This document shows positions 1-64,000 of a stretch of 64,000 nt of DNA, in pieces. A program made the translations under genes and the position numbers. The notes under the pieces were generated by a model. It ran no database searches, was not told the DNA's origin, and saw nothing but the letters and a program-made list of their open reading frames with translations. Numbering within the stretch: the stretch's first letter is position 1; every line of letters begins with the position of its first letter. The stretch covers positions 39,784-103,783 of the forward strand of contig JAGBAO010000011.1 in the NCBI GenBank assembly GCA_017938925.1. Direction: 5' to 3'. This DNA comes from Bacteroidales bacterium. Its GTDB lineage: Bacteria; Bacteroidota; Bacteroidia; Bacteroidales; UBA932.

Positions 1-900
1 TACTTTAAAAGGAAAGAGTTAAAACCGAATACCTGTGACAGTTGTAGAGCTGCGGTAAGATGGGTGCTTAGGTATCAGCCTTCTGCAAGAATTTCCGATA
101 TGTCGGAAGGTTTCATTGAAGGTCTTAAAGCCTATATGAAAAGGACCCATATGAAGAAGTGTGGAGAGGAGATGTCAGTCAATACCATAGCTATGTATTT
201 TCGTGCATTGAAGGCAATCTGTAACTACGCCATAACACTTGGCCAGTTGACTGAAAACCCGTTCAAGAAGCCGATCCCTACGGCACTTCGTCAGAAACGG
301 GCAATCCCATTGGACGAATGGTTGCGTTTTGTGCATTTTGTTCCGGAGGAAGGAAGTAGAATGGAGTTTGCGCATAAGTTTGCTTTGCTATCGTTTGCCA
401 TGAGTGGAGCAAATATGGCTGATATTCTAGCTCTGAAAAACCGGAATATATTAAAGGACAGGATTTCATTTACGCGTCAGAAAACAGAACGTGTTGACTC
501 TAATGTAGCCATTCCTATAGCAGATTCCACAAGGGAATTGATAGTCGGCAATGGCGGGGTGTTGAATCCGGATAAACCTAATGCTTATGTGTTCCCGTTT
601 TATAGAGCAGACATGTCTGAAAAGACCCTCAAGAATACGCGATCACGTATTTTGAAGAAAATCAACAAGGGTATTCATGAGATATGTGACTCTTTGGGCA
701 TGGAGCCATTTACGACATATAACATCAGGCATACTTATGTGTCTTTGATGATTTCTAAAGGTGCTACAGCAGAGCAGATGATGTCATTGCTCGGTCATAA
801 GAATGTGGAAACAACCAAGATATATTTCAACACGGTGACAAATCAAGTGTTGGATGTGGCATCTAATCTTATTGATGATGTCCTCGGACGTACCGAATGA
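1..900 (+). CDS. Tyrosine recombinase (integrase), 5' end outside window
   Basis: Site-specific DNA recombinase of the phage integrase family, expected to integrate or excise a mobile element. The reading frame is open from base 1, so the N-terminus lies to the left of the window; the GTG at 64 is probably not the true start. The N-terminal part is a SAM-like core-binding domain; the C-terminal catalytic domain shows the RHTYVS box, the LLGH motif and the nucleophile Tyr in IYFN about 25 residues before the end. The first catalytic Arg region reads SGANMADIL, with Asn where Arg is expected, and the HxxR box reads YNIRH. Such drift is common among Bacteroidetes integrases, so activity is likely but not certain. 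It is the left marker of the accessory region. Confidence 0.9.
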   Translation, partial: YFKRKELKPNTCDSCRAAVRWVLRYQPSARISDMSEGFIEGLKAYMKRTHMKKCGEEMSVNTIAMYFRALKAICNYAITLGQLTENPFKKPIPTALRQKRAIPLDEWLRFVHFVPEEGSRMEFAHKFALLSFAMSGANMADILALKNRNILKDRISFTRQKTERVDSNVAIPIADSTRELIVGNGGVLNPDKPNAYVFPFYRADMSEKTLKNTRSRILKKINKGIHEICDSLGMEPFTTYNIRHTYVSLMISKGATAEQMMSLLGHKNVETTKIYFNTVTNQVLDVASNLIDDVLGRTE

Positions 901-1000
901 TAATGAAACAGAGACGATACCGTCAGGCATCATCTCTGCTATGAACACCGAGGGGAAGGAGACACCGCCAGAAAACGGTCATTGTTCATTCAAAATCACC

Positions 1001-1147
1001 TTACGCTCCCAAAATGCGACGGTAATGCGAACGAACTTTCACGGTCTTGCCATTGACAATGCGCTTGTGTGCCTTGACTTTGACAAGCTTCTCTGTAGCG
1101 TCTGCTTCGATACGAAGCTTCAGCATAATCGAAAGTCTTGTTTTCAT
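1001..1147 (-). CDS. Small basic protein, 48 aa
   Basis: A short open frame on the minus strand, starting with ATG at 1147 and ending with TAA at 1001-1003. The product is rich in Lys and Arg (N-terminus MKTRLSIMLKLRIEAD, C-terminus VRSHYRRILGA) and has no recognised domain. Support comes from a strong Bacteroidetes-type promoter 180 bases upstream (1324-1354) and from the lack of another user for that promoter. The start codon lies inside one arm of a 14-bp inverted repeat whose other arm sits at the expected transcript start. The gene lies between the integrase and the serine recombinase, so a role in the mobile element is possible; function unknown. Confidence 0.45.
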   Translation of the reverse strand: MKTRLSIMLKLRIEADATEKLVKVKAHKRIVNGKTVKVRSHYRRILGA

Positions 1148-1320
1148 ACTTGAATAAATTTGGGCATCATAGCCGTTTTGTTAGGATTTGTAAAACAAGC
1201 TTTGGATTTGAAAGTACGTCCCTCGGCTTTAGGGTCTTATTTTAAAGAAAAAGGTATTCAGTTTGGGGCTGAACACCTATTTCGTTTCCTAACAAGGCAT
1301 GTTGCCTTTATTCAAGTATG
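1145..1320 (-). other. Structured leader closed by a 14-bp inverted repeat
   Basis: CATACTTGAATAAA at 1145-1158 and its exact complement at 1307-1320 enclose 148 bases that hold two further hairpins: 1253-1261 with 1269-1277 (nine pairs, one G-U) and 1294-1299 with 1303-1308 (six pairs). On the minus strand the 3' arm carries the start codon of the 48-aa gene, and the 5' arm begins at the expected transcript start. It could be a translation-control leader, or an invertible segment; the promoter lies just outside the repeat, which favours the RNA reading. Confidence 0.5.
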
Positions 1321-1323
1321 TTG

Positions 1324-1354
1324 CAAAGGTAAGGATTTTTTCTTTATCACCAAA
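1324..1354 (-). promoter_or_regulatory. Bacteroidetes-type promoter, leftward
   Basis: On the minus strand TTTG (1351-1354) is followed after exactly 19 bases by TACCTTTG (1324-1331), a perfect match to the primary sigma-factor consensus of Bacteroidetes. Transcription would start near 1319-1320 and read the structured leader and the 48-aa gene. Confidence 0.7.
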
Positions 1355-1368
1355 TCTTTGCCTTAAGA

Positions 1369-1995
1369 TTACAGTGCGAATTCTCTCTTGACTCTCTGGA
1401 CCGTACTAATGCTGACATCACAGAGTTTTGCTGTGTCGCGGATGGATTTACCCTTCTTCAGTGAACGTATGACAGGGGCATATTCTTCTGCTTTTTTCTC
1501 TTTGGACTTAACAGAACCGACTTTTCTGCCCATTTTAACGCCCTTTGCCTTGGCAAGTTCCCGTCCGCTGTTGAGACGATACTTGATATTGTCCCGTTCG
1601 ATTTCTGCGAAGGATGAGAGTACCGCGGTAATCATCTTTGCAATCGGGTTCGGTTGCCCGTCCTCATTAAGGGTGCAGAGCGGCAGGTTCTGTATATACA
1701 CATTCACTCCTGCCTTTGTCAGCTTGTCAAGAGTATTCACAACAATCTTGGTCGAACGCCCTAAACGACTGATTTCGCTGACGCATAGTGTATGAACTCT
1801 ATTGGCGATGCAGAACTCAATACATTCCGTCAAAACGGGACGATTCTCCTTTGCTCCGCTCATCTTTTCCTCAAAGACTTTTGTTAACTCCATTTCGTTG
1901 ATGGCTATGTACTTCGTTAAGTCTGTAACCTGTCTTTCTGTTGTCTGTCTATCTCCAGTAGAGGAGACTCTTGCGTATATTACTGCTGTCTTCAT
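1369..1995 (-). CDS. Serine recombinase (resolvase/invertase family)
   Basis: A 208-residue serine recombinase that would cut and rejoin DNA at short sites. The N-terminal catalytic domain opens with MKTAVIYARVSS, where the first Ser of VSS is the likely nucleophile, followed by the conserved SEISRLGRS and SSFAEIERD motifs. A C-terminal helix-turn-helix (KKGKSIRDTAKLCDVSISTV) fits resolvases and invertases of normal length. The frame continues 14 codons upstream, but the ATG at 1995 matches the family start and is chosen. It stands alone, divergent from the kinase gene. It may resolve or invert DNA of the element; the nearby 14-bp inverted repeat at 1145-1320 is one conceivable substrate, which is inference only. 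Confidence 0.92.
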   Translation of the reverse strand: MKTAVIYARVSSTGDRQTTERQVTDLTKYIAINEMELTKVFEEKMSGAKENRPVLTECIEFCIANRVHTLCVSEISRLGRSTKIVVNTLDKLTKAGVNVYIQNLPLCTLNEDGQPNPIAKMITAVLSSFAEIERDNIKYRLNSGRELAKAKGVKMGRKVGSVKSKEKKAEEYAPVIRSLKKGKSIRDTAKLCDVSISTVQRVKREFAL

Positions 1996-2102
1996 CTTGA
2001 TGTGTTTTACTGATCTAATATACTGAAAATCCGGCAATTATGCAAATAATTCTTTGATAAATCTGACCACACTTCTGATTTAATAGAGTGCACCGCAAAA
2101 GT

Positions 2103-2143
2103 GAATACAATCATTTTTTGAATACAGTACATTTTTGAATACG
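2103..2143. repeat. Three direct repeats with 17-bp period
   Basis: The hexamer GAATAC recurs at 2103, 2120 and 2137, with T-rich spacers, in the gap between the divergent serine recombinase and kinase genes. The even period, about one and a half helical turns, suggests a protein-binding array, perhaps an operator or recombinase subsite. A CACTTTTG box on the minus strand just beside it could be the promoter of the recombinase. Confidence 0.4.
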
Positions 2144-2190
2144 GTTAAGCTGGGGCCTTGGATTTTGACTCTTCTGAAGATGGCAAGGTA

Positions 2191-2212
2191 AAATATTCTA
2201 ACTTAAAATGTT
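2191..2212. repeat. Outlying copy of the 22-bp AT-rich dyad
   Basis: AAATATTCTAACTTAAAATG and the next two bases match, with a few changes, the 22-bp dyads found four times at 17521-17826. This copy lies 26 bases upstream of the kinase promoter, so it could be an operator shared by both flanks of the signalling region. Confidence 0.45.
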
Positions 2213-2237
2213 TTGTGGATCAGGATGGTGGTGAGTG

Positions 2238-2268
2238 TTGCTCGGAAAAGAGAAAAGACTTACTTTTG
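2238..2268 (+). promoter_or_regulatory. Promoter of the receptor kinase gene, giving a leaderless mRNA
   Basis: TTGC (2238-2241), 20 bases and ACTTTTG (2262-2268, within TACTTTTG) form a Bacteroidetes-type promoter with a weak upstream box. The expected transcript start is at or within a few bases of the ATG at 2273, so the message would have almost no leader. The divergent gene at 4256 has the same TTGC-N20-ACTTTTG arrangement. Confidence 0.5.
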
Positions 2269-2272
2269 CACC

Positions 2273-3700
2273 ATGCAGACATCCGGACCGATAAGACAAG
2301 ATTTGGGATTTCACCATGCCGAAGGGTTTGGTGATGTAAAGCCGTTTGCGAAGAATCTGTACGAAGCGACTTGTGACGGGAAGAAATGTCTGCTCAAGAC
2401 TCCTGGGGACCTGACCTCTCTGCTCAGAAGGGAGTACGACATATCCTGCAATCTTCAGCATCCCTATATCCTTACTCCTCTCCGGTATTCAGAAGATACG
2501 CCAGTCGGTCCTGCCATTGTGATGGAATATGTCGAAGGGTGTACTCTGACGGAGTTTGTCGCCAAGGGACAGTCACACGAAGTCCTCAGGAGACTCCTCG
2601 CGGAGATCCTGGATGCGGTGGATTATCTGCACAAGAAAGGGCTGATCCATAACGACCTGAAGCCGGATAACATTCTGGTTAGCAATATTGGAAACCATAT
2701 CAGAATCATTGACTTTGGTCTGTCAGACAAAGATGCGGAATATCTGATCAAGCGTCTTGGGGGTACGGACGGAAGTTCTGCTCCGGAAGTGATTGAAGAC
2801 AATCCTGATGTCCCTTTCACGGCATCTTCCGATGTGTGGTCGTTGGGGTATATCATCCGGATAATGTTCCCTAGCAGATACAGGGGCATTGTAAGGAAAT
2901 GTCGCAGGCAGAATCCTAAGGACCGATACCCTGACATTGTTTCTCTTGAAAAGGCTCTGCGTAATGCAGACCATCTGCGCAGATTCCTGATTTCGCTTCC
3001 GTTTGTGTTCTGTGCGGTTGCGATTATTGCGATGTCGGCATATTCATATCACCAGAAGAGATTGCAGGAAGAGGAGTCCTTGAAACATCGGCTCGATTCC
3101 CTCAGGAATGAAATCCAGCATGAAGTCATATACGACACTCTGCTGACCACTCAGAACGTCGTTCAGACCATCTACCAGACGGTCTATGATACATTAGTGA
3201 CAACCAAGCACGAAGTTACCCATGAAACCATCTATGACACCCTGCTGACCACGAAACATGAGGTGACATACGAGACCGTCGTTGATACCGTGATTGTGGA
3301 ATCGTCCCCGCAAGTGGAAGAACTTAAAAGACGGTTGGAGCAGTTACAGAAGGATTCTGCTTATGTTGCCAAAATCGAGAAGGATATAAGGAAAATGTAT
3401 CTTGAGACAAAGAAGATTCTGGAGGATCCTGACAAGGTGCCGTACAAGGATTTCGGGTACAATTATGGTTTGGCGTGGTATAGGCGCGTGGAAAAATGGA
3501 CGAGAGAGTCCGTCCCTGAAAAATATCATCCGGAATGTCGGACTTTCTTGGAAAAGTATTATAACCAGCTTTTAGAGATATGGATGGCAAAACCATCAAT
3601 AGTAGATGCTTTCAGCAAGGGAGAAATCTCCGAAGAGGAAAGAGAATATTATTCGAGTCAGACAATCTATAAGCCTTTCAAACCCGTTTCACGCAAGTAA
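2273..3700 (+). CDS. Membrane-anchored Ser/Thr protein kinase with periplasmic repeat stalk
   Basis: A 475-residue receptor-like kinase. The kinase domain covers about residues 15-235: the ATP lysine lies in CLLKTP (about 42), the catalytic loop reads HNDLKPDN (about 126) and the metal loop is DFG (about 147). The glycine-rich loop is degenerate. A single membrane segment follows (about 238-259), then about 60 residues of 16-residue repeats built on YDTLLTTKHEVT, a coiled coil and a C-terminal domain of unknown fold, which should lie in the periplasm. The ATG at 2273 is chosen because the promoter ends just before it; the frame extends 20 codons upstream. Its 3' end overlaps the convergent gene at 3678 by 23 bases. 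It probably senses a signal outside the inner membrane; the substrate is unknown. Confidence 0.85.
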   Translation: MQTSGPIRQDLGFHHAEGFGDVKPFAKNLYEATCDGKKCLLKTPGDLTSLLRREYDISCNLQHPYILTPLRYSEDTPVGPAIVMEYVEGCTLTEFVAKGQSHEVLRRLLAEILDAVDYLHKKGLIHNDLKPDNILVSNIGNHIRIIDFGLSDKDAEYLIKRLGGTDGSSAPEVIEDNPDVPFTASSDVWSLGYIIRIMFPSRYRGIVRKCRRQNPKDRYPDIVSLEKALRNADHLRRFLISLPFVFCAVAIIAMSAYSYHQKRLQEEESLKHRLDSLRNEIQHEVIYDTLLTTQNVVQTIYQTVYDTLVTTKHEVTHETIYDTLLTTKHEVTYETVVDTVIVESSPQVEELKRRLEQLQKDSAYVAKIEKDIRKMYLETKKILEDPDKVPYKDFGYNYGLAWYRRVEKWTRESVPEKYHPECRTFLEKYYNQLLEIWMAKPSIVDAFSKGEISEEEREYYSSQTIYKPFKPVSRK

Positions 3701-4256
3701 GCCCATTGCATTTTCCCATGGTATAACTTGCGATGCGTTTTCCCTCGTGTTCCAGATCATCCACCAGAAGGCACCTTCCCTGAATGAAACACCTGCATGA
3801 GAAAGTATCTCCCTTCACTATGCTCGCATTGACCACCTCGTCCACCTCAAAACGATAGTTCCCAAGATACTTCAGAGAACACTCCCTGTCAGGAAGCCAT
3901 GCGATATAAATCCTGTCTCCGACAGCGAGGTCGTCAGCCTTGATATGATGCTCCCCACAGGACAGCTCCGAATCCTTGATGCCCGACGAACTCAGATAGT
4001 CACAGAAGTCCTGAAAGTGCTTGTAGCCGATGGCTTTTGAGAGAATATTCAGAATGTCGTCAGAGACATGTTTATATTTTTTTGTTTCTACATATAACCG
4101 CCTGAACGTACTATCTGAAATCATATCTTTTGTCTTTTCAAATACAAACGAAGAGGCATCCGTAAAGTTCTTTGGAGTTCTTATCGGCGTTCCGAATGCT
4201 TTTTCAAATTTCAGCTTCAGAAGTGCAATGCGTGGTGAGTCAGATGGTATAGCCAT
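3678..4256 (-). CDS. Regulator-like protein with N-terminal helical domain
   Basis: A 192-residue protein, taken to start at the ATG at 4256 (MAIPSDSPRI) rather than ten codons upstream. The first 85 residues contain a pattern I know from many Bacteroidetes proteins (ISDSTFRRLY, then DILNILSKAIGYKHFQDFC), a small helical domain that resembles a DNA-binding or adaptor module. The C-terminal half (about 105-190) is beta-rich, with GDRIYIAWLPDR and GDTFSCRCFI. The gene is convergent with the kinase and overlaps its end by 23 bases, so transcription of one could interfere with the other. A similar promoter stands before both. It may regulate or partner the kinase; that link is inference from position only. 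Confidence 0.65.
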   Translation of the reverse strand: MAIPSDSPRIALLKLKFEKAFGTPIRTPKNFTDASSFVFEKTKDMISDSTFRRLYVETKKYKHVSDDILNILSKAIGYKHFQDFCDYLSSSGIKDSELSCGEHHIKADDLAVGDRIYIAWLPDRECSLKYLGNYRFEVDEVVNASIVKGDTFSCRCFIQGRCLLVDDLEHEGKRIASYTMGKCNGLTCVKRV

Positions 4257-4283
4257 GATAGATGCTTGTTTGAACGATGGGCA

Positions 4284-4314
4284 CAAAAGTGGTGATTTTT
4301 TATCTGATTAGCAA
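4284..4314 (-). promoter_or_regulatory. Promoter of the regulator-like gene
   Basis: On the minus strand TTGC (4311-4314), 20 bases and ACTTTTG (4284-4290) repeat the layout of the kinase promoter at 2238. The transcript would start near 4279, about 23 bases before the ATG at 4256. Confidence 0.4.
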
Positions 4315-4337
4315 TATCCGCATGCCCCACTGCTTAT

Positions 4338-4389
4338 AGAAGACCTAAAAAGACTTAGACGAAATTCATCAACCTTACCTACATTTGTG
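4338..4389 (+). repeat. Leader module copy A with TACATTTG promoter box
   Basis: This 52-bp stretch, opening with AGAAGACCTAAAAAGACTTAG and closing with TACATTTG, recurs with about five changes at 4837-4888, and its first 22 bases recur at 11651. The last 8 bases are a -7 promoter box; there is no upstream TTTG, so the AAAAAGACTTAG block may replace it. Downstream similarity to copy B continues in pieces to about 4500. Confidence 0.55.
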
Positions 4390-4518
4390 TTGACATATTA
4401 AAAAGTGTTCCGCAAGCGGATAACTCCACACTTTTCGTGTTTTCAACCTATGTAGTTGTTCTGCCTTGGAGTTGGGTGGACTAAAAGTTGTGCGCGACAC
4501 GAATCAGCGTTTCTTGTC

Positions 4519-4743
4519 ATGGCATTCGATGCAAAATTCAGGAATTTCGGGGTCATTAAGATTTCCGATGATTGTGCCAATGTCCGTCTTTATTGTGATA
4601 AAGTCAACCAAACTCCTATCTTTGTCGGTTCCAGTGGCGGTGGTGCAGCATCTGCGATGTGGGCTGGTGAAGCAGTGGTAGTCACGTTGAAAGATGGAAG
4701 AGTGCGCAGATATAGGGATTTCACTAACTGGGACTCGATTTAA
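4519..4743 (+). CDS. Small protein of unknown function, 74 aa
   Basis: A short, probably all-beta protein. The start is placed at the ATG at 4519 (MAFDAKFRNFGV), because the frame upstream lies in repeat-derived leader sequence; starts at 4456 or further are possible. The C-terminal part has a Gly/Ser turn (VGSSGGGAASAMW) followed by a beta-hairpin-like VVVTLKDGRVRRYRDF. I believe similar short proteins occur in Bacteroides mobile regions, but I cannot name a family. It is preceded by leader copy A and followed by copy B, so it sits as a cassette between two repeats at the head of the signalling operon. Confidence 0.5.
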   Translation: MAFDAKFRNFGVIKISDDCANVRLYCDKVNQTPIFVGSSGGGAASAMWAGEAVVVTLKDGRVRRYRDFTNWDSI

Positions 4744-5233
4744 TACGATTTATGACCTTTGTTGTGAACAAAGTGTTTGAAGATGGGCGGGAATTGGACA
4801 TTTTGTCTGATTCCCGCCCGATTTCGAATATACTTTACAAGACCCAAAAAGACTTAGGCGAAATTCATCAACCTTACCTACATTTGTGCAAGCAAATATT
4901 TGAGTATAAAGGGGCCTGGTTTTGAACTTATTTCTTTATATTTGCACTTGACATATTGAAAAGTGTTTCGTGCCTGAGTCGAAAACTGGTAATTTTTAAT
5001 TTCCGGGGCGAATACACTCTTATTCTCGTATGCTATATCGTGTTCTCGATATACGTTCGGGTGTGGAGTGCATATTCGGAAATAGGTTTACCAGGCCTCG
5101 ACTCAAATATGCGGACAACTCCACACTTTTCGTGTTTTATAACCACAAATATTATGCTGTTCGCTTGGGGTTGGGCAAACATGGTAGTTGTGCGCGTCCT
5201 AGGCATTCATCCAAGAAATTTAAACCCAAACTT
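4744..5233 (+). other. Gene-free leader region with copy B of the repeat
   Basis: This 490-base stretch holds copy B of the leader module (4837-4888) and then scattered blocks that match the sequence after copy A: TTGACATATT near 4949, and the block with AACTCCACACTTTTCGTGTT near 5117-5136. Two insertions (about 4889-4947 and 4977-5110) separate these blocks. An open frame in phase with the next gene covers 5030-5233, but it lies in this duplicated leader and I do not call it coding. Confidence 0.5.
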
Positions 5234-6325
5234 ATGAATAACCAATGGCTAATCATAGAACAAATCGGAGAGGATGTTGTTCTAAAAAAATGCTCACAGG
5301 AAGCAGAAGGGACTATTGTGGTTCCGGAAAATGTTACTCGCATTGAGAAATATGCATTTTGTCTATGCGAAAAGGTGACATCTGTATGTCTGCCAAAATT
5401 GATACCAGGAATATGTGCAGGTAGTTTTATGGGTAGTAGCCTGAAAACCTTGGTTGTAAATGGTGTCGAATTTGAACAATCCGAACTCCAAGGAGATGAG
5501 TATAGTAGTTATTATAATGAAAGACATCGTGACATCTGCAAGAAATATTTTCCTAAGAACGGAGAAGTAAATTCAAATATAGATACCGCATTCTGCGATA
5601 TATACAATAATTTTCTTTCTTTCAAAGAACATATTGTGTCAATCCTGCGCAATGAAGTCTATCGGATAAAAGCAGAAAATGCCTTCTTTTATTTAGAAGG
5701 ATTTTTGTATGAGCATTTTGCTGAGTTGTCTGAAGAAAACAAAGAACTTGCCTTATGTTTCTTAGAACACTCTAGTAAATGTTATATGGCAGAAGCTGCG
5801 TATGCCCATAATATTCTTGAAGGAAACATAAAACTAGAATCAGAAGAGCAAGGTTTGAATATCGCTAAGCAACGGTTGGCTTCTGCCGTATATAATGGGG
5901 CGTCATTGCTGAAGTTACGAAATATAGCTTGTCTTGCAGACTTGCTTCTGAACCACATGCCGGAATTGTCTCCACGTGAGCGTAAGATAAAAGCGGCTCA
6001 AGCATTGCTTAAGAGTTGGGATTCCTATGAGGGAAGAGTTACAAGTATGTCTTCAATGACCCTACCTCTGAATGGATTTGGTCCTAATCAGAGTAACGGA
6101 ACAACTTCCATTCAGGACATGTGTAAGGAGATAGGGATTGATGTAAAGGATATTGTGGGAGACGGAAATGAAGATTTAGAAGTATTAGATGAATGTCGTA
6201 GGTGGAATATCGCAAATGAACTTTGCGAGTCACTCGTGAATGATGAAGATTTACAGATGACACCGTTCATTGAATCCCTAATCGAATACTTTGTCTCTAT
6301 AGAAAGCAGAGAAAATCAACGGTAG
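5234..6325 (+). CDS. Leucine-rich (BspA-type) protein with Sel1-like helical part
   Basis: A 363-residue protein. The ATG at 5234 is chosen because the next gene starts with nearly the same codons (MNNQWLIIEQIGEDVV). Residues about 20-75 form one or two LRR_5/BspA-type repeats (TRIEKYAFCLCEKVTSV). The rest is helical: around residues 160-260 the alternation of Ala-rich helices (AEAAYAHNILEGN, LASAVYNGASLL) resembles Sel1/TPR-like repeats, a protein-protein binding scaffold. It lacks a signal peptide and should be cytoplasmic. It is the first gene of a + strand run that leads to two nuclease-like proteins and a kinase/phosphatase set. A sensor or adaptor role is my inference. Confidence 0.7.
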   Translation: MNNQWLIIEQIGEDVVLKKCSQEAEGTIVVPENVTRIEKYAFCLCEKVTSVCLPKLIPGICAGSFMGSSLKTLVVNGVEFEQSELQGDEYSSYYNERHRDICKKYFPKNGEVNSNIDTAFCDIYNNFLSFKEHIVSILRNEVYRIKAENAFFYLEGFLYEHFAELSEENKELALCFLEHSSKCYMAEAAYAHNILEGNIKLESEEQGLNIAKQRLASAVYNGASLLKLRNIACLADLLLNHMPELSPRERKIKAAQALLKSWDSYEGRVTSMSSMTLPLNGFGPNQSNGTTSIQDMCKEIGIDVKDIVGDGNEDLEVLDECRRWNIANELCESLVNDEDLQMTPFIESLIEYFVSIESRENQR

Positions 6326-6363
6326 CAACCAAGACATATTATAACCTTCTAAAACAGGAACTA

Positions 6364-8283
6364 ATGAATAACCAATGGCTAACCATAGAACAAATTGGAG
6401 AGGATGTTGTTCTAAAGAAGTGCTCGCAGGAAGCAGTGGGAGTAATAGAAATACCAGGAAATGTTACTCACATCGCAGATGGTGCATTCGGTGAATCAAA
6501 TGTCACTATTAAAAATTTACCGGAAGGATTAAAAGCAATAGGCAAAAATGCTTTTGCTAGTTGCTCGTTTTATAGGCCATTAGTCAACCTCCCTGAGTCT
6601 TTAGAAAAGATTGGTGAGGGTGCCTTCGCTCGGACTAATATAAAAGGCTTGTACATACCAGCATCAGTGACACAGATTGACGGAAGAATTTTACCGGGAA
6701 CATGTAAATTGGTAATCGTTGATGAGGATAATTCGATATATGATTCTAGAGACAATTGCAATGCAATTATCGAAACGGCAACAGGTAAACTGATTGAAGG
6801 ATGTGATTATGGTTATATTCCTAAAGGTGTGGAAGAAATCTGTGAATATGCGTTTGCTCATAGAACACTTATGAAAGCTGACTTGCCGCACACATTGGAA
6901 AAAATAGGACGCGAAGCCTTTGCAGAGGTAATTTGGCTTGTTAATACTGTCGTAGATGATGATATTGAAGTAGAAATAGGAATACCATCAAGTGTTAGAG
7001 AAATTGGCGACTGTGCGTTCAATACATTTGATGATTGGTATCATGGTGTAAAGATTATAATTGATGGCAAAACAGATATAAAATTAGGGTCTGAAATAAC
7101 TTGTTCTCCTGATGATGTTGAAGTTGACAATGAGGAGATAAAGTGGATCTTAGAAAATTACAATATCTATTACGACTACGAATTCCCTTTTGAAAAGATT
7201 GAGGAAATTCCTTCAAATTGTCTTAGATATTCAATCCACCAAGATGATACTTTTCAACATATTCCGGCTAACGTAAAACATATTTGCAAAGACGCATTTG
7301 AAGGTTGTACTCATCTAGAGGAAGTGGAAATTTATAATTCCGATGTTAAAATTGATTTGAGTGCATTCAAAGGTTGCTCGTCATTAGTCAGTATAGTAAT
7401 GCCGGATGGTGATGGGAACCTAATCGAATGGAATGCAGAAGAGAGGGATGCTGTGTTCTTTTATGCAAATGCATCTAAATTTATCGTTGACGGTAAACCT
7501 AATGTCCCAAATGGGGTTGAGATTATTCCAAATTCAGCATTTAAGAATTGTTTGGAACTAACAGAAGTGATTATTCCTGAGTCGGTGCATACAATAGAGG
7601 ATGAGGCGTTTAGCGGATGTGTAAATCTCAAGAAAATAATTGTACCAGAATCTGTATCCAGTGTGGCTAATAATGCGTTTGAAGGTTGTAATTCAGTTGT
7701 TGACATAATCGCCTCTGATGTTATTAAATGGAAAATTGCTCCCCATACTTTTGTTGTAAATGGTAAACTTAATGTTCCAGAAGGAGCTAATGCTATTCCA
7801 AATTCTGCATTTAAAGATTGCTTGGAACTGAATGAAGTTGCGATCCCAAAATCTGTGAGCACGATTGGATACGGAGCTTTTGAAGGATGTATAAATCTTC
7901 AAAAAATTACAATTGCTGAGAAGTATGGGGAGTCTTTGCAAACGCTTGAACGTCACAGGGTGCGTCGAGATGCATTTAAAGGATGTAGTTCCGTGACTGA
8001 GGTGGAAGTGCCATATATAATAAAATGGGAGCATTTTACCAAGTTCGTACTTCGTAAACATACCAAAGAGGGTAAATGTATAATTCCAGAGTATATTGTT
8101 CATAAAATAAGGACTATACGTTTGGAGGGCTGCAATGAAATTGAAGAACTTGAAATACCTAAAGGACTAAGTTCTGCGACAATTGTAGGTTGTCAAAATC
8201 TGAAAAAGGTTATTTGCCCAGAGGATGTTAGGCTATTAGTTAATGACTGTCCAAACTTTCAAGGAAGGATACAAAAGATATAA
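6364..8283 (+). CDS. Leucine-rich repeat (LRR_5/BspA-like) protein
   Basis: A 639-residue protein made largely of LRR_5 repeats: units of the form IPESVHTIEDEAFSGCVNL recur at least eight times between residues 25 and 620, giving a curved binding surface. There is no signal peptide, unlike the secreted BspA surface proteins, so it is likely cytoplasmic. The first 25 residues are almost identical to those of the upstream protein, also at DNA level, which points to duplication of the 5' end. The stop codon lies 2 bases before the DUF2130 gene, so the two are cotranscribed. It may recognise a protein trigger; binding partner unknown. Confidence 0.85.
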   Translation: MNNQWLTIEQIGEDVVLKKCSQEAVGVIEIPGNVTHIADGAFGESNVTIKNLPEGLKAIGKNAFASCSFYRPLVNLPESLEKIGEGAFARTNIKGLYIPASVTQIDGRILPGTCKLVIVDEDNSIYDSRDNCNAIIETATGKLIEGCDYGYIPKGVEEICEYAFAHRTLMKADLPHTLEKIGREAFAEVIWLVNTVVDDDIEVEIGIPSSVREIGDCAFNTFDDWYHGVKIIIDGKTDIKLGSEITCSPDDVEVDNEEIKWILENYNIYYDYEFPFEKIEEIPSNCLRYSIHQDDTFQHIPANVKHICKDAFEGCTHLEEVEIYNSDVKIDLSAFKGCSSLVSIVMPDGDGNLIEWNAEERDAVFFYANASKFIVDGKPNVPNGVEIIPNSAFKNCLELTEVIIPESVHTIEDEAFSGCVNLKKIIVPESVSSVANNAFEGCNSVVDIIASDVIKWKIAPHTFVVNGKLNVPEGANAIPNSAFKDCLELNEVAIPKSVSTIGYGAFEGCINLQKITIAEKYGESLQTLERHRVRRDAFKGCSSVTEVEVPYIIKWEHFTKFVLRKHTKEGKCIIPEYIVHKIRTIRLEGCNEIEELEIPKGLSSATIVGCQNLKKVICPEDVRLLVNDCPNFQGRIQKI

Positions 8284-8285
8284 TT

Positions 8286-9596
8286 ATGAAAGAACTGAAA
8301 TGTCCCAAGTGCGGGAGTGTATTTACGGTAGATGAGGCTGATTACGCGTCTATTGTAAGCCAGGTGAAGAATCAGGAGTTTGAGAACGAACTGAAGAAGA
8401 GGATGCAGGATGTCGATGCCTTGTATAAGGAGAAGATGAAGGTTGAAGAAGCTAAGGCTGAGGCTGAGTTCACGGATAAGTTAAGAGAAAAAGATGAGCA
8501 ACTTAAACAAAACGAGTTGGTCTTGGCGGAGTTAAGGAAGGATTTGGCAGGAATAGAAGAGAAGAAGGATGCGGAGAGGAGAGAGGCAATGGCCCAGAAG
8601 GAGATTGAGATTAAGGAGCTTCAGGGTCGTATAGATAATAGTGCGTCGGCAACAGAAAATGCTATCCTGAAAGTACGTGAGGAGATGTTGAAGCATGTTC
8701 AAGAAAAGGAGATGCGTATTGCCGAACTAGAGAAACAGCAGGAATTGTCATGCAAAGAGGCTGAACTTGAGAAGAATGCACTGGTGCAGAAGCATGATGC
8801 CAAGGTGAAGGATCTGGAGCTTGAGATAAGTCGCTATAAGGATTTGAAGGCAAGGTTGTCAACCAAGATGGTTGGTGAAACATTGGAGGAGCATTGTCGC
8901 GTTTTATATGAAACGACTCTTAGACCATTGATGCCGACAGCAACTTTTGGTAAAGATAACGATGCTTCAGACGGCACGAAAGGCGATTTTATTTTCAGGG
9001 ATTATGACAACGGGCTTGAGTATATTTCCATAATGTTTGAAATGAAGAACGAAATGGATGAAACAGGTGCAAAAACCAAAAATGAAAAGCACTTCCCTAA
9101 GTTGGATTCTGATAGAAAGAAAAAGAAATGCGAATATGCCGTGCTGGTGTCTTTGTTGGAATCAGATAGTGAACTATATAATAGCGGTATTGTAGATGTG
9201 TCTCATTGCTATCCTAAGATGTACGTTATTCGTCCTCAGTTCTTTATTCCACTTATTACTCTACTTGTAAACGCGTCAAAAAAGAGTATCCAGTATCAGA
9301 GGGAGTTGGTAGAGGCAAAGAGCAGATCTGTTGATATCAATAATTTTCAGAATCATCTGGATGAGTTTAAGCGGATATTCTCGGGGCATTACAAGAATGC
9401 CAGCAATAGGTTTCAGGAGGCGGTTAAAGGTATTGACAAGACAATAGGAGAACTGGAAAAAATCAAGAAGGCTCTTCTTTTGTCTGAAGATCACCTGAGA
9501 CTGGCCAATAAGAATGCCGAGGAGCTCAACCTAAAAGAGCTTACGGCTGATAGCCCTGGTTTGCGCGCTCAATGGGAAGAACTTCAGAAACAGTGA
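8286..9596 (+). CDS. DUF2130 family protein (coiled coil plus nuclease-like domain)
   Basis: A 436-residue DUF2130 protein. It opens with a short Cys pair (LKCPKCGSVF), then a long charged coiled coil (about residues 30-195), then the conserved DUF2130 core. This has GDFIFRD and IMFEMKNEMDE (about 232-257), a pattern that fits a PD-(D/E)xK nuclease fold: acidic residues followed by E-x-K. A second helical part ends the protein. The general design, coiled coil plus restriction-like nuclease, recalls RmuC. It ends 2 bases before the next nuclease-like gene, so a joint complex is likely. DNA substrate and activity are not known; the nuclease reading is from motif only. Confidence 0.85.
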   Translation: MKELKCPKCGSVFTVDEADYASIVSQVKNQEFENELKKRMQDVDALYKEKMKVEEAKAEAEFTDKLREKDEQLKQNELVLAELRKDLAGIEEKKDAERREAMAQKEIEIKELQGRIDNSASATENAILKVREEMLKHVQEKEMRIAELEKQQELSCKEAELEKNALVQKHDAKVKDLELEISRYKDLKARLSTKMVGETLEEHCRVLYETTLRPLMPTATFGKDNDASDGTKGDFIFRDYDNGLEYISIMFEMKNEMDETGAKTKNEKHFPKLDSDRKKKKCEYAVLVSLLESDSELYNSGIVDVSHCYPKMYVIRPQFFIPLITLLVNASKKSIQYQRELVEAKSRSVDINNFQNHLDEFKRIFSGHYKNASNRFQEAVKGIDKTIGELEKIKKALLLSEDHLRLANKNAEELNLKELTADSPGLRAQWEELQKQ

Positions 9597-9597
9597 G

Positions 9598-11652
9598 ATG
9601 AAGCAAAAACTATTTACCAAGTCTGCATTCAAGATCGCTTTGGAGTGCCCAAGGCGATTGTTTTATGCTTATGATAGTAATTTGTATGCCAATCAGGAAC
9701 TTAATGATGATTTCCTGAAATCTTTGGCAGAGGGTGGTTTTCAGGTGGGTGAACTGGCAAAGATTTATTGCGGAGTTACGTCTGAAACTGACATAAAGAC
9801 CCTTGATTATGATCAGGCAGTGGAAGAAACAAAACTCCTTTTTGAAAGGGAGAATGTCACTATTGCAGAGTCAGCCTTCAGGTATGGTAATCTTTTCGTT
9901 CGTGCTGATATTCTTGAAAAGAGAGGGAATGAAATTACCTTAATTGAGGTCAAGGCAAAGTCCTGGAATCCTCAGGAGGATAGTTTTGTTGATAAAAAGA
10001 ATAAGGTGCGCAGTGCCATCCGTCCTTATGTGTATGATGTTGCTTTTCAAAAGTATGTCATTGTCAAGGCTCTTCAGGAACTCTATCCGCAACAGGAGTT
10101 TGTCGTCAAGGCTCGTCTTATGATGGCTGATAAGTCGCGTATCGCTACGTTAGACGGATTGAATCAGCTGTTTCGTATCTGTAGGGCGGATAATGGCAGG
10201 ACTTTCATTGATGTAGATGCCCAGGCATGGGATATGGCTGGAGCAACCCCAGCAAACGATAGGGTTTTGCGTGCATTTGATGTCGATGAATTGTGCGACA
10301 GAATCATTTCTGGAGATGTGGCAGAACAGGGTGCACCTGATTGGATGGAGGGTATGACTTTCGAGCCTTTTGTGGCTAAGATGTCCGCTCTTTACTGCGA
10401 CAGAGTGAAGGCTTCGGATTTCAGGCTTGGTTCAAAGTGTTTCAGTTGTCCGTTCTACAAGACAGCATCAGATGCTCCCGAAAAGCGTGATGGTTACATG
10501 GAGTGCTGGAAAGAGAAGGCTCATTTCTCAGAACTGGATTTTACAAGACCTCTTTTGAAGGACCTTTCAGGACAATATATCCGTAAGGACAAGATGGTTG
10601 GGTCGGGGAAATATTTTATGGAGGAACTTACCACAGACGATATTCCTCGATCAACGGGGAAATGCCCTGATGGACTGGATCATCTCCAAAGAAAGTGGCT
10701 TCAGATTGCGGTGGCAACCCGGAATACAAGTCTGCAAAAAGGGTTCGGGAGTTTCTTGAATGATGGGATATATCTTGATACGGATGGTCTGAAGGATACA
10801 ATGGCGGAATGGAAGTTCCCTCTTCATTTCATAGACTTTGAGACGAGCGGTGTGGCTCTTCCTTTCTATAAAGGAATGAAACCATATGAACAGGTGGCAT
10901 TCCAGTTCTCTCATCATAAAGTGGAGTTGACCGAAGGGAACGGGTATAGCGTCAGTCATGCCAACCAGTATATCAACACGGAGAAGGGCTTCTTTCCAAA
11001 CTTTCAGTTTGTCCGCGAATTGAAGAATGCTCTTGAAGGTGATGAAGGAACGATTTTCCGCTACTCCAACCATGAAAATACCATCCTGTGCAAAATTCAT
11101 GAGCAGTTGGGTCAAAGTGAAGAGCCAGACAAAACAGAGCTTATGAGTTTCATAGAACATATAACCAAGGGAGGTGAACGTGAAATGGTGGACTTGGCGG
11201 ATGTGGTTCTAAAGTACTATTATCATCCGTTGATGAAGGGAAGTTATTCAATAAAGGTAGTACTGCCTTCTGTCCTCAATTCATCGGACTTCATCAAGGA
11301 TAAATATTCACGCCCAGTGTATGGTTCTGCTGATATGCCGAGTCTCAATCTGAAGGATAAGGTGTGGATCCAGATGGATTCCGATGGGATTACTGTCAAA
11401 AACCCGTACAAACTTCTTCCTCCGATTGCTTCGTATATAGATGTCTCGGAGGAAACCATTGAACGTATGGAGTTAGATGAAGGGGAAGCCATAGCAAATG
11501 GAGGCGCTGCGCTCACAGCTTATGCAAAGTTACAGTTCAGTGATTCCGTAATGACAGATGCACTTAAACAGGCTCTGCTTTGTTATTGCGAACTTGATAC
11601 ATTGGCAATGGTCTTCATCTGGGAGTATTTCTGGCATCAGACCCATTCTTAG
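9598..11652 (+). CDS. DUF2779 protein: Cas4-like nuclease fused to DEDD-type exonuclease-like domain
   Basis: A 684-residue protein. The N-terminal part resembles Cas4/RecB-type nucleases: KSAFKIALECPRRLFY at the start, Asp in FVRADILE (about 104) and E-x-K in LIEVKAKS (about 117-119). Four cysteines, C17, C281, C284 and C303, fit the iron-sulfur cluster of that family. The C-terminal DUF2779 domain begins at HFIDFETSG (about 413), with the D-x-E of DEDD exonucleases, and includes the typical PYEQVAFQFSHH and CYCELDTLAMV. Two nuclease activities in one chain are therefore plausible. It follows the DUF2130 gene at once and precedes a promoter with a strong palindrome. Confidence 0.88.
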   Translation: MKQKLFTKSAFKIALECPRRLFYAYDSNLYANQELNDDFLKSLAEGGFQVGELAKIYCGVTSETDIKTLDYDQAVEETKLLFERENVTIAESAFRYGNLFVRADILEKRGNEITLIEVKAKSWNPQEDSFVDKKNKVRSAIRPYVYDVAFQKYVIVKALQELYPQQEFVVKARLMMADKSRIATLDGLNQLFRICRADNGRTFIDVDAQAWDMAGATPANDRVLRAFDVDELCDRIISGDVAEQGAPDWMEGMTFEPFVAKMSALYCDRVKASDFRLGSKCFSCPFYKTASDAPEKRDGYMECWKEKAHFSELDFTRPLLKDLSGQYIRKDKMVGSGKYFMEELTTDDIPRSTGKCPDGLDHLQRKWLQIAVATRNTSLQKGFGSFLNDGIYLDTDGLKDTMAEWKFPLHFIDFETSGVALPFYKGMKPYEQVAFQFSHHKVELTEGNGYSVSHANQYINTEKGFFPNFQFVRELKNALEGDEGTIFRYSNHENTILCKIHEQLGQSEEPDKTELMSFIEHITKGGEREMVDLADVVLKYYYHPLMKGSYSIKVVLPSVLNSSDFIKDKYSRPVYGSADMPSLNLKDKVWIQMDSDGITVKNPYKLLPPIASYIDVSEETIERMELDEGEAIANGGAALTAYAKLQFSDSVMTDALKQALLCYCELDTLAMVFIWEYFWHQTHS

Positions 11653-11672
11653 AAGACCCAAAAAGACTTAGG
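11651..11672 (+). repeat. Leader module copy C
   Basis: AGAAGACCCAAAAAGACTTA plus two bases repeats the head of leader copies A (4338) and B (4837). It lies directly after the DUF2779 stop codon and just before the palindrome at 11676, marking a second internal promoter of the system. Confidence 0.55.
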
Positions 11673-11675
11673 ATG

Positions 11676-11722
11676 AATTTCCGGTTTATATCTACTTTCG
11701 CGGTGGATATAAACCGGAAATT
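11676..11722 (+). promoter_or_regulatory. 17-bp perfect palindrome around a promoter box
   Basis: AATTTCCGGTTTATATC (11676-11692) and its exact complement (11706-11722) flank a 13-base loop containing TACTTTCG, a near match to the TAnnTTTG box. The right arm ends 2 bases before the ATG of the kinase gene. As DNA it is a strong operator candidate that would cover the promoter; as RNA only the right arm would remain after initiation. Confidence 0.6.
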
Positions 11723-11724
11723 TT

Positions 11725-13002
11725 ATGAGTGAACTTAAGATCGGGACAATTGTAAAGTTGTCGACTGGCACGAGTGCCAAAGTTAAACAGGAACTGGGTA
11801 AGGGCGGACAGGGCGTTGTCTATCTTGTCGAGGTGTCTGGAAAGAAAATGGCCTTGAAGTGGTATCACAAGCACCCGGGAGAGGCCTTCCACAAAAATCT
11901 TCTGAACAATGTTCATGCAGGGGCTCCCGCATCGAACTTCATATGGCCACTTGCCGTCACAGAGGAGATGAACGGCTCGGTGGGCTATGTGATGGAACTG
12001 CGCCCAAAGGAGTACCAGGATATGAGCAAGTTCATCCTGACCCATGCGAAGTTTGCTGATGTGCATGCCCAGCTGAACGCCTGCCTTCAGATATGCACAG
12101 CCTTTCAGAAACTCCATATCCGTGGCCTGAGCTATCAGGATATGAACGATGGCAACTTCTTCATCAATCCCAAGACGGGCGATGTGCTCATCTGCGATAA
12201 CGATAACGTTGCACCCGACAAGACCAGCATGGGCATCCTCGGCAAAGCGGGATATATGGCACCGGAGGTGGTCGAAGGAACAACGATGCCGAACAGATAT
12301 ACGGACTATTATTCTCTTGCCGTATGCCTTTTCATCCTCATATATATGAACAGACCTTTCGAGGGAGCATGGCATCTTGCCTGCCCTTGCGATAACAATC
12401 CCGAGATGGCCAAAAAACTGTTCGGATTCGAGTCTGTCTTTATCATGGACCCTACAAACACAAAGAACAGACCTGTGCCGGGAGTTCACAACAATGTGAT
12501 ACGTCGATGGGGTGTGTATCCATCATTCCTTGGCAAGGCCTTCTGCAAGACATTCTCGTCAGGAGCAATCAAGGACCCGACCCAGAGGCTCATGGACAAG
12601 CAGTGGTACAACATTCTGCTCCAGATCCGTTCTATGTATGCAAGGTGTCCTCACTGCGGAAAGGAAACTTTCATAGATGTGATGGCCGGTAATCCGCACT
12701 GCATATTCTGTCAGAAGGGTATAGCCGTTCCGTCTCTGAAGGTGGGACGCTTCACAATCCCTCTTGTGGAAAAGCAGACCATACATTCATGTCTTATTTC
12801 TGATGAACAGGATAGGGATGCAAAGGCCGGAGAGGTTGTCATGAAAGGTGGTGCGACAGGCCTGAAGAATACTTCGGACACACCTTGGACCGCGATGCTT
12901 CCTGATGGTAGCGTGCGCGTCATAAACAAGGGCGAAGGTATGCCGGCAAAGCCAGGGCTGAAGGTGCGTTTCGGCCAGGGAGAAACAGGAGAATTTATTT
13001 AA
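11725..13002 (+). CDS. Protein kinase with C-terminal zinc ribbon (TerY-P type)
   Basis: A 425-residue soluble kinase. The glycine loop GKGGQGVVY (25-33), ATP lysine in ALKW (45), catalytic loop YQDMNDGN (Asp 139), DND in place of DFG (158-160) and APE (179-181) are all visible. A four-cysteine zinc ribbon follows (C308, C311, C326, C329) and then a beta-rich tail with a GLKN motif. This kinase-plus-ribbon form is the one found in TerY-P triads, where it is encoded with a vWA protein and a PP2C phosphatase, as here (the next two genes). The gene follows the palindrome promoter. Its substrate may be the vWA protein or a neighbour; not shown. Confidence 0.88.
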   Translation: MSELKIGTIVKLSTGTSAKVKQELGKGGQGVVYLVEVSGKKMALKWYHKHPGEAFHKNLLNNVHAGAPASNFIWPLAVTEEMNGSVGYVMELRPKEYQDMSKFILTHAKFADVHAQLNACLQICTAFQKLHIRGLSYQDMNDGNFFINPKTGDVLICDNDNVAPDKTSMGILGKAGYMAPEVVEGTTMPNRYTDYYSLAVCLFILIYMNRPFEGAWHLACPCDNNPEMAKKLFGFESVFIMDPTNTKNRPVPGVHNNVIRRWGVYPSFLGKAFCKTFSSGAIKDPTQRLMDKQWYNILLQIRSMYARCPHCGKETFIDVMAGNPHCIFCQKGIAVPSLKVGRFTIPLVEKQTIHSCLISDEQDRDAKAGEVVMKGGATGLKNTSDTPWTAMLPDGSVRVINKGEGMPAKPGLKVRFGQGETGEFI

Positions 13003-13026
13003 TAATAACTTTATAATCACATCATT

Positions 13027-13815
13027 ATGGAAAAGAACAATCCTTTTGAACTCGATGCAGTTCCAAGACGTGTAATGCCTCTGATCTTCTTGGTTGACAC
13101 TTCAGGAAGTATGGATGGAGCAAAGATTGCCTCGCTCAATGTGGCCGTACAGGAGTCCCTCAAGGACGTGGGAGAAATCTCGAAGAATAACAGCGATGCA
13201 CAGATCAAGGTGGCAGTCCTTGAGTTTTCAAGCGGAACTCAGTGGATGTATCCTCAGCCTATCGAATCGGAGTCCTTCAAATGGCAGGACCTTCAGGCAA
13301 GCGGTCTGACAAGCCTTGGAGCCGCTTACAGCGAATTGAACGAAAAACTGTCAAAGTCGCATGGATTCATGGCTGAGCCTACAGGTTCGAGGGCCCCTGC
13401 AATCATCCTTCTTACAGACGGTCAGCCTACCGATGACTACAAGCATCCGCTTGAGAAGCTCAAAGGAAATCCTTGGTTCAAGGCAGGAGTGAAGGTTGCC
13501 ATCGCAATCGGAGATGCCGATACCAATGTGAATATTCTTGCTGAGTTTACAGGCAACAAGGAGGCAGTGCTTACGGTTCATAATGTCGATCAGCTCAAGA
13601 AGATCATAAAGACAGTCAGCGTTACTGCGTCTCAGGTGGCATCTCAGTCGGCTTCAGTCGGTGTGTCTGGCAATGGCTCGACAACTCCTGCGGATGCTCA
13701 AAGTCAGGTGGTCAGCAGTGTTACCAATGCCGTTGATACGGATGACGCGTTGAAGAATGTGGATCAGGGAGACAGTACCGCAAACTCAGGCACAGACGAC
13801 TGGGAAAACTGGTAA
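13027..13815 (+). CDS. von Willebrand factor A domain protein (TerY-like)
   Basis: A 262-residue protein with a complete metal-ion-dependent adhesion site: DTSGSMDG (from residue 24), the Thr in LTSLGAA (about 97) and LTDGQPTDD (about 133). This is the pattern of TerY, the vWA protein of tellurite-resistance-linked stress systems. The tail after residue 200 is Ser/Thr-rich and acidic, ending in DDWENW, and could be the target of the kinase encoded just upstream. Spacing is 24 bases after the kinase and 12 before the phosphatase, so the three genes form one unit. No signal peptide. The role in metal-dependent complex assembly is known for the family only in outline. Confidence 0.88.
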   Translation: MEKNNPFELDAVPRRVMPLIFLVDTSGSMDGAKIASLNVAVQESLKDVGEISKNNSDAQIKVAVLEFSSGTQWMYPQPIESESFKWQDLQASGLTSLGAAYSELNEKLSKSHGFMAEPTGSRAPAIILLTDGQPTDDYKHPLEKLKGNPWFKAGVKVAIAIGDADTNVNILAEFTGNKEAVLTVHNVDQLKKIIKTVSVTASQVASQSASVGVSGNGSTTPADAQSQVVSSVTNAVDTDDALKNVDQGDSTANSGTDDWENW

Positions 13816-13827
13816 AATGTTGAGATT

Positions 13828-14835
13828 ATGGTGTTTAATACCAGCATATTAGGTGCAAGCCATGTTAAGGACAATAAACCGTGTCAGGACTATTCTGTTG
13901 CCTGGCAGTCGGAAGAGGATGGCGCGGTTGTCCTTGTGGTGTGCGATGGTCATGGAAGCGATACCTATGTCAGAAGTGATGTGGGTTCCCGTCTGGCAGG
14001 CGAGATAGCATTGGAAGCTGTGAAGAGGTTCATCCTTCCGGTCGGTGATATCAGGCCTGACTCTGACTGGATAGAGGGTGTGCAGGGTGCTGTGACTGCC
14101 CGTGAGAGCGATGTTCTGACCAGATATAGCGAAGCCCTGCCTAGGGCGGAAGAAGACATGACTGATACTGATTGGATGAGGTACCGTCAAAGGCTTGAGT
14201 TTCGCGGGCAGGTCAAAGGTATATACGAACAGGATGCCATATTTCAGGCTTTGTTTTCTTCGATATATGAGAAGTGGCTGGAAGCGATCCATCAGGATGC
14301 CAGGCAGAACCCTTTTACTGAAGAGGAACTCTCTCGTCTGGGCAGACATAAGTTGGTGAAGGCGTATGGAACAACGCTTATGACCTATGTACAGACAAAG
14401 GACTTCTGGTTTGCATTCCATATTGGTGACGGAAGGATGCTCTCTCTTGACGAAAATCAGGAGTGGAGACAGATAGTTCCATGGGACTGCAACTGCTTTC
14501 AGAATCAGACTACCTCACTGTGCAATACAGACCCCGTTCCGATGTTCCGTTATGCCTTTGATGGCACAGGCACATTCCCGAAGGCTGTGTTCTGTTGCAG
14601 TGACGGCATAGAGGACTCATACGGAGATTATGATGTTGCTCCAGAGCGCCTGCACAACTACTTTTCCGGTCTGCTGAATGTCTTTGTTCAGGAAGGTAAA
14701 GAAAGTACAATGTCTAAGCTGGAGGAGTTTCTGCCGAAACTAAGTGCAGTGGCAAGCAAGGATGATATGTCTATTGCGGGAGTTATCAATGAGGGAGATT
14801 ATCATCAAAACATAGATGAAGATGAACTTACATGA
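13828..14835 (+). CDS. PP2C-type protein phosphatase
   Basis: A 335-residue phosphatase of the PPM/PP2C family that would remove phosphates placed by the neighbouring kinase. Metal-binding motifs are visible: QDYS (Asp 21), VCDGHGS (Asp 40), CCSDGIEDS (about 258) and the late KDDMS. It forms the third member of the TerY-P triad with the zinc-ribbon kinase and vWA protein. A region between about residues 75 and 150 is longer than in minimal PP2C enzymes. Its end overlaps the next gene by 20 bases, so translation is probably coupled. Confidence 0.9.
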   Translation: MVFNTSILGASHVKDNKPCQDYSVAWQSEEDGAVVLVVCDGHGSDTYVRSDVGSRLAGEIALEAVKRFILPVGDIRPDSDWIEGVQGAVTARESDVLTRYSEALPRAEEDMTDTDWMRYRQRLEFRGQVKGIYEQDAIFQALFSSIYEKWLEAIHQDARQNPFTEEELSRLGRHKLVKAYGTTLMTYVQTKDFWFAFHIGDGRMLSLDENQEWRQIVPWDCNCFQNQTTSLCNTDPVPMFRYAFDGTGTFPKAVFCCSDGIEDSYGDYDVAPERLHNYFSGLLNVFVQEGKESTMSKLEEFLPKLSAVASKDDMSIAGVINEGDYHQNIDEDELT

Positions 14836-15493
14836 GACGATCAGGTTGCTGATAAAGGAGCAAGGGAAGAATGTAGTCGGTAGCCCTACCTTTATGGGAA
14901 TGCTGGATGATTATGGCGCATTTCGCGAAGAAGAGCCTGCGACCAAGACAATCGTCCGGGAACTTGTAAGGACAGGTCAGATGCAAAGGTTTATCGACTC
15001 CCCGAATAAGGGCAGAAATCTGCATTTTGAAATTCGGACTATTGTCTCAGAGACTGCACGTTCCGGTGGATTTCGGGAAGATCTTGTTTCCGATACATTA
15101 AAGAGGATAGCCCTTGGGATTGGCAAAATACAGAAGGAACTGGATTGGCCGACTCTCAATGAGGAAAAGCCGTCGGCAAAGGCTAGTCTTCAGCCAGCAG
15201 TAACAGCGGGGACGAAGATAAAAGCCAAGGCAGGACCTTCAATGTGGCAGAGGATTAAACGAGGAATATACTACTATGCTGATTTATGGTGCATGATTCC
15301 TGTCGTAATCTGTTTCATCGGTGCCGTAATAACGTTATTTCTGTCTGTCTTTGCGTTCTTCGCTGGCTCTCCGGAAGCAGGATATTGGGCAAAATGGCTT
15401 TTGGTGTGCGTTGTGACGGGCGTTTTTGTCTTTATAACATATTGTATAGTGGATAATCACGAGGAGTGGTTTGTTGATAAAAAAAGAAGATGA
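14816..15493 (+). CDS. Helical-domain membrane protein, 225 aa
   Basis: An N-terminal helical domain (about 1-110), with LHETIRLLIKEQGKNVVGS and MLDDYGAF followed by EPATKTIVRELV, resembles a small module I have seen at the N-terminus of several Bacteroidetes proteins, though I cannot name it. A linker rich in Ala and Lys (about 118-150) leads to two membrane segments (about 163-187 and 190-213) and a charged tail. The start at 14816 overlaps the phosphatase end; the in-frame ATG at 14822 is an alternative. It could tether the kinase/phosphatase system to the inner membrane. Function unknown. Confidence 0.7.
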   Translation: MKMNLHETIRLLIKEQGKNVVGSPTFMGMLDDYGAFREEEPATKTIVRELVRTGQMQRFIDSPNKGRNLHFEIRTIVSETARSGGFREDLVSDTLKRIALGIGKIQKELDWPTLNEEKPSAKASLQPAVTAGTKIKAKAGPSMWQRIKRGIYYYADLWCMIPVVICFIGAVITLFLSVFAFFAGSPEAGYWAKWLLVCVVTGVFVFITYCIVDNHEEWFVDKKRR

Positions 15494-15789
15494 TGACTAT
15501 CATAAAATTACTATCTTTATTGTTCAATATTGTGGGGTGGCTTGCATTGGATATATATCTGTGGACAGTCTCATGGTGCCCCGGAGTGGGCGGACTGCTG
15601 GGGCTTATAGGCTTCTTCGTCGGCTACTCTATCAGCGGAGGTATGACCGTCGCCCCTCGTGACTACTGGAGACTGCCCGATTATGAGGTGTTCAGAAAGA
15701 AAATGCGTTATGGCAACTCGATAGCCGGTGCAGTCACAGCAATATCAGCGTTTGTTTTATTTGTCATCAAGACTATTATTGAATCATGA
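15490..15789 (+). CDS. Small integral membrane protein, 99 aa
   Basis: The product has three hydrophobic segments: an N-terminal one (LLSLLFNIVGWLALDIYLW), a Gly-rich one (GVGGLLGLIGFFVGYSI) and a C-terminal one (AGAVTAISAFVLFVIKTII). It starts within the stop codon of the previous gene and ends within the start of the next, so all are translated from one message. No family is recognised. The position suggests a membrane partner of the preceding two-helix protein. Confidence 0.65.
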   Translation: MMTIIKLLSLLFNIVGWLALDIYLWTVSWCPGVGGLLGLIGFFVGYSISGGMTVAPRDYWRLPDYEVFRKKMRYGNSIAGAVTAISAFVLFVIKTIIES

Positions 15790-16175
15790 TCAGATTTATA
15801 CTGTTGCTTTGTGTCGTGATGTTGGCCTCATGCAACTGCCATATTAATGAAGAAGTGTCCGTAAAGGTCCATAAGGATTCCGTAAAGACAATCACTCTCG
15901 TGCATATCCTTTCATACCCCGATGAGCCCCTCGTTCGACTCTTGCAGGATGCCTCAAACAAGTCCGTATGCTATTCCTATATTGAGAAGGAAGGCTCGGA
16001 CTCGCTGATTCTTCTTCCTTCCTGTGGAGAATTTTTGGGCGTGTCCCATGATGATGGCCTGATAATCATGGACTCGTATTACTATGATGATAAAGGCAGG
16101 CATGGCGTTGTTCAGGGCTATACGTTTGACGGAGAAAAAGTATGCGAAATGAAGACAAAAATTAATGAGAAATGA
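15786..16175 (+). CDS. Lipoprotein of unknown function, 129 aa
   Basis: The N-terminus is a lipoprotein signal (hydrophobic FILLLCVVMLASC, with Cys 16 as the lipidated residue), so the mature protein is anchored facing the periplasm. The rest is about 110 residues of mixed beta structure with no known motif. It overlaps the genes on both sides by four bases. In an operon of mostly cytoplasmic signalling proteins a lipoprotein is notable and could report on the cell envelope. Confidence 0.65.
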   Translation: MIRFILLLCVVMLASCNCHINEEVSVKVHKDSVKTITLVHILSYPDEPLVRLLQDASNKSVCYSYIEKEGSDSLILLPSCGEFLGVSHDDGLIIMDSYYYDDKGRHGVVQGYTFDGEKVCEMKTKINEK

Positions 16176-16726
16176 AATCATATTTTCCTCATTATTACGA
16201 GTTCCATCAAGACGATTGGGAGACCTTTGAAGAACTCGCTAGGACCGTATCTGTTGATGTAAAGACAGGAAGAAAGACCGTTGAATTCAATCCTGAAAAG
16301 TTCAGACAGGAAGGTGATTTTATCATTTCCAATGACGAGGGTAGGCTGCATTTATGTTTTTCGGATGATGAGGTGGTTCGTGTCCCAGAGGGTGTAAAAG
16401 CGATTGCACCCAGTGCATTTCATAAGGATTTATGTCCGAATGTCAGGCACATAATTCTTTCAGATACCGTGGTGGGAATAGCACAGTACGCTATCTGTGG
16501 GTGTTCTGTGGAAGAACTGACGATTAATAACAAGTATATCTATATCAGCGACAGCGCTTTTGACTGGTGCTCCTCTTTACGGGTAATACATCACATCTCG
16601 GAGCGAGTCACGATACACGTTAAAGAAGATGAGGGTAGATGTGCCCGACCTGTAAGATTTGAAAGAATGGAGTCATCCGGAATAGAAGATGATAGCGATT
16701 TTGACCCTGATGACCTGCCTTTCTGA
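16172..16726 (+). CDS. LRR_5-type protein with SSB-like acidic C-terminal tip
   Basis: A 184-residue protein. Residues about 65-145 carry two to three BspA-type leucine-rich units (VRVPEGVKAIAPSAF, then DSAFDWCSSLRVI). The last residues are SDFDPDDLPF, very close to the tail with which bacterial single-stranded DNA-binding proteins recruit repair enzymes (in E. coli ending DFDDDIPF). The start overlaps the lipoprotein gene. An open frame of 105 codons follows in phase after the TGA. The protein may dock onto SSB-binding enzymes, or compete with SSB; this rests on the tail motif only. Confidence 0.7.
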   Translation: MKSYFPHYYEFHQDDWETFEELARTVSVDVKTGRKTVEFNPEKFRQEGDFIISNDEGRLHLCFSDDEVVRVPEGVKAIAPSAFHKDLCPNVRHIILSDTVVGIAQYAICGCSVEELTINNKYIYISDSAFDWCSSLRVIHHISERVTIHVKEDEGRCARPVRFERMESSGIEDDSDFDPDDLPF

Positions 16727-17044
16727 GAAGATTTCAAGAATTTTCTTGGAGACATTTTCGAGAAAAAGACCAGAAAAATCCTAAGAAAAGAATGCAAAAA
16801 AATCCGAGAAAAGAACGAGAAAAATATAGCAAAAAAGATTTTCAAACCGGGAGATGAAATTACCATTGAGGAGGTTAACGATGTTTTTCGTAAGGTAAAA
16901 GAAAACGGAAGACGATTCGCTATAAACGAGAACAGTGATATAAAAACAGAAGTTATAGACGGGCACCTAATTTTTGACACTTTGGATGATATGAAAAAAT
17001 ATTATGGTGGTTTATACACTATTGAGGAGGTGTTCAAATGGTAA
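16727..17044 (+). pseudogene. 105-codon open frame without a normal start, in phase after a TGA
   Basis: Directly after the TGA of the leucine-rich gene the same frame stays open for 105 codons to TAA at 17042-17044. No ATG, GTG or TTG occurs in phase until near the 3' end. The translation looks like real protein: a Lys-rich helix, then FKPGDEITIEEVNDVF, FAINENSDIKTEVIDGHL and a C-terminus YGGLYTIEEVFKW. It may be the tail of a longer gene cut by a nonsense mutation, a gene using a rare start such as ATT or ATC, or a readthrough extension. Its end overlaps the next gene's start by a few bases, as in the rest of the operon. Confidence 0.5.
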
Positions 17045-17487
17045 TGCTGCCATCACAGAAGAAAGATTATAAGATGAAAACAAATTGCTTAAAGTGCATT
17101 GAGATTGACCCTAAGATCATAGAAGAAAAGCTTAGGGCGGAATTTGGCCCATCATATCTGGAGCGCGTGAAACCTTCAGAAGATATTTCTCATATCAATA
17201 TTAAAGAAGGAGCAGACTCAATTTTTCCAAGCGACAAGTTTGATGTTTATGTAAGACGTGGAGATATATGCAATCCTCGTTTTCATGTCGCAAGTGATGG
17301 GTGGGATGTCGCATTCTTTATCAATAACGGGAAGGTACATAACATCTGCAAGCGGGGAGCCGATATGGGGGTTCTAAACAAGATGCGGGAGGATGCTATT
17401 AAGTGGCTACCTTGTCAGAATGCTTATGAGCCTGACAAAACCAATCGCAAAGTCATCGAAATCATGTGGGCGAGAATGCACGGGTAG
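17038..17487 (+). CDS. Small protein of unknown function, up to 149 aa
   Basis: The frame has ATG codons at 17038, 17044 and 17074; the last gives MKTNCLKCIEIDPKIIEEK and a 137-residue product, and the first overlaps the end of the preceding frame. The sequence is mixed alpha/beta, with a basic patch near VYVRRGDICNP and an aromatic stretch (DGWDVAFFINNGKVHNICKRG). No family is recognised and there is no signal peptide. It is the last gene of the + strand run and is followed by a terminator-like hairpin at 17630. Confidence 0.6.
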   Translation: MVMLPSQKKDYKMKTNCLKCIEIDPKIIEEKLRAEFGPSYLERVKPSEDISHINIKEGADSIFPSDKFDVYVRRGDICNPRFHVASDGWDVAFFINNGKVHNICKRGADMGVLNKMREDAIKWLPCQNAYEPDKTNRKVIEIMWARMHG

Positions 17488-17520
17488 CCGACACCAGCAG
17501 GGTCCTTAGGAAGAGTTTAC

Positions 17521-17826
17521 AAATATTTTAAGCCAAAATATTCTCCTGGCTGAAGCGTCTGGATACAGTACGTCCGGCCGGAAGGGAAGCAAATATTTCA
17601 ACTTAAAATATTGAATCAAAAACACAGAATGGCCCCAGGAACTATTCTGGGCCAGTTTTCTTGTTGGATGACCTACTGGTTTCGAGAGCTCTGAACCGGC
17701 GATCTGATGGTAATATTTCAACTTAAAATATTTCCTGTAGAAATAGCAGATCACCAGAATGATGCGTCGTGGACATTTGTCGATGCTGAGTCTGGATGAG
17801 GCGGGAATATTTTAAGCGAAAATATT
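17521..17826. repeat. Four 22-bp AT-rich dyad repeats
   Basis: Copies at 17521-17542, 17591-17612, 17711-17732 and 17805-17826 share the form AATATTT, about seven bases, AAAATATT. Two have the core CAACTT and two the core TAAGC, each a partial palindrome. Spacings are 70, 120 and 94 bases. They lie in the 613-base gene-free gap 17488-18100 and a diverged copy lies at 2191. Binding sites for a regulator or for an element-encoded recombination or replication protein are the main possibilities. Confidence 0.6.
17630..17659 (+). terminator. Likely rho-independent terminator of the signalling operon
   Basis: TGGCCCCAG (17630-17638) pairs with CTGGGCCA (17647-17654) with one bulged C and an 8-base loop, followed by GTTTTC. 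It lies 143 bases after the last gene of the operon. Confidence 0.6.
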
Positions 17827-17979
17827 TCCTGAAGTAACGACTTTAGCCTGCTTCAAAGATCTGAGGGGATTCTTCAAAAAATTTAGAAAAAAACGATAAA
17901 AAGTGCGAAAAGATGACGAAAATTTCGTCCAAAATGCAGACAAATTACTGAGTGTCAATCAATTTGGAAGAAGAAAACG

Positions 17980-18013
17980 ATAGCAGAATGTGTTGTGAGG
18001 CTCATTCTGCTAT
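17980..18013 (-). terminator. Terminator hairpin of the leftward gene
   Basis: ATAGCAGAATG (17980-17990) pairs perfectly with CATTCTGCTAT (18003-18013) around a 12-base loop. On the minus strand the stem is followed by CGTTTTCTTCTTCC, a T-rich run, so it most likely ends the gene at 18101. Confidence 0.65.
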
Positions 18014-18100
18014 TTGTGAGTTATATCCGGAAGACCAAATCGGAAGTGTGATTTGGAAGATACAGGGATGCAGAGATTAGATACCAGCAATTTACAAGGC

Positions 18101-19333
18101 TTATTTAATTGCATGTGGTAATGAGGCAATAACTTTTGGCTGGATCTGGTATTCTTTAAGGAACTCTTCTATATCTTCCTTGTTGGCCTGTGTTAAAATT
18201 GTTTCATCTAATTTCCTTAAATAATCTATAGTGGTAGAGCGCCCTTTGCCCCAGATTTGTTCTTGGCCATCCAATGCGAAGTGGATAATTTTTTTGATTA
18301 GGTTGTCATCGATGCAATTGGCAGACTTTAACATACATACCAATACTCCAGTTCTGACCTTTTTTTTGTCATATTTCAGTCGCCTTTCGCTTTTTGCAGT
18401 TTCTGTAACCTTTGTCTCTATTTTTTCTTGTTTTTCATAATATGTACTTTCTGTAAAGTATCTCCTATAAGCGGAGATATCTATTTTAGACGTAGCCCCA
18501 GCGATATGTTTCCTACAAATCCTTTCGTTATGTACAATTAAACTAGCTTCAATATTGTTTTCCTTAGATAGATATAATTCAAAATTCTCTAATGCGAGTT
18601 CTATGCTACCGATTGTTTTTATTGAACAAGGGTTTAAAATATCTAATGTTTCAAAATTGCCAGCTTCAATAGATTTGGCAATATCATGTGCGGTGTGGAT
18701 AAGTTCAAGAACATGTTTTGCAGGGCAACAATAGTCATTTAAAAATGGGATATAAATCGTCACAAATTTCTTTTCGTATTGCTCAATTCGGGACTTTAGA
18801 TTTGAAATGACAGAAAGGAACCCTCTTATGGCGCTACTAATAAAGGCTTTCTTTAAAATGAGATTTGTTGATTTGTTGTAGTATGTTGCAATGACATCAT
18901 ACGGGCTATTGTGTAAATAGTCGTTATATATGATGTCGTATACAAGGTTGCAAGATGTCGCAGACATGTCTAGCCACGAAATAATATCGGTGTCTATCAG
19001 TCTTATAATGTCGTTATCCTTTTCCTTGGTAGGATTGTATTTAACCCTATTGACTTCATATAGCTCTTCTCCAATATTACCAGGCTTTATTGCACCATGT
19101 CTAGATTTGCGCTTCAGTGTGAGAACGTCATTTAAAACATCTATTAAGTTGTTTATACTCTGGATTGTGCAGTATTTAGAATCACATAGTTCATCTACCA
19201 ATTTGTTCTTCTTTCTCAATCCAGAGAGCTCTAATATGTCTTTTTCTTTTTTGCACTTTTTAAGTAGCTTAGTGATGTTTTCCAATTCATAGTCAGCAAA
19301 ACCACGGTCTGTCTTAGAAATTTTATTCTCCAT
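18101..19333 (-). CDS. Hypothetical protein, 410 aa
   Basis: Taken to start at ATG 19333 (MENKISKTDRGFADYE); the frame runs 14 codons further upstream without a good site. The product is largely helical and rich in Lys, Ile and Asn, with a charged segment near residues 300-330 (TKVTETAKSERRLKYDKKK) and a C-terminal helical part. I see no catalytic motif and do not recognise the family. A TATATTTG box on the minus strand 15-20 bases upstream of the start is a possible promoter element without a good upstream partner. Base composition is AT-rich, unlike the core genes right of 24 kb, which fits horizontal transfer. Confidence 0.65.
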   Translation of the reverse strand: MENKISKTDRGFADYELENITKLLKKCKKEKDILELSGLRKKNKLVDELCDSKYCTIQSINNLIDVLNDVLTLKRKSRHGAIKPGNIGEELYEVNRVKYNPTKEKDNDIIRLIDTDIISWLDMSATSCNLVYDIIYNDYLHNSPYDVIATYYNKSTNLILKKAFISSAIRGFLSVISNLKSRIEQYEKKFVTIYIPFLNDYCCPAKHVLELIHTAHDIAKSIEAGNFETLDILNPCSIKTIGSIELALENFELYLSKENNIEASLIVHNERICRKHIAGATSKIDISAYRRYFTESTYYEKQEKIETKVTETAKSERRLKYDKKKVRTGVLVCMLKSANCIDDNLIKKIIHFALDGQEQIWGKGRSTTIDYLRKLDETILTQANKEDIEEFLKEYQIQPKVIASLPHAIK

Positions 19334-19770
19334 TATATACACATATCTTATTGCACAAATATATAATAATTCCATGGGATTTTCTTGGGATTGTTACAGA
19401 AATTTGGGATGGGATTAGAAAGTTGTAAAAACAAATTTGAAACGATGTAAAATCCTCACATATTTGCATCGTGAAACTCAGAAGACGACGAACAATAGTA
19501 GTTGTCTGGAGTTTTCCACAACTCTCTTTGGGAGCAAAGATGGGTGAGTATGAGTAGCTAACTCGCGAGAAGGTTTGCATGCAACCTTATATGTAGCTAC
19601 GAATATGAGCCTACAAGAAGCGAGACTAGTATCGCTTAATCCTATCCCATAGGTTCACCTGTTCATAGTGGACTAGAGAGATAATAGGTAAATTTATTAA
19701 TCCGTTGAAGGCGTAGGGCTATACCTATGTCAAGGGGAACCCTACGCCTTTAACATAAAATTTAAAAGGC
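19334..19770. other. Gene-free divergent region
   Basis: This 437-base gap separates the leftward gene from the rightward module. It contains the TATATTTG box for the leftward gene, no convincing open frame, and near the right end the hairpin at 19704-19754. I see nothing else of note. Confidence 0.4.
19704..19754 (+). promoter_or_regulatory. 15-bp leader hairpin before the acidic protein gene
   Basis: GTTGAAGGCGTAGGG (19704-19718) pairs with CCCTACGCCTTTAAC (19740-19754), one G-U pair, around a 21-base loop. It is flanked by ATTAATCC upstream and ATAAAATTTAAA downstream, the same flanks as the hairpin at 21727. It could be a terminator for upstream transcription or a leader element. Confidence 0.5.
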
Positions 19771-20712
19771 ATGGCAAATAAAATCATAATTAAATACTTA
19801 ACAGAAACATTTGAGGAAATTGGAAACAAAGAACATGAGAATCAGTTTCTTGAAGCAATGGAAACCCTTTCAGAAATGAATTTCGCAATTAAGGAGATGA
19901 GTTTCGCTGAGTTGATGGACCAGTCAACTTGGTTGGCGATGAACTCGCACGAGTGTCAGACCGATATTGAGGACTTTGATGACGACAGCGTTCTGTATGA
20001 GACGTGTAGGCATAATCTCCTTTATTGGCAAACAGATGTGGACCTTTTTTATGAGGAAGTTTGCTCGGCTAATCCGGAATTGGAATGGCTCGATGAATTT
20101 TTAGTAGCATACCTCGATGAAAGGATATGTTCGATCTACCCATACCTGAAAGATGCTGAAACATTCAATAAGTATTATGAGGAACATGAGAGTGAGTTGT
20201 CGTATCAGCATGGCTCATTGATGAGAGTTAATGTCTTTGGGGACGATGATGAAGATGTTGTTGAAACCCTCGTAAATGCTTATGAGATCAGAAGACAAGG
20301 TTTGCAAGATCTTGAATCAGGGGAGCTAGAACAGCTTGATGAACGTTTTCAGGAGATTGTAGAAATTGTTTCTGAAATAGATTTTGAGATTCAGGAGATG
20401 ACTCTTGGTGATATTCTGCAAGGTGCGCTTCAAAACTTTTGTTTGTCGTGTGCAAATAAAGAGGAACTTAAAACAAAACATTTCAGTATGGTTGATTTGT
20501 ATAATCTATGTATTCAGTATGTTGCAGAAATCATTGCTACTTCAGAATACTTCTGTGAAAATATCGGGGTGAACTATCCAGATTTTGGGTGGGTGGATGA
20601 TGTGGTAAGCGACTGTTTACATCAGAAGATGTGTTCTGTGTATCCATATCTCAAGAACGAGGATGCCTTTGTTACCTATGTTGAATCTTTAAAAAATGAG
20701 GACTATGAATAA
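19771..20712 (+). CDS. Acidic protein with internal duplication, 313 aa
   Basis: A strongly acidic, helical protein made of two related halves. Residues about 20-140 and 190-310 align: the block with EMNFAIKEMSFAELMD matches EIDFEIQEMTLGDILQ, and ERICSIYPYLKDAETF matches QKMCSVYPYLKNEDAF. No known domain, signal or membrane segment is seen. Acidic duplicated proteins in mobile elements can be DNA mimics or inhibitors, but nothing here proves that. It is the first gene of a + strand run to 21716 and follows a leader hairpin. Confidence 0.65.
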   Translation: MANKIIIKYLTETFEEIGNKEHENQFLEAMETLSEMNFAIKEMSFAELMDQSTWLAMNSHECQTDIEDFDDDSVLYETCRHNLLYWQTDVDLFYEEVCSANPELEWLDEFLVAYLDERICSIYPYLKDAETFNKYYEEHESELSYQHGSLMRVNVFGDDDEDVVETLVNAYEIRRQGLQDLESGELEQLDERFQEIVEIVSEIDFEIQEMTLGDILQGALQNFCLSCANKEELKTKHFSMVDLYNLCIQYVAEIIATSEYFCENIGVNYPDFGWVDDVVSDCLHQKMCSVYPYLKNEDAFVTYVESLKNEDYE

Positions 20713-21250
20713 TTATTCATCCAGAGAACAGGCACTTTATAAGAATTGGTGCCTAGTTGACGAGCAGATCGATATGAGGGAGTCTTTCTGTGGGGTTGGT
20801 ACACGAAAGATAAAGGTCTTTTTGAATCAAAAGGTAAAGAGAGGGGATAAGGTCGCAGAACTCCTGCGAGTCGCCCTTGAACTGAATGACGTTAATGTCT
20901 CAGCAAAACGGTACTGGGGTGATTATAAGCGTGATTATTACAGTAAGAAGGAGGACCTTATACGTGAATTGAACCATTTGTATCGTGAAAATGGCGAGTT
21001 GGACTATGGTTATCATTATGAGCCTGGCAGACTTACGACCCACATCATGTACTATGAACTGCCCAACGGTCAACAAATCAGTTTTCATTGCAAACTGTGG
21101 GACACAACAAAAATTCCTTTGTATGGAAAGGAATGGGATAGACTTGAGAATTCAACATATCAAAAGTTGGAGTGTGCTATCATGGAAATTTATGGAAACG
21201 AAATAAACACTAAGTATAATAATTTAACCAAGAAACATTATGAGAATTAA
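20705..21250 (+). CDS. Hypothetical protein, paralogue of the next gene
   Basis: About 181 residues, starting at ATG 20705 (MNNYSSREQ) inside the end of the previous gene; an in-frame ATG at 20696 is possible. It is related to the product of 21240: KIKVFLNQKVKRGDKVAELL matches KVKHFLNKLSANGDSIATIL, LPNGQQISFHC matches LPDGNTIAYRC, and both end their core with an Ile-Tyr-Gly motif. Function unknown; the family is not recognised. Confidence 0.6.
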   Translation: MNNYSSREQALYKNWCLVDEQIDMRESFCGVGTRKIKVFLNQKVKRGDKVAELLRVALELNDVNVSAKRYWGDYKRDYYSKKEDLIRELNHLYRENGELDYGYHYEPGRLTTHIMYYELPNGQQISFHCKLWDTTKIPLYGKEWDRLENSTYQKLECAIMEIYGNEINTKYNNLTKKHYEN

Positions 21251-21716
21251 TAATAGAACAATTACTCAGCAGAAAGTCAAACACTTTCTCAATAAGTTAT
21301 CAGCAAATGGTGACTCAATAGCCACTATACTTAGATCCGCTCTCGAAGTAGAGACTTATCAAGATTGTGTAAACAAGCATCCAGAGGACTCAAGGGTTGG
21401 GAATAATATGGAAGCAAAATGTAAAGAGTATCTGGATGTGTTGAAGGCAAATGGGTTGTGTTATGGCAAAATAGAATCTAGACGCAAAACTCTTCCTGTG
21501 ACCATAATTGGTGCCCTTCCAGATGGAAACACCATTGCCTACCGTTGTAGTAAGGATACAAAGTGGAATGATGTGCCAAATTATGTTGAGATGTGGGATG
21601 GAGATTTTAAGGCTAACAGGGCCAAGATTGAACAAAACATCCTTGCTATATATGGCGAAGCGCTCTATGATGTCGCGGATCCAGGTGATGAGTTGAGAGA
21701 ACAGCCTTTATTTTAA
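21240..21716 (+). CDS. Hypothetical protein, paralogue of the previous gene
   Basis: A 158-residue protein overlapping the end of the previous gene by 11 bases. It has the same layout: an N-terminal helix-rich block (QKVKHFLNKLSANGDSI), a central basic part, a beta-hairpin-like ALPDGNTIAYRC and a C-terminal helix ending NILAIYGEALYD. The two genes look like an old tandem duplication. No catalytic residues are evident. It is followed by the hairpin at 21727. Confidence 0.6.
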   Translation: MRINNRTITQQKVKHFLNKLSANGDSIATILRSALEVETYQDCVNKHPEDSRVGNNMEAKCKEYLDVLKANGLCYGKIESRRKTLPVTIIGALPDGNTIAYRCSKDTKWNDVPNYVEMWDGDFKANRAKIEQNILAIYGEALYDVADPGDELREQPLF

Positions 21717-21726
21717 GTATTAATCC

Positions 21727-21752
21727 GGCCCTAGGGTCGTTGCTCTAGGGCC
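21727..21752 (+). terminator. Hairpin between operons (terminator or leader)
   Basis: GGCCCTAG (21727-21734) pairs perfectly with CTAGGGCC (21745-21752), loop 10 bases, followed by ATAAATTT and the ATG at 21768. The flanking words match those of the hairpin at 19704. Confidence 0.5.
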
Positions 21753-21767
21753 ATAAATTTAAATCAC

Positions 21768-23540
21768 ATGGATAAAGACGATTATACAATCTTTAACCCT
21801 GCATTTGTATCTTATCACAACAAGTCTATTGTCAAGACTCAATTGGTTGGGAATAAACTGACACTGACTGTTGATGCTGGTGCGTATGAGGAAATTGAAA
21901 TGATGGCTAAGCGGTATCAGATCAGCCCGGAAAATATGAAATGTCTTGAAGAATGTTACCGAAACATTCAAGAAGATGTTAAGCTCCAGAATGCTATAAA
22001 AATGGCTGAATATGAGCGTGATTTGCTAAGGTATAGGAGTTTATCAGCAGAAGGTCGCAATGATGTTCAAAAGCCTAAAAAGCCAGCTTCAAAAGACATT
22101 AAACCTGTGTTTAATTTCTTCTTGACTTCTGACGGAGAAACGAGAGCTTTTATCAAGAGTTATTTTCTGTATGAGTTCCTATTGGAGGAACTTAAGATGA
22201 GCGGTTTGTTTTGTGACGATGATTTTCAGAGGAGCTTAAAAGGGTGTTCAAAAGAAAATATTTCATGTAAAAGAGGTAGTGTTAAGGCCAGGAATATCTT
22301 CGGCTTAGCCGAGAGTGTTTTGTATGTAGACTCCCTGAAGCATTCAAAGTCTGCGAAGAACTCATCCTCTGCAAAACAGAGATATGAATATGTTTTTCAT
22401 CCAATATCTTTCCGGAAGGATTTCGCGAAGCATTCTATAGAATTACAATACCAACTTACAGATCATTTATCTAAAACTGTTCAAATTCATTATGATTTTT
22501 ACTTGAATCCAGACAAAATGCTATCTATTAAAGATATTATTGAGTTGTATCAGAAGCATTCCAAAGGAAAGCATGATAAAGTTCCTTTACATGTTTGGGC
22601 ACGTACTACTTTACTAAATCCTTGTAACGAATTGAATTTCAGCGACGAATGCGAAAATGGAGAGGATGGCTGGAGTCAAGAGCAAGATTTTGGGTTTGAG
22701 ATATTTAAGCCGAAATATTCCGAACTGGAGCTGTCTGCGATACCACAGAAAGACTTGGTCGGCAATGTCAACATTGAGGAGTTGAAGAAGTGGGTGAGGT
22801 ATTGTATGGATGATGCACGGATAACGACGGTGTCGAGGTTATGGCATCCGTTCCACTGCCTGCCAAAGTCATATAGGGAGCATGTTACCTATAACGGCAG
22901 TCCTTTGGTAGAGGCTATGGATGTGAAAAACTGCTACTATGTGTTAATGGTTAAAGCGTTGCAATTAGCGGATAAAATTGACCCAGATGAACTGAGGCGT
23001 TTTGAAGCACTTGTTCGAGATGGAGATATCTATATGGAAATAGGTAATGACATTCAGTTTATACATGAGGTTAAGGAGGACTATAACGATGACGACTATT
23101 TGTCTTTTATCGGAACTACCAGGCGTGACAGGGTTAAGGTTGAGATGCAGAGTTTTAGGAATTTTAAGAGATATGGTCAGGCAGAGTCACAACATCCTAT
23201 GCTGGCGAAGAAGTTTAAGGAACTATTTCCGTCAATCTGTCATTGGTTGTTTACATATCCGATATATCGCAATAGAAAGGGTAAGAATGCAAAGCGCCTG
23301 CAAGCCGATATGAGTAGGATTGAAACGATGCTTATTAGTAAGGTGTGTTTTCTCCTGAAGGACATGGGATTGAACCCGTTCACCTTACATGATGCGATTT
23401 ATCTGTCACAAAATGAATTTAGCACTGTGGAGAAAGGCTTTGTAGATAAATTGTTCTGGGAAGTGTTCGATGCTACGACGGAGGAAGATGTACGAAGGGC
23501 GTTGGAATACAGATGTAATAAAGAGGAGGTTAATGTATGA
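21768..23540 (+). CDS. Large protein with family A polymerase-like C-terminal palm (tentative)
   Basis: A 590-residue protein. The N-terminal 340 residues are not recognised. The C-terminal part has an order of motifs that recalls the palm of family A DNA polymerases: an acidic motif A-like MDVKNCYYVLM (about 387), a Lys/Arg-rich stretch with RNRKGKNAKRLQADMSRIE (about 503), and a motif C-like FTLHDAIYL (about 540), where family A enzymes have HDE. I know similar motif sets in mobile-element proteins of Firmicutes and Bacteroidetes, but the match is weak. It overlaps the next gene by four bases. It may copy the element's DNA; other explanations are open. Confidence 0.45.
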   Translation: MDKDDYTIFNPAFVSYHNKSIVKTQLVGNKLTLTVDAGAYEEIEMMAKRYQISPENMKCLEECYRNIQEDVKLQNAIKMAEYERDLLRYRSLSAEGRNDVQKPKKPASKDIKPVFNFFLTSDGETRAFIKSYFLYEFLLEELKMSGLFCDDDFQRSLKGCSKENISCKRGSVKARNIFGLAESVLYVDSLKHSKSAKNSSSAKQRYEYVFHPISFRKDFAKHSIELQYQLTDHLSKTVQIHYDFYLNPDKMLSIKDIIELYQKHSKGKHDKVPLHVWARTTLLNPCNELNFSDECENGEDGWSQEQDFGFEIFKPKYSELELSAIPQKDLVGNVNIEELKKWVRYCMDDARITTVSRLWHPFHCLPKSYREHVTYNGSPLVEAMDVKNCYYVLMVKALQLADKIDPDELRRFEALVRDGDIYMEIGNDIQFIHEVKEDYNDDDYLSFIGTTRRDRVKVEMQSFRNFKRYGQAESQHPMLAKKFKELFPSICHWLFTYPIYRNRKGKNAKRLQADMSRIETMLISKVCFLLKDMGLNPFTLHDAIYLSQNEFSTVEKGFVDKLFWEVFDATTEEDVRRALEYRCNKEEVNV

Positions 23541-23989
23541 GTCTTGTTTTACCGATACAGATGAGAAAGGGTATGGATGAGTTCTTCCGGAGACATCCTG
23601 AACTAAAGGACGTTTATCCTTGTAGTAATTCTCGTGATGAGGTACTGAAGGTTATGACTGACGAAATCCATCGTTTGACCGAGTATGTAGCCTCACTTCA
23701 GACAACAATTTCCAGACAAGCATCTGGTTGTGACCAGGGACTTTTGGCCGCCGATGAAGAGGACGATATTGAGAATGAAGTTATAACCTATAAGGAACTG
23801 ATACAGAAGTATAATTTCAGAGGCGTGAAGAGTGCCAAGGACCCCAAGTGGAGAAAAAAGCACGGTTTTGATGAATGTGTCAGTCAGAGCTGGAAAGGGT
23901 GTTCTGTTGTCTTCGTTGTGTCTAAAGTTGAAGAGTGGCTGGCCAATAAGAACAAGGGTAGAAATTGGAAACCGAAGCGAAAATGTTAG
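23537..23989 (+). CDS. Helix-turn-helix/excisionase-like protein, 150 aa
   Basis: The C-terminal half (about 82-140) has the look of a small DNA-binding domain: VITYKELIQKYNFRGVKSA, then W and basic residues, then VVFVVSKVEEWLANK, like excisionase or MerR-type winged helices in mobile elements. The N-terminal half is helical with a probable coiled coil (EIHRLTEYVASLQTTI). The start overlaps the stop of the large upstream protein. It is the gene nearest the tRNA-Met 3' end, where a recombination directionality factor would be expected next to an attachment site; that role is inference. Confidence 0.5.
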   Translation: MSLVLPIQMRKGMDEFFRRHPELKDVYPCSNSRDEVLKVMTDEIHRLTEYVASLQTTISRQASGCDQGLLAADEEDDIENEVITYKELIQKYNFRGVKSAKDPKWRKKHGFDECVSQSWKGCSVVFVVSKVEEWLANKNKGRNWKPKRKC

Positions 23990-24017
23990 TCGATTTGTTA
24001 GTCGTTTGAAAAGAAAA

Positions 24018-24047
24018 AACGACTTGCGAATGAATTCGTAAGTCGTT
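24018..24047. terminator. Bidirectional terminator
   Basis: AACGACTTGCGAA (24018-24030) pairs with TTCGTAAGTCGTT (24035-24047), one G-U pair and a 4-base loop, with A-rich sequence before and GATTTTC after. It can end the rightward module and the leftward tRNA transcript. Confidence 0.7.
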
Positions 24048-24061
24048 GATTTTCAATGAAG

Positions 24062-24135
24062 TAGCGGGACGCAGGATTGAACTGCGGACCTCATGATTAT
24101 GAATCATGCGCTCTAACCAGCTGAGCTATCCCGCC
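24062..24135 (-). tRNA. tRNA-Met (CAT)
   Basis: The minus strand folds as a tRNA: acceptor GGCGGGA with TCCCGCT (G-U first pair), D-arm GCTCAGCTGGTTAGAGC, anticodon stem CATGA/TCATG with loop TTCATAA giving anticodon CAT, and T-arm CGCAG-TTCAATC-CTGCG. The form fits elongator tRNA-Met; a lysidine-type tRNA-Ile with CAT cannot be fully excluded. CCA is not encoded. Its 3' end faces the accessory module to the left. Confidence 0.93.
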
Positions 24136-24157
24136 ATGACCTTTTGTCAATATTTTG

Positions 24158-24228
24158 TTGAGATAGAAGGACTCGAACCCTCACTGACAGAGCCAGAATC
24201 TGTAGTGCTACCATTACACCATATCTCA
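24158..24228 (-). tRNA. tRNA-Gln (CTG)
   Basis: The minus strand shows acceptor TGAGATA with TATCTCA, anticodon stem ACAGA/TCTGT with loop TTCTGGC (anticodon CTG), and a T-loop GGTTCGAGTCC. The two tRNA genes are 22 bases apart and probably cotranscribed, Gln first. Confidence 0.93.
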
Positions 24229-24258
24229 ATTTGGCTTCCCTTTTTGAATTTGGGACTG

Positions 24259-24289
24259 CAAAGGTATGAATGTTTTGCGAAATTCCAAA
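24259..24289 (-). promoter_or_regulatory. tRNA operon promoter
   Basis: On the minus strand TTTG (24286-24289), 19 bases and TACCTTTG (24259-24266) match the Bacteroidetes consensus exactly. The TTTG is part of the 21-bp tandem repeat just upstream. Confidence 0.7.
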
Positions 24290-24330
24290 AGTTTTTTGCG
24301 AAATTCCAAAAGTTTTTTGCGAAAATTTCG
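24277..24330. repeat. 21-bp tandem repeat, two copies and part of a third
   Basis: Units beginning GCGAAATTCCAAAAGTTTTT start at 24277, 24298 and 24319; the third is incomplete. Each full copy supplies a TTTG on the minus strand in front of the tRNA genes, and the array lies between them and the deformylase stop codon. Confidence 0.7.
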
Positions 24331-24333
24331 ATT

Positions 24334-24984
24334 TTATAGCCTGTCGATAAACAGAACCCCGTCCAGATGGTCGGTTTCGTGCTGGAAGATCACTGCTGTG
24401 AAGCCGGTTATGGTGTCCCGGACCATTGGCAGTGGAGTGCTACGGAAGTGGCGGCGTAACTCTCCCGGGGACATCGTCGCCGCAAGTTCCTCCATCGTGT
24501 GAAGATCGGCATATTCGATCACTATCTCCTTGCTTCTGAGCACGTTCCCGCGGCGGTCAGGCACCGAGAGACATCCTTCAGGTCCGGCGGCCAGCGAGTC
24601 TGAGGCCCAGACTATCCGGACATTAGGATATACCTCGAACGGCTCTCCATCCTTGTCGAACCGCTGTACTGCGACCACTCTTCTGTTCAGACCGACCTGT
24701 GGTCCGGCAATTCCGACTCCGTCCTGGGACGGGTGGGTGACTGTCGCGATCATCAGTTCGGACAGCCGTTTGAACTCGTCCGAGAGCAGCATTCCCGACG
24801 TAAGATCCTGACTCGATGCCCTGAGTACCGCCAGGTCCAGGCTGTCCTCGATGGTCAGCACACGTATGGTGCTGTCGGCCTCGCAGATCAGACCACTTTC
24901 CCGGTCTGTGAACCCGTCCGAGCCCGGACCGAAGCATGACGAGAGCCCGAGTGCTGCACATATTATGATGATGGTGTTTCTCAT
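24334..24984 (-). CDS. def: Peptide deformylase, predicted lipoprotein
   Basis: A 216-residue deformylase that removes formyl groups from Met. All three family motifs are present: GVGIAGPQVG (about 94), EGCLSVP (about 137) and the metal site QHETDH (about 203). The first 17 residues form a lipoprotein signal (IIIICAALGLSSC), so the mature enzyme should be anchored in the periplasm rather than act at the ribosome. This secreted form is unusual for the enzyme, and a second cytoplasmic copy should exist elsewhere. It lies upstream of and on the same strand as the tRNA genes. The alternative is a start at an internal Met, but none fits the fold. Confidence 0.88.
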   Translation of the reverse strand: MRNTIIIICAALGLSSCFGPGSDGFTDRESGLICEADSTIRVLTIEDSLDLAVLRASSQDLTSGMLLSDEFKRLSELMIATVTHPSQDGVGIAGPQVGLNRRVVAVQRFDKDGEPFEVYPNVRIVWASDSLAAGPEGCLSVPDRRGNVLRSKEIVIEYADLHTMEELAATMSPGELRRHFRSTPLPMVRDTITGFTAVIFQHETDHLDGVLFIDRL

Positions 24985-25052
24985 TCTATTTCTGCCTTCA
25001 TTTCAATACCACTGTGTCATGCCGAACAAAGTTTCTTCTCCTCAGCTTCGCC

Positions 25053-25532
25053 TCAATCCCGCCTGAGCAGAGCTACAGCATAGACCTCGCACCCCTCGCT
25101 CCTGCCCACGAAGCCCAGTTTCTCGGTAGTAGTGGCCTTCACGGAGACCTGCGAGACATCAACCCCCATCACGCCGGCCATGCACTCACGCATAGGCACA
25201 ATGTATGGAGCCAGCTTCGGCCTCTGCATGGCGATGGTTATATCCACGTTTGCCACAGACCATCCCTCGGCGCGCACGAGCGTCATCACCCTCGAGAGCA
25301 GGATCTTGCTGTCGATCCCGGCGAACTCGTCAGAAGTGTCGGGGAAGTGCTTCCCGATATCTCCCAGAGCGAGTGCTCCCAGAAGTGCGTCACACAAAGC
25401 GTGGATTGCCACGTCTCCGTCAGAATGTGCTATACAGCCTATCGGGCTTTCCACCTGCACGCCTCCCAGCCACAGCGGCAGCCCGGGGGCAAGCGCGTGC
25501 ACATCATATCCGTTTCCTATTCTTATATCCAT
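25053..25532 (-). CDS. ispF: 2-C-methyl-D-erythritol 2,4-cyclodiphosphate synthase
   Basis: IspF makes the cyclic diphosphate intermediate of the non-mevalonate isoprenoid pathway in the cytoplasm. The metal-binding GYDVHA (Asp 8, His 10), AHSDGD with its His (about 35-40), IGKHFPDT and the C-terminal VKATTTEKLGF are typical, and the 159-residue length is normal. The start is set at ATG 25532 (MDIRIGNGYD); the frame runs 23 codons upstream, but only this start fits the family. It lies 68 bases from the deformylase gene on the same strand. Confidence 0.95.
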   Translation of the reverse strand: MDIRIGNGYDVHALAPGLPLWLGGVQVESPIGCIAHSDGDVAIHALCDALLGALALGDIGKHFPDTSDEFAGIDSKILLSRVMTLVRAEGWSVANVDITIAMQRPKLAPYIVPMRECMAGVMGVDVSQVSVKATTTEKLGFVGRSEGCEVYAVALLRRD

Positions 25533-25651
25533 ATATCCAATTATATAAAAGCGTCCCTTATTTTCACAAAAAAATCGCCAGCCCCCTCGAAACCACCGCA
25601 AATGTAAATAAAAAACCTTAAATTTGTAGGTTAATATAAATGTATATAGGA

Positions 25652-25960
25652 ATGGGATTCAATTTCAGTTTTTTCGGTAAGCAGGAGGTGAGGAAGTTCA
25701 ACTACCGTCCGCGTTTCTACGACCCTGAGGCCGAGGAGCGCAGGAAGAAGTATGGCGACTTCACAAAGCCGAAGGAGAAGGAGGGATATGTGCCGGGGCA
25801 GTATGTGAAGGGCAGCCTGCGTGACGGGAACTATTCCCGCAAGGAGGACATTTCCAGGAATCAGAAGGTGATCGGAATGGTCACCATGGTGCTCCTGTTT
25901 GCTGTCATTTACCTTATATACAAATATTTCCCGATCCTGATCGACTCCCTGTCAAGATAG
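25652..25960 (+). CDS. Small membrane-anchored protein
   Basis: A 102-residue protein from ATG 25652 (MGFNFSFFGK); the ATG at 25640 is an alternative. It is basic and charged for about 75 residues (KFNYRPRFYDPEAEERR) and ends in one membrane segment (VIGMVTMVLLFAVIYLIYKYF), so it is a tail-anchored type protein. I recall similar small proteins upstream of mutL in Bacteroidales, but no function. A TAAATTTG box at 25618-25625 could be its promoter element. Confidence 0.7.
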   Translation: MGFNFSFFGKQEVRKFNYRPRFYDPEAEERRKKYGDFTKPKEKEGYVPGQYVKGSLRDGNYSRKEDISRNQKVIGMVTMVLLFAVIYLIYKYFPILIDSLSR

Positions 25961-26092
25961 GCCGGGCCCGAAAGATTCCCATCTGTAAACAGCGGCGTCA
26001 GGAAGAGAATGGCAGACCCAGCAGGATAAGGCAAGCCGGGAGGAAAAGTTCAGACCAGACAGGCAAGCCGGTCCAAGAATAAAGACAAGAAC

Positions 26093-28090
26093 ATGGATAT
26101 AAGAATATTACCAAGCAACATAGCGAACATGATAGCCGCGGGAGAGGTCGTGCAGAGACCTGCGTCCGTGGTGAAGGAACTTGTGGAGAATGCCGTGGAT
26201 GCAGGAGCGGACCAGGTGACGGTGGTGATCCAGGATGCAGGACGCACCCTGATCCAGGTCATCGACAACGGATGCGGAATGTCTCCCGACCAGGCTGTGC
26301 TGTGCTTTGAGCGTCATGCGACCTCGAAACTTGCCACGGCGGAAGACCTGCACAACATCCTGACCTTCGGTTTCCGTGGTGAAGCCCTGGCATCCATCGC
26401 TGCAGTGGCGGAGGTCTCCCTCAAGACCCGCAGGGAGGAGGACGAGGTGGGATGCCTTGTGGAGTTTGCCGACTCGCAGCACCTTGCCACTCAGGAGATT
26501 GCAACTCCGAGAGGCGCCAACTTCTGCGTAAGGAACCTTTTCTATAATGTACCTGCCCGCAGGAAGTTCCTCAAATCAGACGCGGTTGAGTTCAAGCATA
26601 TAGTGGCTGAGTTCACAAGGGTCGCCCTGACGCGCCCGGACATTGGATTCACTCTGACCCACAACGGCAAGGACGTGCTTGTGCTCCGTCCGGCCAAGTC
26701 CCTCAAGTTCCGCATCCAGGATGTGCTGGGGGCAAATGTGGCCAACGATGTCGTGGATATCCAGGCAGAGACTTCGGTGGTGAAGATATATGGATTCGTC
26801 GGACGTCCAGATGCAGCGAAGAAGGGCCTGGGCAACCAGTATCTCTTCGTGAACGGACGTTTCTTCCGCAGCCCGTACATGCACAAGGCTGTGATGAAGG
26901 CATATGAGAACCTCATCCCGGACGGCGTGACTCCGTCATATTTCATATATATGGAAGTGGACCCTCGGTCCGTGGACGTGAACATACATCCGACAAAGAC
27001 AGAGATAAAGTTCGAGGACGACAGCGTCATATTTCAGATACTTTTTGCCTGCATCAAGGAATCGCTCGGAAGGAATTCTTTCGGAGCGTCCATAGATTTC
27101 GAGAGGGGAGACATGCCTGAGATTCCGGCGTTCGGAAGGAACTATGACGAGTTCCATCAGGTCAGCGAGCCGCAGCCAGGTCTTGACCCTACGTTCAACC
27201 CGTTCGACAATGATGGCTTCCCGTCTGAGGACTCGCCGTTCACCAACACCTTCCCGCAGCAGGCGGGATTCGGTGAGGGCGCAGGAATGGCCCCTGCATT
27301 CGACGGCGCGGCCCCTGCCTCATTCGGCGGCGCCCAGTTCGGAAACGGAGCCCGTTTCGGAAGCCAGGCCCAGCAGCCGATGTTCCCGGAAGACTGGACT
27401 GAAGCAGGCAACGGATTCGACCAGGAGGCAGCCAGACCGTCATACGGCGGTTCAGGCTACGGAACAGCCCGTTTCATAGACCGTCGCGACGACTACGGCA
27501 AGCTTTTCGAGGACAAGCTGACCCCGTCGAAGTCGCTTATGGTCCTTCAGGGGAAATATATACTCACTCCTGCCCGCAGCGGCCTCATGGTCATAAACAT
27601 ACGCAGGGCGATGGAGCGCATAATGTATGACCGTTTCCTGAACGCCATGTCCGGAAACGAGCATGTGACCCAGACAGCCCTCTTCCCTGTAAGTGTCCAG
27701 GTGGGTGTGGAGAATATGTGTCTCTTCGAGGAGCACTCACAGCTTCTGTCCTCCCTCGGTTTCGACATCGCGCCGTTCGGAACGGACACAATAGTGGTCA
27801 ACGGAGTTCCTGAAGGCTATAGTGCCGAGGCGGGAAAGATCCAGACCATGATAGGCGACCTTCTGCTTATTCTCGCAGAGGACCACAACGCTCTGGAAGA
27901 GATGATGGCTGCCAATATGGCAGCAAAATTTGCCCGTCTCGGGTCCCTGAGCGGAGATTCTGTCACAAATCCGGAAGAGGCACAGAGGTTGATTGACAAC
28001 CTGTTCGCGTGCGGGAATTCGGAGTACACCGGAAACGGCCGCAGAATCATCACAATCATCCAGATGGATGAAATAGAAAAGAAATTTTAG
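26093..28090 (+). CDS. mutL: DNA mismatch repair protein MutL
   Basis: A 665-residue MutL, the ATPase that links mismatch recognition by MutS to repair. The GHKL ATPase motifs are intact: VVKELVENAVDAGA, DNGCGM and FGFRGEAL. A long Gly/Pro/Phe-rich linker covers about residues 345-480. In the C-terminal domain the endonuclease motif DQHA-x2-E-x4-E is replaced by INIRRAMERIMYDRF (about 501), so the nicking centre seems lost, as may be true of related Bacteroidales. The gene ends 2 bases before the rhomboid gene. Confidence 0.96.
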   Translation: MDIRILPSNIANMIAAGEVVQRPASVVKELVENAVDAGADQVTVVIQDAGRTLIQVIDNGCGMSPDQAVLCFERHATSKLATAEDLHNILTFGFRGEALASIAAVAEVSLKTRREEDEVGCLVEFADSQHLATQEIATPRGANFCVRNLFYNVPARRKFLKSDAVEFKHIVAEFTRVALTRPDIGFTLTHNGKDVLVLRPAKSLKFRIQDVLGANVANDVVDIQAETSVVKIYGFVGRPDAAKKGLGNQYLFVNGRFFRSPYMHKAVMKAYENLIPDGVTPSYFIYMEVDPRSVDVNIHPTKTEIKFEDDSVIFQILFACIKESLGRNSFGASIDFERGDMPEIPAFGRNYDEFHQVSEPQPGLDPTFNPFDNDGFPSEDSPFTNTFPQQAGFGEGAGMAPAFDGAAPASFGGAQFGNGARFGSQAQQPMFPEDWTEAGNGFDQEAARPSYGGSGYGTARFIDRRDDYGKLFEDKLTPSKSLMVLQGKYILTPARSGLMVINIRRAMERIMYDRFLNAMSGNEHVTQTALFPVSVQVGVENMCLFEEHSQLLSSLGFDIAPFGTDTIVVNGVPEGYSAEAGKIQTMIGDLLLILAEDHNALEEMMAANMAAKFARLGSLSGDSVTNPEEAQRLIDNLFACGNSEYTGNGRRIITIIQMDEIEKKF

Positions 28091-28092
28091 AA

Positions 28093-28800
28093 ATGGGATA
28101 CTACTATTACGACAACAACGGCGGTGGACGGGGCGGTTTCATGAGCAGCGTGCCGACAGCGGTGAAGAACATAATCATAATCAATGTTCTGGTCTATCTC
28201 GTGACCACCCTCAAAAGCGGTTTCATGTATGAAAACTTCGCGTTGTTCTACCCGACTTCGCCATTCTTCCACTGGTGGCAGCCGGTGACCCACATGTTCA
28301 TGCACGGGGGCTTCTGGCACCTGTTCTTCAACATGTACACCCTGTTCATCTTCGGAAGCGTCCTGGAGAGGGTCTGGGGAATGAAGAAGTTCCTGCTCTT
28401 CTATTTTGTGACCGGACTCGGTGCGGCAGCGGTCCACACCGGCGTGGAGTGGATTCAGATGACTCACTGGATGTCCCAGGCAGCTGAAGGATCGATGGCG
28501 GCACAGGCTTCCATCCACGCCCTCAAGATGACCCCGACAGTGGGTGCTTCCGGCGCCATATACGGTCTCCTGATGGGATATGCAATGCTCTACCCGGATT
28601 CAGTCATGCGTCTGATCTTTCCGCCTATAGCCTTGAAAGCCAAATGGTTCGTGCTTATCTTTGCTGCCATTGAGCTTCTGACCGGAGTGACGGGAACCGG
28701 AGGAGGAATAGCTCATTTTGCCCATCTCGGAGGTCTGATCTTCGGATTCCTTCTCATCATGTACTGGAAGAAGAAGAGGACCCTATACGGAAACTATTAG
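28093..28800 (+). CDS. Rhomboid family intramembrane serine protease
   Basis: A 235-residue polytopic membrane protein that would cut transmembrane substrates. The catalytic Ser lies in GASGAIYGLL (about 156) and the partner His in IAHFAHLGG (about 210); the HGGFWHLFFNMYTL segment (about 74) is the conserved first-core-helix motif. Six membrane segments fit the family. The N-terminus is short and rich in Tyr and Gly. It lies between mutL and the next membrane protein and is probably cotranscribed with both. Confidence 0.92.
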   Translation: MGYYYYDNNGGGRGGFMSSVPTAVKNIIIINVLVYLVTTLKSGFMYENFALFYPTSPFFHWWQPVTHMFMHGGFWHLFFNMYTLFIFGSVLERVWGMKKFLLFYFVTGLGAAAVHTGVEWIQMTHWMSQAAEGSMAAQASIHALKMTPTVGASGAIYGLLMGYAMLYPDSVMRLIFPPIALKAKWFVLIFAAIELLTGVTGTGGGIAHFAHLGGLIFGFLLIMYWKKKRTLYGNY

Positions 28801-28803
28801 CAT

Positions 28804-29889
28804 ATGTCTAAGAACAGGATATTCGGACTGACCTCCCGCTTGCTTATGAGCATAGTGGCGGGGCTGCTTATCCTGTCCTACCTCTCCATACTCATCAATC
28901 CGGCTAAGGTGTGGCTGATGTCGCTTGCCGGACTTTTCTTCGTTCCGCTCTCCATTGTGAACGTAATCCTGCTCCTATGGGCCTTGAAGCGGCTTTCCAG
29001 GTCTTTCGTGATCCCTCTTCTGGCTTTGATGCCGGCTTTCTTCTTCGTAGGTCGCTATGTGCGGTTTGACACAGAGGAAGAAGTGTCAGCACGCACAGAA
29101 AACGTTCAGGAGTCGCTGAAGATAGTCTCATATAATGTAGGCCGGTTCTCCCTGCATGACGAAAAGGCCGGAATACACAATCGCCAGGAGTGCGCCGACT
29201 CGGTCTTCCGTTTCCTGCAGGAACAGGATGCCGACATCATCTGCCTCCAGGAATTCCACGCCCCTTCTGCCGACAAGGCAAAGGCATATATTTCAGGAAA
29301 GATGAATGGCTATAAGGCTGAGTACTACCTTTTCCCCACAGCGCACGGGGCCTTCGGCAACGTCACGCTCAGCCGTCTGCCGGTGAAGGATAAAGGTAAG
29401 ATAAAGTTCGACGGAAGCGCAAATCTGGCGATATACACGGACTATGAGGCCCGGGGCCGTAGTTTCAGGGTATATAACTGTCATTTCGAGAGCTATAACG
29501 TGTCGCTGTCCGGTCTGGTCAGAGGTCTGGTCCAGCGTGATTCGACCGTGATTTCCGCTACGGGCGACAAGATGAGGCGTTCCATCACCCGCCGTCCCAA
29601 GCAGGTGGACCAGGTGTTCTCCCATATAGAGCAATGTCCTGTGAAGACCTTTGTGTGTGGTGACTTCAATGATAATCCGATGTCATATACATACTACCGA
29701 ATGACCCGCGACCGCAAGGATACCTTCGTCGAGGCCGGCAACGGATTCGGTGCAACCTTTGCCGCATTGTGGCCTATGCTCAGGATCGACTATATCCTAT
29801 GCCCTGAGTCCTATGCCCCGATTACGCACTTCACCCCGCGCCTGCCGCTCTCCGATCACTATCCTGTAGTCGCAGAGGTGGGAATATGA
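28804..29889 (+). CDS. Endonuclease/exonuclease/phosphatase family membrane protein
   Basis: A 361-residue protein with three N-terminal membrane segments (within about 10-85) and then an EEP catalytic domain: SYNVGRF (about 112), the metal-binding Glu in CLQEFH (about 148), VCGDFNDNPM (about 285) and the terminal SDHYPV with its His (about 352). The enzyme family cuts phosphodiester bonds in nucleic acids, lipids or sugars; the membrane anchor and the usual topology suggest a substrate at the membrane. Three bases separate it from the rhomboid gene. The substrate cannot be read from the sequence. Confidence 0.88.
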   Translation: MSKNRIFGLTSRLLMSIVAGLLILSYLSILINPAKVWLMSLAGLFFVPLSIVNVILLLWALKRLSRSFVIPLLALMPAFFFVGRYVRFDTEEEVSARTENVQESLKIVSYNVGRFSLHDEKAGIHNRQECADSVFRFLQEQDADIICLQEFHAPSADKAKAYISGKMNGYKAEYYLFPTAHGAFGNVTLSRLPVKDKGKIKFDGSANLAIYTDYEARGRSFRVYNCHFESYNVSLSGLVRGLVQRDSTVISATGDKMRRSITRRPKQVDQVFSHIEQCPVKTFVCGDFNDNPMSYTYYRMTRDRKDTFVEAGNGFGATFAALWPMLRIDYILCPESYAPITHFTPRLPLSDHYPVVAEVGI

Positions 29890-29923
29890 TGGAGACATCT
29901 ATGAACCGATAAATTAAAAGAAT

Positions 29924-30556
29924 ATGCAACAAGCCATACAGCAGGCCCTTGAAACCCTCCGTGCTGGCGGAGTGATCCTCTATCCGACAGACACAGTGTG
30001 GGGAATCGGCTGCGATGCCACCAATCCTGAGGCAGTAGCCAGAATATATGAAATCAAGCGCAGGGAGGACAGCAAATCGCTCGTCCTTCTGGCTTCTGAC
30101 ATGGATATGATCGCCCGCTATGTGAAGGAGATTCCCGAAATGGCCATCCAGCTGGTCGAGGTCAACGACAAGCCTATGACCATCATATATCCGGGAGCGG
30201 TCACGGGTCTCCGCCCGGCAGCCTCTGTTGCTTCCGGTGAAACTCAGAGCTTACCGAAACCGGATCGCAATGCCCTGGCCTTCAACACCGTAGCGGAAGA
30301 CGGCACTGTGGGCATCCGCATCCCGATGATGGATTTCTGCCAGCAGCTCGTCCACAAGCTCGGCCGCCCTCTGGTCTCCACCTCAGCCAACATCTCCGGC
30401 GAGCCGACCCCTAAGCGCTATGCCGACATCTCTGAAGAGATCCGGTCGTCAGTGGACCACATTGTGGACCCGTCACTGGAACGCGGCTCCACAGGCCAGT
30501 CCTCATCCATCATCAAGGTCGGCCTGGACTACAGCATCGAAATCATCCGCAAATAA
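29924..30556 (+). CDS. tsaC: Threonylcarbamoyl-AMP synthase (YrdC/Sua5 domain)
   Basis: A 210-residue YrdC-domain protein that makes threonylcarbamoyl-AMP for the t6A modification of tRNAs reading ANN codons. Typical blocks are PTDTVWGIGCDA (about 22), the KRRED-SKSLVLL lysines (about 45-53), PMTIIYPG (about 84) and STSANISGEP (about 148). Length fits the short form without a Sua5 domain. A YciO-type relative is possible, but the order of motifs favours TsaC. A tandem repeat array begins right after its stop. Confidence 0.9.
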   Translation: MQQAIQQALETLRAGGVILYPTDTVWGIGCDATNPEAVARIYEIKRREDSKSLVLLASDMDMIARYVKEIPEMAIQLVEVNDKPMTIIYPGAVTGLRPAASVASGETQSLPKPDRNALAFNTVAEDGTVGIRIPMMDFCQQLVHKLGRPLVSTSANISGEPTPKRYADISEEIRSSVDHIVDPSLERGSTGQSSSIIKVGLDYSIEIIRK

Positions 30557-30559
30557 TCG

Positions 30560-30650
30560 ACAGTTCCGTGCGATAGTGTTGTGCGGTGGTGCTTCGCGAC
30601 AGTGCTATACGACAGTGCTATACGGTGGTGCCATACGGTGGTGCTGTGCG
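30560..30650. repeat. 13-bp tandem array, seven units
   Basis: Seven consecutive 13-base units start at 30560, 30573, 30586, 30599, 30612, 30625 and 30638; the fourth and fifth are identical (ACAGTGCTATACG) and the others vary at a few places around the pattern RnRGTGnTnnnCG. An eighth unit begins at 30651 and breaks down. Confidence 0.75.
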
Positions 30651-30690
30651 GTGGCGCGTATCTCTCTGATCCATAGTGTGTTACTCGAAA

Positions 30691-30715
30691 TGCGTGCTCC
30701 CCTTTGGCGGCACGC
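30691..30715. repeat. Dispersed 25-bp repeat, copy 1
   Basis: TGCGTGCTCCCCTTTGGCGG and CACGC form a short hairpin (GCGTG with CACGC) and recur in reverse orientation at 61682-61707. Both copies are intergenic. Confidence 0.55.
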
Positions 30716-30969
30716 ACTTTATGCAAGTTCTTGATTGTTAACGGCTTGAGTGTTGCGCCTCTGCGGAGCCCTGCACGACCTCCGGATACTTTGCACAATC
30801 CTTTATGAATCGCCCCCTGCCTCATGGGTACGTTACACAATCCGTCATGGATTGATCCCAGATCTCTGGTATAATCTGTTCAAACCGGTAGAAATCAGCG
30901 TTTTAGGAAAATGGTAATCTCGGCAGTCTTTTGTAACATCTCCAATATCGCAATATGTCGGATTTATAT

Positions 30970-31082
30970 CGGGTGATACATGAAACGCGCTACTTCTTGT
31001 ATCACCCGCCCTTTCAACGGGGCTTAAACCCGGAAAATACATACGGGTGCTACACGATTTTATTGTTTTCATGTAGCACCCG
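30970..31082. repeat. Two related hairpins with covarying stems
   Basis: CGGGTGATACA (30970-30980) pairs with TGTATCACCCG (30998-31008); CGGGTGCTACA (31044-31054) pairs with TGTAGCACCCG (31072-31082). Both stems are 11 bp, both loops are 17 bases, and the only stem difference is a compensated A-T to C-G change. Neither has a T-run as a terminator would. Confidence 0.7.
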
Positions 31083-31193
31083 CTATAACCATCCATATAA
31101 CCATCCATATAGCCCTCGCCATATAGCCCGTCATGCAGCCCCGTCATATAGCTCCCTCAAAAAGTGACAGGAGTTCTGCCAATGTGCAGAATG

Positions 31194-31997
31194 TTATACC
31201 ATATATCTGAAATAGACGGCGGCGACGGCAGTGAGGGCAGCCGTTTCTGTTCTGAGGCGCGAATCGCCCAGATGCACCGGTATGAAACCGTTCTGAATGG
31301 CCAGTTCTGCCTCCGCCTTTGAGAAATCGCCCTCCGGACCGATCAGCACGACGACATCCGAACCTTCATATCCGCCAAGAACCTCCTTTATGTTTCTGCG
31401 CGGAACTCTCTCGTCCTCAAAGCAATAGGCAATCAGTTTGAGCGGTCCGCCAGTCCCGTCACCGCCAGCCTTGGAACCGCCAGCTCCGGAACCTCCAGCC
31501 ATTCCCCCAACGCTGCCAACTCCGCTCCCGTCAGCCATCCCCCCAATGAACTCCTTGACTGACACCGGCTCGTTGACCACAGGCACAGCCCCCTTCAACG
31601 ACTGCTTGGCGGCGCTCACAAGAATCTTCTCCACCCTGGCGGTCTTGAAAACGCGTCTTTCCGAATGTTCCCCGATCACCGGAGAAACCTCGTCCAGACC
31701 GATCTCGCACGCCTTCTCCACAAACCACTCATAGCGGTCATTGTTCTTGGTCGGGCACACGGCCATATGCAGCCTGTACGGATGCCCTCCCCAGTCGGGA
31801 GTCTCCTCAAGAACCATGGCTTCCACACCCTTCGGACTGTCTGAGGTGATCCTGCAGCTGTACAGCGTTCCGCACCCGTCGATCACGGAGATCTCATCCC
31901 CTGTGCGATGCCTGAGCACCTTCACACAATGCCCGGACTCGTCCTTGTCCAGCCTGCACAGTCCGCCTTCAATGTCGCTAGAGAAAAAAAGTTCCAT
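31194..31997 (-). CDS. rsmE: 16S rRNA (uracil-1498-N3)-methyltransferase
   Basis: RsmE methylates U1498 of 16S rRNA near the decoding centre. The SPOUT-type knot motifs are clear: CPTKNNDRYEWFVEKACEIG (about 80), VLIGPEGDFSKAE (about 222) and the C-terminal LGDSRLRTETA (about 243). The protein has 267 residues, some 30 more than usual, because of a Gly/Ser/Ala-rich insert at about 152-185 (pieces such as GGMADGSGVGSVGG) between two folded parts. It converges on tsaC over a repeat-rich gap. Confidence 0.94.
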   Translation of the reverse strand: MELFFSSDIEGGLCRLDKDESGHCVKVLRHRTGDEISVIDGCGTLYSCRITSDSPKGVEAMVLEETPDWGGHPYRLHMAVCPTKNNDRYEWFVEKACEIGLDEVSPVIGEHSERRVFKTARVEKILVSAAKQSLKGAVPVVNEPVSVKEFIGGMADGSGVGSVGGMAGGSGAGGSKAGGDGTGGPLKLIAYCFEDERVPRRNIKEVLGGYEGSDVVVLIGPEGDFSKAEAELAIQNGFIPVHLGDSRLRTETAALTAVAAVYFRYMV

Positions 31998-32093
31998 ATT
32001 CTAGAGATGTTTATCGCGCAAATATAATAATTTTGTGGGCTGAAAATGACAGACAGCCAATTGAGACGGCTGAATTTTATCAAACCGCAGTTT

Positions 32094-32585
32094 ATGTATA
32101 TAGGCCTCATATCCGACACTCACGGCGTGCTCGACGCCCCCTTCCGTGACTTCCTCGCTCCTGTGGACGAGATCTGGCATGCAGGTGACTTCGGCGGGGG
32201 GATGGATCTGGCAGCGGAGATCGCATCCTTCAAGCCTCTCAAAGGAGTGGCCGGCAACTGCGACAACCACGACCTGAGGTATATCCACCCGCTCCACCTC
32301 TTCTTTGAGTGTGAGGGCATGAAGGTGCTGATGACCCATATCGGAGGCTATCCCGGACGCTATGACTCCCGCGCCAGGGAACTCATCGACAGGTATCATC
32401 CGGATATATTCGTCTGCGGCCACTCCCATATCCTGAAAGTGGTTCGCGATCCCAAGCGCAACATGCTGGTGATAAATCCGGGAGCAGCCGGAATCCAGGG
32501 TTTCCATGTGGTCCGCACCGCCCTGCGCTTCAAGATCGAGGAGGGCAGGATCCACAGCATGGAAGTTTTCGAACTCGACAGATAA
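32094..32585 (+). CDS. YfcE-type metallophosphoesterase
   Basis: A 163-residue phosphodiesterase of the calcineurin-like fold, set to start at ATG 32094 (MYIGLISDTHG); an ATG at 32046 would add 16 residues that do not fit the family. Metal ligands are in SDTHG, HAGDFGG, GNCDNHD and CGHSHI. Such enzymes hydrolyse phosphodiesters in the cytoplasm with Mn; the substrate is unknown. It is divergent from rsmE and is followed by 213 bases with no gene. Confidence 0.9.
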   Translation: MYIGLISDTHGVLDAPFRDFLAPVDEIWHAGDFGGGMDLAAEIASFKPLKGVAGNCDNHDLRYIHPLHLFFECEGMKVLMTHIGGYPGRYDSRARELIDRYHPDIFVCGHSHILKVVRDPKRNMLVINPGAAGIQGFHVVRTALRFKIEEGRIHSMEVFELDR

Positions 32586-32798
32586 TCGCTCTTGGCTCTT
32601 TCGTTTTGAAACTATTTTGGCATAATTGCTAAAATTATCGTTGATTGTGCCCATCGAAGATTTATGATTTATAATTTGTAACTCGTTGAGGTGTAGTGTC
32701 TTCCATCGCAAAAACTTGAAGAAAACCTTGGGATTATAAATTATAATCTTTAAATTCGTCTCGGAAAAATAAAGTCAAACCTATTAAATGTGACGATT

Positions 32799-33041
32799 AT
32801 GAAGAAGGTATTTATGGCGATGGCTATCGTAGCCGCTATGTTCGCTGCAGCATCATGCAATTGCTGCAACAATTCAAAGAAGGCTGAGAAGGCAGCCACT
32901 GAGTGCTGCGCTGATTGCGATAAGAAGGACGACTGCTGCCAGAAGGAGTGCTGCGACTCTACAAAGTGTGCAGACTGCGACAAGGCTGACCAGTGCTGCA
33001 AGCAGTGCGACAGCACCGCAACAGACTGCTGCCAGAAATAG
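32799..33041 (+). CDS. Cysteine-rich lipoprotein, 80 aa
   Basis: From ATG 32799 the product begins with a lipoprotein signal (MKKVFMAMAIVAAMFAAASC). The mature 60 residues contain about 19 cysteines, mostly as CC pairs or CxxC (CCADC, DDCCQKECC, CADCDKADQCC), among Lys, Asp and Glu. This looks like a metal-binding, metallothionein-like surface or periplasmic protein, but it could also be disulfide-linked. A strong terminator follows 20 bases later, so it is a single-gene unit. No named family is recognised. Confidence 0.75.
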   Translation: MKKVFMAMAIVAAMFAAASCNCCNNSKKAEKAATECCADCDKKDDCCQKECCDSTKCADCDKADQCCKQCDSTATDCCQK

Positions 33042-33061
33042 TCCGGCAACGTTTTCCCTAT

Positions 33062-33107
33062 AAAAGTGTTCCAGGTATCTCGAAAAGAAGGTACCTGGAA
33101 CACTTTT
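33062..33107. terminator. Bidirectional terminator
   Basis: AAAAGTGTTCCAGGTA (33062-33077) pairs with TACCTGGAACACTTTT (33092-33107), a 16-bp perfect stem, followed by TTCTATATTT. It serves the lipoprotein gene from the left and the regulator gene from the right. Confidence 0.85.
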
Positions 33108-33132
33108 TCTATATTTCCGTCGCCTGAGCGTC

Positions 33133-33861
33133 TTATCTTAAAATCCTGTCTGCTTTTTCGACCGCTTCCGTGAGTTTGGCTTCGAGGAGCGGTCTTGTGC
33201 TGTCGGTAAGTCTGATATCAGGCAGGTAATAACCAATCGAGGCGATTACTTTCCCGTCTTTGAAAACGGGAGCAGCCATGCATGCGAAGTGATTGTTGAC
33301 CACAGTGAAGCATCTGGTTTTCCTGATCTCTTCAAGGGCATCGAACAACTCTTGTCTGGAGTGGATTTCAGGCCAGGCCTTTCCTGGCATACCGGCAAGT
33401 TTCAGGAAATCGTTGAGTTTGGCCTTGTCGTACTGTGCGATGATAACCTTTGCTGTAGTTGCTTCCCAGACTCCCATCTGGTAGATTACTTTTGCCTGAA
33501 GGGCATGGCTGGCCTCCGCATTATATATATGATAGCGTTTGTCATTTTTTATGACTGTCAGCATGACATTCTCGTTCACCTCATTGCAAAGATTGTCAAC
33601 GACAGGCTTCAGCAGAACTTTCAGTCTGTCTGGGTCGTTATCCGCTCCGGCTATTGTGTATATTTTATCTCCAAGAATATACCCCTTTCTGTACGAGTTC
33701 TGTTCCACGAATCCCAAGTCTTTCATTGTCTTTAGGATGTTGGCGCATGTAGCCCTGTTCATGCCCAGATTGTCGGCTATTTCAGTCAGCGGAATTTCCC
33801 TTTTTCTGTTCTCGGAAAGATACACGAGTATCTTCTCCACCCTTTCTATTACCTGTATCAT
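33133..33861 (-). CDS. IclR family transcriptional regulator
   Basis: A 242-residue IclR-type regulator: an N-terminal winged helix (IPLTEIADNLGMNRATCANIL) and a C-terminal ligand-binding domain (about 75-242) with the usual FTVVNNHFACMAAPVF and GYYLPD blocks. It is divergent from the glycan-degradation locus starting at 34046, so it most likely controls that locus in response to a small acid or sugar. A TATCTTTG box on the minus strand (33883-33890) is its promoter element, and a possible binding half-site overlaps its upstream region. Confidence 0.9.
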   Translation of the reverse strand: MIQVIERVEKILVYLSENRKREIPLTEIADNLGMNRATCANILKTMKDLGFVEQNSYRKGYILGDKIYTIAGADNDPDRLKVLLKPVVDNLCNEVNENVMLTVIKNDKRYHIYNAEASHALQAKVIYQMGVWEATTAKVIIAQYDKAKLNDFLKLAGMPGKAWPEIHSRQELFDALEEIRKTRCFTVVNNHFACMAAPVFKDGKVIASIGYYLPDIRLTDSTRPLLEAKLTEAVEKADRILR

Positions 33862-33955
33862 CTTGCAGTCTCAAATGAGTCGCAAAGATACAAATAATTT
33901 CGTAATGTAAAACAATGGGTAGTAGAGAAGTATACTTTGGTACCCGATTCTATGA

Positions 33956-33972
33956 GTTTTACAATATAAAAC
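33956..33972. promoter_or_regulatory. Candidate IclR operator
   Basis: GTTTTA-CAATA-TAAAAC is a perfect dyad (33956-33972) lying 12 bases upstream of the -33 box of the locus promoter. A related half-site, GTTTTACATTACG on the minus strand (33901-33913), lies in the promoter of the regulator gene itself, so both directions could be controlled. Confidence 0.5.
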
Positions 33973-33983
33973 AGCGATTTTAT

Positions 33984-34014
33984 TTTGCAAAATTAAAATA
34001 AACATTTACCTTTG
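33984..34014 (+). promoter_or_regulatory. Promoter of the glycan-utilisation locus
   Basis: TTTG (33984-33987), exactly 19 bases and TACCTTTG (34007-34014) match the Bacteroidetes consensus. The start would be near 34019, about 27 bases before the ATG at 34046. Confidence 0.75.
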
Positions 34015-34045
34015 CCCCGACTGATAACCCTAAATTCTTCTGACC

Positions 34046-36349
34046 ATGAAAAGATCAAGTCTCTTGGTGGCTCTCTTATTGATGTGTGCAAGTGCCGGCA
34101 TAAATGCACAGGATGCCGGTACGGGGTGCCCGGATGTCTTGAGATTGATAGAAGAGTCGGGAGATTTTGCACCACTGTTTCCTTTTCAGCCGACTCACAA
34201 TGCTCCTGACAACATAACTAATGTACGTACATGGGCAGGTGCGCATGAAGAAGAGGCCGGTGCCACAGGGTTCGTCACGCCAGCGGGAGACGATTTCGTG
34301 GATGGCGCAGGCAACAAGATACGCTTCATCGGAACCCAGTGCGGGATGACAGGATGCTTCCCGACTCATGAACAGGCGGACAGACTGGCAAAGGAATTTG
34401 CGAGATATGGAATCAACATTGTCAGAATGCACTATGTGAGCCATCGTAATCCAAAGGATGGCTATCCGGTGAAGGATTCTTTCATCGAGCCCGTGCAGCT
34501 TGAAAGATTCGATTACTTCATTGCAAAGCTCAAGGAAAACGGCATTTATGTCTATTTCCAGTTGAATATTGCAAGAAAGTTCGGAAGGATAAACGGGTTC
34601 GAGAACGCCCATAAACTTCCGAAGTACAAGAATGGAGTTGACAACGTCAACGAAAGGATGATCGGACTCCAGCAGCGTTTCCACAGGGAAATACTTGAGC
34701 ATGTCAATCCATATACAGGGCTTGCATATAAGGATGAGCCGTGCATAAGCATGATGGAGATTGCCAATGAGAACTCCATCGTTCACAGTTGGTTTTCGCC
34801 GAAGCATAAATTTCCTTCCCTTGTGGAACCTTACAAGAGCGAATTCATCGGCAAGTGGAATGGCTGGCTGAAACGGAAATATGGTGGCACCAGGAATCTG
34901 AAGAAAGCCTGGGGTGAGGAGGTTCCAGTCAATGCCAGAGACCTGGAAAAAGGCCTGGTGGACTGGCCATATACGGAGGATTGGGGAGTTTCAAGTCAAA
35001 GAGCGGAAGACTTCGTGGAATTTCTGGCAGAACTGGAAAACGCATATTTTCCAAGGATGTATGGCAACCTCAAGGATAATCTTGGCATAATACAACCGGT
35101 GACGGGCACCCAGCTTGGATATGGTTTTCATCAGGCTCAGGCCGGAATGGATTATTGCGACATGCACTGCTATTGGTGCCATCCTGCATTCCCTGGGGGG
35201 GGCAGATGGGATAACAGCCATTTCAATGTAAGAAATGAGGCAATAGTCAACAGCTGGGGCCATCCGGCCTCAACCTTCGCTGAGGTCGCTCGTACCCGTT
35301 TGTTGGGCAAGCCTTTCACCGTGAGCGAATTCGATATTCCTAATCTTAATTTTTACAGTGCGGAAGCCGATGTCATGATGGCCGCTCTCGGTGCATTCCA
35401 GGACTGGTCTGCTCTGATTCAATTCTCCTGGATTCTTGATACCGATTATGACAGGGACTTTGTGTGGTCCCAGTTCGACATGTGTTCCGCTCCCCAGAAA
35501 CTGGTGCATTTCCCGGCGTGTCATGCAATGTTTGTCAGAGGTGACGTGAAGAAAGGAAAGGACGATGTCGTGTTTGCACGCCCTTCTGAAATCAAGTCAG
35601 ACATCGCGAAGGTTGCTGAAAGAAAAGCATCTGACGGGCAGGGCTTTTATAAGTCGCTGCTTATGAGAAGCCTGCCTCTGGCAGTCGTTTCCGGCGTGGA
35701 AGTGAAGGAGGCACCCGGCTTGTTCGATACAGAAGGCAGGACAGTAATCAGGACTGAGGAAGATGTTCCGGAACACATAAAGGAAGCTTTCCATAATAAG
35801 CATATGTGCAGCAGTACAGGCGAACTGAAATGGGACTGGCAGGAAAAGGGTGCAGGCTACTTCATGGTTGATACACGGCACACCAAAGTCTTTTCTGGCT
35901 TTGTCCGTGGCAGGTCTTTCATATACAGAGGCATGAGACTCACTCCGGGAAAGACCAGGCTGGATTGGCTTACGCTTTCGATGACATTGACGGAAGCATT
36001 CGAAAAGTCGAAGCCTGGCAATCTCTTGAGACCGGGAAGGTATCTGCTTGCCGCCACCGGTCTTGTCCAGAATACTGATATGAAGATCGTGCAGGTTTCC
36101 GACAAACCGATGAAACTTTCCATTTCGGAAAAGGACGGAGGCAGGCTGGGAACAGGACCGATTCTTTGCGAAGGCATTGAGGCGGAACTTGCTCTGTCAG
36201 GGCTGAAAGACAGAGTCAGATGCTATGCCCTTGATCCAGATGGTAACAGAATGCAGGAAGTTGCCGTGGACTCCAATGAGGCAGGGGAAGCCTTGCTTGT
36301 CATCGGACCTCGGTACCGGACCATATGGTATGAATTAGTAGTGGAATAA
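34046..36349 (+). CDS. Secreted clan GH-A glycoside hydrolase (GH5-like)
   Basis: A 767-residue secreted enzyme with a signal peptide (LLVALLLMCASAGINAQ). The catalytic TIM barrel shows GINIVRMHYVSHR, the acid/base in MMEIANENS (about 241) and the nucleophile in FTVSEFDIP (about 428), as in clan A enzymes that cleave beta-glycosides with retention. The last 200 residues are a beta-rich accessory domain. The exact GH family cannot be fixed by eye. It opens the run of 16 + strand genes and is closely followed by the GH20 gene, so the two probably act on one glycan in the periplasm or at the surface. Confidence 0.8.
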   Translation: MKRSSLLVALLLMCASAGINAQDAGTGCPDVLRLIEESGDFAPLFPFQPTHNAPDNITNVRTWAGAHEEEAGATGFVTPAGDDFVDGAGNKIRFIGTQCGMTGCFPTHEQADRLAKEFARYGINIVRMHYVSHRNPKDGYPVKDSFIEPVQLERFDYFIAKLKENGIYVYFQLNIARKFGRINGFENAHKLPKYKNGVDNVNERMIGLQQRFHREILEHVNPYTGLAYKDEPCISMMEIANENSIVHSWFSPKHKFPSLVEPYKSEFIGKWNGWLKRKYGGTRNLKKAWGEEVPVNARDLEKGLVDWPYTEDWGVSSQRAEDFVEFLAELENAYFPRMYGNLKDNLGIIQPVTGTQLGYGFHQAQAGMDYCDMHCYWCHPAFPGGGRWDNSHFNVRNEAIVNSWGHPASTFAEVARTRLLGKPFTVSEFDIPNLNFYSAEADVMMAALGAFQDWSALIQFSWILDTDYDRDFVWSQFDMCSAPQKLVHFPACHAMFVRGDVKKGKDDVVFARPSEIKSDIAKVAERKASDGQGFYKSLLMRSLPLAVVSGVEVKEAPGLFDTEGRTVIRTEEDVPEHIKEAFHNKHMCSSTGELKWDWQEKGAGYFMVDTRHTKVFSGFVRGRSFIYRGMRLTPGKTRLDWLTLSMTLTEAFEKSKPGNLLRPGRYLLAATGLVQNTDMKIVQVSDKPMKLSISEKDGGRLGTGPILCEGIEAELALSGLKDRVRCYALDPDGNRMQEVAVDSNEAGEALLVIGPRYRTIWYELVVE

Positions 36350-36366
36350 ATATACATCGAACAGAC

Positions 36367-38028
36367 ATGAAAAGAATTATTCTGACAACATTGGCTCTCT
36401 TGGTCGTTTCAATTGTAGCCAAGGCGATAGAGATTGTCCCGCAACCTTCTGTGATGAAGGTGGGCCAGGAAGAAGTCCGTCTTCGCAGCATCGAGCCTTC
36501 GGTTTCCGTTTCCGAGGAGTTGGAGTCCGAGGAGTACAGGCTTGAGGTGACACCAGACGGAATGATAGAGATAACTATAGGCTCGGAGCGTGCTGCCGTA
36601 TGGGCCCGTCATACGTTGGATCAGATTCTTCTTCAAGCACGTAAGGAGGGTAGGAAGAATCTTTATCTCCCTGTCATGTCGGTGGAAGACAGACCGGCCT
36701 TCGGGTATCGTGGAGCGATGCTTGACTGCTCAAGGCATTTCTGGACCGTGAAGCAGATAAAGACATTCATCGATATCATTTCGATGCACAAACTGAACGT
36801 ATTCCACTGGCATCTGACGGACAATAATGGATGGAGAATAGAAATCAGAAAGTATCCGGATCTGGTCAGGATCGGTTCGACACGTCCTTCCACCATGCTT
36901 TCGCACCACTCCACTCCGCGTTCGGAAAGGGTGTATGACGGGAAGGAACATGGTGGATACTATTCACAGGCCCAGATTCGTGAGATCGTGAAATATGCCT
37001 CGGAAAGAGGTGTCGAAATTATCCCGGAAATAGAACTTCCCGGACACTCCCAGGCCGCACTTGCCAGCTATCCGTGGCTGGGATGCAGAGGCAAAGGCTA
37101 TGAGGTCATGATAGATTTTGCAAGAAGTTATGAGGTCATGTGTGCTGGAAAGGAGACCACACTTGAGTTCCTTAAGAATGTGTTTGACGAGGTCTGCGAA
37201 CTTTTCCCGAGTGAGTATATACATATCGGAGGAGACGAGGCTCCGAGGAACAGGTGGAAGGAATGTCCGCATTGTCAGGCTCTGATGAGACGCAATGGAT
37301 ATGAGAGTGAGGCTCAGCTTCAGAGCTATCTGGTCAATGAGGTTGAAAAATATCTCACCGGCAAAGGAAAGAAGATAATAGGTTGGGATGAGATTCTTGA
37401 AGGCGGCGTGTCCAAGACGGCAACAGTCATGTCATGGCGTGGAGTCAGAGGTGGTATCAATGCGGCCAAAATGGGAAATGAAGTGGTGATGGCTCCATCT
37501 AATTATTTCTATCTGGACTTTCCTCAGTCATACAGCACCGATGGGGAGCCGATGGCTTTTCGCGAACGTCCGCTCCCGTTGAGTCAGTCATATTCCTTCA
37601 AACCCTATGCGGGACTGAAGCCGGCACAGCAGAAATATATAAAAGGCATCCAGGCCAACCTTTGGACCGAGTATATTTCCGAATTTGACCATCTCCAGAG
37701 AATGCTTCTGCCAAGGCTTGCCGCAATGGCGGAGATCGCGTGGTGCGGCTCGGCAGCTACCACATATCCTGAGTTCGTGGACCGAATGGAGACTTCGATG
37801 CTTCCTTTATATGATAAGGAAGGATTTTCTTACGCCCCGTATGCATTCGAGACTGCTTCAAAGGTGATCAATGCACTTCAGCTGGACAAGGATGTGGATC
37901 TTGCAGAGATGGAACGGCTCATACGCAAGCAACCGGAAAAATGGAAGAAGGTGGTGGAACTGGTCGAAAAAGGAGAACTTGAGGTACGAGCGGATGGAAT
38001 AATCTTCAACTTCCCTAAAACGAAATAA
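36367..38028 (+). CDS. Beta-N-acetylhexosaminidase, GH20
   Basis: A 553-residue GH20 enzyme that removes terminal GlcNAc or GalNAc by substrate-assisted catalysis. A signal peptide (ILTTLALLVVSIVAKA) precedes a GH20b-type N-terminal domain, and the barrel has RGAMLDCSRHFW, HWHLTDNNGWRIE and the catalytic Asp-Glu pair in IHIGGDEAPR (about 286-287). Late WDEILEGG and the Trp-rich NLWTEY complete the site. Eighteen bases separate it from the upstream glycosidase gene. Its presence indicates that the target glycan contains N-acetylhexosamine. Confidence 0.95.
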   Translation: MKRIILTTLALLVVSIVAKAIEIVPQPSVMKVGQEEVRLRSIEPSVSVSEELESEEYRLEVTPDGMIEITIGSERAAVWARHTLDQILLQARKEGRKNLYLPVMSVEDRPAFGYRGAMLDCSRHFWTVKQIKTFIDIISMHKLNVFHWHLTDNNGWRIEIRKYPDLVRIGSTRPSTMLSHHSTPRSERVYDGKEHGGYYSQAQIREIVKYASERGVEIIPEIELPGHSQAALASYPWLGCRGKGYEVMIDFARSYEVMCAGKETTLEFLKNVFDEVCELFPSEYIHIGGDEAPRNRWKECPHCQALMRRNGYESEAQLQSYLVNEVEKYLTGKGKKIIGWDEILEGGVSKTATVMSWRGVRGGINAAKMGNEVVMAPSNYFYLDFPQSYSTDGEPMAFRERPLPLSQSYSFKPYAGLKPAQQKYIKGIQANLWTEYISEFDHLQRMLLPRLAAMAEIAWCGSAATTYPEFVDRMETSMLPLYDKEGFSYAPYAFETASKVINALQLDKDVDLAEMERLIRKQPEKWKKVVELVEKGELEVRADGIIFNFPKTK

Positions 38029-38055
38029 GTACAACCAAACTAAAATATAAATATT

Positions 38056-38670
38056 ATGAAATCTATTTTATTGTCTGTCCTTTCACTCGCCCTCGTCTTC
38101 ATGACGGCGACCCCTGTGGCTGCTCAGTCAGAAGGGTCAGGAAACCTTCCTGAAAAAATGGTGGTGAAACTGGATTTTACTAAAGACTGGCCGTTCGAAG
38201 AGCCTGTCAAGAGCGAAGATGAGCAGAATAAAAGAGGTGAAACGTATCTGGGAGATACATATACTTTCGCCTATGAGGACGCCTCTGCCTATGGTGAGGA
38301 AGAGTTTCAACTGGAACTGCCTTTCTTTTTCAGAGGCAACGGTGAGCCTTATGTCTATGTCCGCAAGAAATGTTTCTTCCCGGGAAGCAAAAACTGCCGC
38401 ATGACGATCCCTGCCGTGGAGGGAATGCGTCTTGAGTCGGTGATTATGGAGACCAGAAACGGGGCTTCCTTCCCTAAGGGATTCAAGATCAAGAGGGAGG
38501 ATTTCTCAGATATAGCAGAGTGTCTCTCACCTTCGTACAAGGGTTCTCCTGCTGTTGTTGACTTCCCGACACCTGATGGAGCGGATACGGAGCCGGGTGC
38601 AAGGTATTTCATGAGTTTCACGGATGCCGGAACACAGATTACAACAATTACCATAGTATATATGAAATAA
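38056..38670 (+). CDS. Secreted protein with WPF domain, 204 aa
   Basis: A signal peptide (ALVFMTATPVAAQ) is followed by a single beta-rich domain that also occurs in two larger proteins of this locus (38846 and 55461). Shared marks are WPF (about 44), DTYTFAYED, GNGEPYVYV, then RMTIPAV with LESVIME and a late GTQITTITIVYMK. I do not know a named family for it. As it forms a whole protein here, it defines the domain limits at about 160 residues. It may bind the glycan or other surface proteins. Confidence 0.7.
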   Translation: MKSILLSVLSLALVFMTATPVAAQSEGSGNLPEKMVVKLDFTKDWPFEEPVKSEDEQNKRGETYLGDTYTFAYEDASAYGEEEFQLELPFFFRGNGEPYVYVRKKCFFPGSKNCRMTIPAVEGMRLESVIMETRNGASFPKGFKIKREDFSDIAECLSPSYKGSPAVVDFPTPDGADTEPGARYFMSFTDAGTQITTITIVYMK

Positions 38671-38680
38671 TGACTACAAA

Positions 38681-38839
38681 ATGAAAAACTATCAGAACAA
38701 GGCAGGTGATTACCGGACACCGGTATGCCTGCAAATGGAAGTCAAGGCAGAGGGTGTCCTCTGCGGATCTGGCGAAGACGCAAGCTTTATAAATGAAAAT
38801 TTTGAGAATATTACTTACAATGAAGGTGCTTGGGCTTAA
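38681..38839 (+). CDS. Small peptide gene, 52 aa
   Basis: A short frame of 52 codons from ATG 38681, lying 10 bases after the previous gene and 6 before the next. The product has no signal peptide (MKNYQNKAGDYRTPVCL) and contains GVLCGSGED, resembling small peptides that accompany fimbrillin-like and surface-protein genes in Bacteroidales. Its last 15 residues (NENFENITYNEGAWA) match the very C-termini of the two DUF4886 lipoproteins downstream. Function unknown. Confidence 0.6.
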   Translation: MKNYQNKAGDYRTPVCLQMEVKAEGVLCGSGEDASFINENFENITYNEGAWA

Positions 38840-38845
38840 ACTTAA

Positions 38846-40282
38846 ATGAAAATGAAAAAGAATAAGATATTTGCAGCGGTTTTTGCAGTCATGACCGCTG
38901 TGGCATGTACGAACGAATTGGATAATTCGAATCCGAATGAGGATTCTGACCTTGTTCCTGTGGAGTTCACGGGGATGACTGATGGTGGTGTTGAGGATGG
39001 GACAAAGACAACACTGAATTCGTACATTGTCAATTGGGAGGACAAAGATGAAGTGACACTCCTTTCCGGCGAGGAATATGCAACGGCAACCAAGATGACC
39101 ATTTCGGGCATCAATTCGAACGGTTCAGCTACTTTTAACGGACTTGCAGAAAAGGGATCGGCGTCGTTTCTGGCATTATATCCACATAAACCAGATCATC
39201 TGACTGCCAATCCGTATAACGATGGAGGTCTGACAGTCACTATACCTACGGAGCAGAGGCCGGGAGTAGTTGGCGAACGCGATTATACATTTCAGTCAGG
39301 AGCGAATGTCTCGGTGGCATATTCGGAGGACGATGCACTCAAATTCAGAAATATCGGTGCTGTGCTTGTGTTTCAGATGTATAACGGCCATGCGAAATGG
39401 GTGACCAAGGTTGTGCTTAAGGCGAGAAAGTCTGAAACAGAGTACTGTAAACTTACTGGTTCTTCTGTAGTAACATTGGATGAGGAGACAAAACTTCCGG
39501 TAGTGGGTGAAGGTGACACGGAATACATCACGCTTCTTCCGGAGGAAGGCAAGAGTGTCTTTACCGGAGGTCGCTATGCCTTTGTTGTGTATCCTGGGGA
39601 TTATAAGGGATTTGAACTTACGTTCACAGATACGAAGGGTCGTGAATTCACTTACACTAACGATACTCCGCTTTCACTCAAACGTAATCAAAGGAGTGAA
39701 TTTAATAGGTTTGATTATCCAACTCCATCCGGTAGTCTGCTTCCTGAAGGTGACATGACCGTGACTGTTAATTTCAATAATGAAGACAAAAAATGGCCGT
39801 TCATTGAGCTTATATTGGACGCATCTGCCCAATCGAAAAATGGCGACACCTATACATTTCCTTATCCGGCGGAATACAACGGAAAGGAAACTTATGAACC
39901 GTTGACATTTGTTATTTCAAATAATGGCTCAGCTGCATACACATACAATGAAACTAATGGGTATATGAACACCAATTCTAATTATCCTGGTCCAAATCCA
40001 AAGAGTATCGTGTTGCCGGGAATAGCAGACAGGTATCTGAGTGTCGTAAAGATGACTACGACAAACAATGGCAAGTATTTTAAGATTAATGGGGTTGAAT
40101 CGTCGACAACATCAAATGATAATAAAGTTGCCGAACTTAAGTTCCCTTTGACTGCAGCGGACGGCACTATAAAATCAGAAGAGGGGACATCATATACGAT
40201 CGATTATATTCACGGGACTTCTCAGATCACCAAACTCGAATTGCACTACACCGCAACCGAACCAGTAGCCGAAACAGAATAA
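38846..40282 (+). CDS. Fimbrillin-like lipoprotein with C-terminal WPF domain
   Basis: A 478-residue lipoprotein (signal IFAAVFAVMTAVAC). Residues about 30-300 look like a fimbrillin-type beta domain: GTKTTLNSYIVNWEDKDEV and the later ASFLALYPHKP are typical of such N-terminal domains. From about 316 it carries the WPF domain (KWPFIELI, DTYTFPYPAEY, SIVLPGIADRYLSVVKM). Start at 38846 or the ATG at 38852. It probably sits on the outer membrane and helps bind the substrate or other components of the locus. Confidence 0.75.
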   Translation: MKMKKNKIFAAVFAVMTAVACTNELDNSNPNEDSDLVPVEFTGMTDGGVEDGTKTTLNSYIVNWEDKDEVTLLSGEEYATATKMTISGINSNGSATFNGLAEKGSASFLALYPHKPDHLTANPYNDGGLTVTIPTEQRPGVVGERDYTFQSGANVSVAYSEDDALKFRNIGAVLVFQMYNGHAKWVTKVVLKARKSETEYCKLTGSSVVTLDEETKLPVVGEGDTEYITLLPEEGKSVFTGGRYAFVVYPGDYKGFELTFTDTKGREFTYTNDTPLSLKRNQRSEFNRFDYPTPSGSLLPEGDMTVTVNFNNEDKKWPFIELILDASAQSKNGDTYTFPYPAEYNGKETYEPLTFVISNNGSAAYTYNETNGYMNTNSNYPGPNPKSIVLPGIADRYLSVVKMTTTNNGKYFKINGVESSTTSNDNKVAELKFPLTAADGTIKSEEGTSYTIDYIHGTSQITKLELHYTATEPVAETE

Positions 40283-40286
40283 GACC

Positions 40287-42062
40287 ATGATGTTTTTCAA
40301 AAATTCCCATATGCCGCTGCACGCAGCAGCGGCTATGGCCCTGCTATCTCTAATGCCTTTTGTTTCCTGTCAGCAGGAAGCAAGACCGGAAGAAGGGCGG
40401 CAGGACATCCAGATCGTTGAAGGAGACTCATTCCATGCCACTATCGAAGAAGGCGCCTTGTCCAAGACTGCGATAGGAGAGTCGGGAGAGAGCAACTGCA
40501 CTATGGTGTGGTCGGAAAACGACCGTGTATCAGCCTTCATGCAGAACACATCGCTCTGGCAGTATATTGTCAATCCGGAAGCAGCAGGTACGGCATCCGC
40601 AGAATTCATGAGGGTGCAGGATGGAACCTCAGATTCTGGAGTGTCATTGACTCACAATGTCATCTGGTATCCTTATGACGAAGATGTAGAGTGCACCGCT
40701 GCAGATGCTGCTTACGAACTTTCAGTAGTGTTGCCTCAGGATCAGACCTATGCGGAGAACAGTTTCGGTGAAGGAGCCTTTCCGATGGTCGCTGTAGATG
40801 AGGATAGAGACGTATCCTTCAAGAATGTGTGCGGAGGAATCAAGTTGCTGTTGAAAGGCACGATAAAGGTGGCTTCCATTGAAGTCGAAGGAAAGGATTC
40901 CGAACCCTTGTCAGGAGCTGCTACGGTTACAGCCTATGCTGATGACACCAAACCTGAGGTGGTAATGGCTTCCGGAGCGTCTTCCTCTGTCATACTGAAT
41001 TGTGGCGGAGTCCAGCTTGACCTGAATACAGCCACGGAATTCATTCTGATCCTTCCGCCTGTGACTTTCACGAATGGCTTTGATGTGACTATTACAGACA
41101 TTGACGGTCATAAATACGTGCTGACAGCAATGAACGGCTCTGTCATCTCAAGGTCTTCACTGCTTGTCATGCCGGAGATTGTTGTTGATGACCATAAGAC
41201 CATAAGGATTCTTGCGATAGGCAACAGCTTCTCTGTAGATGCAATGGAATATCTCTATGGTATCCTCTGGGATCTTGGATATAGAAAGATCATATTGGGA
41301 GATATGTATAAGGCAGGATGTTCACTTGAGGAACATGCCGGATGGTTCGCAGGAAATGTGGGCAGCAACTATACATTTTATCAGAATACGACGGGCGAGT
41401 GGATCAGAACATTCGAATACAAGCCTCTTGATGCACTTCATTATGCGGACTGGGATTTCATAACCATGCAGCAGGGAAGTATGAACACAGGCTTGGAGGA
41501 TACTTTTGAACCATACCTGGGCAATCTGATTGCCATAGTGACCCGGGAGTGTCCGGATGCCAGGCTTTACTGGCACATGACATGGGCTTATCACAGGGAG
41601 TCGGATCATGCTGCTTTCCCTAGTTATGACAGCGATCAGATGACCATGTACAACGCCATTGTGAATGCAGTGAAGACCAGGGTACTGGCAAGGGAAGAAT
41701 TTGTAGATATCATTCCTAACGGAACAGCGGTTCAGAATATGCGTACCAGCTTCCTTGCAGATAATCTCACCCGTGACGGCTATCATCTTTCTCTGAGGGA
41801 GGGACGCTTCCTCGCGGCCTTGACTTACGCAAAGATTCTCACGGGATGCGACCTGGCCGAGATATCCTATACACCGGAACAGTATGAGTATGACGATCTT
41901 CTGGTTGCAGCAATCAAGGATGCCGTGGACAAGGCGTGTGCGAATCCGTTTGAAGTGACGATGTCATCATATCCACTGGCAGATTATCCGGGACGTACCC
42001 CATTTACAAATGAGGAATTTGAAAATGTATCATCCGGCTATGAGAGCGGGGACTGGCAATAG
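40287..42062 (+). CDS. Lipoprotein: fimbrillin-like domain plus DUF4886 SGNH-type domain
   Basis: A 591-residue lipoprotein (signal ending MPFVSC). An N-terminal fimbrillin-like part (about 30-305; SKTAIGESGE, MVWSENDRV) is followed by a DUF4886 domain (from about 310) with the SGNH-like block RILAIGNSFSVDAMEY and late TRDGYHLS. DUF4886 proteins are thought to be esterase-like enzymes acting on acylated glycans, though few are tested. The end carries the FTNEEFENV...GDW tail shared with two other products. It is paralogous to the next gene over the DUF4886 part. Confidence 0.82.
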   Translation: MMFFKNSHMPLHAAAAMALLSLMPFVSCQQEARPEEGRQDIQIVEGDSFHATIEEGALSKTAIGESGESNCTMVWSENDRVSAFMQNTSLWQYIVNPEAAGTASAEFMRVQDGTSDSGVSLTHNVIWYPYDEDVECTAADAAYELSVVLPQDQTYAENSFGEGAFPMVAVDEDRDVSFKNVCGGIKLLLKGTIKVASIEVEGKDSEPLSGAATVTAYADDTKPEVVMASGASSSVILNCGGVQLDLNTATEFILILPPVTFTNGFDVTITDIDGHKYVLTAMNGSVISRSSLLVMPEIVVDDHKTIRILAIGNSFSVDAMEYLYGILWDLGYRKIILGDMYKAGCSLEEHAGWFAGNVGSNYTFYQNTTGEWIRTFEYKPLDALHYADWDFITMQQGSMNTGLEDTFEPYLGNLIAIVTRECPDARLYWHMTWAYHRESDHAAFPSYDSDQMTMYNAIVNAVKTRVLAREEFVDIIPNGTAVQNMRTSFLADNLTRDGYHLSLREGRFLAALTYAKILTGCDLAEISYTPEQYEYDDLLVAAIKDAVDKACANPFEVTMSSYPLADYPGRTPFTNEEFENVSSGYESGDWQ

Positions 42063-42088
42063 TAAGCAATAACTGTCAGCATGATGTT

Positions 42089-43303
42089 ATGAACAGTAAA
42101 AAACATATATATTCATTATTTCTTCTGGCAATGATTCCGGTATTGGCGATGGCCTTGTCGTGTGCCCCGGAACCATTGCCGGATGAGGGCGAACAACCGC
42201 CGGTGGAGCAGGTCCCGGGCGGGGACACGACTCAGGACGAGAACTTAGGTGAGCCTCCTGTTGAGGAAGACCCTTCTGATGAAGAGCCCCCTGCAGATGA
42301 TACCACTCCGCCGGGTGAAGAACCGCCGGCAGAGGAAGAGCCTCCTGTGGATCCGACGCCTCCCGCGGATGATTTTCCGGAAGGAAAGGCAATCAGGATC
42401 CTGGCGATAGGCAACAGTTTTTCCGTTGATGCGATGGAGTATCTCTATGGTATCCTGAGGGATCTTGGATATGAGACCATCGTTCTCGGAAATTTCTATG
42501 AAGCCGGTTGTCTCATCCAGGAGCATGCCGAGTGGTTCAGGAACAACACTGCTTCAAAGTACACATATTATTACAATGCTACTGGTGGAGAGGGACTGAC
42601 AATTGAGGACTGCACCACCGATGGCAAGGTGGACTACAGCAAGATGCGTGGATGGGTGAAGAATACGATGGCTCCGCATACGGCTTTGGAGGAAGACTGG
42701 GACTTCATTACAATCCAGCAGGGCAGCAAGTATTCCGGAAAGCCGGAAACCTATGATCCGTATCTGCGGGAACTCACAGATTTTGTGAGGCTTGAAAATC
42801 CGGATGCAGAGCTTGTATGGCATATGACATGGGCATATCAGGGCAATTCCACCCATTCTGCCTTCCCTGATTACGGCAGCAACCAGATGACTATGTACAA
42901 TGCCATAGTGAATGCTGTGAAGACAAAGGTTCTTCCGCTTGATGTGTTCTCCAAGGTCATTCCTAATGGAACAACTATCCAGAATCTTCGCACGAGCTAT
43001 CTTCTGGACAACCTGACCCGTGACGGATATCACCTGTCTTTGCGGGAAGGACGTTATGCGGCTGCCCTGACTTTTGCCAAGGTGCTCACCGGCTGCGATC
43101 TCTCAGAGATAACGTATACACCTCAAGAGTATCAATACGACGACCTGGTGATCAATGCGATCAAGGATGCTGTGGACAAGGCGTGTGCCAGTCCGTATTT
43201 GCTAACAGCTTCTGCCTATCCGATTACGGACTATATGGATAATGCACCATTTACCAATGAAAATTTTGAAACAGTGCCCGGTAACTTAGGCGAGTGGAAA
43301 TGA
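42089..43303 (+). CDS. DUF4886 SGNH-type lipoprotein
   Basis: A 404-residue lipoprotein (signal ending MALSC) whose catalytic part is a close paralogue of that at 40287: RILAIGNSFSVDAMEYLYGI, HMTWAYQGNS and TRDGYHLSLREG. Instead of a fimbrillin-like domain it has a Pro/Glu-rich stalk (about 28-100, built of short EEPP and DDTTPPG units) that would hold the enzyme away from the membrane. The C-terminal tail FTNENFETV...GEW matches the other two tailed products. It may remove acyl groups from the glycan. Confidence 0.82.
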   Translation: MNSKKHIYSLFLLAMIPVLAMALSCAPEPLPDEGEQPPVEQVPGGDTTQDENLGEPPVEEDPSDEEPPADDTTPPGEEPPAEEEPPVDPTPPADDFPEGKAIRILAIGNSFSVDAMEYLYGILRDLGYETIVLGNFYEAGCLIQEHAEWFRNNTASKYTYYYNATGGEGLTIEDCTTDGKVDYSKMRGWVKNTMAPHTALEEDWDFITIQQGSKYSGKPETYDPYLRELTDFVRLENPDAELVWHMTWAYQGNSTHSAFPDYGSNQMTMYNAIVNAVKTKVLPLDVFSKVIPNGTTIQNLRTSYLLDNLTRDGYHLSLREGRYAAALTFAKVLTGCDLSEITYTPQEYQYDDLVINAIKDAVDKACASPYLLTASAYPITDYMDNAPFTNENFETVPGNLGEWK

Positions 43304-43307
43304 TTCT

Positions 43308-45674
43308 ATGTTTAAATTCAGCTTGAAATATATTCTTGCAGCTGTCCTGCTTCATGTAGGTGCAGCCATGCATGCCCAGGAGGAGGTGGCGGCTTCTCCT
43401 GCCGAACTGATGAAAGGAAAGTTCTCCGGAGTCAGGGTGTCGGCGGTGGATGGTGCTCCCGACGGACTGTATAATGTCAATATCAGAGGACTGAATACTC
43501 TCAGAGGCGATTCTCAGCCTCTCTGGATTGTAGATGGAGCCGTCATAGGCACAGCTGTAAATGACTATCTTGATGCCTGGTACCTTTCAGGCGGCAAGAC
43601 CGTCAACGGTGACAGGCTGCCTGATTATTCCGGCAGAAGCTACACTGCTCCTATCGGAAACTTCGGCTGGCTGAATCTTTATGATGTCGAATCGATAGAA
43701 GTCATCAAGGACGTCTCAGCCACGGCGTTGTATGGCATGCAGGCTGCCGACGGAGCGGTCATCATCAGGACCAGAAAACCGGACTCGGGAAAATCTGTTC
43801 GGTTGAACTCCAGTGTAGGTGCCGGTTTCTCTTCCCGGAAGGGTGCAGCATTCAGGACTGGCGTCATCACCACGCATGATCTGGGTGTAGCAGGAGTGCT
43901 TGGAACCGATTCGTACTACAATGTATCCGGTTTCATCCGCTACAACAATGCCGAGGTGCGTAATGCAAATTCCACTTCAGGCGGCTTGTCTGTCAATTTG
44001 GAGACTGCGGCTAACCATGTATTCCAGTTCGGAATCAACACGAGGCTTTATTATGGAGGCAGTCACTCCTCAGCCGGAACAAATTTCATAGGCTCTCCGT
44101 CCGTGATGATGCTGTCACGCTATCCGGACTCTTTTGCTGGTGACGATCTTTCCGGCTGGCTCGGACATTATGACGATGAGGCAGTAGATTGTCGTTCCGT
44201 CAACTCGGCGTGGCTCAATGTCAATATTCTCAAGTCTCTCAGACTTAAGGTGTCAGGCGGTGCCGACTATCAGAATCTCACACGCTATCTCTGGCATGGT
44301 GCAGGTACGTCGTTCGGAAAGGAATTCAAAGGTGCGGCAAGCATCCTTAACGCATCTTTGCTGAATGCAAATGCCAGAGGGGAACTTGTGTATGACCGTA
44401 ATTTCGTTATGAGACATCACCTGCTTGTGACACTTGCAGCTGATCTGAACGGTTCATGGAACAAGACAAATGCGATGTGCGGCACGAACTTCACCAATCC
44501 TGCACTTAGGGCAAGGGGATTGTCTTCCAGCGGAAGTATTCAGGCTGTCAACAAGTTCTCCGTGACCCATGTCCGTATGGGGGCTCTTGCAATGATAGGC
44601 TATGATTACAACGGATATGCAGGTCTGACGGGAACTGTGCGGTGTGACTACACCCGTAAATACGACAAGGACCCGATATGGCTTCCGTCAGGGGAGGCAT
44701 TCGTGGACCTGGGACGGATCTTCTTCCGGGATAATGACGTGATCTCAGAATTCCGGTTCAGCGGAGGTTATGGCTGGGCAGGAAAGGAGAAGGTTATGCC
44801 ATATGAATATATGCCTTCATATATTTTCCGGATTCCGGAAGTCGAGCTGGGTATGGAACCTTACTTCACCGGTGTAAATCGTCTTCTCAGCAAGGAATAC
44901 AATGTGGGATTCAGCATGGGATTTCTTCGCGACAGATTCAATCTCAGCATGAAATACTATGACAAGAACACTGCTGACATGTTCAGGATTTGCAATTTCG
45001 GCAAATTGAGCGACGGCTATTGGGTGGAAACGAAGAACTGGGTAGTAGATCAGGAGCAGACATCAACCATCAGGAACCGGGGATTCGAGGTGGATGCGGA
45101 TTTCATCTTCATCCAAAGCGATGATGTGGACTGGTCTGTCCGCGCAAGTGGTGCATACAATCTCAATCAGATCGTGAATCTCGATCCACTGGATCACAGA
45201 CCTGCCGACGTAGTGGAGGGTCTTTATGCTCAGGAACTTGTTGAAGGTCTGTCAGTGGGACAGATTTTCGGGAAACGGACCCTTCCGAATGTATATGGTG
45301 GATTCGGAACGACTCTGTCTCTTTTCGGTGTCACACTTCAGGCAGATTTCTCTGGTGCAGCCGGGTTCAGTCTGATCAATGCCAACAGGCTTGTAGAAAA
45401 GGGACTTGACTACCTTTCTCCGGAGGATGTGGAAAGGGGAGACTATCTCAGGCTGGACCGGCTGGGACTTGTATATGAAATTCCGGTGACGACAAGATGG
45501 ATGAAGTCTTTTCAGGTAAGTCTATCTGCACATAATCTCTTTGTGCTGACCGCATACAGCGGATGGAATCCTGATGTGAACAGTTTCGGCAGGACGGCCT
45601 TCTCTCATGGAGTGGATTATGGCTCATATCCTTTCCGCCGTCAGATCGTGCTGGGCTTGAATTTCAGATTTTAA
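43308..45674 (+). CDS. Short SusC-like TonB-dependent receptor
   Basis: A 788-residue outer-membrane receptor of the SusC/RagA group. After the signal peptide (ending AMHAQ) the plug domain starts almost at once: VNIRGLNTL, PLWIVDGAVIG and EVIKDVSATALYGMQAADG are typical. The carboxypeptidase-like N-terminal extension and the TonB box (as DEVVVVGYG) are missing, so it is about 280 residues shorter than its neighbour. The C-terminus ends RQIVLGLNFRF, a normal barrel end. It has no SusD of its own. It may form an accessory or substrate-specific pore with the next pair. Confidence 0.85.
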   Translation: MFKFSLKYILAAVLLHVGAAMHAQEEVAASPAELMKGKFSGVRVSAVDGAPDGLYNVNIRGLNTLRGDSQPLWIVDGAVIGTAVNDYLDAWYLSGGKTVNGDRLPDYSGRSYTAPIGNFGWLNLYDVESIEVIKDVSATALYGMQAADGAVIIRTRKPDSGKSVRLNSSVGAGFSSRKGAAFRTGVITTHDLGVAGVLGTDSYYNVSGFIRYNNAEVRNANSTSGGLSVNLETAANHVFQFGINTRLYYGGSHSSAGTNFIGSPSVMMLSRYPDSFAGDDLSGWLGHYDDEAVDCRSVNSAWLNVNILKSLRLKVSGGADYQNLTRYLWHGAGTSFGKEFKGAASILNASLLNANARGELVYDRNFVMRHHLLVTLAADLNGSWNKTNAMCGTNFTNPALRARGLSSSGSIQAVNKFSVTHVRMGALAMIGYDYNGYAGLTGTVRCDYTRKYDKDPIWLPSGEAFVDLGRIFFRDNDVISEFRFSGGYGWAGKEKVMPYEYMPSYIFRIPEVELGMEPYFTGVNRLLSKEYNVGFSMGFLRDRFNLSMKYYDKNTADMFRICNFGKLSDGYWVETKNWVVDQEQTSTIRNRGFEVDADFIFIQSDDVDWSVRASGAYNLNQIVNLDPLDHRPADVVEGLYAQELVEGLSVGQIFGKRTLPNVYGGFGTTLSLFGVTLQADFSGAAGFSLINANRLVEKGLDYLSPEDVERGDYLRLDRLGLVYEIPVTTRWMKSFQVSLSAHNLFVLTAYSGWNPDVNSFGRTAFSHGVDYGSYPFRRQIVLGLNFRF

Positions 45675-45686
45675 CAGCGAACGACC

Positions 45687-48600
45687 ATGAAGAAACATAT
45701 ATCAATCATACGTTTTGGCCTTTGTGTAGTCCTTACCCTTATTTCGGGCTTTCTTTATGCACAGAGCACCGTGACTGTGACAGGAACTGTCACGGATGAG
45801 TCGGGAGAGCCCATCACGGGAGCCGCCGTCATGCTGGAAGGCAGTACGACAGGAGTGGTTACGGACATAAGCGGAAAGTACTCGATAACTTTCGCCAAGG
45901 ATTCCGAAAAAGAGGCAGCACTTGTGTTTTCTAGCATTTCGTATGCGAGTCAGACAGTGGTGCCGGGAAAAAGGACGGTTGTCGACATCGTTCTGGAGGA
46001 AGATCATGAGGAACTGGATGAGGTGGTGGTAGTGGGTTATGGAGCCATGAGAAAGAGCGATATAACCGGTTCGGTAGCTTCGGTGAAGATCGATGAAGGT
46101 CAGGCTGACAGAAGTGCGTCGCTTGATCAGCTTCTCCGCGGACAGGCGGCCGGTGTTCAGGTGATATCGTCCAACTCGTCTCCTGATGCCGCTGTCAGCG
46201 TGGTGATCCGTGGAGCCAGTTCGTTCAACTCCAACTCCCAGCCGCTTTATGTCGTAGATGGAGTCATCGTTAACACTTCGGGTACCGTGGCTATGGGCGG
46301 CCATGGTGGAACGGATTCCGGAATTTACGAGGAGAACAATGGTCTGATAGGTATCAGCCCTCAGGATATAGCCTCGATGGAAATCCTGAAGGACGCATCA
46401 GCTACGGCGATTTATGGATCGCAGGGAGCGAACGGAGTCATCCTGATCACGACAAAGTCTGCCTCAAAATCCAAGCCGGTCGTCTCGTTTTCCGGAGGTG
46501 TCAGCATAAGCACCATCTCCAAGAGATATGACCTAATGGATGCTGACGATTATGTGGCATATCTCGATATGAAGGGAGTGTCACCGAACGACAGGTTTTA
46601 CTCTGTCTTTACAACTGGGGTCGAAGCAGGAACATACACTCCTGTGGACTGGCAGGATTATGTGACTCGTCCAAGCGTGACCCAGCGTTATTTCCTCAGT
46701 GTTTCCGGTCGTCCAAAGCAGACCAACTTCCGCTTTTCGCTTGGATATAACGACAATGAAGGTATAGTCAAGAAGACCGGATACAGGAATATATTTGCAA
46801 GAATCAATCTGGACAAGACCATCGGCAAGTTTGAACTCAAGGCCAAGAATGCAGTTTCATGGCTTGACTCCAGAATGACTCAGGGAGTAGGCAGCGGCAT
46901 ATCTCAGACTCCGGCCACGTCGCTTGTTGTGAGTATGTTGACCACCAGACCTCTACGTCCTGTTGTAGAATATGACGATGAAGGCCTGGAACTGAATGAG
47001 GAAGGGGCCGCGAGTTATATGGGCCCGGATGTCTGGCTTTATGACCATGAGAGCAATCGTAAGGAGTTCCGCGTCACCTCCAGCATTTCGGGAGAATATA
47101 AGATTCTGCCTTGGCTTTCATTCAGAAGTACATTTGGAGCGGACTTCCGTATGACGGAACGCACAAGATTCAAGACTTCGAGACTTAACGGTCAGGGAAC
47201 CGGCTCTCATGGCGCGACAGGCCAGACTCAAAGACTGAACTGGAACTGGGATAACCTTCTTCTCGCAGAAAAGGAACTGGGAAGACACAGGATCTCCGGT
47301 ACTCTGGGACATACCTCATTTTCTTCGTTCACAAAATCCATGACGGTGGAGGGTACGAATGTGGTCCAGTACAAGGCGATGTCCGCCAGTCTTAATTCGG
47401 CTCCTTACGCCTGGCTCTCATATTCGGAGTCGAAGAATCAGCTCCTGTCGTTTTTTGCCAGGGCAGTGTACAGTTATGATGACAGATATATACTCACTGC
47501 CACCCATCGTCTTGACGGCTCATCAAAATTTGCGGCTGGAAACAAGTGGGCTCAGTTCCCATCATTCGCAGTGGCATGGAGAATCAACAACGAACCATGG
47601 TTCTGGTCTGTCAAGGCCCTGTTCCCTGGATTTACTTCCGCCAAACTGCGTCTTGGATGGGGTATGGTGGGAAATCAGGGAATCCCGTCCTACCAGACAT
47701 CGTACAGATATTCTTCTTCAGGAGCATCGACACACGATAATGTCTATAACAAGATTCCTGTGCTGTCGTCATTCAGCATCCCTTCCAGGGACTTGAAATG
47801 GGAGACAACCTATCAGTATAATGCCGGACTCGACCTTGACTTCTTCAAGGGACGCCTCATCCTTTCTGTCGACGGATACTACAAACTGACCAAGGATCTT
47901 CTGCAGACCAGACTGCTGGCCGCTTCGGCAGGAGTGTATAATCCGTATGTGAATATGGGATCTATCTCCAACACGGGTCTTGAAATCTCGCTTAATACCG
48001 TTCCTGTTACGTCAAGAAACTGGGAGTGGACTCTTGGAGGAAACTTCTCCCTCAACCGTAACAAGATACTCTCGATTGATCCGAGCGGTGCCGGAACAGG
48101 GTGGAAATATGTACGTAAAGGCGAGCCTTTGAGAAAAGTGGAGTATTTCGTAGGAGAAAAACTTTCATCATCTGCCATCAATGCAGACTATCTGAATGTG
48201 TTCTTTGCAGGCGAGCCGATGGGTCTTTTCTATGGTCTGGCTACCGACGGTATCGTGCAGGAGGGCGAGACTATGGACTGGACACTCAGCGATGGTGTGG
48301 AAAGAAGACCGGGATCGGTGAAGTTTGTGGATACCAACGGTGACGGAATAGTCAATTCCTACGACAAGGTGGTCATCGGGGACCCGAATCCGGATTTTAC
48401 ATACGGGTTTGACACCTCACTGAGATTCAAGGGACTGAGCCTGGCTCTTTCGTTTGTCGGATCATATGGAAATGATGTCTATAATCAGCAGCTTGCCATC
48501 CTTACTGATCTTTCGACCAACTCGGCCAACAGGCTTCGTGCTCCTGTCTTTGACTGCTGGAGCCCGGAGAATACGGATTCCAAGTGGCTGGCAGTAACAG

Positions 48601-48890
48601 AGTATAATGCCAATGATGTCTATCTCTGTTCTGACAGATTTGTGGAAGACGGATCATATCTCCGTCTTGCCAATGCCTCTCTGTCCTATTCGGTCCCTTT
48701 CAGGAACAGGCAGTCATTTGTCAGAGGCCTGACCTTTACCGCCTCATGCAGGAATGTCTGGTGCTGGACCGACTACAGCGGATATGATCCGGATGTTAAT
48801 GTCTATGGTACCGTGCTCAAATATGGTATAGACATGGGCTCCTATCCGGCCGCCCGAACCTTTATGTTTGATGTCAAGATCACTTTCTAA
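45687..48890 (+). CDS. SusC-like TonB-dependent outer membrane receptor
   Basis: A 1067-residue SusC-type transporter that would import oligosaccharides through the outer membrane with energy from TonB. In order: signal peptide (ending SGFLYAQ), carboxypeptidase-like beta domain (GTVTDESGEPITGAAV), TonB box DEVVVVGYG (about 112), plug with LKDASATAIYGSQGANG, and a 22-strand barrel ending in FMFDVKITF. The SusD gene follows after 2 bases, the classic pair. A calcium-site-like VDTNGDGIVNSYD occurs near residue 883, as in many SusC proteins. Confidence 0.95.
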   Translation: MKKHISIIRFGLCVVLTLISGFLYAQSTVTVTGTVTDESGEPITGAAVMLEGSTTGVVTDISGKYSITFAKDSEKEAALVFSSISYASQTVVPGKRTVVDIVLEEDHEELDEVVVVGYGAMRKSDITGSVASVKIDEGQADRSASLDQLLRGQAAGVQVISSNSSPDAAVSVVIRGASSFNSNSQPLYVVDGVIVNTSGTVAMGGHGGTDSGIYEENNGLIGISPQDIASMEILKDASATAIYGSQGANGVILITTKSASKSKPVVSFSGGVSISTISKRYDLMDADDYVAYLDMKGVSPNDRFYSVFTTGVEAGTYTPVDWQDYVTRPSVTQRYFLSVSGRPKQTNFRFSLGYNDNEGIVKKTGYRNIFARINLDKTIGKFELKAKNAVSWLDSRMTQGVGSGISQTPATSLVVSMLTTRPLRPVVEYDDEGLELNEEGAASYMGPDVWLYDHESNRKEFRVTSSISGEYKILPWLSFRSTFGADFRMTERTRFKTSRLNGQGTGSHGATGQTQRLNWNWDNLLLAEKELGRHRISGTLGHTSFSSFTKSMTVEGTNVVQYKAMSASLNSAPYAWLSYSESKNQLLSFFARAVYSYDDRYILTATHRLDGSSKFAAGNKWAQFPSFAVAWRINNEPWFWSVKALFPGFTSAKLRLGWGMVGNQGIPSYQTSYRYSSSGASTHDNVYNKIPVLSSFSIPSRDLKWETTYQYNAGLDLDFFKGRLILSVDGYYKLTKDLLQTRLLAASAGVYNPYVNMGSISNTGLEISLNTVPVTSRNWEWTLGGNFSLNRNKILSIDPSGAGTGWKYVRKGEPLRKVEYFVGEKLSSSAINADYLNVFFAGEPMGLFYGLATDGIVQEGETMDWTLSDGVERRPGSVKFVDTNGDGIVNSYDKVVIGDPNPDFTYGFDTSLRFKGLSLALSFVGSYGNDVYNQQLAILTDLSTNSANRLRAPVFDCWSPENTDSKWLAVTEYNANDVYLCSDRFVEDGSYLRLANASLSYSVPFRNRQSFVRGLTFTASCRNVWCWTDYSGYDPDVNVYGTVLKYGIDMGSYPAARTFMFDVKITF

Positions 48891-48892
48891 TC

Positions 48893-50761
48893 ATGAAGAA
48901 TACAATGAGAATATTGACGGCTGCCGTTCTTGCCGTATTCCTTACAGGATGCACGGACTTCCTGAAGGAAGACCTCGGAACATCCTATGACAAGGAGTCG
49001 ATGATCTCCACCGAGGAGGCTTTGGAGTCAGCAATGTTGGGCATCCACCGTCAGATGGGGCAGTGCGGGTTCAAGAGCGGAGCGTTCTGTGAATGGCTTG
49101 CCCCGGGATCAGGGCTGGTCATTTGGGGTATTTCAAGTGCACTGGACAATACTCTGGACAGATGGGCTTCGCTCCACCGTTTCACAAGATACTCTGATCA
49201 TCCGCAGGCATATGATTCATTCAGAGAATTCTACAGGACCATATATCTGTGTAATCACCTTCTGGACTTGCTGAAGGAAAGTCCGGTGGATCCTGAATAT
49301 GTCGAAGAAATTGAAGGCGAAGTGCTTTTCATAAGAGCCATGTCATATTTCTACCTTGTGCGTATATGGGGTGACGTGAGTCTTCACCTTGAAGCTCCGC
49401 TTACAACTGAGTATGATGATCTCTATGCTCCGCGAGAGAATTTTTGGACGGTATATTGCCAGATAGTCAAGGATCTGGATAAGGCGGAGGCAAAGATGCG
49501 TTCCTTTGAGAGAATGGTGGCGGTCGCCGGTGGAAACTCGTCAGGCAGGGTCTGCAACTATGCAGCAACAGCATGCCGCTCACTGGTATATCTGACAATA
49601 GGAACTCTTCTTGAACACTCTGATGACAATTTCTGGGTCAACCGTACTCCTGACTTTTCCGAAATCGGCATAGCAACCTCTGCAGATGCCTTTGAAAAGG
49701 CTCTTGCTGATGCTCTGACCGTGATTCCGGCTGAACACGGGGGAACAGGTGGCACACCGTTCCGTCTTGAAGAACTTTATGAGGATCTTTTCCGCTGGAC
49801 GGAGCCTGAGGACTGGCAGTCCCCGGAGCGTATATGGGTCATGCCGCGTTCACCGGAAAGCGGTGATGCAGGCAGTGGCCTGACATTATGGGCTCTGCCA
49901 AGCCACTACATGGGCAGGGCAAGCGGTGATAACAGCGGGCGTTGCCGGCCGGACCGATGGTTCTTCCAGAAATGGTGTGAGGCCTACGGGGGCATAAAGG
50001 GTACGGGTGCCTATAATTCAAATATATACGTAGATAGCAAGGACCCCCGCATGAAGGTCAATCTGATCTACAACGAGTACGAAGCGGAGGAGGGAACCAC
50101 ACGTCTGTGTTATCCGTCCAACTGGAGGATCACCCTGTCGTCTGTCTCGCTTCTGAAATTCTACGCCATGCCGTACTATAAGAAATATTTTGATCCCTCC
50201 TTTGATAACAGCGTGGGTAATGCCGATCTGTATGTCATGCGTCTTGCAGAGGTATATCTCATTGCAGCAGAGGCGAGTGCGTATCTTGGAAAGGAGTCTC
50301 AGGCAATCGATATGGTGAACCATATCCTTGCTCGTGCCAGGAAGTACCGCGACGAGGATGGAGATATCCAGCAGTCGCCTGAGCCGGCAGCCTGGACAGC
50401 AGCGCAGTTCTCCAGCAGGGAGGAACTCCTCAATGCCATCTTCTGGGAAAGGTGTTTTGAAATGCCGTTCGAACATCATGAGTACTTTGACACTCATAGA
50501 ATGGGTGCAAAGTGGCTTGTCGAGAATATTTCCAAGCCGAAGAACGTGTTCATAAATCTACCGGAGCAGACAGGAGGTGAATTCAGTTACAAGGATAAGT
50601 ACTACGGACCGGACTTCACTTATCATGAGAACTGGGAGGATGTCCGTAAGGGACTTATCAATGCCTATCCTATCGACGAACTGACTTATAATCCATATCT
50701 GGATCCGAGTCTGCATGACCCTAACAAGGGGCAGAATCCGGTTGAGGTATTTTGGAGATAA
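48893..50761 (+). CDS. SusD/RagB family glycan-binding lipoprotein
   Basis: A 622-residue lipoprotein (signal AVLAVFLTGC) of the SusD type that caps the SusC pore and binds glycan at the cell surface. The N-terminal TDFLKEDLGTSYDKES, the helical TPR-like region with IRAMSYFYLVRIWGDV (about 144) and the later YVMRLAEVYLIAAEASAYLG are characteristic. The final segment is the usual exposed loop-rich end. It is tightly linked to the full-length SusC gene. Confidence 0.94.
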   Translation: MKNTMRILTAAVLAVFLTGCTDFLKEDLGTSYDKESMISTEEALESAMLGIHRQMGQCGFKSGAFCEWLAPGSGLVIWGISSALDNTLDRWASLHRFTRYSDHPQAYDSFREFYRTIYLCNHLLDLLKESPVDPEYVEEIEGEVLFIRAMSYFYLVRIWGDVSLHLEAPLTTEYDDLYAPRENFWTVYCQIVKDLDKAEAKMRSFERMVAVAGGNSSGRVCNYAATACRSLVYLTIGTLLEHSDDNFWVNRTPDFSEIGIATSADAFEKALADALTVIPAEHGGTGGTPFRLEELYEDLFRWTEPEDWQSPERIWVMPRSPESGDAGSGLTLWALPSHYMGRASGDNSGRCRPDRWFFQKWCEAYGGIKGTGAYNSNIYVDSKDPRMKVNLIYNEYEAEEGTTRLCYPSNWRITLSSVSLLKFYAMPYYKKYFDPSFDNSVGNADLYVMRLAEVYLIAAEASAYLGKESQAIDMVNHILARARKYRDEDGDIQQSPEPAAWTAAQFSSREELLNAIFWERCFEMPFEHHEYFDTHRMGAKWLVENISKPKNVFINLPEQTGGEFSYKDKYYGPDFTYHENWEDVRKGLINAYPIDELTYNPYLDPSLHDPNKGQNPVEVFWR

Positions 50762-50767
50762 TAAATT

Positions 50768-51859
50768 ATGAATGTGAAGAAGATATTGCTATTTGCAGCC
50801 GTGTGCCTTGTTTCATGTGTGGCTCCGGCTCCGGAACAGACAGAAAGAATCGAAGGACCGTTTCTCATCCTTTCCACCCCATATCATGAGGATGGTTCGG
50901 TAAATTATGATAACCTTGTGAAGGAGGCATGCTTTGCTGCTGAGTGGGACACTCCGGGAGTGATCTGGCCTCAGTCCAATGACGCTATTGACCTTCTTAC
51001 GGTGGAGGAGCGTCTTGCAGGAATGCAGGCCCTTGTGGATGAGTGGAAGAACAACCCGAAGAAGACAGTCCTCACACTTGGAGTGAATGGTGATGACACT
51101 GAGCAGATGATGATGTTTGCCCGCGAGGCAGAAAGAATGGCCAGTGAGTCGGGAGTCGATTTCATCCTTGCAGCCCGTCCTCCGTATTATGGAAAGACAG
51201 AGACGGATATCAAGGAGTATTTCGATTCTCTCGCGACTGTGGCAAGAAGGCCTGTCATCATCCAGACCTATGTGAACGAAGACTGTCCGGCACCATCTGC
51301 CGAACTTCTTATCGGTCTCGCTCAGACATATCCTGATGTATATGGCTGGATCAAGGAAGAATCCAACAAGCTGGAGGCAAACGAACGTCAGCAGGCGGAA
51401 CTTGCGGGAAAGCCGGCAGTAAAGACGGTGTTCTCCGCATGGGGCGGCTGGCAGTGGCTCTACCAGAGGCGTCAGATCGGTACTGCCGGACTCATATCCG
51501 AGAAGATAGCCTATGCTCCTATCACATCCCTCGTATGGCAACAGATGAAGAAGGGTGAGGATGAAGACTGTCTGACAGAAGCATTTGCGATGTACCGTCT
51601 GATGATAGACCAGAGGTTTGTCATTCACGACAGTCTCAGAGGATATGGCTTGTATTATCTGATGCGTCTGGGTGTGTTTGATAATATGCTCTCACGTTCG
51701 TATCTGGTGCAGCCGGCTGTCCCGAACGGCTCGCTTGCTCCGGAGGATAAGTGTAAATGGGAACTGACTGAGTTTCAGCTTACTGATATGCAGAAAGCCG
51801 AGCTTGACAGGTGTTACGATGATATGATGAAGTTTGTCGAAAGAAATTATAAGAAATGA
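50768..51859 (+). CDS. DHDPS/N-acetylneuraminate lyase family aldolase, predicted lipoprotein
   Basis: A 363-residue class I aldolase of the DapA/NanA fold. The Schiff-base lysine is in GWIKEES (Lys 196) and the partner Tyr in IIQTYVNED (Tyr 168). Such enzymes split or join alpha-keto acids with aldehydes, for example sialic acid lyase. Here the N-terminus is a lipoprotein signal (LLFAAVCLVSCVAPAP), which would place the enzyme outside the cytoplasm; this is very unusual for the family. It overlaps the next gene by four bases. Sialic acid is a possible substrate, given GH20 and an MFS symporter nearby, but this is inference. Confidence 0.82.
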   Translation: MNVKKILLFAAVCLVSCVAPAPEQTERIEGPFLILSTPYHEDGSVNYDNLVKEACFAAEWDTPGVIWPQSNDAIDLLTVEERLAGMQALVDEWKNNPKKTVLTLGVNGDDTEQMMMFAREAERMASESGVDFILAARPPYYGKTETDIKEYFDSLATVARRPVIIQTYVNEDCPAPSAELLIGLAQTYPDVYGWIKEESNKLEANERQQAELAGKPAVKTVFSAWGGWQWLYQRRQIGTAGLISEKIAYAPITSLVWQQMKKGEDEDCLTEAFAMYRLMIDQRFVIHDSLRGYGLYYLMRLGVFDNMLSRSYLVQPAVPNGSLAPEDKCKWELTEFQLTDMQKAELDRCYDDMMKFVERNYKK

Positions 51860-52602
51860 AAGAAATCCAATTCAGAAACAAAATAGCAGTAATAACCGGT
51901 GCTGCAAGCGGTATGGGTCTTTCCTGCGCAAAGGAGTTTGTCCGTTTAGGTGCAAAAGTCATAATGTGTGATGTCAACGAGCAGGCTCTTGCAGCTGCGG
52001 TTGCTGAGATCGGTGCATGTGCCATACCCGTGGTCGGGGATGTTCGTGACTACGAATATGCAGAGCTTGTTGCTGCAGAAGCGGCAAAGCATGGTGGAGC
52101 AGACTATCTTATAGCATGTGCCGGAGGTTACGAAGCCCGTTGTCTCAACTCCATGGTACCGTTCTATGAGCAGCCTAAGGAAGTCCTTGACTGGGGACTG
52201 GACGTAAATCTCAAAGGTCCGATCTATTTCTCCCGAACCCTTATGCCTCAGATGGTGGAAAAGGAATCGGGTGTCATCATCATGCTTGGCTCTGTGACAG
52301 GCTTTGAAGGTGACGGTGTGGGCGCAATGTATGGAACCTCCAAGTCAGGACTCTTCAATTTTGTCAAGGGCCTTGCCATGGCCGGTGCTCCACACGGAGT
52401 AAGAGCACTTTGCGTAACACCGGGACCTGTTCTGACCAGAAAGGCGATGAACAATATGCCGACTCTTTTCGGCCGTGCAGCCGAGGTCGACGAACTCGTA
52501 GATGTGATTCTCTTCATGTGCAGTGACAACGCATCTTTCATTACCGGTACTAACCATGTCGTGGATGGCGGCCGTCTTTGTATGTACCAGAAAACTTATT
52601 GA
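51856..52602 (+). CDS. Short-chain dehydrogenase/reductase
   Basis: A 248-residue NAD(P)-dependent oxidoreductase. The nucleotide-binding TGAASGMGL (about 14), the catalytic Ser in MLGSVTG (about 145) and YGTSK (about 157) are in place, and CVTPGPVLT and the final VDGGRLCM are typical. An acidic Asp after the second strand (MCDVNEQ) suggests a preference for NAD. Without a signal peptide it acts in the cytoplasm, probably on the imported sugar or sugar acid. ATGA overlap with the aldolase gene shows coupled translation. Confidence 0.92.
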   Translation: MKEIQFRNKIAVITGAASGMGLSCAKEFVRLGAKVIMCDVNEQALAAAVAEIGACAIPVVGDVRDYEYAELVAAEAAKHGGADYLIACAGGYEARCLNSMVPFYEQPKEVLDWGLDVNLKGPIYFSRTLMPQMVEKESGVIIMLGSVTGFEGDGVGAMYGTSKSGLFNFVKGLAMAGAPHGVRALCVTPGPVLTRKAMNNMPTLFGRAAEVDELVDVILFMCSDNASFITGTNHVVDGGRLCMYQKTY

Positions 52603-52604
52603 TT

Positions 52605-54110
52605 ATGAATACAATACTTACAACATTACTCTTTTCCCTGCTCCAGATCTACCCTGTTGTTCTCGACGACAGCCCTACACGTGTGGAGTCAGACCTCGAC
52701 CCTCAGATGGAGATAATGGGAACCCTCAGACCAAAGTCTGTTTCTGAAATCTCCACAAGCCGCTGGACAGTGGACTGCGGCGGAATGGACCGTGAGCATG
52801 CTGACTGGCGTGCAGTGCGCGGGTATGTCGCACCTCTCGGTATCGGTCGTGTGCGTCAGCAGGCCGGCTGGGCAAGATGTGAGAAAGACCCGGGAATGTA
52901 TGATTTCGCCTACCTTGACCAGTGTGTCTTTGATGCACAGAAGATGGGCGTGAAGGTGTGGATGGAACTCAGCTACGGTAATCCTCGTTATGAAGGTGGC
53001 GGCGGACGTCATCTCAACGCAGGTTTCCCGTCATCTGAGGAGGGCCTTCAGGCCTGGGACCGCTGGGTGCGTGCAATGGCAGAGCACTACAAGGGGGTGG
53101 TAGTCGACTGGTGCATATGGAACGAGCCTAACGGTAAGACCTCCGGCAATACCATCGAGCAGGCGACTGACTTTGCCGTCCGAACGGCAGAGATTCTCCG
53201 TGAGGTCATTCCGGATGCTCACATCGATGCATTCGCTCTCACAGAGGCTGATCCTGAATGGATAGAGCCGTTCGTGAAAGAGCTCCAGAAGAGGGGCAAG
53301 GCCCATCTTTTCAACACCATTGCATATCATCATTATAAGCATAACCCGGACAAAGGATATGAGGAAATCGAGGAAAGCCGCAGGATAGTTGCGAAATATG
53401 CCCCGAACCTCAGGCTCAAGCAGGGTGAGGGCGGTACGCAAAGCGAGTGGTGCCGCAACGGTGCTCTCGGAAATACATTCTGGACAGAGCACACTCAGGC
53501 TAAATATGACCTTCGTCGTTCTCTCGGCGACCTTGGACATGGTGATGACACAGAGGTGTTTCACCTTTGCGACCTTGAGTACCGTGCAGTGAAGCGCCAC
53601 TGGGGCCTTCTCCGTTACGGTCTCCTCAAGACCACCGGTCAGGCAGACGGGTACCGTGTCCTCAAGGTAAAGAAAGCTTACTATGCAATTCAGAATGCCG
53701 TTTCAGTATTCAACGATGCATGGGAGTGCGTATCTCCAGCAACTACTTCGACCATTGAGATCGAAGGTGCAGCGATGACGGCAGTATATGACTGGAAGGA
53801 CAAGGCAACAGGAACTCCTGTCGTCCTTTTCTGGGACGCTTCCAGGATGCCTCAGAGAGAGGATGTCACCCGGCCTGCAAAAGTGACAGTCGAGGGCGGG
53901 CCTGTAAAGAACCCTGTATGGGTGGACGTGCTCACAGGAAACGCATATAAGATCACTGAAGACATGATCTCCATAAAGGGTGACAAGACAGTCTACAGCG
54001 TTCCTGCATACGATTCTCCTGTCTTCATCACATCACAGGACATCCTCACCCTTGACCAGTCATGGTACGTCCGTGAAGGTAAATACATGAAGCAGTACAA
54101 ACACGAATAA
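52605..54110 (+). CDS. Clan GH-A glycoside hydrolase (GH39-like)
   Basis: A 501-residue TIM-barrel enzyme from ATG 52605 (MNTILTTLLFSLLQ), just after the dehydrogenase stop; the frame extends 9 codons further upstream. The N-terminus looks like a signal peptide. The acid/base sits in WCIWNEPNGKT (about 179) and a nucleophile candidate in LKQGEGGTQSEW (about 280-287); the arrangement recalls GH39 and related families. A C-terminal beta domain follows (from about 385). It could remove a terminal sugar from the glycan. Family assignment by eye is tentative. Confidence 0.75.
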   Translation: MNTILTTLLFSLLQIYPVVLDDSPTRVESDLDPQMEIMGTLRPKSVSEISTSRWTVDCGGMDREHADWRAVRGYVAPLGIGRVRQQAGWARCEKDPGMYDFAYLDQCVFDAQKMGVKVWMELSYGNPRYEGGGGRHLNAGFPSSEEGLQAWDRWVRAMAEHYKGVVVDWCIWNEPNGKTSGNTIEQATDFAVRTAEILREVIPDAHIDAFALTEADPEWIEPFVKELQKRGKAHLFNTIAYHHYKHNPDKGYEEIEESRRIVAKYAPNLRLKQGEGGTQSEWCRNGALGNTFWTEHTQAKYDLRRSLGDLGHGDDTEVFHLCDLEYRAVKRHWGLLRYGLLKTTGQADGYRVLKVKKAYYAIQNAVSVFNDAWECVSPATTSTIEIEGAAMTAVYDWKDKATGTPVVLFWDASRMPQREDVTRPAKVTVEGGPVKNPVWVDVLTGNAYKITEDMISIKGDKTVYSVPAYDSPVFITSQDILTLDQSWYVREGKYMKQYKHE

Positions 54111-54122
54111 TAGACGCCTCGC

Positions 54123-54159
54123 TGTCATTTCGACTGAGCGAAGCTAATGGAGAAATCTG
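54123..54159 (+). repeat. Dispersed repeat TGTCATTTCGA...GAGAAATCTG, intergenic copy
   Basis: TGTCATTTCGACTGAGCGAA followed by GCTAATGGAGAAATCTG lies in the 56-base gap before the transporter gene. The same word pattern recurs inside that gene at 54772-54800. From memory, elements of this form are spread through many Bacteroidetes genomes. Confidence 0.6.
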
Positions 54160-54166
54160 TTACACT

Positions 54167-55456
54167 ATGAAACCAGTTAAAGAAGGAAAATTCTATAAAT
54201 GGGAAGTGCTCATCCTGCTTTGGATGGGCTACCTTCTCAACCAGGCAGACCGTCAGGTGTTCAACACCGTCCTGCCGGCAATCCGTGATGCCCTCAGCCT
54301 GACTGATACTTCGGTCGGATTGATCGCCACTCTGTTCAATCTTGCGTTTGCTGTGTTCGTGCCGATAGGAGGCTGGATGGGTGACCGCTTCTCCCGCAAG
54401 TGGGTGGTGACCATCAGCGTGCTTCTCTTCAGTGTGGCAACCATGTTCACGGGAATGGCGGGTACATTCCTTATGCTCGTGGTGTTGAGATCCATCGCTA
54501 CAGGTGGTGGCGAGGCCCTCTTCGGCCCGTCGAACTACTCGATTCTTGCACAGTATCACACAGATACCCGTGCACGTGCGATGTCCATCCACCAGACCGC
54601 ATACTATATCGGAGTGATTCTTGCCGGATGGCTTGCAGGCCTTATCGCCGACAAGATCGGATGGGAATATTCATTTCTCGTGTTCGGAGGCTTCGGACTC
54701 ATCTGGGGCGTCCTGATGATCTTCCGTCTGAACAACAAGCCTGTGGAGACTGCTGCTCCGAGCGACCCTTCTGTCAATTCGAGCGAAGTCGAGAAATCTG
54801 CCAAGCCTGGCTTCCTGGACGGTTTCAAGGCAGTCTTTACGACTCCGACAGCCCTGACCCTGACCTTGGGCTTCAGCGGACTTATCTTCGTGATTACAGG
54901 ATATATGACCTGGGTTCCTGCCTATCTTCAGGAGGAATTCGGGCAGACACAGGCTCAGGCTGGCTTCAACTCCATGTTCTGGACATACGTGGCAGCTTTC
55001 GTGGGTGTCCTCCTCGCCGGTTCGCTGTCTGACAAGTTCGCGGTAAAGGACAACAAATACCGCATGTGGCTCCAGGCCCTCGGCCTCCTTCTCGGTGCCG
55101 TATTCCTCTTCTTCATGGGTGGGGACAGGTCGCTGACCATAGTCTATATATGCTTTGCAGGCTGGGGCTTCTTCCGTGCGTTCTTTGACGCGAACACCTA
55201 TGCAGTTCTTTATGATGTAACTCCTCCAAGGCTTCACGCCTCATGCGCAAGTGTGATGGGCATGACCGGATTTGCAATCGGTTCCCTTGCTCCATTGATT
55301 CTCGGAGCATTGAAACAGAGCCTCGGCTCCCTCAGCACGACATTCACCATCCTTGCAGTGATCTGGGTGGTATGCGGAGTGATGATGTTCCTCGCGGCCA
55401 ATGTGTTCTACAAACATGACCGCGAGAGAGTACGACAAAATTCAAAAGAAATATAA
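54167..55456 (+). CDS. MFS transporter, anion:cation symporter type
   Basis: A 429-residue inner-membrane transporter with 12 predicted helices. Features of the ACS group are visible: LNQADRQVFNTVLPAI in helix 1, the loop motif GGWMGDRFSRKW after helix 2 and the ATGGGEALFGP block in helix 4. Such symporters take up hexuronates, sialate or similar organic anions with protons. The central cytoplasmic loop contains residues encoded by a dispersed repeat (PSVNSSEVEKSAK). In this locus it would bring the released sugar into the cytoplasm for the dehydrogenase. Confidence 0.9.
   Translation: MKPVKEGKFYKWEVLILLWMGYLLNQADRQVFNTVLPAIRDALSLTDTSVGLIATLFNLAFAVFVPIGGWMGDRFSRKWVVTISVLLFSVATMFTGMAGTFLMLVVLRSIATGGGEALFGPSNYSILAQYHTDTRARAMSIHQTAYYIGVILAGWLAGLIADKIGWEYSFLVFGGFGLIWGVLMIFRLNNKPVETAAPSDPSVNSSEVEKSAKPGFLDGFKAVFTTPTALTLTLGFSGLIFVITGYMTWVPAYLQEEFGQTQAQAGFNSMFWTYVAAFVGVLLAGSLSDKFAVKDNKYRMWLQALGLLLGAVFLFFMGGDRSLTIVYICFAGWGFFRAFFDANTYAVLYDVTPPRLHASCASVMGMTGFAIGSLAPLILGALKQSLGSLSTTFTILAVIWVVCGVMMFLAANVFYKHDRERVRQNSKEI
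54772..54800 (+). repeat. Dispersed repeat copy inside the transporter gene
   Basis: TGTCAATTCGAGCGAAGTCG and then AGAAATCTG match the intergenic element at 54123 in the same order, minus a few bases. It is read in frame in the loop between helices 6 and 7, where extra residues are tolerated. Confidence 0.6.
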
Positions 55457-55460
55457 TATC

Positions 55461-58346
55461 ATGAAAACAAGATATATGTTATTAGCAGCTGTTGTCCTTC
55501 TGATGTCCTCTTGTGAAGAGGATATAGATGAAGGAACCGTATGGGCGGATCCTGAATTCATACGTATCACGGCGTTGAAGGAAAACCTTCAAGATCCGGA
55601 ATCGGATGAGGAGGTAGAGTTGAACTGGGCGGCCGGTGATACGCTCCGTCTGTTTGACACGGACTTCAATGAAGTCCCGATAGCGAACAACGAAGACAAA
55701 TCCAATGTATTCTTTTCATATGAATGGAATGCTGCCGAGCCTTTGTATGCTGTCTATCCTAAGTCTGATGAAGTGGGTTTCAGCGCAGGAACGGTCAGTT
55801 TCAACGTTCCTTCCATGCGTGTCGTCAGCGAAAGGGAATCTGTCGCTTCGATGCCGAGCATAGGAAAGGTCACCGGAAACAAGACTGCATACAGACTTAA
55901 TCCGATGAAGAATACACTTGCCATGCTGAGACTGTCTCTGACTGACTCCACCGCCAGTTCGGTCACAATCGAATCGATAGGTGGAGAGCCTCTCGCCGGT
56001 AATGTTACGGTGGATTGTGCGAGGATTACCTCAGGAGAAGAGGAATTCTTGACGGTGGCAGACGATGCCTTCAGCTCATCATCTGTTGTCGTGACTCCTG
56101 CTGCCGGGTCGGATGCAATTACTGTTGCCGGATGTTTCAAGGCCGGGACTTATTATATTCCGATAATCCCACAAACCTATTCTAAAGGAATCCGCGTAAT
56201 GATTGACAACACAGCTGGCCTGGCAACCTCCTGCATAGTAGGAGAGGAAGAAGGGTGCACTGCCGTACGTAGCGGAATATTAGGCGTAGGTGAACGTATG
56301 AGGGTTGCCCTTCCCGATGAACTTAAGGTGGAACTGGTGTTCTCAAAATTGGATGAGGCCGGGAATAAGACTGGCAACTGGCCTTTCCATCAGAACAGGG
56401 TGGGTGAGGATGCTACATATACATATTCTTATGACTATGTCTTCAATGGAGCGGATATGACCTTTGATATGGATTTCTTCGTATATGGCAATGGAGATAC
56501 ATATAGCTTGAATGGCAACGGTCTGTATATGGCCGGAAAGAACAGTCGTATCACTCTTCCGGCTGTGCCGGAGCGATATCTGAAATCTGTGAAGATGGAG
56601 GTCGCGAACAGTGCAGAAAAAGGTCTGGCACTCATAACCAACACATGGAGTATCCTATATGAAGCGACAGGGGCGACCAGTACCAAGCCGCTGGAAGTCG
56701 TCTTCCCTGCAGGTGATGTTGTCACAGCCAAGGAGACTCCGTATTATCTGAGATTCACAAATGCAAAGACGTATATCAAGTCTCTTACACTGACATATTC
56801 TAAATCTCTTTATGATTCATCTTCATCTGATGATCCTATAGATGATGGAGTGGAGCCTCCGGCAGAGGCGACCGGTCTTCATCTCTTTGCCCATAGAGGA
56901 AAGTGGAGTATGAGTGGCTCTGACTATTTCATCCCGGAGAACAGTCTTACGGGCATTCAGATGGCCTCTCTTATGGGTTATGAAGGCATCGAATGCGATG
57001 TAAAGTACACTAAAGACAATGTTATGGTCGTCATGCATGATGCCTCAATAAACAGGACCATGAGAAACGCTGATTATTCGGAAATAAGCAGCACAGTCAA
57101 TGTGGCCGACCTTACGTTTGATGAACTTCGTAGCAATTATGTCTTTGAATCCACGGAACCGGCATTCCGCCAGCCATGTCCTACATTGGAAGAGATGCTC
57201 CTTGAGTGCAAGCGTTGCGGACTGAGACCTATGCTCCATAGTTCAATCTATGAATCATATGAACTTGCCCAGGAAATCATGGGGGACAACTGGGTCTGCT
57301 TTACAAGCCAGAATCTGGATAATGTTCTGAAAGTACGTTCAGAATTAAAATCGAATTGCACCATTCTGTGGGGCATCATAGCCGCATCGCAAGCCGACGG
57401 TGTCGAGGCGATACTTGAGCAGATAGGCGGTGATTGCGGAGTGTCTGCCATGAAGCCGTTCCATTACACGCCGGAAATGATAGCAGGGTTACGGGAGCGA
57501 GGCTATCATGTACAGTGCTCCATATTCCCGACGGAAGAAGATGAAATCAGTGCCATCGGGAATGGTGCAGATTATGTCCTTTCAGACAGGATGATTCCCG
57601 AAGGTGCCAGAACAGACTACACGGCAGAGGATATATTGGCAGCATATCCTTCTGAGCCCATGATAAGAGTCGGTATTCTGGGGGACTCCATTTCTACATT
57701 TGAAGGATCGATGTGCAATCCGGATTACAAGGAGTGGTATCCTAAGTCGGACCCCAATGTGGGAGTGGCCGGGAAGGAGGGCATTGCTGTGAATTCTGTG
57801 GAGAAGTTGTGGTGGCGGATACTTATTGACGAATACATGAATAACGGAATCTTAGATGCCAACAGTTCCTGGAGCGGAACGAGAGTCCGCTCCGGAGTTG
57901 AAAGTGAAGGATACTCGGGTAAGAAGTATCAGGCTGGCTTTGTCAACCGTACAGATGATTTCAAAGACCCTGATGTCATCATCATCTTTGGGGGCACTAA
58001 TGACACTACCAAAGATAAAGGCAATCTCATTGGTGATTATGAATGGGACAAGTCGATAAATGAACACAATACAGAAGAGTTCCGCAGTGCATATGTCTGC
58101 ATGATAAAGAAACTTCAGGCATCTTACAAAGACGTGCAGCTTATACTTGTCATAGGAGACAAGCTTACAGAGGTCTATGAGGACTCCATCATAGAGATCG
58201 CCGGACATTTCGGCCTGCCGTATGTGAACTTTGTGGGAGAGAGTGCAAAGCTGCCCAAATGTGCGACTGTCCATCCCGATGCAGTCGGGCAGCAGTACAT
58301 TGCACAGAAGATATTCTCAACCTGTAAGGATTATCTGACCAGATAA
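55461..58346 (+). CDS. Four-part lipoprotein: fimbrillin-like, WPF, GDPD and SGNH domains
   Basis: A 961-residue lipoprotein from ATG 55461 (signal ending VVLLMSSC); the frame extends upstream into the transporter gene. In order: fimbrillin-like beta domain (about 25-295), WPF domain (about 305-455; NWPFHQN, RITLPAVPERYLKSVKME), a glycerophosphodiester phosphodiesterase domain (about 472-725) with FAHRGKW, GIECDV and VMHDAS, and an SGNH esterase domain (about 733-961) with GDSIS, GGTND and the His-Pro-Asp triad end (VHPDAVG). Both enzymes look intact. It could cut phosphodiester and ester links of one decorated glycan. It ends the locus. Confidence 0.85.
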   Translation: MKTRYMLLAAVVLLMSSCEEDIDEGTVWADPEFIRITALKENLQDPESDEEVELNWAAGDTLRLFDTDFNEVPIANNEDKSNVFFSYEWNAAEPLYAVYPKSDEVGFSAGTVSFNVPSMRVVSERESVASMPSIGKVTGNKTAYRLNPMKNTLAMLRLSLTDSTASSVTIESIGGEPLAGNVTVDCARITSGEEEFLTVADDAFSSSSVVVTPAAGSDAITVAGCFKAGTYYIPIIPQTYSKGIRVMIDNTAGLATSCIVGEEEGCTAVRSGILGVGERMRVALPDELKVELVFSKLDEAGNKTGNWPFHQNRVGEDATYTYSYDYVFNGADMTFDMDFFVYGNGDTYSLNGNGLYMAGKNSRITLPAVPERYLKSVKMEVANSAEKGLALITNTWSILYEATGATSTKPLEVVFPAGDVVTAKETPYYLRFTNAKTYIKSLTLTYSKSLYDSSSSDDPIDDGVEPPAEATGLHLFAHRGKWSMSGSDYFIPENSLTGIQMASLMGYEGIECDVKYTKDNVMVVMHDASINRTMRNADYSEISSTVNVADLTFDELRSNYVFESTEPAFRQPCPTLEEMLLECKRCGLRPMLHSSIYESYELAQEIMGDNWVCFTSQNLDNVLKVRSELKSNCTILWGIIAASQADGVEAILEQIGGDCGVSAMKPFHYTPEMIAGLRERGYHVQCSIFPTEEDEISAIGNGADYVLSDRMIPEGARTDYTAEDILAAYPSEPMIRVGILGDSISTFEGSMCNPDYKEWYPKSDPNVGVAGKEGIAVNSVEKLWWRILIDEYMNNGILDANSSWSGTRVRSGVESEGYSGKKYQAGFVNRTDDFKDPDVIIIFGGTNDTTKDKGNLIGDYEWDKSINEHNTEEFRSAYVCMIKKLQASYKDVQLILVIGDKLTEVYEDSIIEIAGHFGLPYVNFVGESAKLPKCATVHPDAVGQQYIAQKIFSTCKDYLTR

Positions 58347-58375
58347 GCTTTTGTCTGACAAGGCTTTATATAGAT

Positions 58376-58450
58376 AGACCTGCTCCATCTGCAGCAGGTC
58401 TGACAGGCTGGGCGGATACTGCGACGCACTTTTTGTCGTTCGCCCAGCCT
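58376..58450. terminator. Two hairpins between converging genes
   Basis: AGACCTGCT (58376-58384) pairs with AGCAGGTCT (58393-58401), and AGGCTGGGCG (58405-58414) pairs with CGCCCAGCCT (58441-58450). They end the glycan locus on the left and radA on the right, though neither has a long T-run. Confidence 0.55.
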
Positions 58451-59855
58451 ATTTGAACAGCGTCCTGCAAAGCGAAGGCACATCAGCCACCTTGACGATT
58501 TCGATGCCTGCCCCCTGTGACTTTCCTTTCAGCTTGGCCAGTTCTCCGGAGACGCCTTCCAGGCTGCTGAAGCTCGACACATATATCTTTCTGAATCCCA
58601 GTCTTGCGGCCTCTATGATACGTCTGTCCGTCTGGGCGACCGGACGGATCTCACCGCTGAGGCCGATCTCTCCTGCGAAGCACACGTCAGAGGGAATTGC
58701 GAAATCGAAATTGGACGAGAGTACGGCGCTGATCACTGCCAGGTCGCAGGCCGGGTCGCTCACCTTGAGTCCTCCCGCCATGTTGAGGAACACGTCCTTC
58801 ACGCTGAGCTTGAATCCGGCCCTCTTCTCGAGCACGGCCAGGAGCATGTTCAGACGTCTGACGTCGAAGCCCGTCGCACTTCTCTGAGGAGTTCCGTAAG
58901 CAGCTGTGCTCACCAGCGACTGAACCTCGATAAGGAATGGTCTCGTGCCGTCCAGCATTGCACTGACAGCCACTCCGCTCAGACCCTCCTCATGCATCGG
59001 AATCAGCATCTCTGAAGGGTTGCTCACCTCGCGCAGTCCCTTGCCTGTCATTTCGAACACTGCCAGCTCGGAAGTGGAGCCGAAACGGTTCTTTATGCTT
59101 CTGAGCAGCCTGTATGTGCCTCTGTTGTCTCCCTCGAACTGAAGAACCACGTCCACGATATGCTCCAGGATCTTCGGCCCGGCAATGCTGCCCTCCTTGG
59201 TTATATGTCCTATCAGAATGACCGGCACTCCGGTCTCCTTGGCGAAACGAAGCAGCATGGCTGCCGTCTCCTTGATCTGAGTCACCGATCCGGGCGACGA
59301 CTCCACGTTCTGGGAGAACATGGTCTGAACCGAGTCCACCACCATCAGGTCAGGCATCATGGCACGGGCCTCCGCGATGATGTTCTCCATCAGGGTCTCG
59401 CTGTATATCATGCATCCTGAGTCGTCGCCTCCGATCCTGGCTGCACGCAGCTTTACCTGCTTGGCACTTTCCTCACCGGTCACATACAATGTCTTCAGAT
59501 GAGGACAATGAAGCGGGATCTGCAGCGACAATGTGGACTTTCCGATTCCCGGTTCTCCACCGATCAGCACAAGAGAACCCTCCACAAGACCCCCTCCGAG
59601 AATCCTGTCCACCTCACCGTTGTTGAGAGATATCCTCTGCTCGTGTGAGGAATCGATCTGTGACAGAGGCATAGGCTTCTGCGACGACCCCGGCACGCTC
59701 ACCGACTGCACGCCGGCCGTCTTCTTCCCGGTAGCCACCGTCTCCTCCACCATAGTGTTCCACTCTCCGCAAGCCGGGCACCTTCCCATCCACTTAGGAC
59801 TCTCATTACCGCATTCCTTGCAGAACCAGACCGTCTTTGTCTTTCCTGTCGCCAT
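58449..59855 (-). CDS. radA: DNA repair protein RadA
   Basis: A 468-residue RadA/Sms, a RecA-related helicase that helps process recombination branches. In order: N-terminal C4 zinc finger (FCKECGNESPKWMGRCPACG), Walker A GEPGIGKST (about 101-109), Walker B around LMVVDSVQ, the RadA-specific KNRFGSTSE (about 256) and a Lon-like C-terminal domain (GLKVSDPACDLA, GEIGLSGEIR). Full length and apparently intact. It lies between the glycan locus and the PBP4 gene on the minus strand. Confidence 0.97.
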   Translation of the reverse strand: MATGKTKTVWFCKECGNESPKWMGRCPACGEWNTMVEETVATGKKTAGVQSVSVPGSSQKPMPLSQIDSSHEQRISLNNGEVDRILGGGLVEGSLVLIGGEPGIGKSTLSLQIPLHCPHLKTLYVTGEESAKQVKLRAARIGGDDSGCMIYSETLMENIIAEARAMMPDLMVVDSVQTMFSQNVESSPGSVTQIKETAAMLLRFAKETGVPVILIGHITKEGSIAGPKILEHIVDVVLQFEGDNRGTYRLLRSIKNRFGSTSELAVFEMTGKGLREVSNPSEMLIPMHEEGLSGVAVSAMLDGTRPFLIEVQSLVSTAAYGTPQRSATGFDVRRLNMLLAVLEKRAGFKLSVKDVFLNMAGGLKVSDPACDLAVISAVLSSNFDFAIPSDVCFAGEIGLSGEIRPVAQTDRRIIEAARLGFRKIYVSSFSSLEGVSGELAKLKGKSQGAGIEIVKVADVPSLCRTLFK

Positions 59856-59896
59856 AGTGTTTTCCTTTATATATAAATGTAATACTTCCTTTGTAA

Positions 59897-61531
59897 TCAG
59901 TTTTCTCTTGCCAGAGCTGCCATGAAGCGGTCCAGCAGAGGCCGCACCTTCCAGTTCGGGCTGGTGCAGTTGTTTGTCATCACTGAAATTATCAGGGTTC
60001 CTTCCGGAAGGCCGTTCTCGCAGGAGAGGTTTCCGGAGGACGACGGGAGTATGTATCCCGAGTAACAGCGCACCCCGTTCATGGATCCGCTCTTGACCTT
60101 GATGCGGCGTCTGAGCGCTTCCGGCTGCCCTTTCATGTTATATTCCAGCGTGCCGTTGAAGCCCGGTGACGGGAGGCTTTCAAGGAAGTCCCCGAAGGCC
60201 GGAGAGTGGCTCATCGCATGCAGGAACCTGCACAGGAATTCCGGTGACACGAGGTTCTGACGCGATAGTCCGCTTCCGTCCTGCACCTTGATTCCGCTGC
60301 CCGTCGATATTCCAAGTTCCGCAAGGGCATCGTTCAATGCGACATATGAGGAATCGTAGCATGCGCTTTCGTGCAGAGTCTTTCCAAGCGTGCGGAAGAG
60401 TGTCTCCGCGAACACATTGTTGCTGGCGTGGTTGGTCTCGAAGACGATCCTGTCAAGGGTAGGGGACAGAGTGGAGCCTATCAATGTCTTTCCGCCGTCC
60501 GTTCCAGTCCCGCCGTCCGTTCCAGTCCCGCCGTCTGTTCCAGTCCCGCCGTCCGTTCCAGTCCCGAGACCCGCACATCCGGCCTTCTCTGTCATCCATC
60601 CTGTAATCAGCTTATAATCAGCAGCCCCGCCGCTGCATGAGATACCCTTCCTCCTGAGATAGTTCTCGAAGTATCTCGCACAGGTATATTCCGGATACTT
60701 GTTCGCACAGTCCACCCGCTTCGCCGCCCGGTCCACTCCGAAGGTCCCGCGGATCTCCGCGACGGGAGCAAGGTCGGACGTGTACATATATAAACGGTCT
60801 CCCGTTCCGGCCTTTCCCGTGCTGCAGGCATATCGGAAGTCCATCCAGGGGCAGTCTGGGTAATATGGCTTTATGTTTACCGGAGCGCCGATCTCAGGAC
60901 CGGCCGACACACTGAACGACTGCATGTTCTCATAGAACATAAGCCCGCTCACTCCCGCTCCGTAATATGTTCCCGTGTCGTTCCATAGCCATGTCGGCTC
61001 CTCCATCATCCCTTCGAACGAACGCCCGTCTCCGATTATATGCCCCTCGATCCGTCTGATTCCGGCATCGCGCAGCATCTTTTCCCATACGGCGAATGTC
61101 CTTTCCACCGGAGTGGCTATGCTGTCCTTCGACCCGAGGGTGGGGTCCCCGCCGCCGATTATATGCAGATTTCCCTGCAGGATGCCGCCCTCTATGTTCC
61201 CGTCATAGGCGAGCGAAGTCTCGAAAGTGTGCGACGGACCCAGCATATGCAGGACCGCTCCTGTGGTGATGAGCTTCATGTTGGAAGCCGGCACCAGCAT
61301 CTTGTCGGCATTCACCCGGGCCAGCACCTTGCCGTTGCCGTCCATGACGCATATCCCCACATATGCCTGAGCGAATGTAGGGTCGTGGGCGACAGCCTCG
61401 GCCGTCTCCTGAAAGGACGGCACTGCCTGGTCGGCCCGTACAGCCCCCTGAGCCGGAGAACTCTGCCCGGCCACCCCGACAGCCTGCCCGGACAGCATGA
61501 ATATCAATAATATGGTAACAAAATATCTCAT
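59897..61531 (-). CDS. dacB: D-alanyl-D-alanine carboxypeptidase/endopeptidase, PBP4 family
   Basis: A 544-residue penicillin-binding protein of the class C (S13) group that trims peptidoglycan cross-links in the periplasm. It starts at ATG 61531 with a signal peptide (FVTILLIFMLSGQAVGVAGQ). The SxxK motif is PASNMK (about 80), the SxN motif is NHASNN (about 375) and the KTG-like box is KVKSGSMNG (about 486). Between about 323 and 350 lies a low-complexity insert of four identical six-residue units (TGTDGG) encoded by an 18-bp tandem repeat, just before the second active-site motif. Confidence 0.93.
   Translation of the reverse strand: MRYFVTILLIFMLSGQAVGVAGQSSPAQGAVRADQAVPSFQETAEAVAHDPTFAQAYVGICVMDGNGKVLARVNADKMLVPASNMKLITTGAVLHMLGPSHTFETSLAYDGNIEGGILQGNLHIIGGGDPTLGSKDSIATPVERTFAVWEKMLRDAGIRRIEGHIIGDGRSFEGMMEEPTWLWNDTGTYYGAGVSGLMFYENMQSFSVSAGPEIGAPVNIKPYYPDCPWMDFRYACSTGKAGTGDRLYMYTSDLAPVAEIRGTFGVDRAAKRVDCANKYPEYTCARYFENYLRRKGISCSGGAADYKLITGWMTEKAGCAGLGTGTDGGTGTDGGTGTDGGTGTDGGKTLIGSTLSPTLDRIVFETNHASNNVFAETLFRTLGKTLHESACYDSSYVALNDALAELGISTGSGIKVQDGSGLSRQNLVSPEFLCRFLHAMSHSPAFGDFLESLPSPGFNGTLEYNMKGQPEALRRRIKVKSGSMNGVRCYSGYILPSSSGNLSCENGLPEGTLIISVMTNNCTSPNWKVRPLLDRFMAALAREN
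60492..60563. repeat. 18-bp tandem repeat inside dacB, four units
   Basis: CCGCCGTCCGTTCCAGTC is repeated four times (60492, 60510, 60528, 60546) with one base change. It is in frame and encodes TGTDGG units, so copy-number changes would alter protein length without breaking the frame. Confidence 0.85.
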
Positions 61532-61681
61532 AATCCTTATTCCCCCACAAAAATAACAAATCCCCGGCATTTGACATGACCCCCAAAAGTTTTTTGTCCA
61601 ACTTTTTTGTGGGTACGTCACATTTCGCAATGCTGTTTTTCGCTGGAGCATAACCCGCTGCCCGCCAGAGGATTACAGTAT

Positions 61682-61707
61682 ATGCGTGTCGCCAAAGGGG
61701 AGCACGT
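61682..61707. repeat. Dispersed 25-bp repeat, copy 2
   Basis: The minus strand reads ACGTGCTCCCCTTTGGCGAC and then ACGC, matching the + strand at 30691-30715 with one or two changes. Outer bases GCGTG and CACGC can pair as a short hairpin. It lies in the 284-base gap between dacB and the aminopeptidase gene. Confidence 0.55.
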
Positions 61708-61815
61708 AGAACTTGTAACCACTTGGAAGATAGGGAGATGTGTGCCACCTTGCATATATCGATATTTTTGTCTAATTTGGTCTGCAAAACATGCAAGGTG
61801 CTAAATCAAGAGCTT

Positions 61816-63666
61816 ATGGCAAACATATATTCTGACAGAATCGAAGCCCTGAGGGGGCTTATGGCCCGAAACGGCTGGGATGCGGTGGTGATCAGCGGCT
61901 CGGACCCGCACGCAAGTGAGTATCCGGCTCCAAGGTGGCAGCAGGTCAGGTGGCTGACTGGATTCACCGGGGAGGCGGGCGATGTGGTGGTGACCATGAA
62001 TCATGCTGGACTCTGGACTGATTCCCGCTATTTCATCCAGGCTCAGACCCAGCTTGAGGGAACAGGTGTGGAACTTCACAAGACCCGCGTTCCGGGAGAG
62101 GTGCCGATCCCTCAGTGGCTGTCGGAGAATGCCAGAGTCGTGGTTCTGGATGGTCTCTGCTGGAATGTGGATGCCGTGAAGGAGATAGAGTCTGCCATGT
62201 CGGCTTCCCTGGAGGAATATAGGGAAGAGGGTGCCCCTGCATATAGTGTTGTGGATGAACCTGATATGATGGATGCGCTTTGGGAGGACAGGCCGTGGAC
62301 TCCGGTGACTCCGGTGACGACTCTGGATGTGGACTGTTTCGGAGGCACTCAGCGGGCCGAGAAGATCTCGTGGCTTCGCAAATGGATGCTCCTGAATGAT
62401 GCCGAGGCTGTGCTTCTTACCTCTCTGGACGAGATTGCCTGGCTGCTGAATGTGCGCGGCAGTGACATAGAATACAATCCGCTCGTGATCTCGTATCTCA
62501 TTATAACCCAGGATTATGTGAAGTGGTTTGTGAAGAAGCCGTCGTTTGCCGGCGAACTGGATCCGGACACAGCGGACAGTTTCACCGAACTGATCGAAGA
62601 CGGTGTGGACATAGAGGATTATGATGCAATATATTCAGGTCTTGCAGACCTTGGGAACGAATGCTCCGGAGTCTTTGTCGATCCTTCGACCTTGAACCAC
62701 CATATATATAATTGTATATGCGACACCTTCCCGTCTGAATCCGTGGTTTTCGGAAAGTCGCCGGTGATTCTTGAGAAATCGGTCAAGACTGAGTCTGAGA
62801 TAGAACATCTTCGCCAGACATATGTGGAGGACGGAGTTGCCGTGGAGCGTTTCCTGCATTGGCTTGAGACTGAGGTCGCTACGGGACGCGATGTCTCGGA
62901 ATGGGAAGCCTCCGAGCGCCTTACTGCATTCCGTGCCGAGATCCTGGGATATAGAGGCAACAGTTTCGAGAATATATCGGCCTACGGCCCTGGTGCCGCA
63001 CTTCCGCATTATTCCACTCCTCGCGAGGGCTCTGCCGTCATCCGTCCGTGCGGACTGTACCTTGTGGACTCCGGCGGGCAGTATCTCACAGGAACCACAG
63101 ATATAACACGCACCGTCCCGATGGGACCTTGCACGGCTCTGGAAAAGGAAGACTACACGCTTGTGCTCAAGGGAATGATAGCCCTTTCGATGGCTGTGTT
63201 CCCGCGCGGAACGACAGGACACCATCTGGATGTGCTGGCCAGAATGCCTCTGTGGCGCGCCAAAAGGAATTTCGGCCATGGCACAGGTCACGGAATCGGC
63301 TACTATCTCTGCGTCCACGAGGGCCCTCAGAGCATCCGCTGGCAGTACAACCCTCAGCCACTCCTCCCAGGCATGGTGACTTCAAACGAGCCTGGACTCT
63401 ATCGCGAGGGCATGCACGGCATCCGTCACGAGAACATCGTGCTCTGCCGCGAGGCCGGCTCTTCCGAGTTCGGCGACTGGCTGGAGTTCGAGACCCTCAC
63501 CTGCTGCCACATCGACACCTCTGCGCTCCTGCCGGAACTCCTGTCTTCGGACGAACTCGTATGGTTGAATGCCTACAACGAGCATGTCTATGCCACTCTG
63601 GCTCCTCTCCTTCCGTCCGACACCGCCCTCTGGCTGCGTGAAAAGACTCTCCCAGTGGAATCGTAG
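61816..63666 (+). CDS. Xaa-Pro aminopeptidase, M24B family
   Basis: A 616-residue cytoplasmic metalloprotease that removes the N-terminal residue before proline. The start is set at ATG 61816 (MANIYSDRIEALRG); the frame runs 31 codons upstream through poorly coding sequence. It has two creatinase-type N-terminal domains and the pita-bread domain with all five metal ligands: VDSGGQY, GTTDITRT, GHGTGHGIGYYLCVHE, TSNEPGLY and GIRHENIV. Length fits the three-domain form found in eukaryotes and Bacteroidetes. A terminator-like hairpin follows 157 bases after the stop. Confidence 0.95.
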   Translation: MANIYSDRIEALRGLMARNGWDAVVISGSDPHASEYPAPRWQQVRWLTGFTGEAGDVVVTMNHAGLWTDSRYFIQAQTQLEGTGVELHKTRVPGEVPIPQWLSENARVVVLDGLCWNVDAVKEIESAMSASLEEYREEGAPAYSVVDEPDMMDALWEDRPWTPVTPVTTLDVDCFGGTQRAEKISWLRKWMLLNDAEAVLLTSLDEIAWLLNVRGSDIEYNPLVISYLIITQDYVKWFVKKPSFAGELDPDTADSFTELIEDGVDIEDYDAIYSGLADLGNECSGVFVDPSTLNHHIYNCICDTFPSESVVFGKSPVILEKSVKTESEIEHLRQTYVEDGVAVERFLHWLETEVATGRDVSEWEASERLTAFRAEILGYRGNSFENISAYGPGAALPHYSTPREGSAVIRPCGLYLVDSGGQYLTGTTDITRTVPMGPCTALEKEDYTLVLKGMIALSMAVFPRGTTGHHLDVLARMPLWRAKRNFGHGTGHGIGYYLCVHEGPQSIRWQYNPQPLLPGMVTSNEPGLYREGMHGIRHENIVLCREAGSSEFGDWLEFETLTCCHIDTSALLPELLSSDELVWLNAYNEHVYATLAPLLPSDTALWLREKTLPVES

Positions 63667-63823
63667 AACTGCACGGAATTTGCGTAACGCCCAAGTGCCT
63701 GATACTCTGTGTCTTATGTGATTGTCCTGCCTTCCCTGTTATGCAGGACAACTGCGTAAAGTGCTGATGAACAATCGTTTGGGTGTTTTGGGGTTTGCGC
63801 CGTAGGGTAGAGGATAGATAAAA

Positions 63824-63855
63824 ACGGCTGGTCGGATATGAATCTGACCAGCCGT
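63824..63855 (+). terminator. 14-bp terminator hairpin next to the intron
   Basis: ACGGCTGGTCGGAT (63824-63837) pairs with ATCTGACCAGCCGT (63842-63855), one G-U pair and a 4-base loop, followed by CTTCTG and then the intron. It would end the aminopeptidase transcript. Confidence 0.65.
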
Positions 63856-63861
63856 CTTCTG

Positions 63862-64000
63862 GTACGCCCAGCATGGGCATGTTCTAACGGGTGAAAGTCC
63901 CTAATGCGCCCTAATGACGGGAAGCATATAGCCAAAGGCAAGGGTGTCCATCGTGAGGTGGAATCTGAAGGAAGCCGGTGGCAAAAGTCTGGCCTGACGG
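63862..64000 (+). mobile_element. Group II intron, 5' part (runs off the window)
   Basis: The sequence from 63862 (GTACGCCCAGCATGGGC) closely follows the 5' end of bacterial group II introns, whose usual start is GTGCGCCCAGCATGGG. It then has GGGTGAAAGTCC, GCCAAAGGCAAGGGT and a GAAGGAAGCCGGTGGC block in the order seen in domain I. The reverse transcriptase/maturase gene and 3' end would lie to the right. The intron begins six bases after a terminator stem. Class cannot be fixed from 139 bases; the GTACG start departs from GTGCG by one base. Confidence 0.8.

Follow-up and report, generated by a model that had tools for sequence, protein, structure and literature searches.

A TerY-P kinase-vWA-phosphatase triad on a Bacteroidales integrase island and its candidate adaptor-tagged cargo

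A TerY-P triad, composed of a zinc-ribbon Ser/Thr kinase, a TerY-like vWA protein and a PP2C phosphatase, and the four genes that follow it (TM1, TM2, LIPO and LRRc) occupy positions 11725-16726 of the 64,000-nucleotide stretch of DNA analysed here (the window), and we propose, with moderate confidence, that they make up a phosphorylation switch with adaptor-tagged cargo, both the docking of this cargo and its function being predicted. The trio itself is known, and the ~100-aa adaptor domain carried by TM1 is seemingly undescribed. The genes lying upstream, LRRa-LRRb-DUF2130-DUF2779 (5234-11652), would form a separate, repeat-bounded and exchangeable block, sharing with the triad its island and strand but not its mechanism.

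All these genes are carried by an integrase island of ~24.7 kb inserted at tRNA-Met. The right attachment repeat (24061-24104, unstranded), which a tRNA call identifies as the tRNA-Met 3' end, is 44 bp identical to L012:17211-17254, and its second copy begins 573 bp left of the window. The 3' part of a tyrosine integrase gene (64-900, + strand; Pfam Phage_integrase), whose start is left of the window and whose product measures 411 aa in L012, sits just inside the left 44-bp repeat. The recombinase-flanked island described in the first-pass annotation is thus borne out by repeats at both ends and an integrase between them. Next come a serine recombinase/resolvase gene (1369-2037, - strand; Pfam Resolvase, 117 bits), a second Ser/Thr kinase gene, kin0 (2213-3700, + strand), and a gene convergent with kin0 and devoid of Pfam match (3678-4286, - strand); the upstream position of kin0 and the convergent gene are both kept in L013, L014 and L016. 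Comparison of kin0 with PglW gave a kinase-domain match only, below cut-off. The + strand then reads LRR_5, LRR_5, DUF2130, DUF2779, zinc-ribbon kinase, vWA, PP2C, TM1, TM2, putative lipoprotein and LRR_5, so that every gene named earlier is present, with Pfam matches for LRR_5, DUF2130, DUF2779 and the triad. The proposal of a single operon stands as regards the common strand and the tight spacing within sub-blocks (1-2 bp across LRRb-DUF2130-DUF2779, overlapping genes across PP2C-TM1-TM2-LIPO-LRRc), but the run is not seamless between DUF2779 and the kinase: the 72-bp gap from the DUF2779 stop (11652) to the kinase start (11725) holds the third copy of a direct repeat and, directly before the start codon, a hairpin of 22 pairs, three of them G-U (11675-11723, + strand; -29.5 kcal/mol, z -5.73, as stable in 0/200 shuffles).

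The triad was correctly recognized from the outset, its three genes being contiguous on the + strand with intact active-site residues. First, the kinase (11725-13002; Pfam Pkinase, 65.4 bits) ends in a 4-Cys zinc ribbon and a ~90-aa domain; K45, D139, N144 and D158 are kept in 81/81 aligned sequences and the four Cys in 79-81 of 81. NCBIfam and PADLOC returned kinase-domain matches only for this protein, below the curated cut-off where NCBIfam sets one, and nothing decisive for the remaining proteins; PDB zinc-finger matches were rejected as the identity of the kinase tail, their coverage being mainly the ribbon. Second, the TerY-like vWA protein (13027-13815, + strand; Pfam VWA, 43.8 bits) has an intact MIDAS, whose DxSxS, T and D are kept in 81-82 of 82 aligned sequences. 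Finally, the PP2C phosphatase (13828-14835, + strand; Pfam PP2C_2, 118.9 bits) retains its metal-site Asp positions in 76/76. Relatives were sampled as the best 80 of 382 kinase loci with flanks of at most 10 kb, mapped by script with a greedy choice of ORFs. The contiguous kinase-vWA-PP2C set was found in 74 of these 80; among the other six, five are cut by contig ends and one, L039, lost its vWA and PP2C to the overlap filter. A viral source was considered and set aside, as single-protein queries of IMG/VR, which find close relatives only, recovered the kinase in two contigs, PP2C in one and DUF2779 in none.

TerY-P triads are known defence or stress modules for which the literature consulted names no target, and an antiphage member of the family was reported by Gao et al. 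2020 (as described in PMC7699616 and PMC11090510). As far as other papers describe it, the TerY-P triad of Anantharaman et al. 2012 and Gao et al. 2020 shares with the window locus the contiguous MIDAS vWA, PP2C and zinc-ribbon Ser/Thr kinase, and relatives of the window locus carry TerY_C and TerD. Unlike the described systems, the window locus has downstream adaptor-domain cargo that differs between close relatives and shows no McrBC partner. The Gao-type kinase has a C-terminal OB-fold, a fold that the last ~90 aa behind the zinc ribbon of the window kinase may or may not adopt. The same kind of triad is an accessory of a defence operon in CoCoNuT types II and III-A, according to the portion of PMC11090510 available; the CoCoNuT partners (McrB-type GTPase, CnuH, CnuE, helicase, HEPN) had no Pfam match in 20 island proteins, a set that left out a few small ORFs. 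Likewise, none of the BREX genes PglZ, PglX and BrxC/BrxL occurred among the window proteins scanned. The third theme of the GAP1-N2 systems of actinobacteria (PMC7159879, in part) resembles the window triad in combining a zinc-ribbon/beta-rich-domain kinase, PP2C and a stand-alone vWA; general Pfam scans of the island contained no GAP1 component.

An alternative is that the triad and its cargo answer metals or oxidants, in a tellurite-type stress response, rather than serving defence. Partners of the kinase in the best 80 of 382 loci were counted by BLAST clustering, a single member of every cluster being verified with HMM or Pfam, and speak partly for stress: a TerY_C-type protein lies beside it in 34/80 and a TerD-type protein in 4/80, and the TerY-P family has been interpreted as a metal-sensing switch (PMC11090510, in the portion available). 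Nevertheless, the kinase is rare and patchy (4/299 genomes of the taxonomic family and 1/392 of the phylum, the latter being the window's own) and island-borne here, close relatives carry different partner genes, and brxL or BREX genes immediately upstream in 6/80 loci would better fit defence; a stress response in place of defence is rather unlikely. Neither TerY_C nor TerD was matched in the 20 window proteins scanned with Pfam.

The feature that does accompany the triad across loci is carried by TM1 (14816-15493, + strand), which overlaps the end of PP2C and consists of the adaptor domain (aa 5-104, encoded at 14828-15127; adaptor HMM, 79.7 bits) followed by two hydropathy-predicted TM helices; it is the only one of 22 window proteins matched by the HMM. 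A locus-wide HMM search, whose E-values refer to a small sequence set, detected the domain in 55/74 complete-triad loci among the best 80 of 382; five of the 19 without detection have less than 100 bp after PP2C, and HSP70 is encoded in ten loci, replacing or accompanying the adaptor. The 84 adaptor genes all lie on the triad strand, while the remaining genes that reach 90 aa divide into 643 on that strand and 245 on the other (p 9e-12). Most (73) are downstream of the kinase and 11 upstream, and the adaptor is the next same-strand gene after PP2C in 35/64 cases and among the next three in 48/74. A looser BLAST cluster, holding most adaptor proteins along with LRR proteins, has 98 genes on the + and 5 on the - strand. 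No KIN, VWA or PP2C gene of any locus appears among the listed adaptor HMM matches. In genome scans, the profile was found in 2/299 family genomes, both within the four that carry the kinase (the two 299-genome sets share handles and are taken as identical), and in 1/392 phylum genomes, the window's own and the sole kinase genome there; because these positives are partly profile seeds, only the negatives are independent, namely that no adaptor domain was found in sampled family or phylum genomes lacking the kinase. The other two family kinase genomes gave no match at E <= 1e-5, one of them, L011, having a weaker one.

Downstream of TM1, each gene on the + strand overlaps its predecessor: TM2, a small membrane protein (15490-15789) that adjoins TM1 in L014, L015 and L016; a putative lipoprotein, so labelled from sequence reading (LIPO, 15786-16175); and LRRc, an LRR_5 protein of BspA type (16172-16726; Pfam LRR_5, 39.6 bits), the latter two kept in L014 and L015. 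These two close relatives retain triad-TM1-TM2-LIPO-LRRc, and their upstream block differs. Beyond the domain, which usually stands at the N-terminus, adaptor proteins are diverse: the first 25 of 52 C-terminal families found in 39 of them include WG repeats, LRR_5, MORN, ankyrin, Sel1, FGE-sulfatase, FtsK, PIN and others, and LRR_5, in 4/39, is indeed a recurring companion, as first suggested. C-terminal parts vary greatly even where kinases are nearly identical: identities between the window and L014 are 94% for the kinase, 76% for the adaptor and 40% for the C-terminal part, and between L046 and L053 98%, 30% and 32%. Across the 611 pairs of loci whose kinases share at least 50% identity, conservation of the domain barely exceeds that of the C-terminal part (means 0.27 and 0.25; domain higher in 61%). 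Each locus enters this comparison with its first downstream adaptor gene, which is possibly non-orthologous, so that the result speaks for genes that differ and not for exchange in which the domain is preserved.

Such divergence, about as quick as that of the remainder of the protein, would suit an oligomerisation or membrane-placement module that merely co-travels with the operon and does not contact the triad, as would the lack of Ser/Thr among domain columns conserved at >=50% and the hydropathy-predicted TM segments (at least one) of 36/89 adaptor proteins. We nevertheless regard this as improbable, given that the other 53/89 have no predicted segment and that a single domain precedes many unrelated C-terminal families with a near-invariant Asp, kept in 98% of 90 rows.

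The adaptor domain could not be equated with a known family. TM1, TM2 and the putative lipoprotein had no Pfam match above cut-off, and a search with 72 domain rows at E <= 1 gave 46 families (25 listed, the other 21 each in at most one row); none of them, and accordingly no model of an effector-associated domain (EAD) among the Pfam families, matched more than two rows. TerB appeared weakly in 2/39 full proteins (best 0.0023) and is missing from the 25 families listed for the domain alone. The lowest PDB-profile E, 8e-12 for the engineered protein 4rzp, spans 38 columns with no stretch passing alone and looks like a composition artefact; 6sbs, a regulatory protein, was weak (E 0.029). Five adaptor proteins searched against PHROGs gave a sole match, in L020, to phrog_7324, which falls outside the domain; this PHROG is of unknown function. 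A literature search returned nothing naming such an adaptor, a nameless domain not being searchable by name, and it may already be described in Anantharaman et al. 2012 or Gao et al. 2020. An analogy is offered by EAD systems, in which, as the available part of PMC7159879 describes them, a small non-enzymatic domain is likewise fused to variable effectors beside a core system; EADs, however, occur in both core and effector, whereas here no triad protein is among the listed matches of the adaptor model.

The upstream block is bounded by the direct repeat AAGACCYAAAAAGACTTAG, whose copies (all + strand) lie at 4340-4358, at 4839-4857 (left border) and at 11653-11671 (right border); the element is also repeated in L013. 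With just three genome-wide copies, all at this locus, and viral contigs lacking an exact match, it was rejected as a general cassette site. Within the block, all on the + strand, LRRa (5234-6325) has a short LRR_5 N-terminus (27.2 bits, cut-off 27.7) and an unassigned region, its 5' DNA being 78% identical to that of LRRb, an LRR_5 protein (6364-8283; 237 bits). DUF2130 (8286-9596; 261.8 bits) is a predicted coiled-coil PD-(D/E)xK-like nuclease whose motif GDFIF...FEMKNE is kept in relatives (24 sequences), and DUF2779 (9598-11652; 86.7 bits) a predicted Cas4-like and DEDD-like nuclease whose relatives (nine sequences) keep D104...EVK, C281xxC284, C304, D413FET and a C-terminal D. By motif reading, then, the labels "coiled-coil nuclease-like" and "Cas4-like/DEDD" were apt, and DUF2779 has been grouped with 3'-5' exonucleases (PMC3985635, in the portion available).

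The coupling of these nucleases to the triad, also suggested in the first-pass annotation, is contradicted by neighbourhoods, by family genomes and by L013 and L014. In the neighbourhood analysis that the annotation itself named as a refuting check, DUF2130 occurs near triad kinases in 1/80 loci and DUF2779 in 1/80, as a 75-aa remnant (best 80 of 382); in the family, the only overlap between kinase (4/299) and DUF2779 (6/249) is the window's own genome. L107 has a DUF2130-DUF2779 pair without triad (three of ten DUF2779 plasmid sites were inspected), and in L013, whose kinase is 95% identical, two ATPase genes fill the same repeat-bounded slot. It is thus very doubtful that DUF2130 and DUF2779 are effectors which the triad activates, LRR_5 proteins serving as its sensors, despite the shared strand, the 72-bp distance, the intact nuclease motifs and the LRR gene plus DUF2779 remnant at the corresponding place in L014, which indicates that the block predates the split from that locus. 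With the coupling unsupported, a DNA-degrading system under this triad's control is unlikely, and the nuclease genes look like an exchangeable neighbour outside the triad machinery.

Returning to the switch with tagged cargo, the adaptor domain would dock each cargo protein onto the triad, possibly through contact of its Asp with the vWA MIDAS metal. Ligand acids bind integrin-type vWA domains. Upon arrival of a trigger, the kinase/phosphatase pair would then set the state of the docked cargo, in the window presumably the two-helix TM1, the second membrane protein, the putative lipoprotein and the LRR_5 protein. Such a composition places the likely output at the membrane, where permeability or envelope signalling would respond to phage or to some other stress. 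More speculatively, triads may be a general plug-in platform, on which the ~100-aa adaptor docks interchangeable sensors, effectors and whole modules (e.g., a His-Xaa-Ser RiPP cassette) onto the switch, possibly via an Asp completing the MIDAS metal site; this tentative reading covers the triads of Bacteroidota and those of some MAGs from Bacillota and Fibrobacterota (L039, L051, L066, L080, L019 and L022).

These observations shift the focus from two nucleases to the membrane protein TM1, and illustrate how a repeat-bounded slot can produce a misleading apparent "operon". With a domain that marks triad partners, candidate targets could be listed directly, and its conserved Asp raises, with respect to the vWA MIDAS, a single-residue question. 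Ultimately, the platform, if true, would be a phosphorylation-based counterpart of death-domain/EAD-type immune assembly.

The genes named in the first-pass annotation are real and stand in the order it gave, according to gene calls and Pfam. Two LRR_5 proteins, LRRa (5234-6325; 27.2 bits, slightly under the Pfam cut-off) and LRRb (6364-8283), precede DUF2130 (8286-9596), DUF2779 (9598-11652) and the TerY-P triad of kinase (11725-13002), vWA protein (13027-13815) and PP2C phosphatase (13828-14835), all recognized by Pfam. Two small membrane proteins (TM1 and TM2) and a putative lipoprotein, with overlapping ends, follow 3' of PP2C and lead to a third Pfam-matched LRR_5 protein (LRRc, 16172-16726). 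Their location on a recombinase-flanked island is borne out: the 3' end of a tRNA-Met (24061-24104) has an exact second copy whose start lies 573 bp to the left of the window, a 411-aa tyrosine integrase adjoins this left copy, and a resolvase gene recognized by Pfam lies at 1369-2037. The tRNA-Met repeats delimit a mobile island of about 24.7 kb. Barely beyond its left border, two long genes (10949-15773 of L012, the locus that includes sequence left of the window) display N6-methylase-like motifs by eye. A 590-aa protein at 21768-23540 has no Pfam match above the cut-off; motifs seen in it by eye are presumably polymerase-like.

The proposed single operon is better read as two blocks. Intergenic distances are 1-2 bp from LRRb through DUF2130 to DUF2779, and neighbouring genes overlap from PP2C to LRRc, but the gap between the nuclease and triad blocks (11653-11723) contains a 19-bp repeat and a strong 22-pair hairpin (11675-11723), which finishes exactly at the kinase start codon and may act as a terminator or in the control of translation. 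The repeat has three genomic copies (at most two mismatches), at 4340, 4839 and 11653, all flanking the slot of the nuclease block. In L013, a locus with a 95% identical kinase, the same element recurs at 6749, 8449 and 9929 and encloses two AAA_14/DUF4143 ATPase genes, and a search of this slot for LRRa, LRRb, DUF2130 and DUF2779 gave no match. The slot of L014 (kinase 94% identical) still contains an LRR gene, together with a DUF2779 remnant of 75 aa. Given that the repeat borders the slot, that L013 harbors other genes and that L014 keeps a remnant, the nuclease block is, judging from these comparisons, a passenger in an exchangeable slot. We infer that exchange would proceed by homologous recombination between the 19-bp repeats.

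A small conserved protein with a DGxVRRYxDF-like end and no Pfam match sits in the repeat-bounded slot or before a vWA gene (window 4516-4740; L013:6849-7067; 8671-8913 of L016, another related locus). Another Ser/Thr kinase and an unknown gene convergent with it (window 2213-4286) are kept upstream in L013, L014 and L016. Relatives of this pair adjoin DUF2779 at L104:5514-7174, in a genome that gave no match to the triad kinase.

The coupling of both nucleases to the triad, from which a triad-controlled DNA-degrading system had been proposed, did not withstand a neighbourhood check. A kinase-alignment scan of one genome per species returned 382 relatives, and the 80 best (L013-L092) were retained; scripted kinase-vWA-PP2C synteny was found in 74, the other six being affected by contig-end cuts or, for L039, by the overlap filter. 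Each nuclease lies near a single one of these 80 loci: DUF2130 in L045, on the opposite strand, and DUF2779 in L014, as the remnant. Within the window's family, the kinase occurs in 4 of 299 genomes, DUF2779 in 6 of 249 and DUF2130 in 20 of 249, and among the family genomes scanned kinase and DUF2779 coincide only in the window's own. DUF2130 and DUF2779 occur together in two family genomes, adjacent in both, the second of which (L107) has no triad within 17 kb. An LRR_5-like gene adjoins DUF2779 in a further locus (L106), and around DUF2779 on plasmids (3 of 10 places inspected) no annotated DUF2130 or triad lies within 5-6 kb. The motifs of both nucleases look intact, and LRR-DUF2130-DUF2779 may be a module in its own right. 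The finding as first given overreads its neighbourhood; taken further, it yields a more testable finding.

TM1, the first gene 3' of PP2C, opens with a domain of about 100 aa, hereafter the adaptor domain, which does recur beside related triads. An iterated HMM built from it picked up another 88 genes across the examined loci, 84 of them within the 80 loci. All 84 share the strand of the triad; for other genes of 90 aa or more, the split is 643 on that strand to 245 on the opposite one. Relative to the kinase, 73 of the 84 lie downstream and 11 upstream. At least one adaptor gene is present in 55 of the 74 complete-triad loci; in five of the 19 negative loci, the sequence stops less than 100 bp after PP2C. 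The domain starts within the first 25 residues in 74 of 90 copies, and a single Asp is kept in 98% of the rows (n=90). No Pfam family matched more than two of 72 domain rows, and no PHROG match covered the domain in five adaptor proteins. The C-terminal parts vary widely: a Pfam scan of 39 adaptor proteins revealed, among the families listed (25 of 52), WG repeats (5), LRR_5 (4), MORN (3), ankyrin (2) and Fib_succ_major (2), besides single matches to Sel1, FGE-sulfatase, FtsK, FKBP, PEGA, PIN, S1-like and Prim-Pol. The adaptor profile hit 2 of 299 family genomes, each of them one of the four with the kinase; among 392 phylum genomes its single hit was the genome of the window. These positives are partly profile seeds, and the independent part of the result is the absence from kinase-free genomes. 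The other two family kinase genomes gave no adaptor match at the threshold used.

Loci that share a nearly identical kinase often carry unrelated proteins as their first downstream adaptor. Identities of kinase, adaptor domain and C-terminal part are 98, 30 and 32% for L046/L053, 91, 19 and 25% for L037/L041, and 90, 23 and 20% for L043/L049; L045/L067 is conserved (94, 85 and 79%), and the window and L014 share 94, 76 and 40%. Across all 611 locus pairs whose kinases share 50% identity or more, mean conservation is barely higher in the domain (0.27) than in the C-terminal part (0.25). Because conservation is so similar in both parts, and because the first downstream adaptor genes compared need not be orthologous, this pattern shows, at the level of sequence, a fixed core with differing partner genes rather than tail exchange beneath a constant domain.

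TerY-P, reportedly defined in a 2012 paper, is a known kind of system; adaptor-tagged changeable cargo appears to be new, a prior mention being possible. PMC7699616 and PMC11090510 present TerY-P as a phosphorylation switch, one form of which is reported active against T7-like phages. In the mechanism proposed here, the adaptor domain would bring the cargo to the triad, and the kinase/phosphatase pair would set its state. Since the adaptor Asp is near-invariant and the vWA MIDAS is intact in 81-82 of 82 sequences, we suggest a metal-bridged contact between them, analogous to that of ligands with integrin-type vWA domains. In the window, the cargo would be the two-helix membrane protein TM1, with TM2, the putative lipoprotein and LRRc, which makes a membrane output the likeliest. 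The adaptor-cargo idea resembles that of effector-associated domains (EAD), as outlined in PMC7159879, but the adaptor-domain rows gave at most one or two matches to any EAD model, and the adaptor-domain model matched no triad protein.

Partners of related triads were counted in the 80 loci as BLAST clusters, with one member per cluster HMM-checked. TerY_C (43.9 bits) adjoins the kinase in 34 loci, TerD occurs in 4 and HSP70 in 10 (L017, L018, L020, L027, L028, L030-L034). With TerY_C, TerD and other such partners in its relatives, the assignment of the window triad to the TerY-P family is well supported by sequence; the window proteins scanned gave no TerY_C or TerD match. In L028 and L030-L032, an HSP70-like gene lies directly 3' of PP2C; behind it, on reading of the sequence, come genes for a zinc-ribbon protein, one of 1300-1400 aa and a small J-domain-like protein.

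BREX brxL lies directly upstream of TerY_C-kinase in six loci (L035, L036, L040, L065, L071 and L084; one a contig-end fragment), and pglZ is present in five. In L007, from IMG/VR, genes read as pglX-, pglZ- and brxL-like precede the kinase. The main text of a BREX survey (PMC12839542) contains no occurrence of TerY. Finally, His-Xaa-Ser RiPP genes lie near triads, HxsA, HxsB and HxsD in 14 of the 80 loci (L037, L043, L045, L046, L047, L050, L052, L053, L055, L064, L067, L069, L078 and L085) and HxsC in 13; the members scanned reached 564 bits for HxsB, 330 for HxsC, 70 for HxsD and 56, under the cut-off, for HxsA. Adaptor proteins are found in all 14 of these loci, and the TerY-P neighbourhood may supply a context for the His-Xaa-Ser RiPP system.
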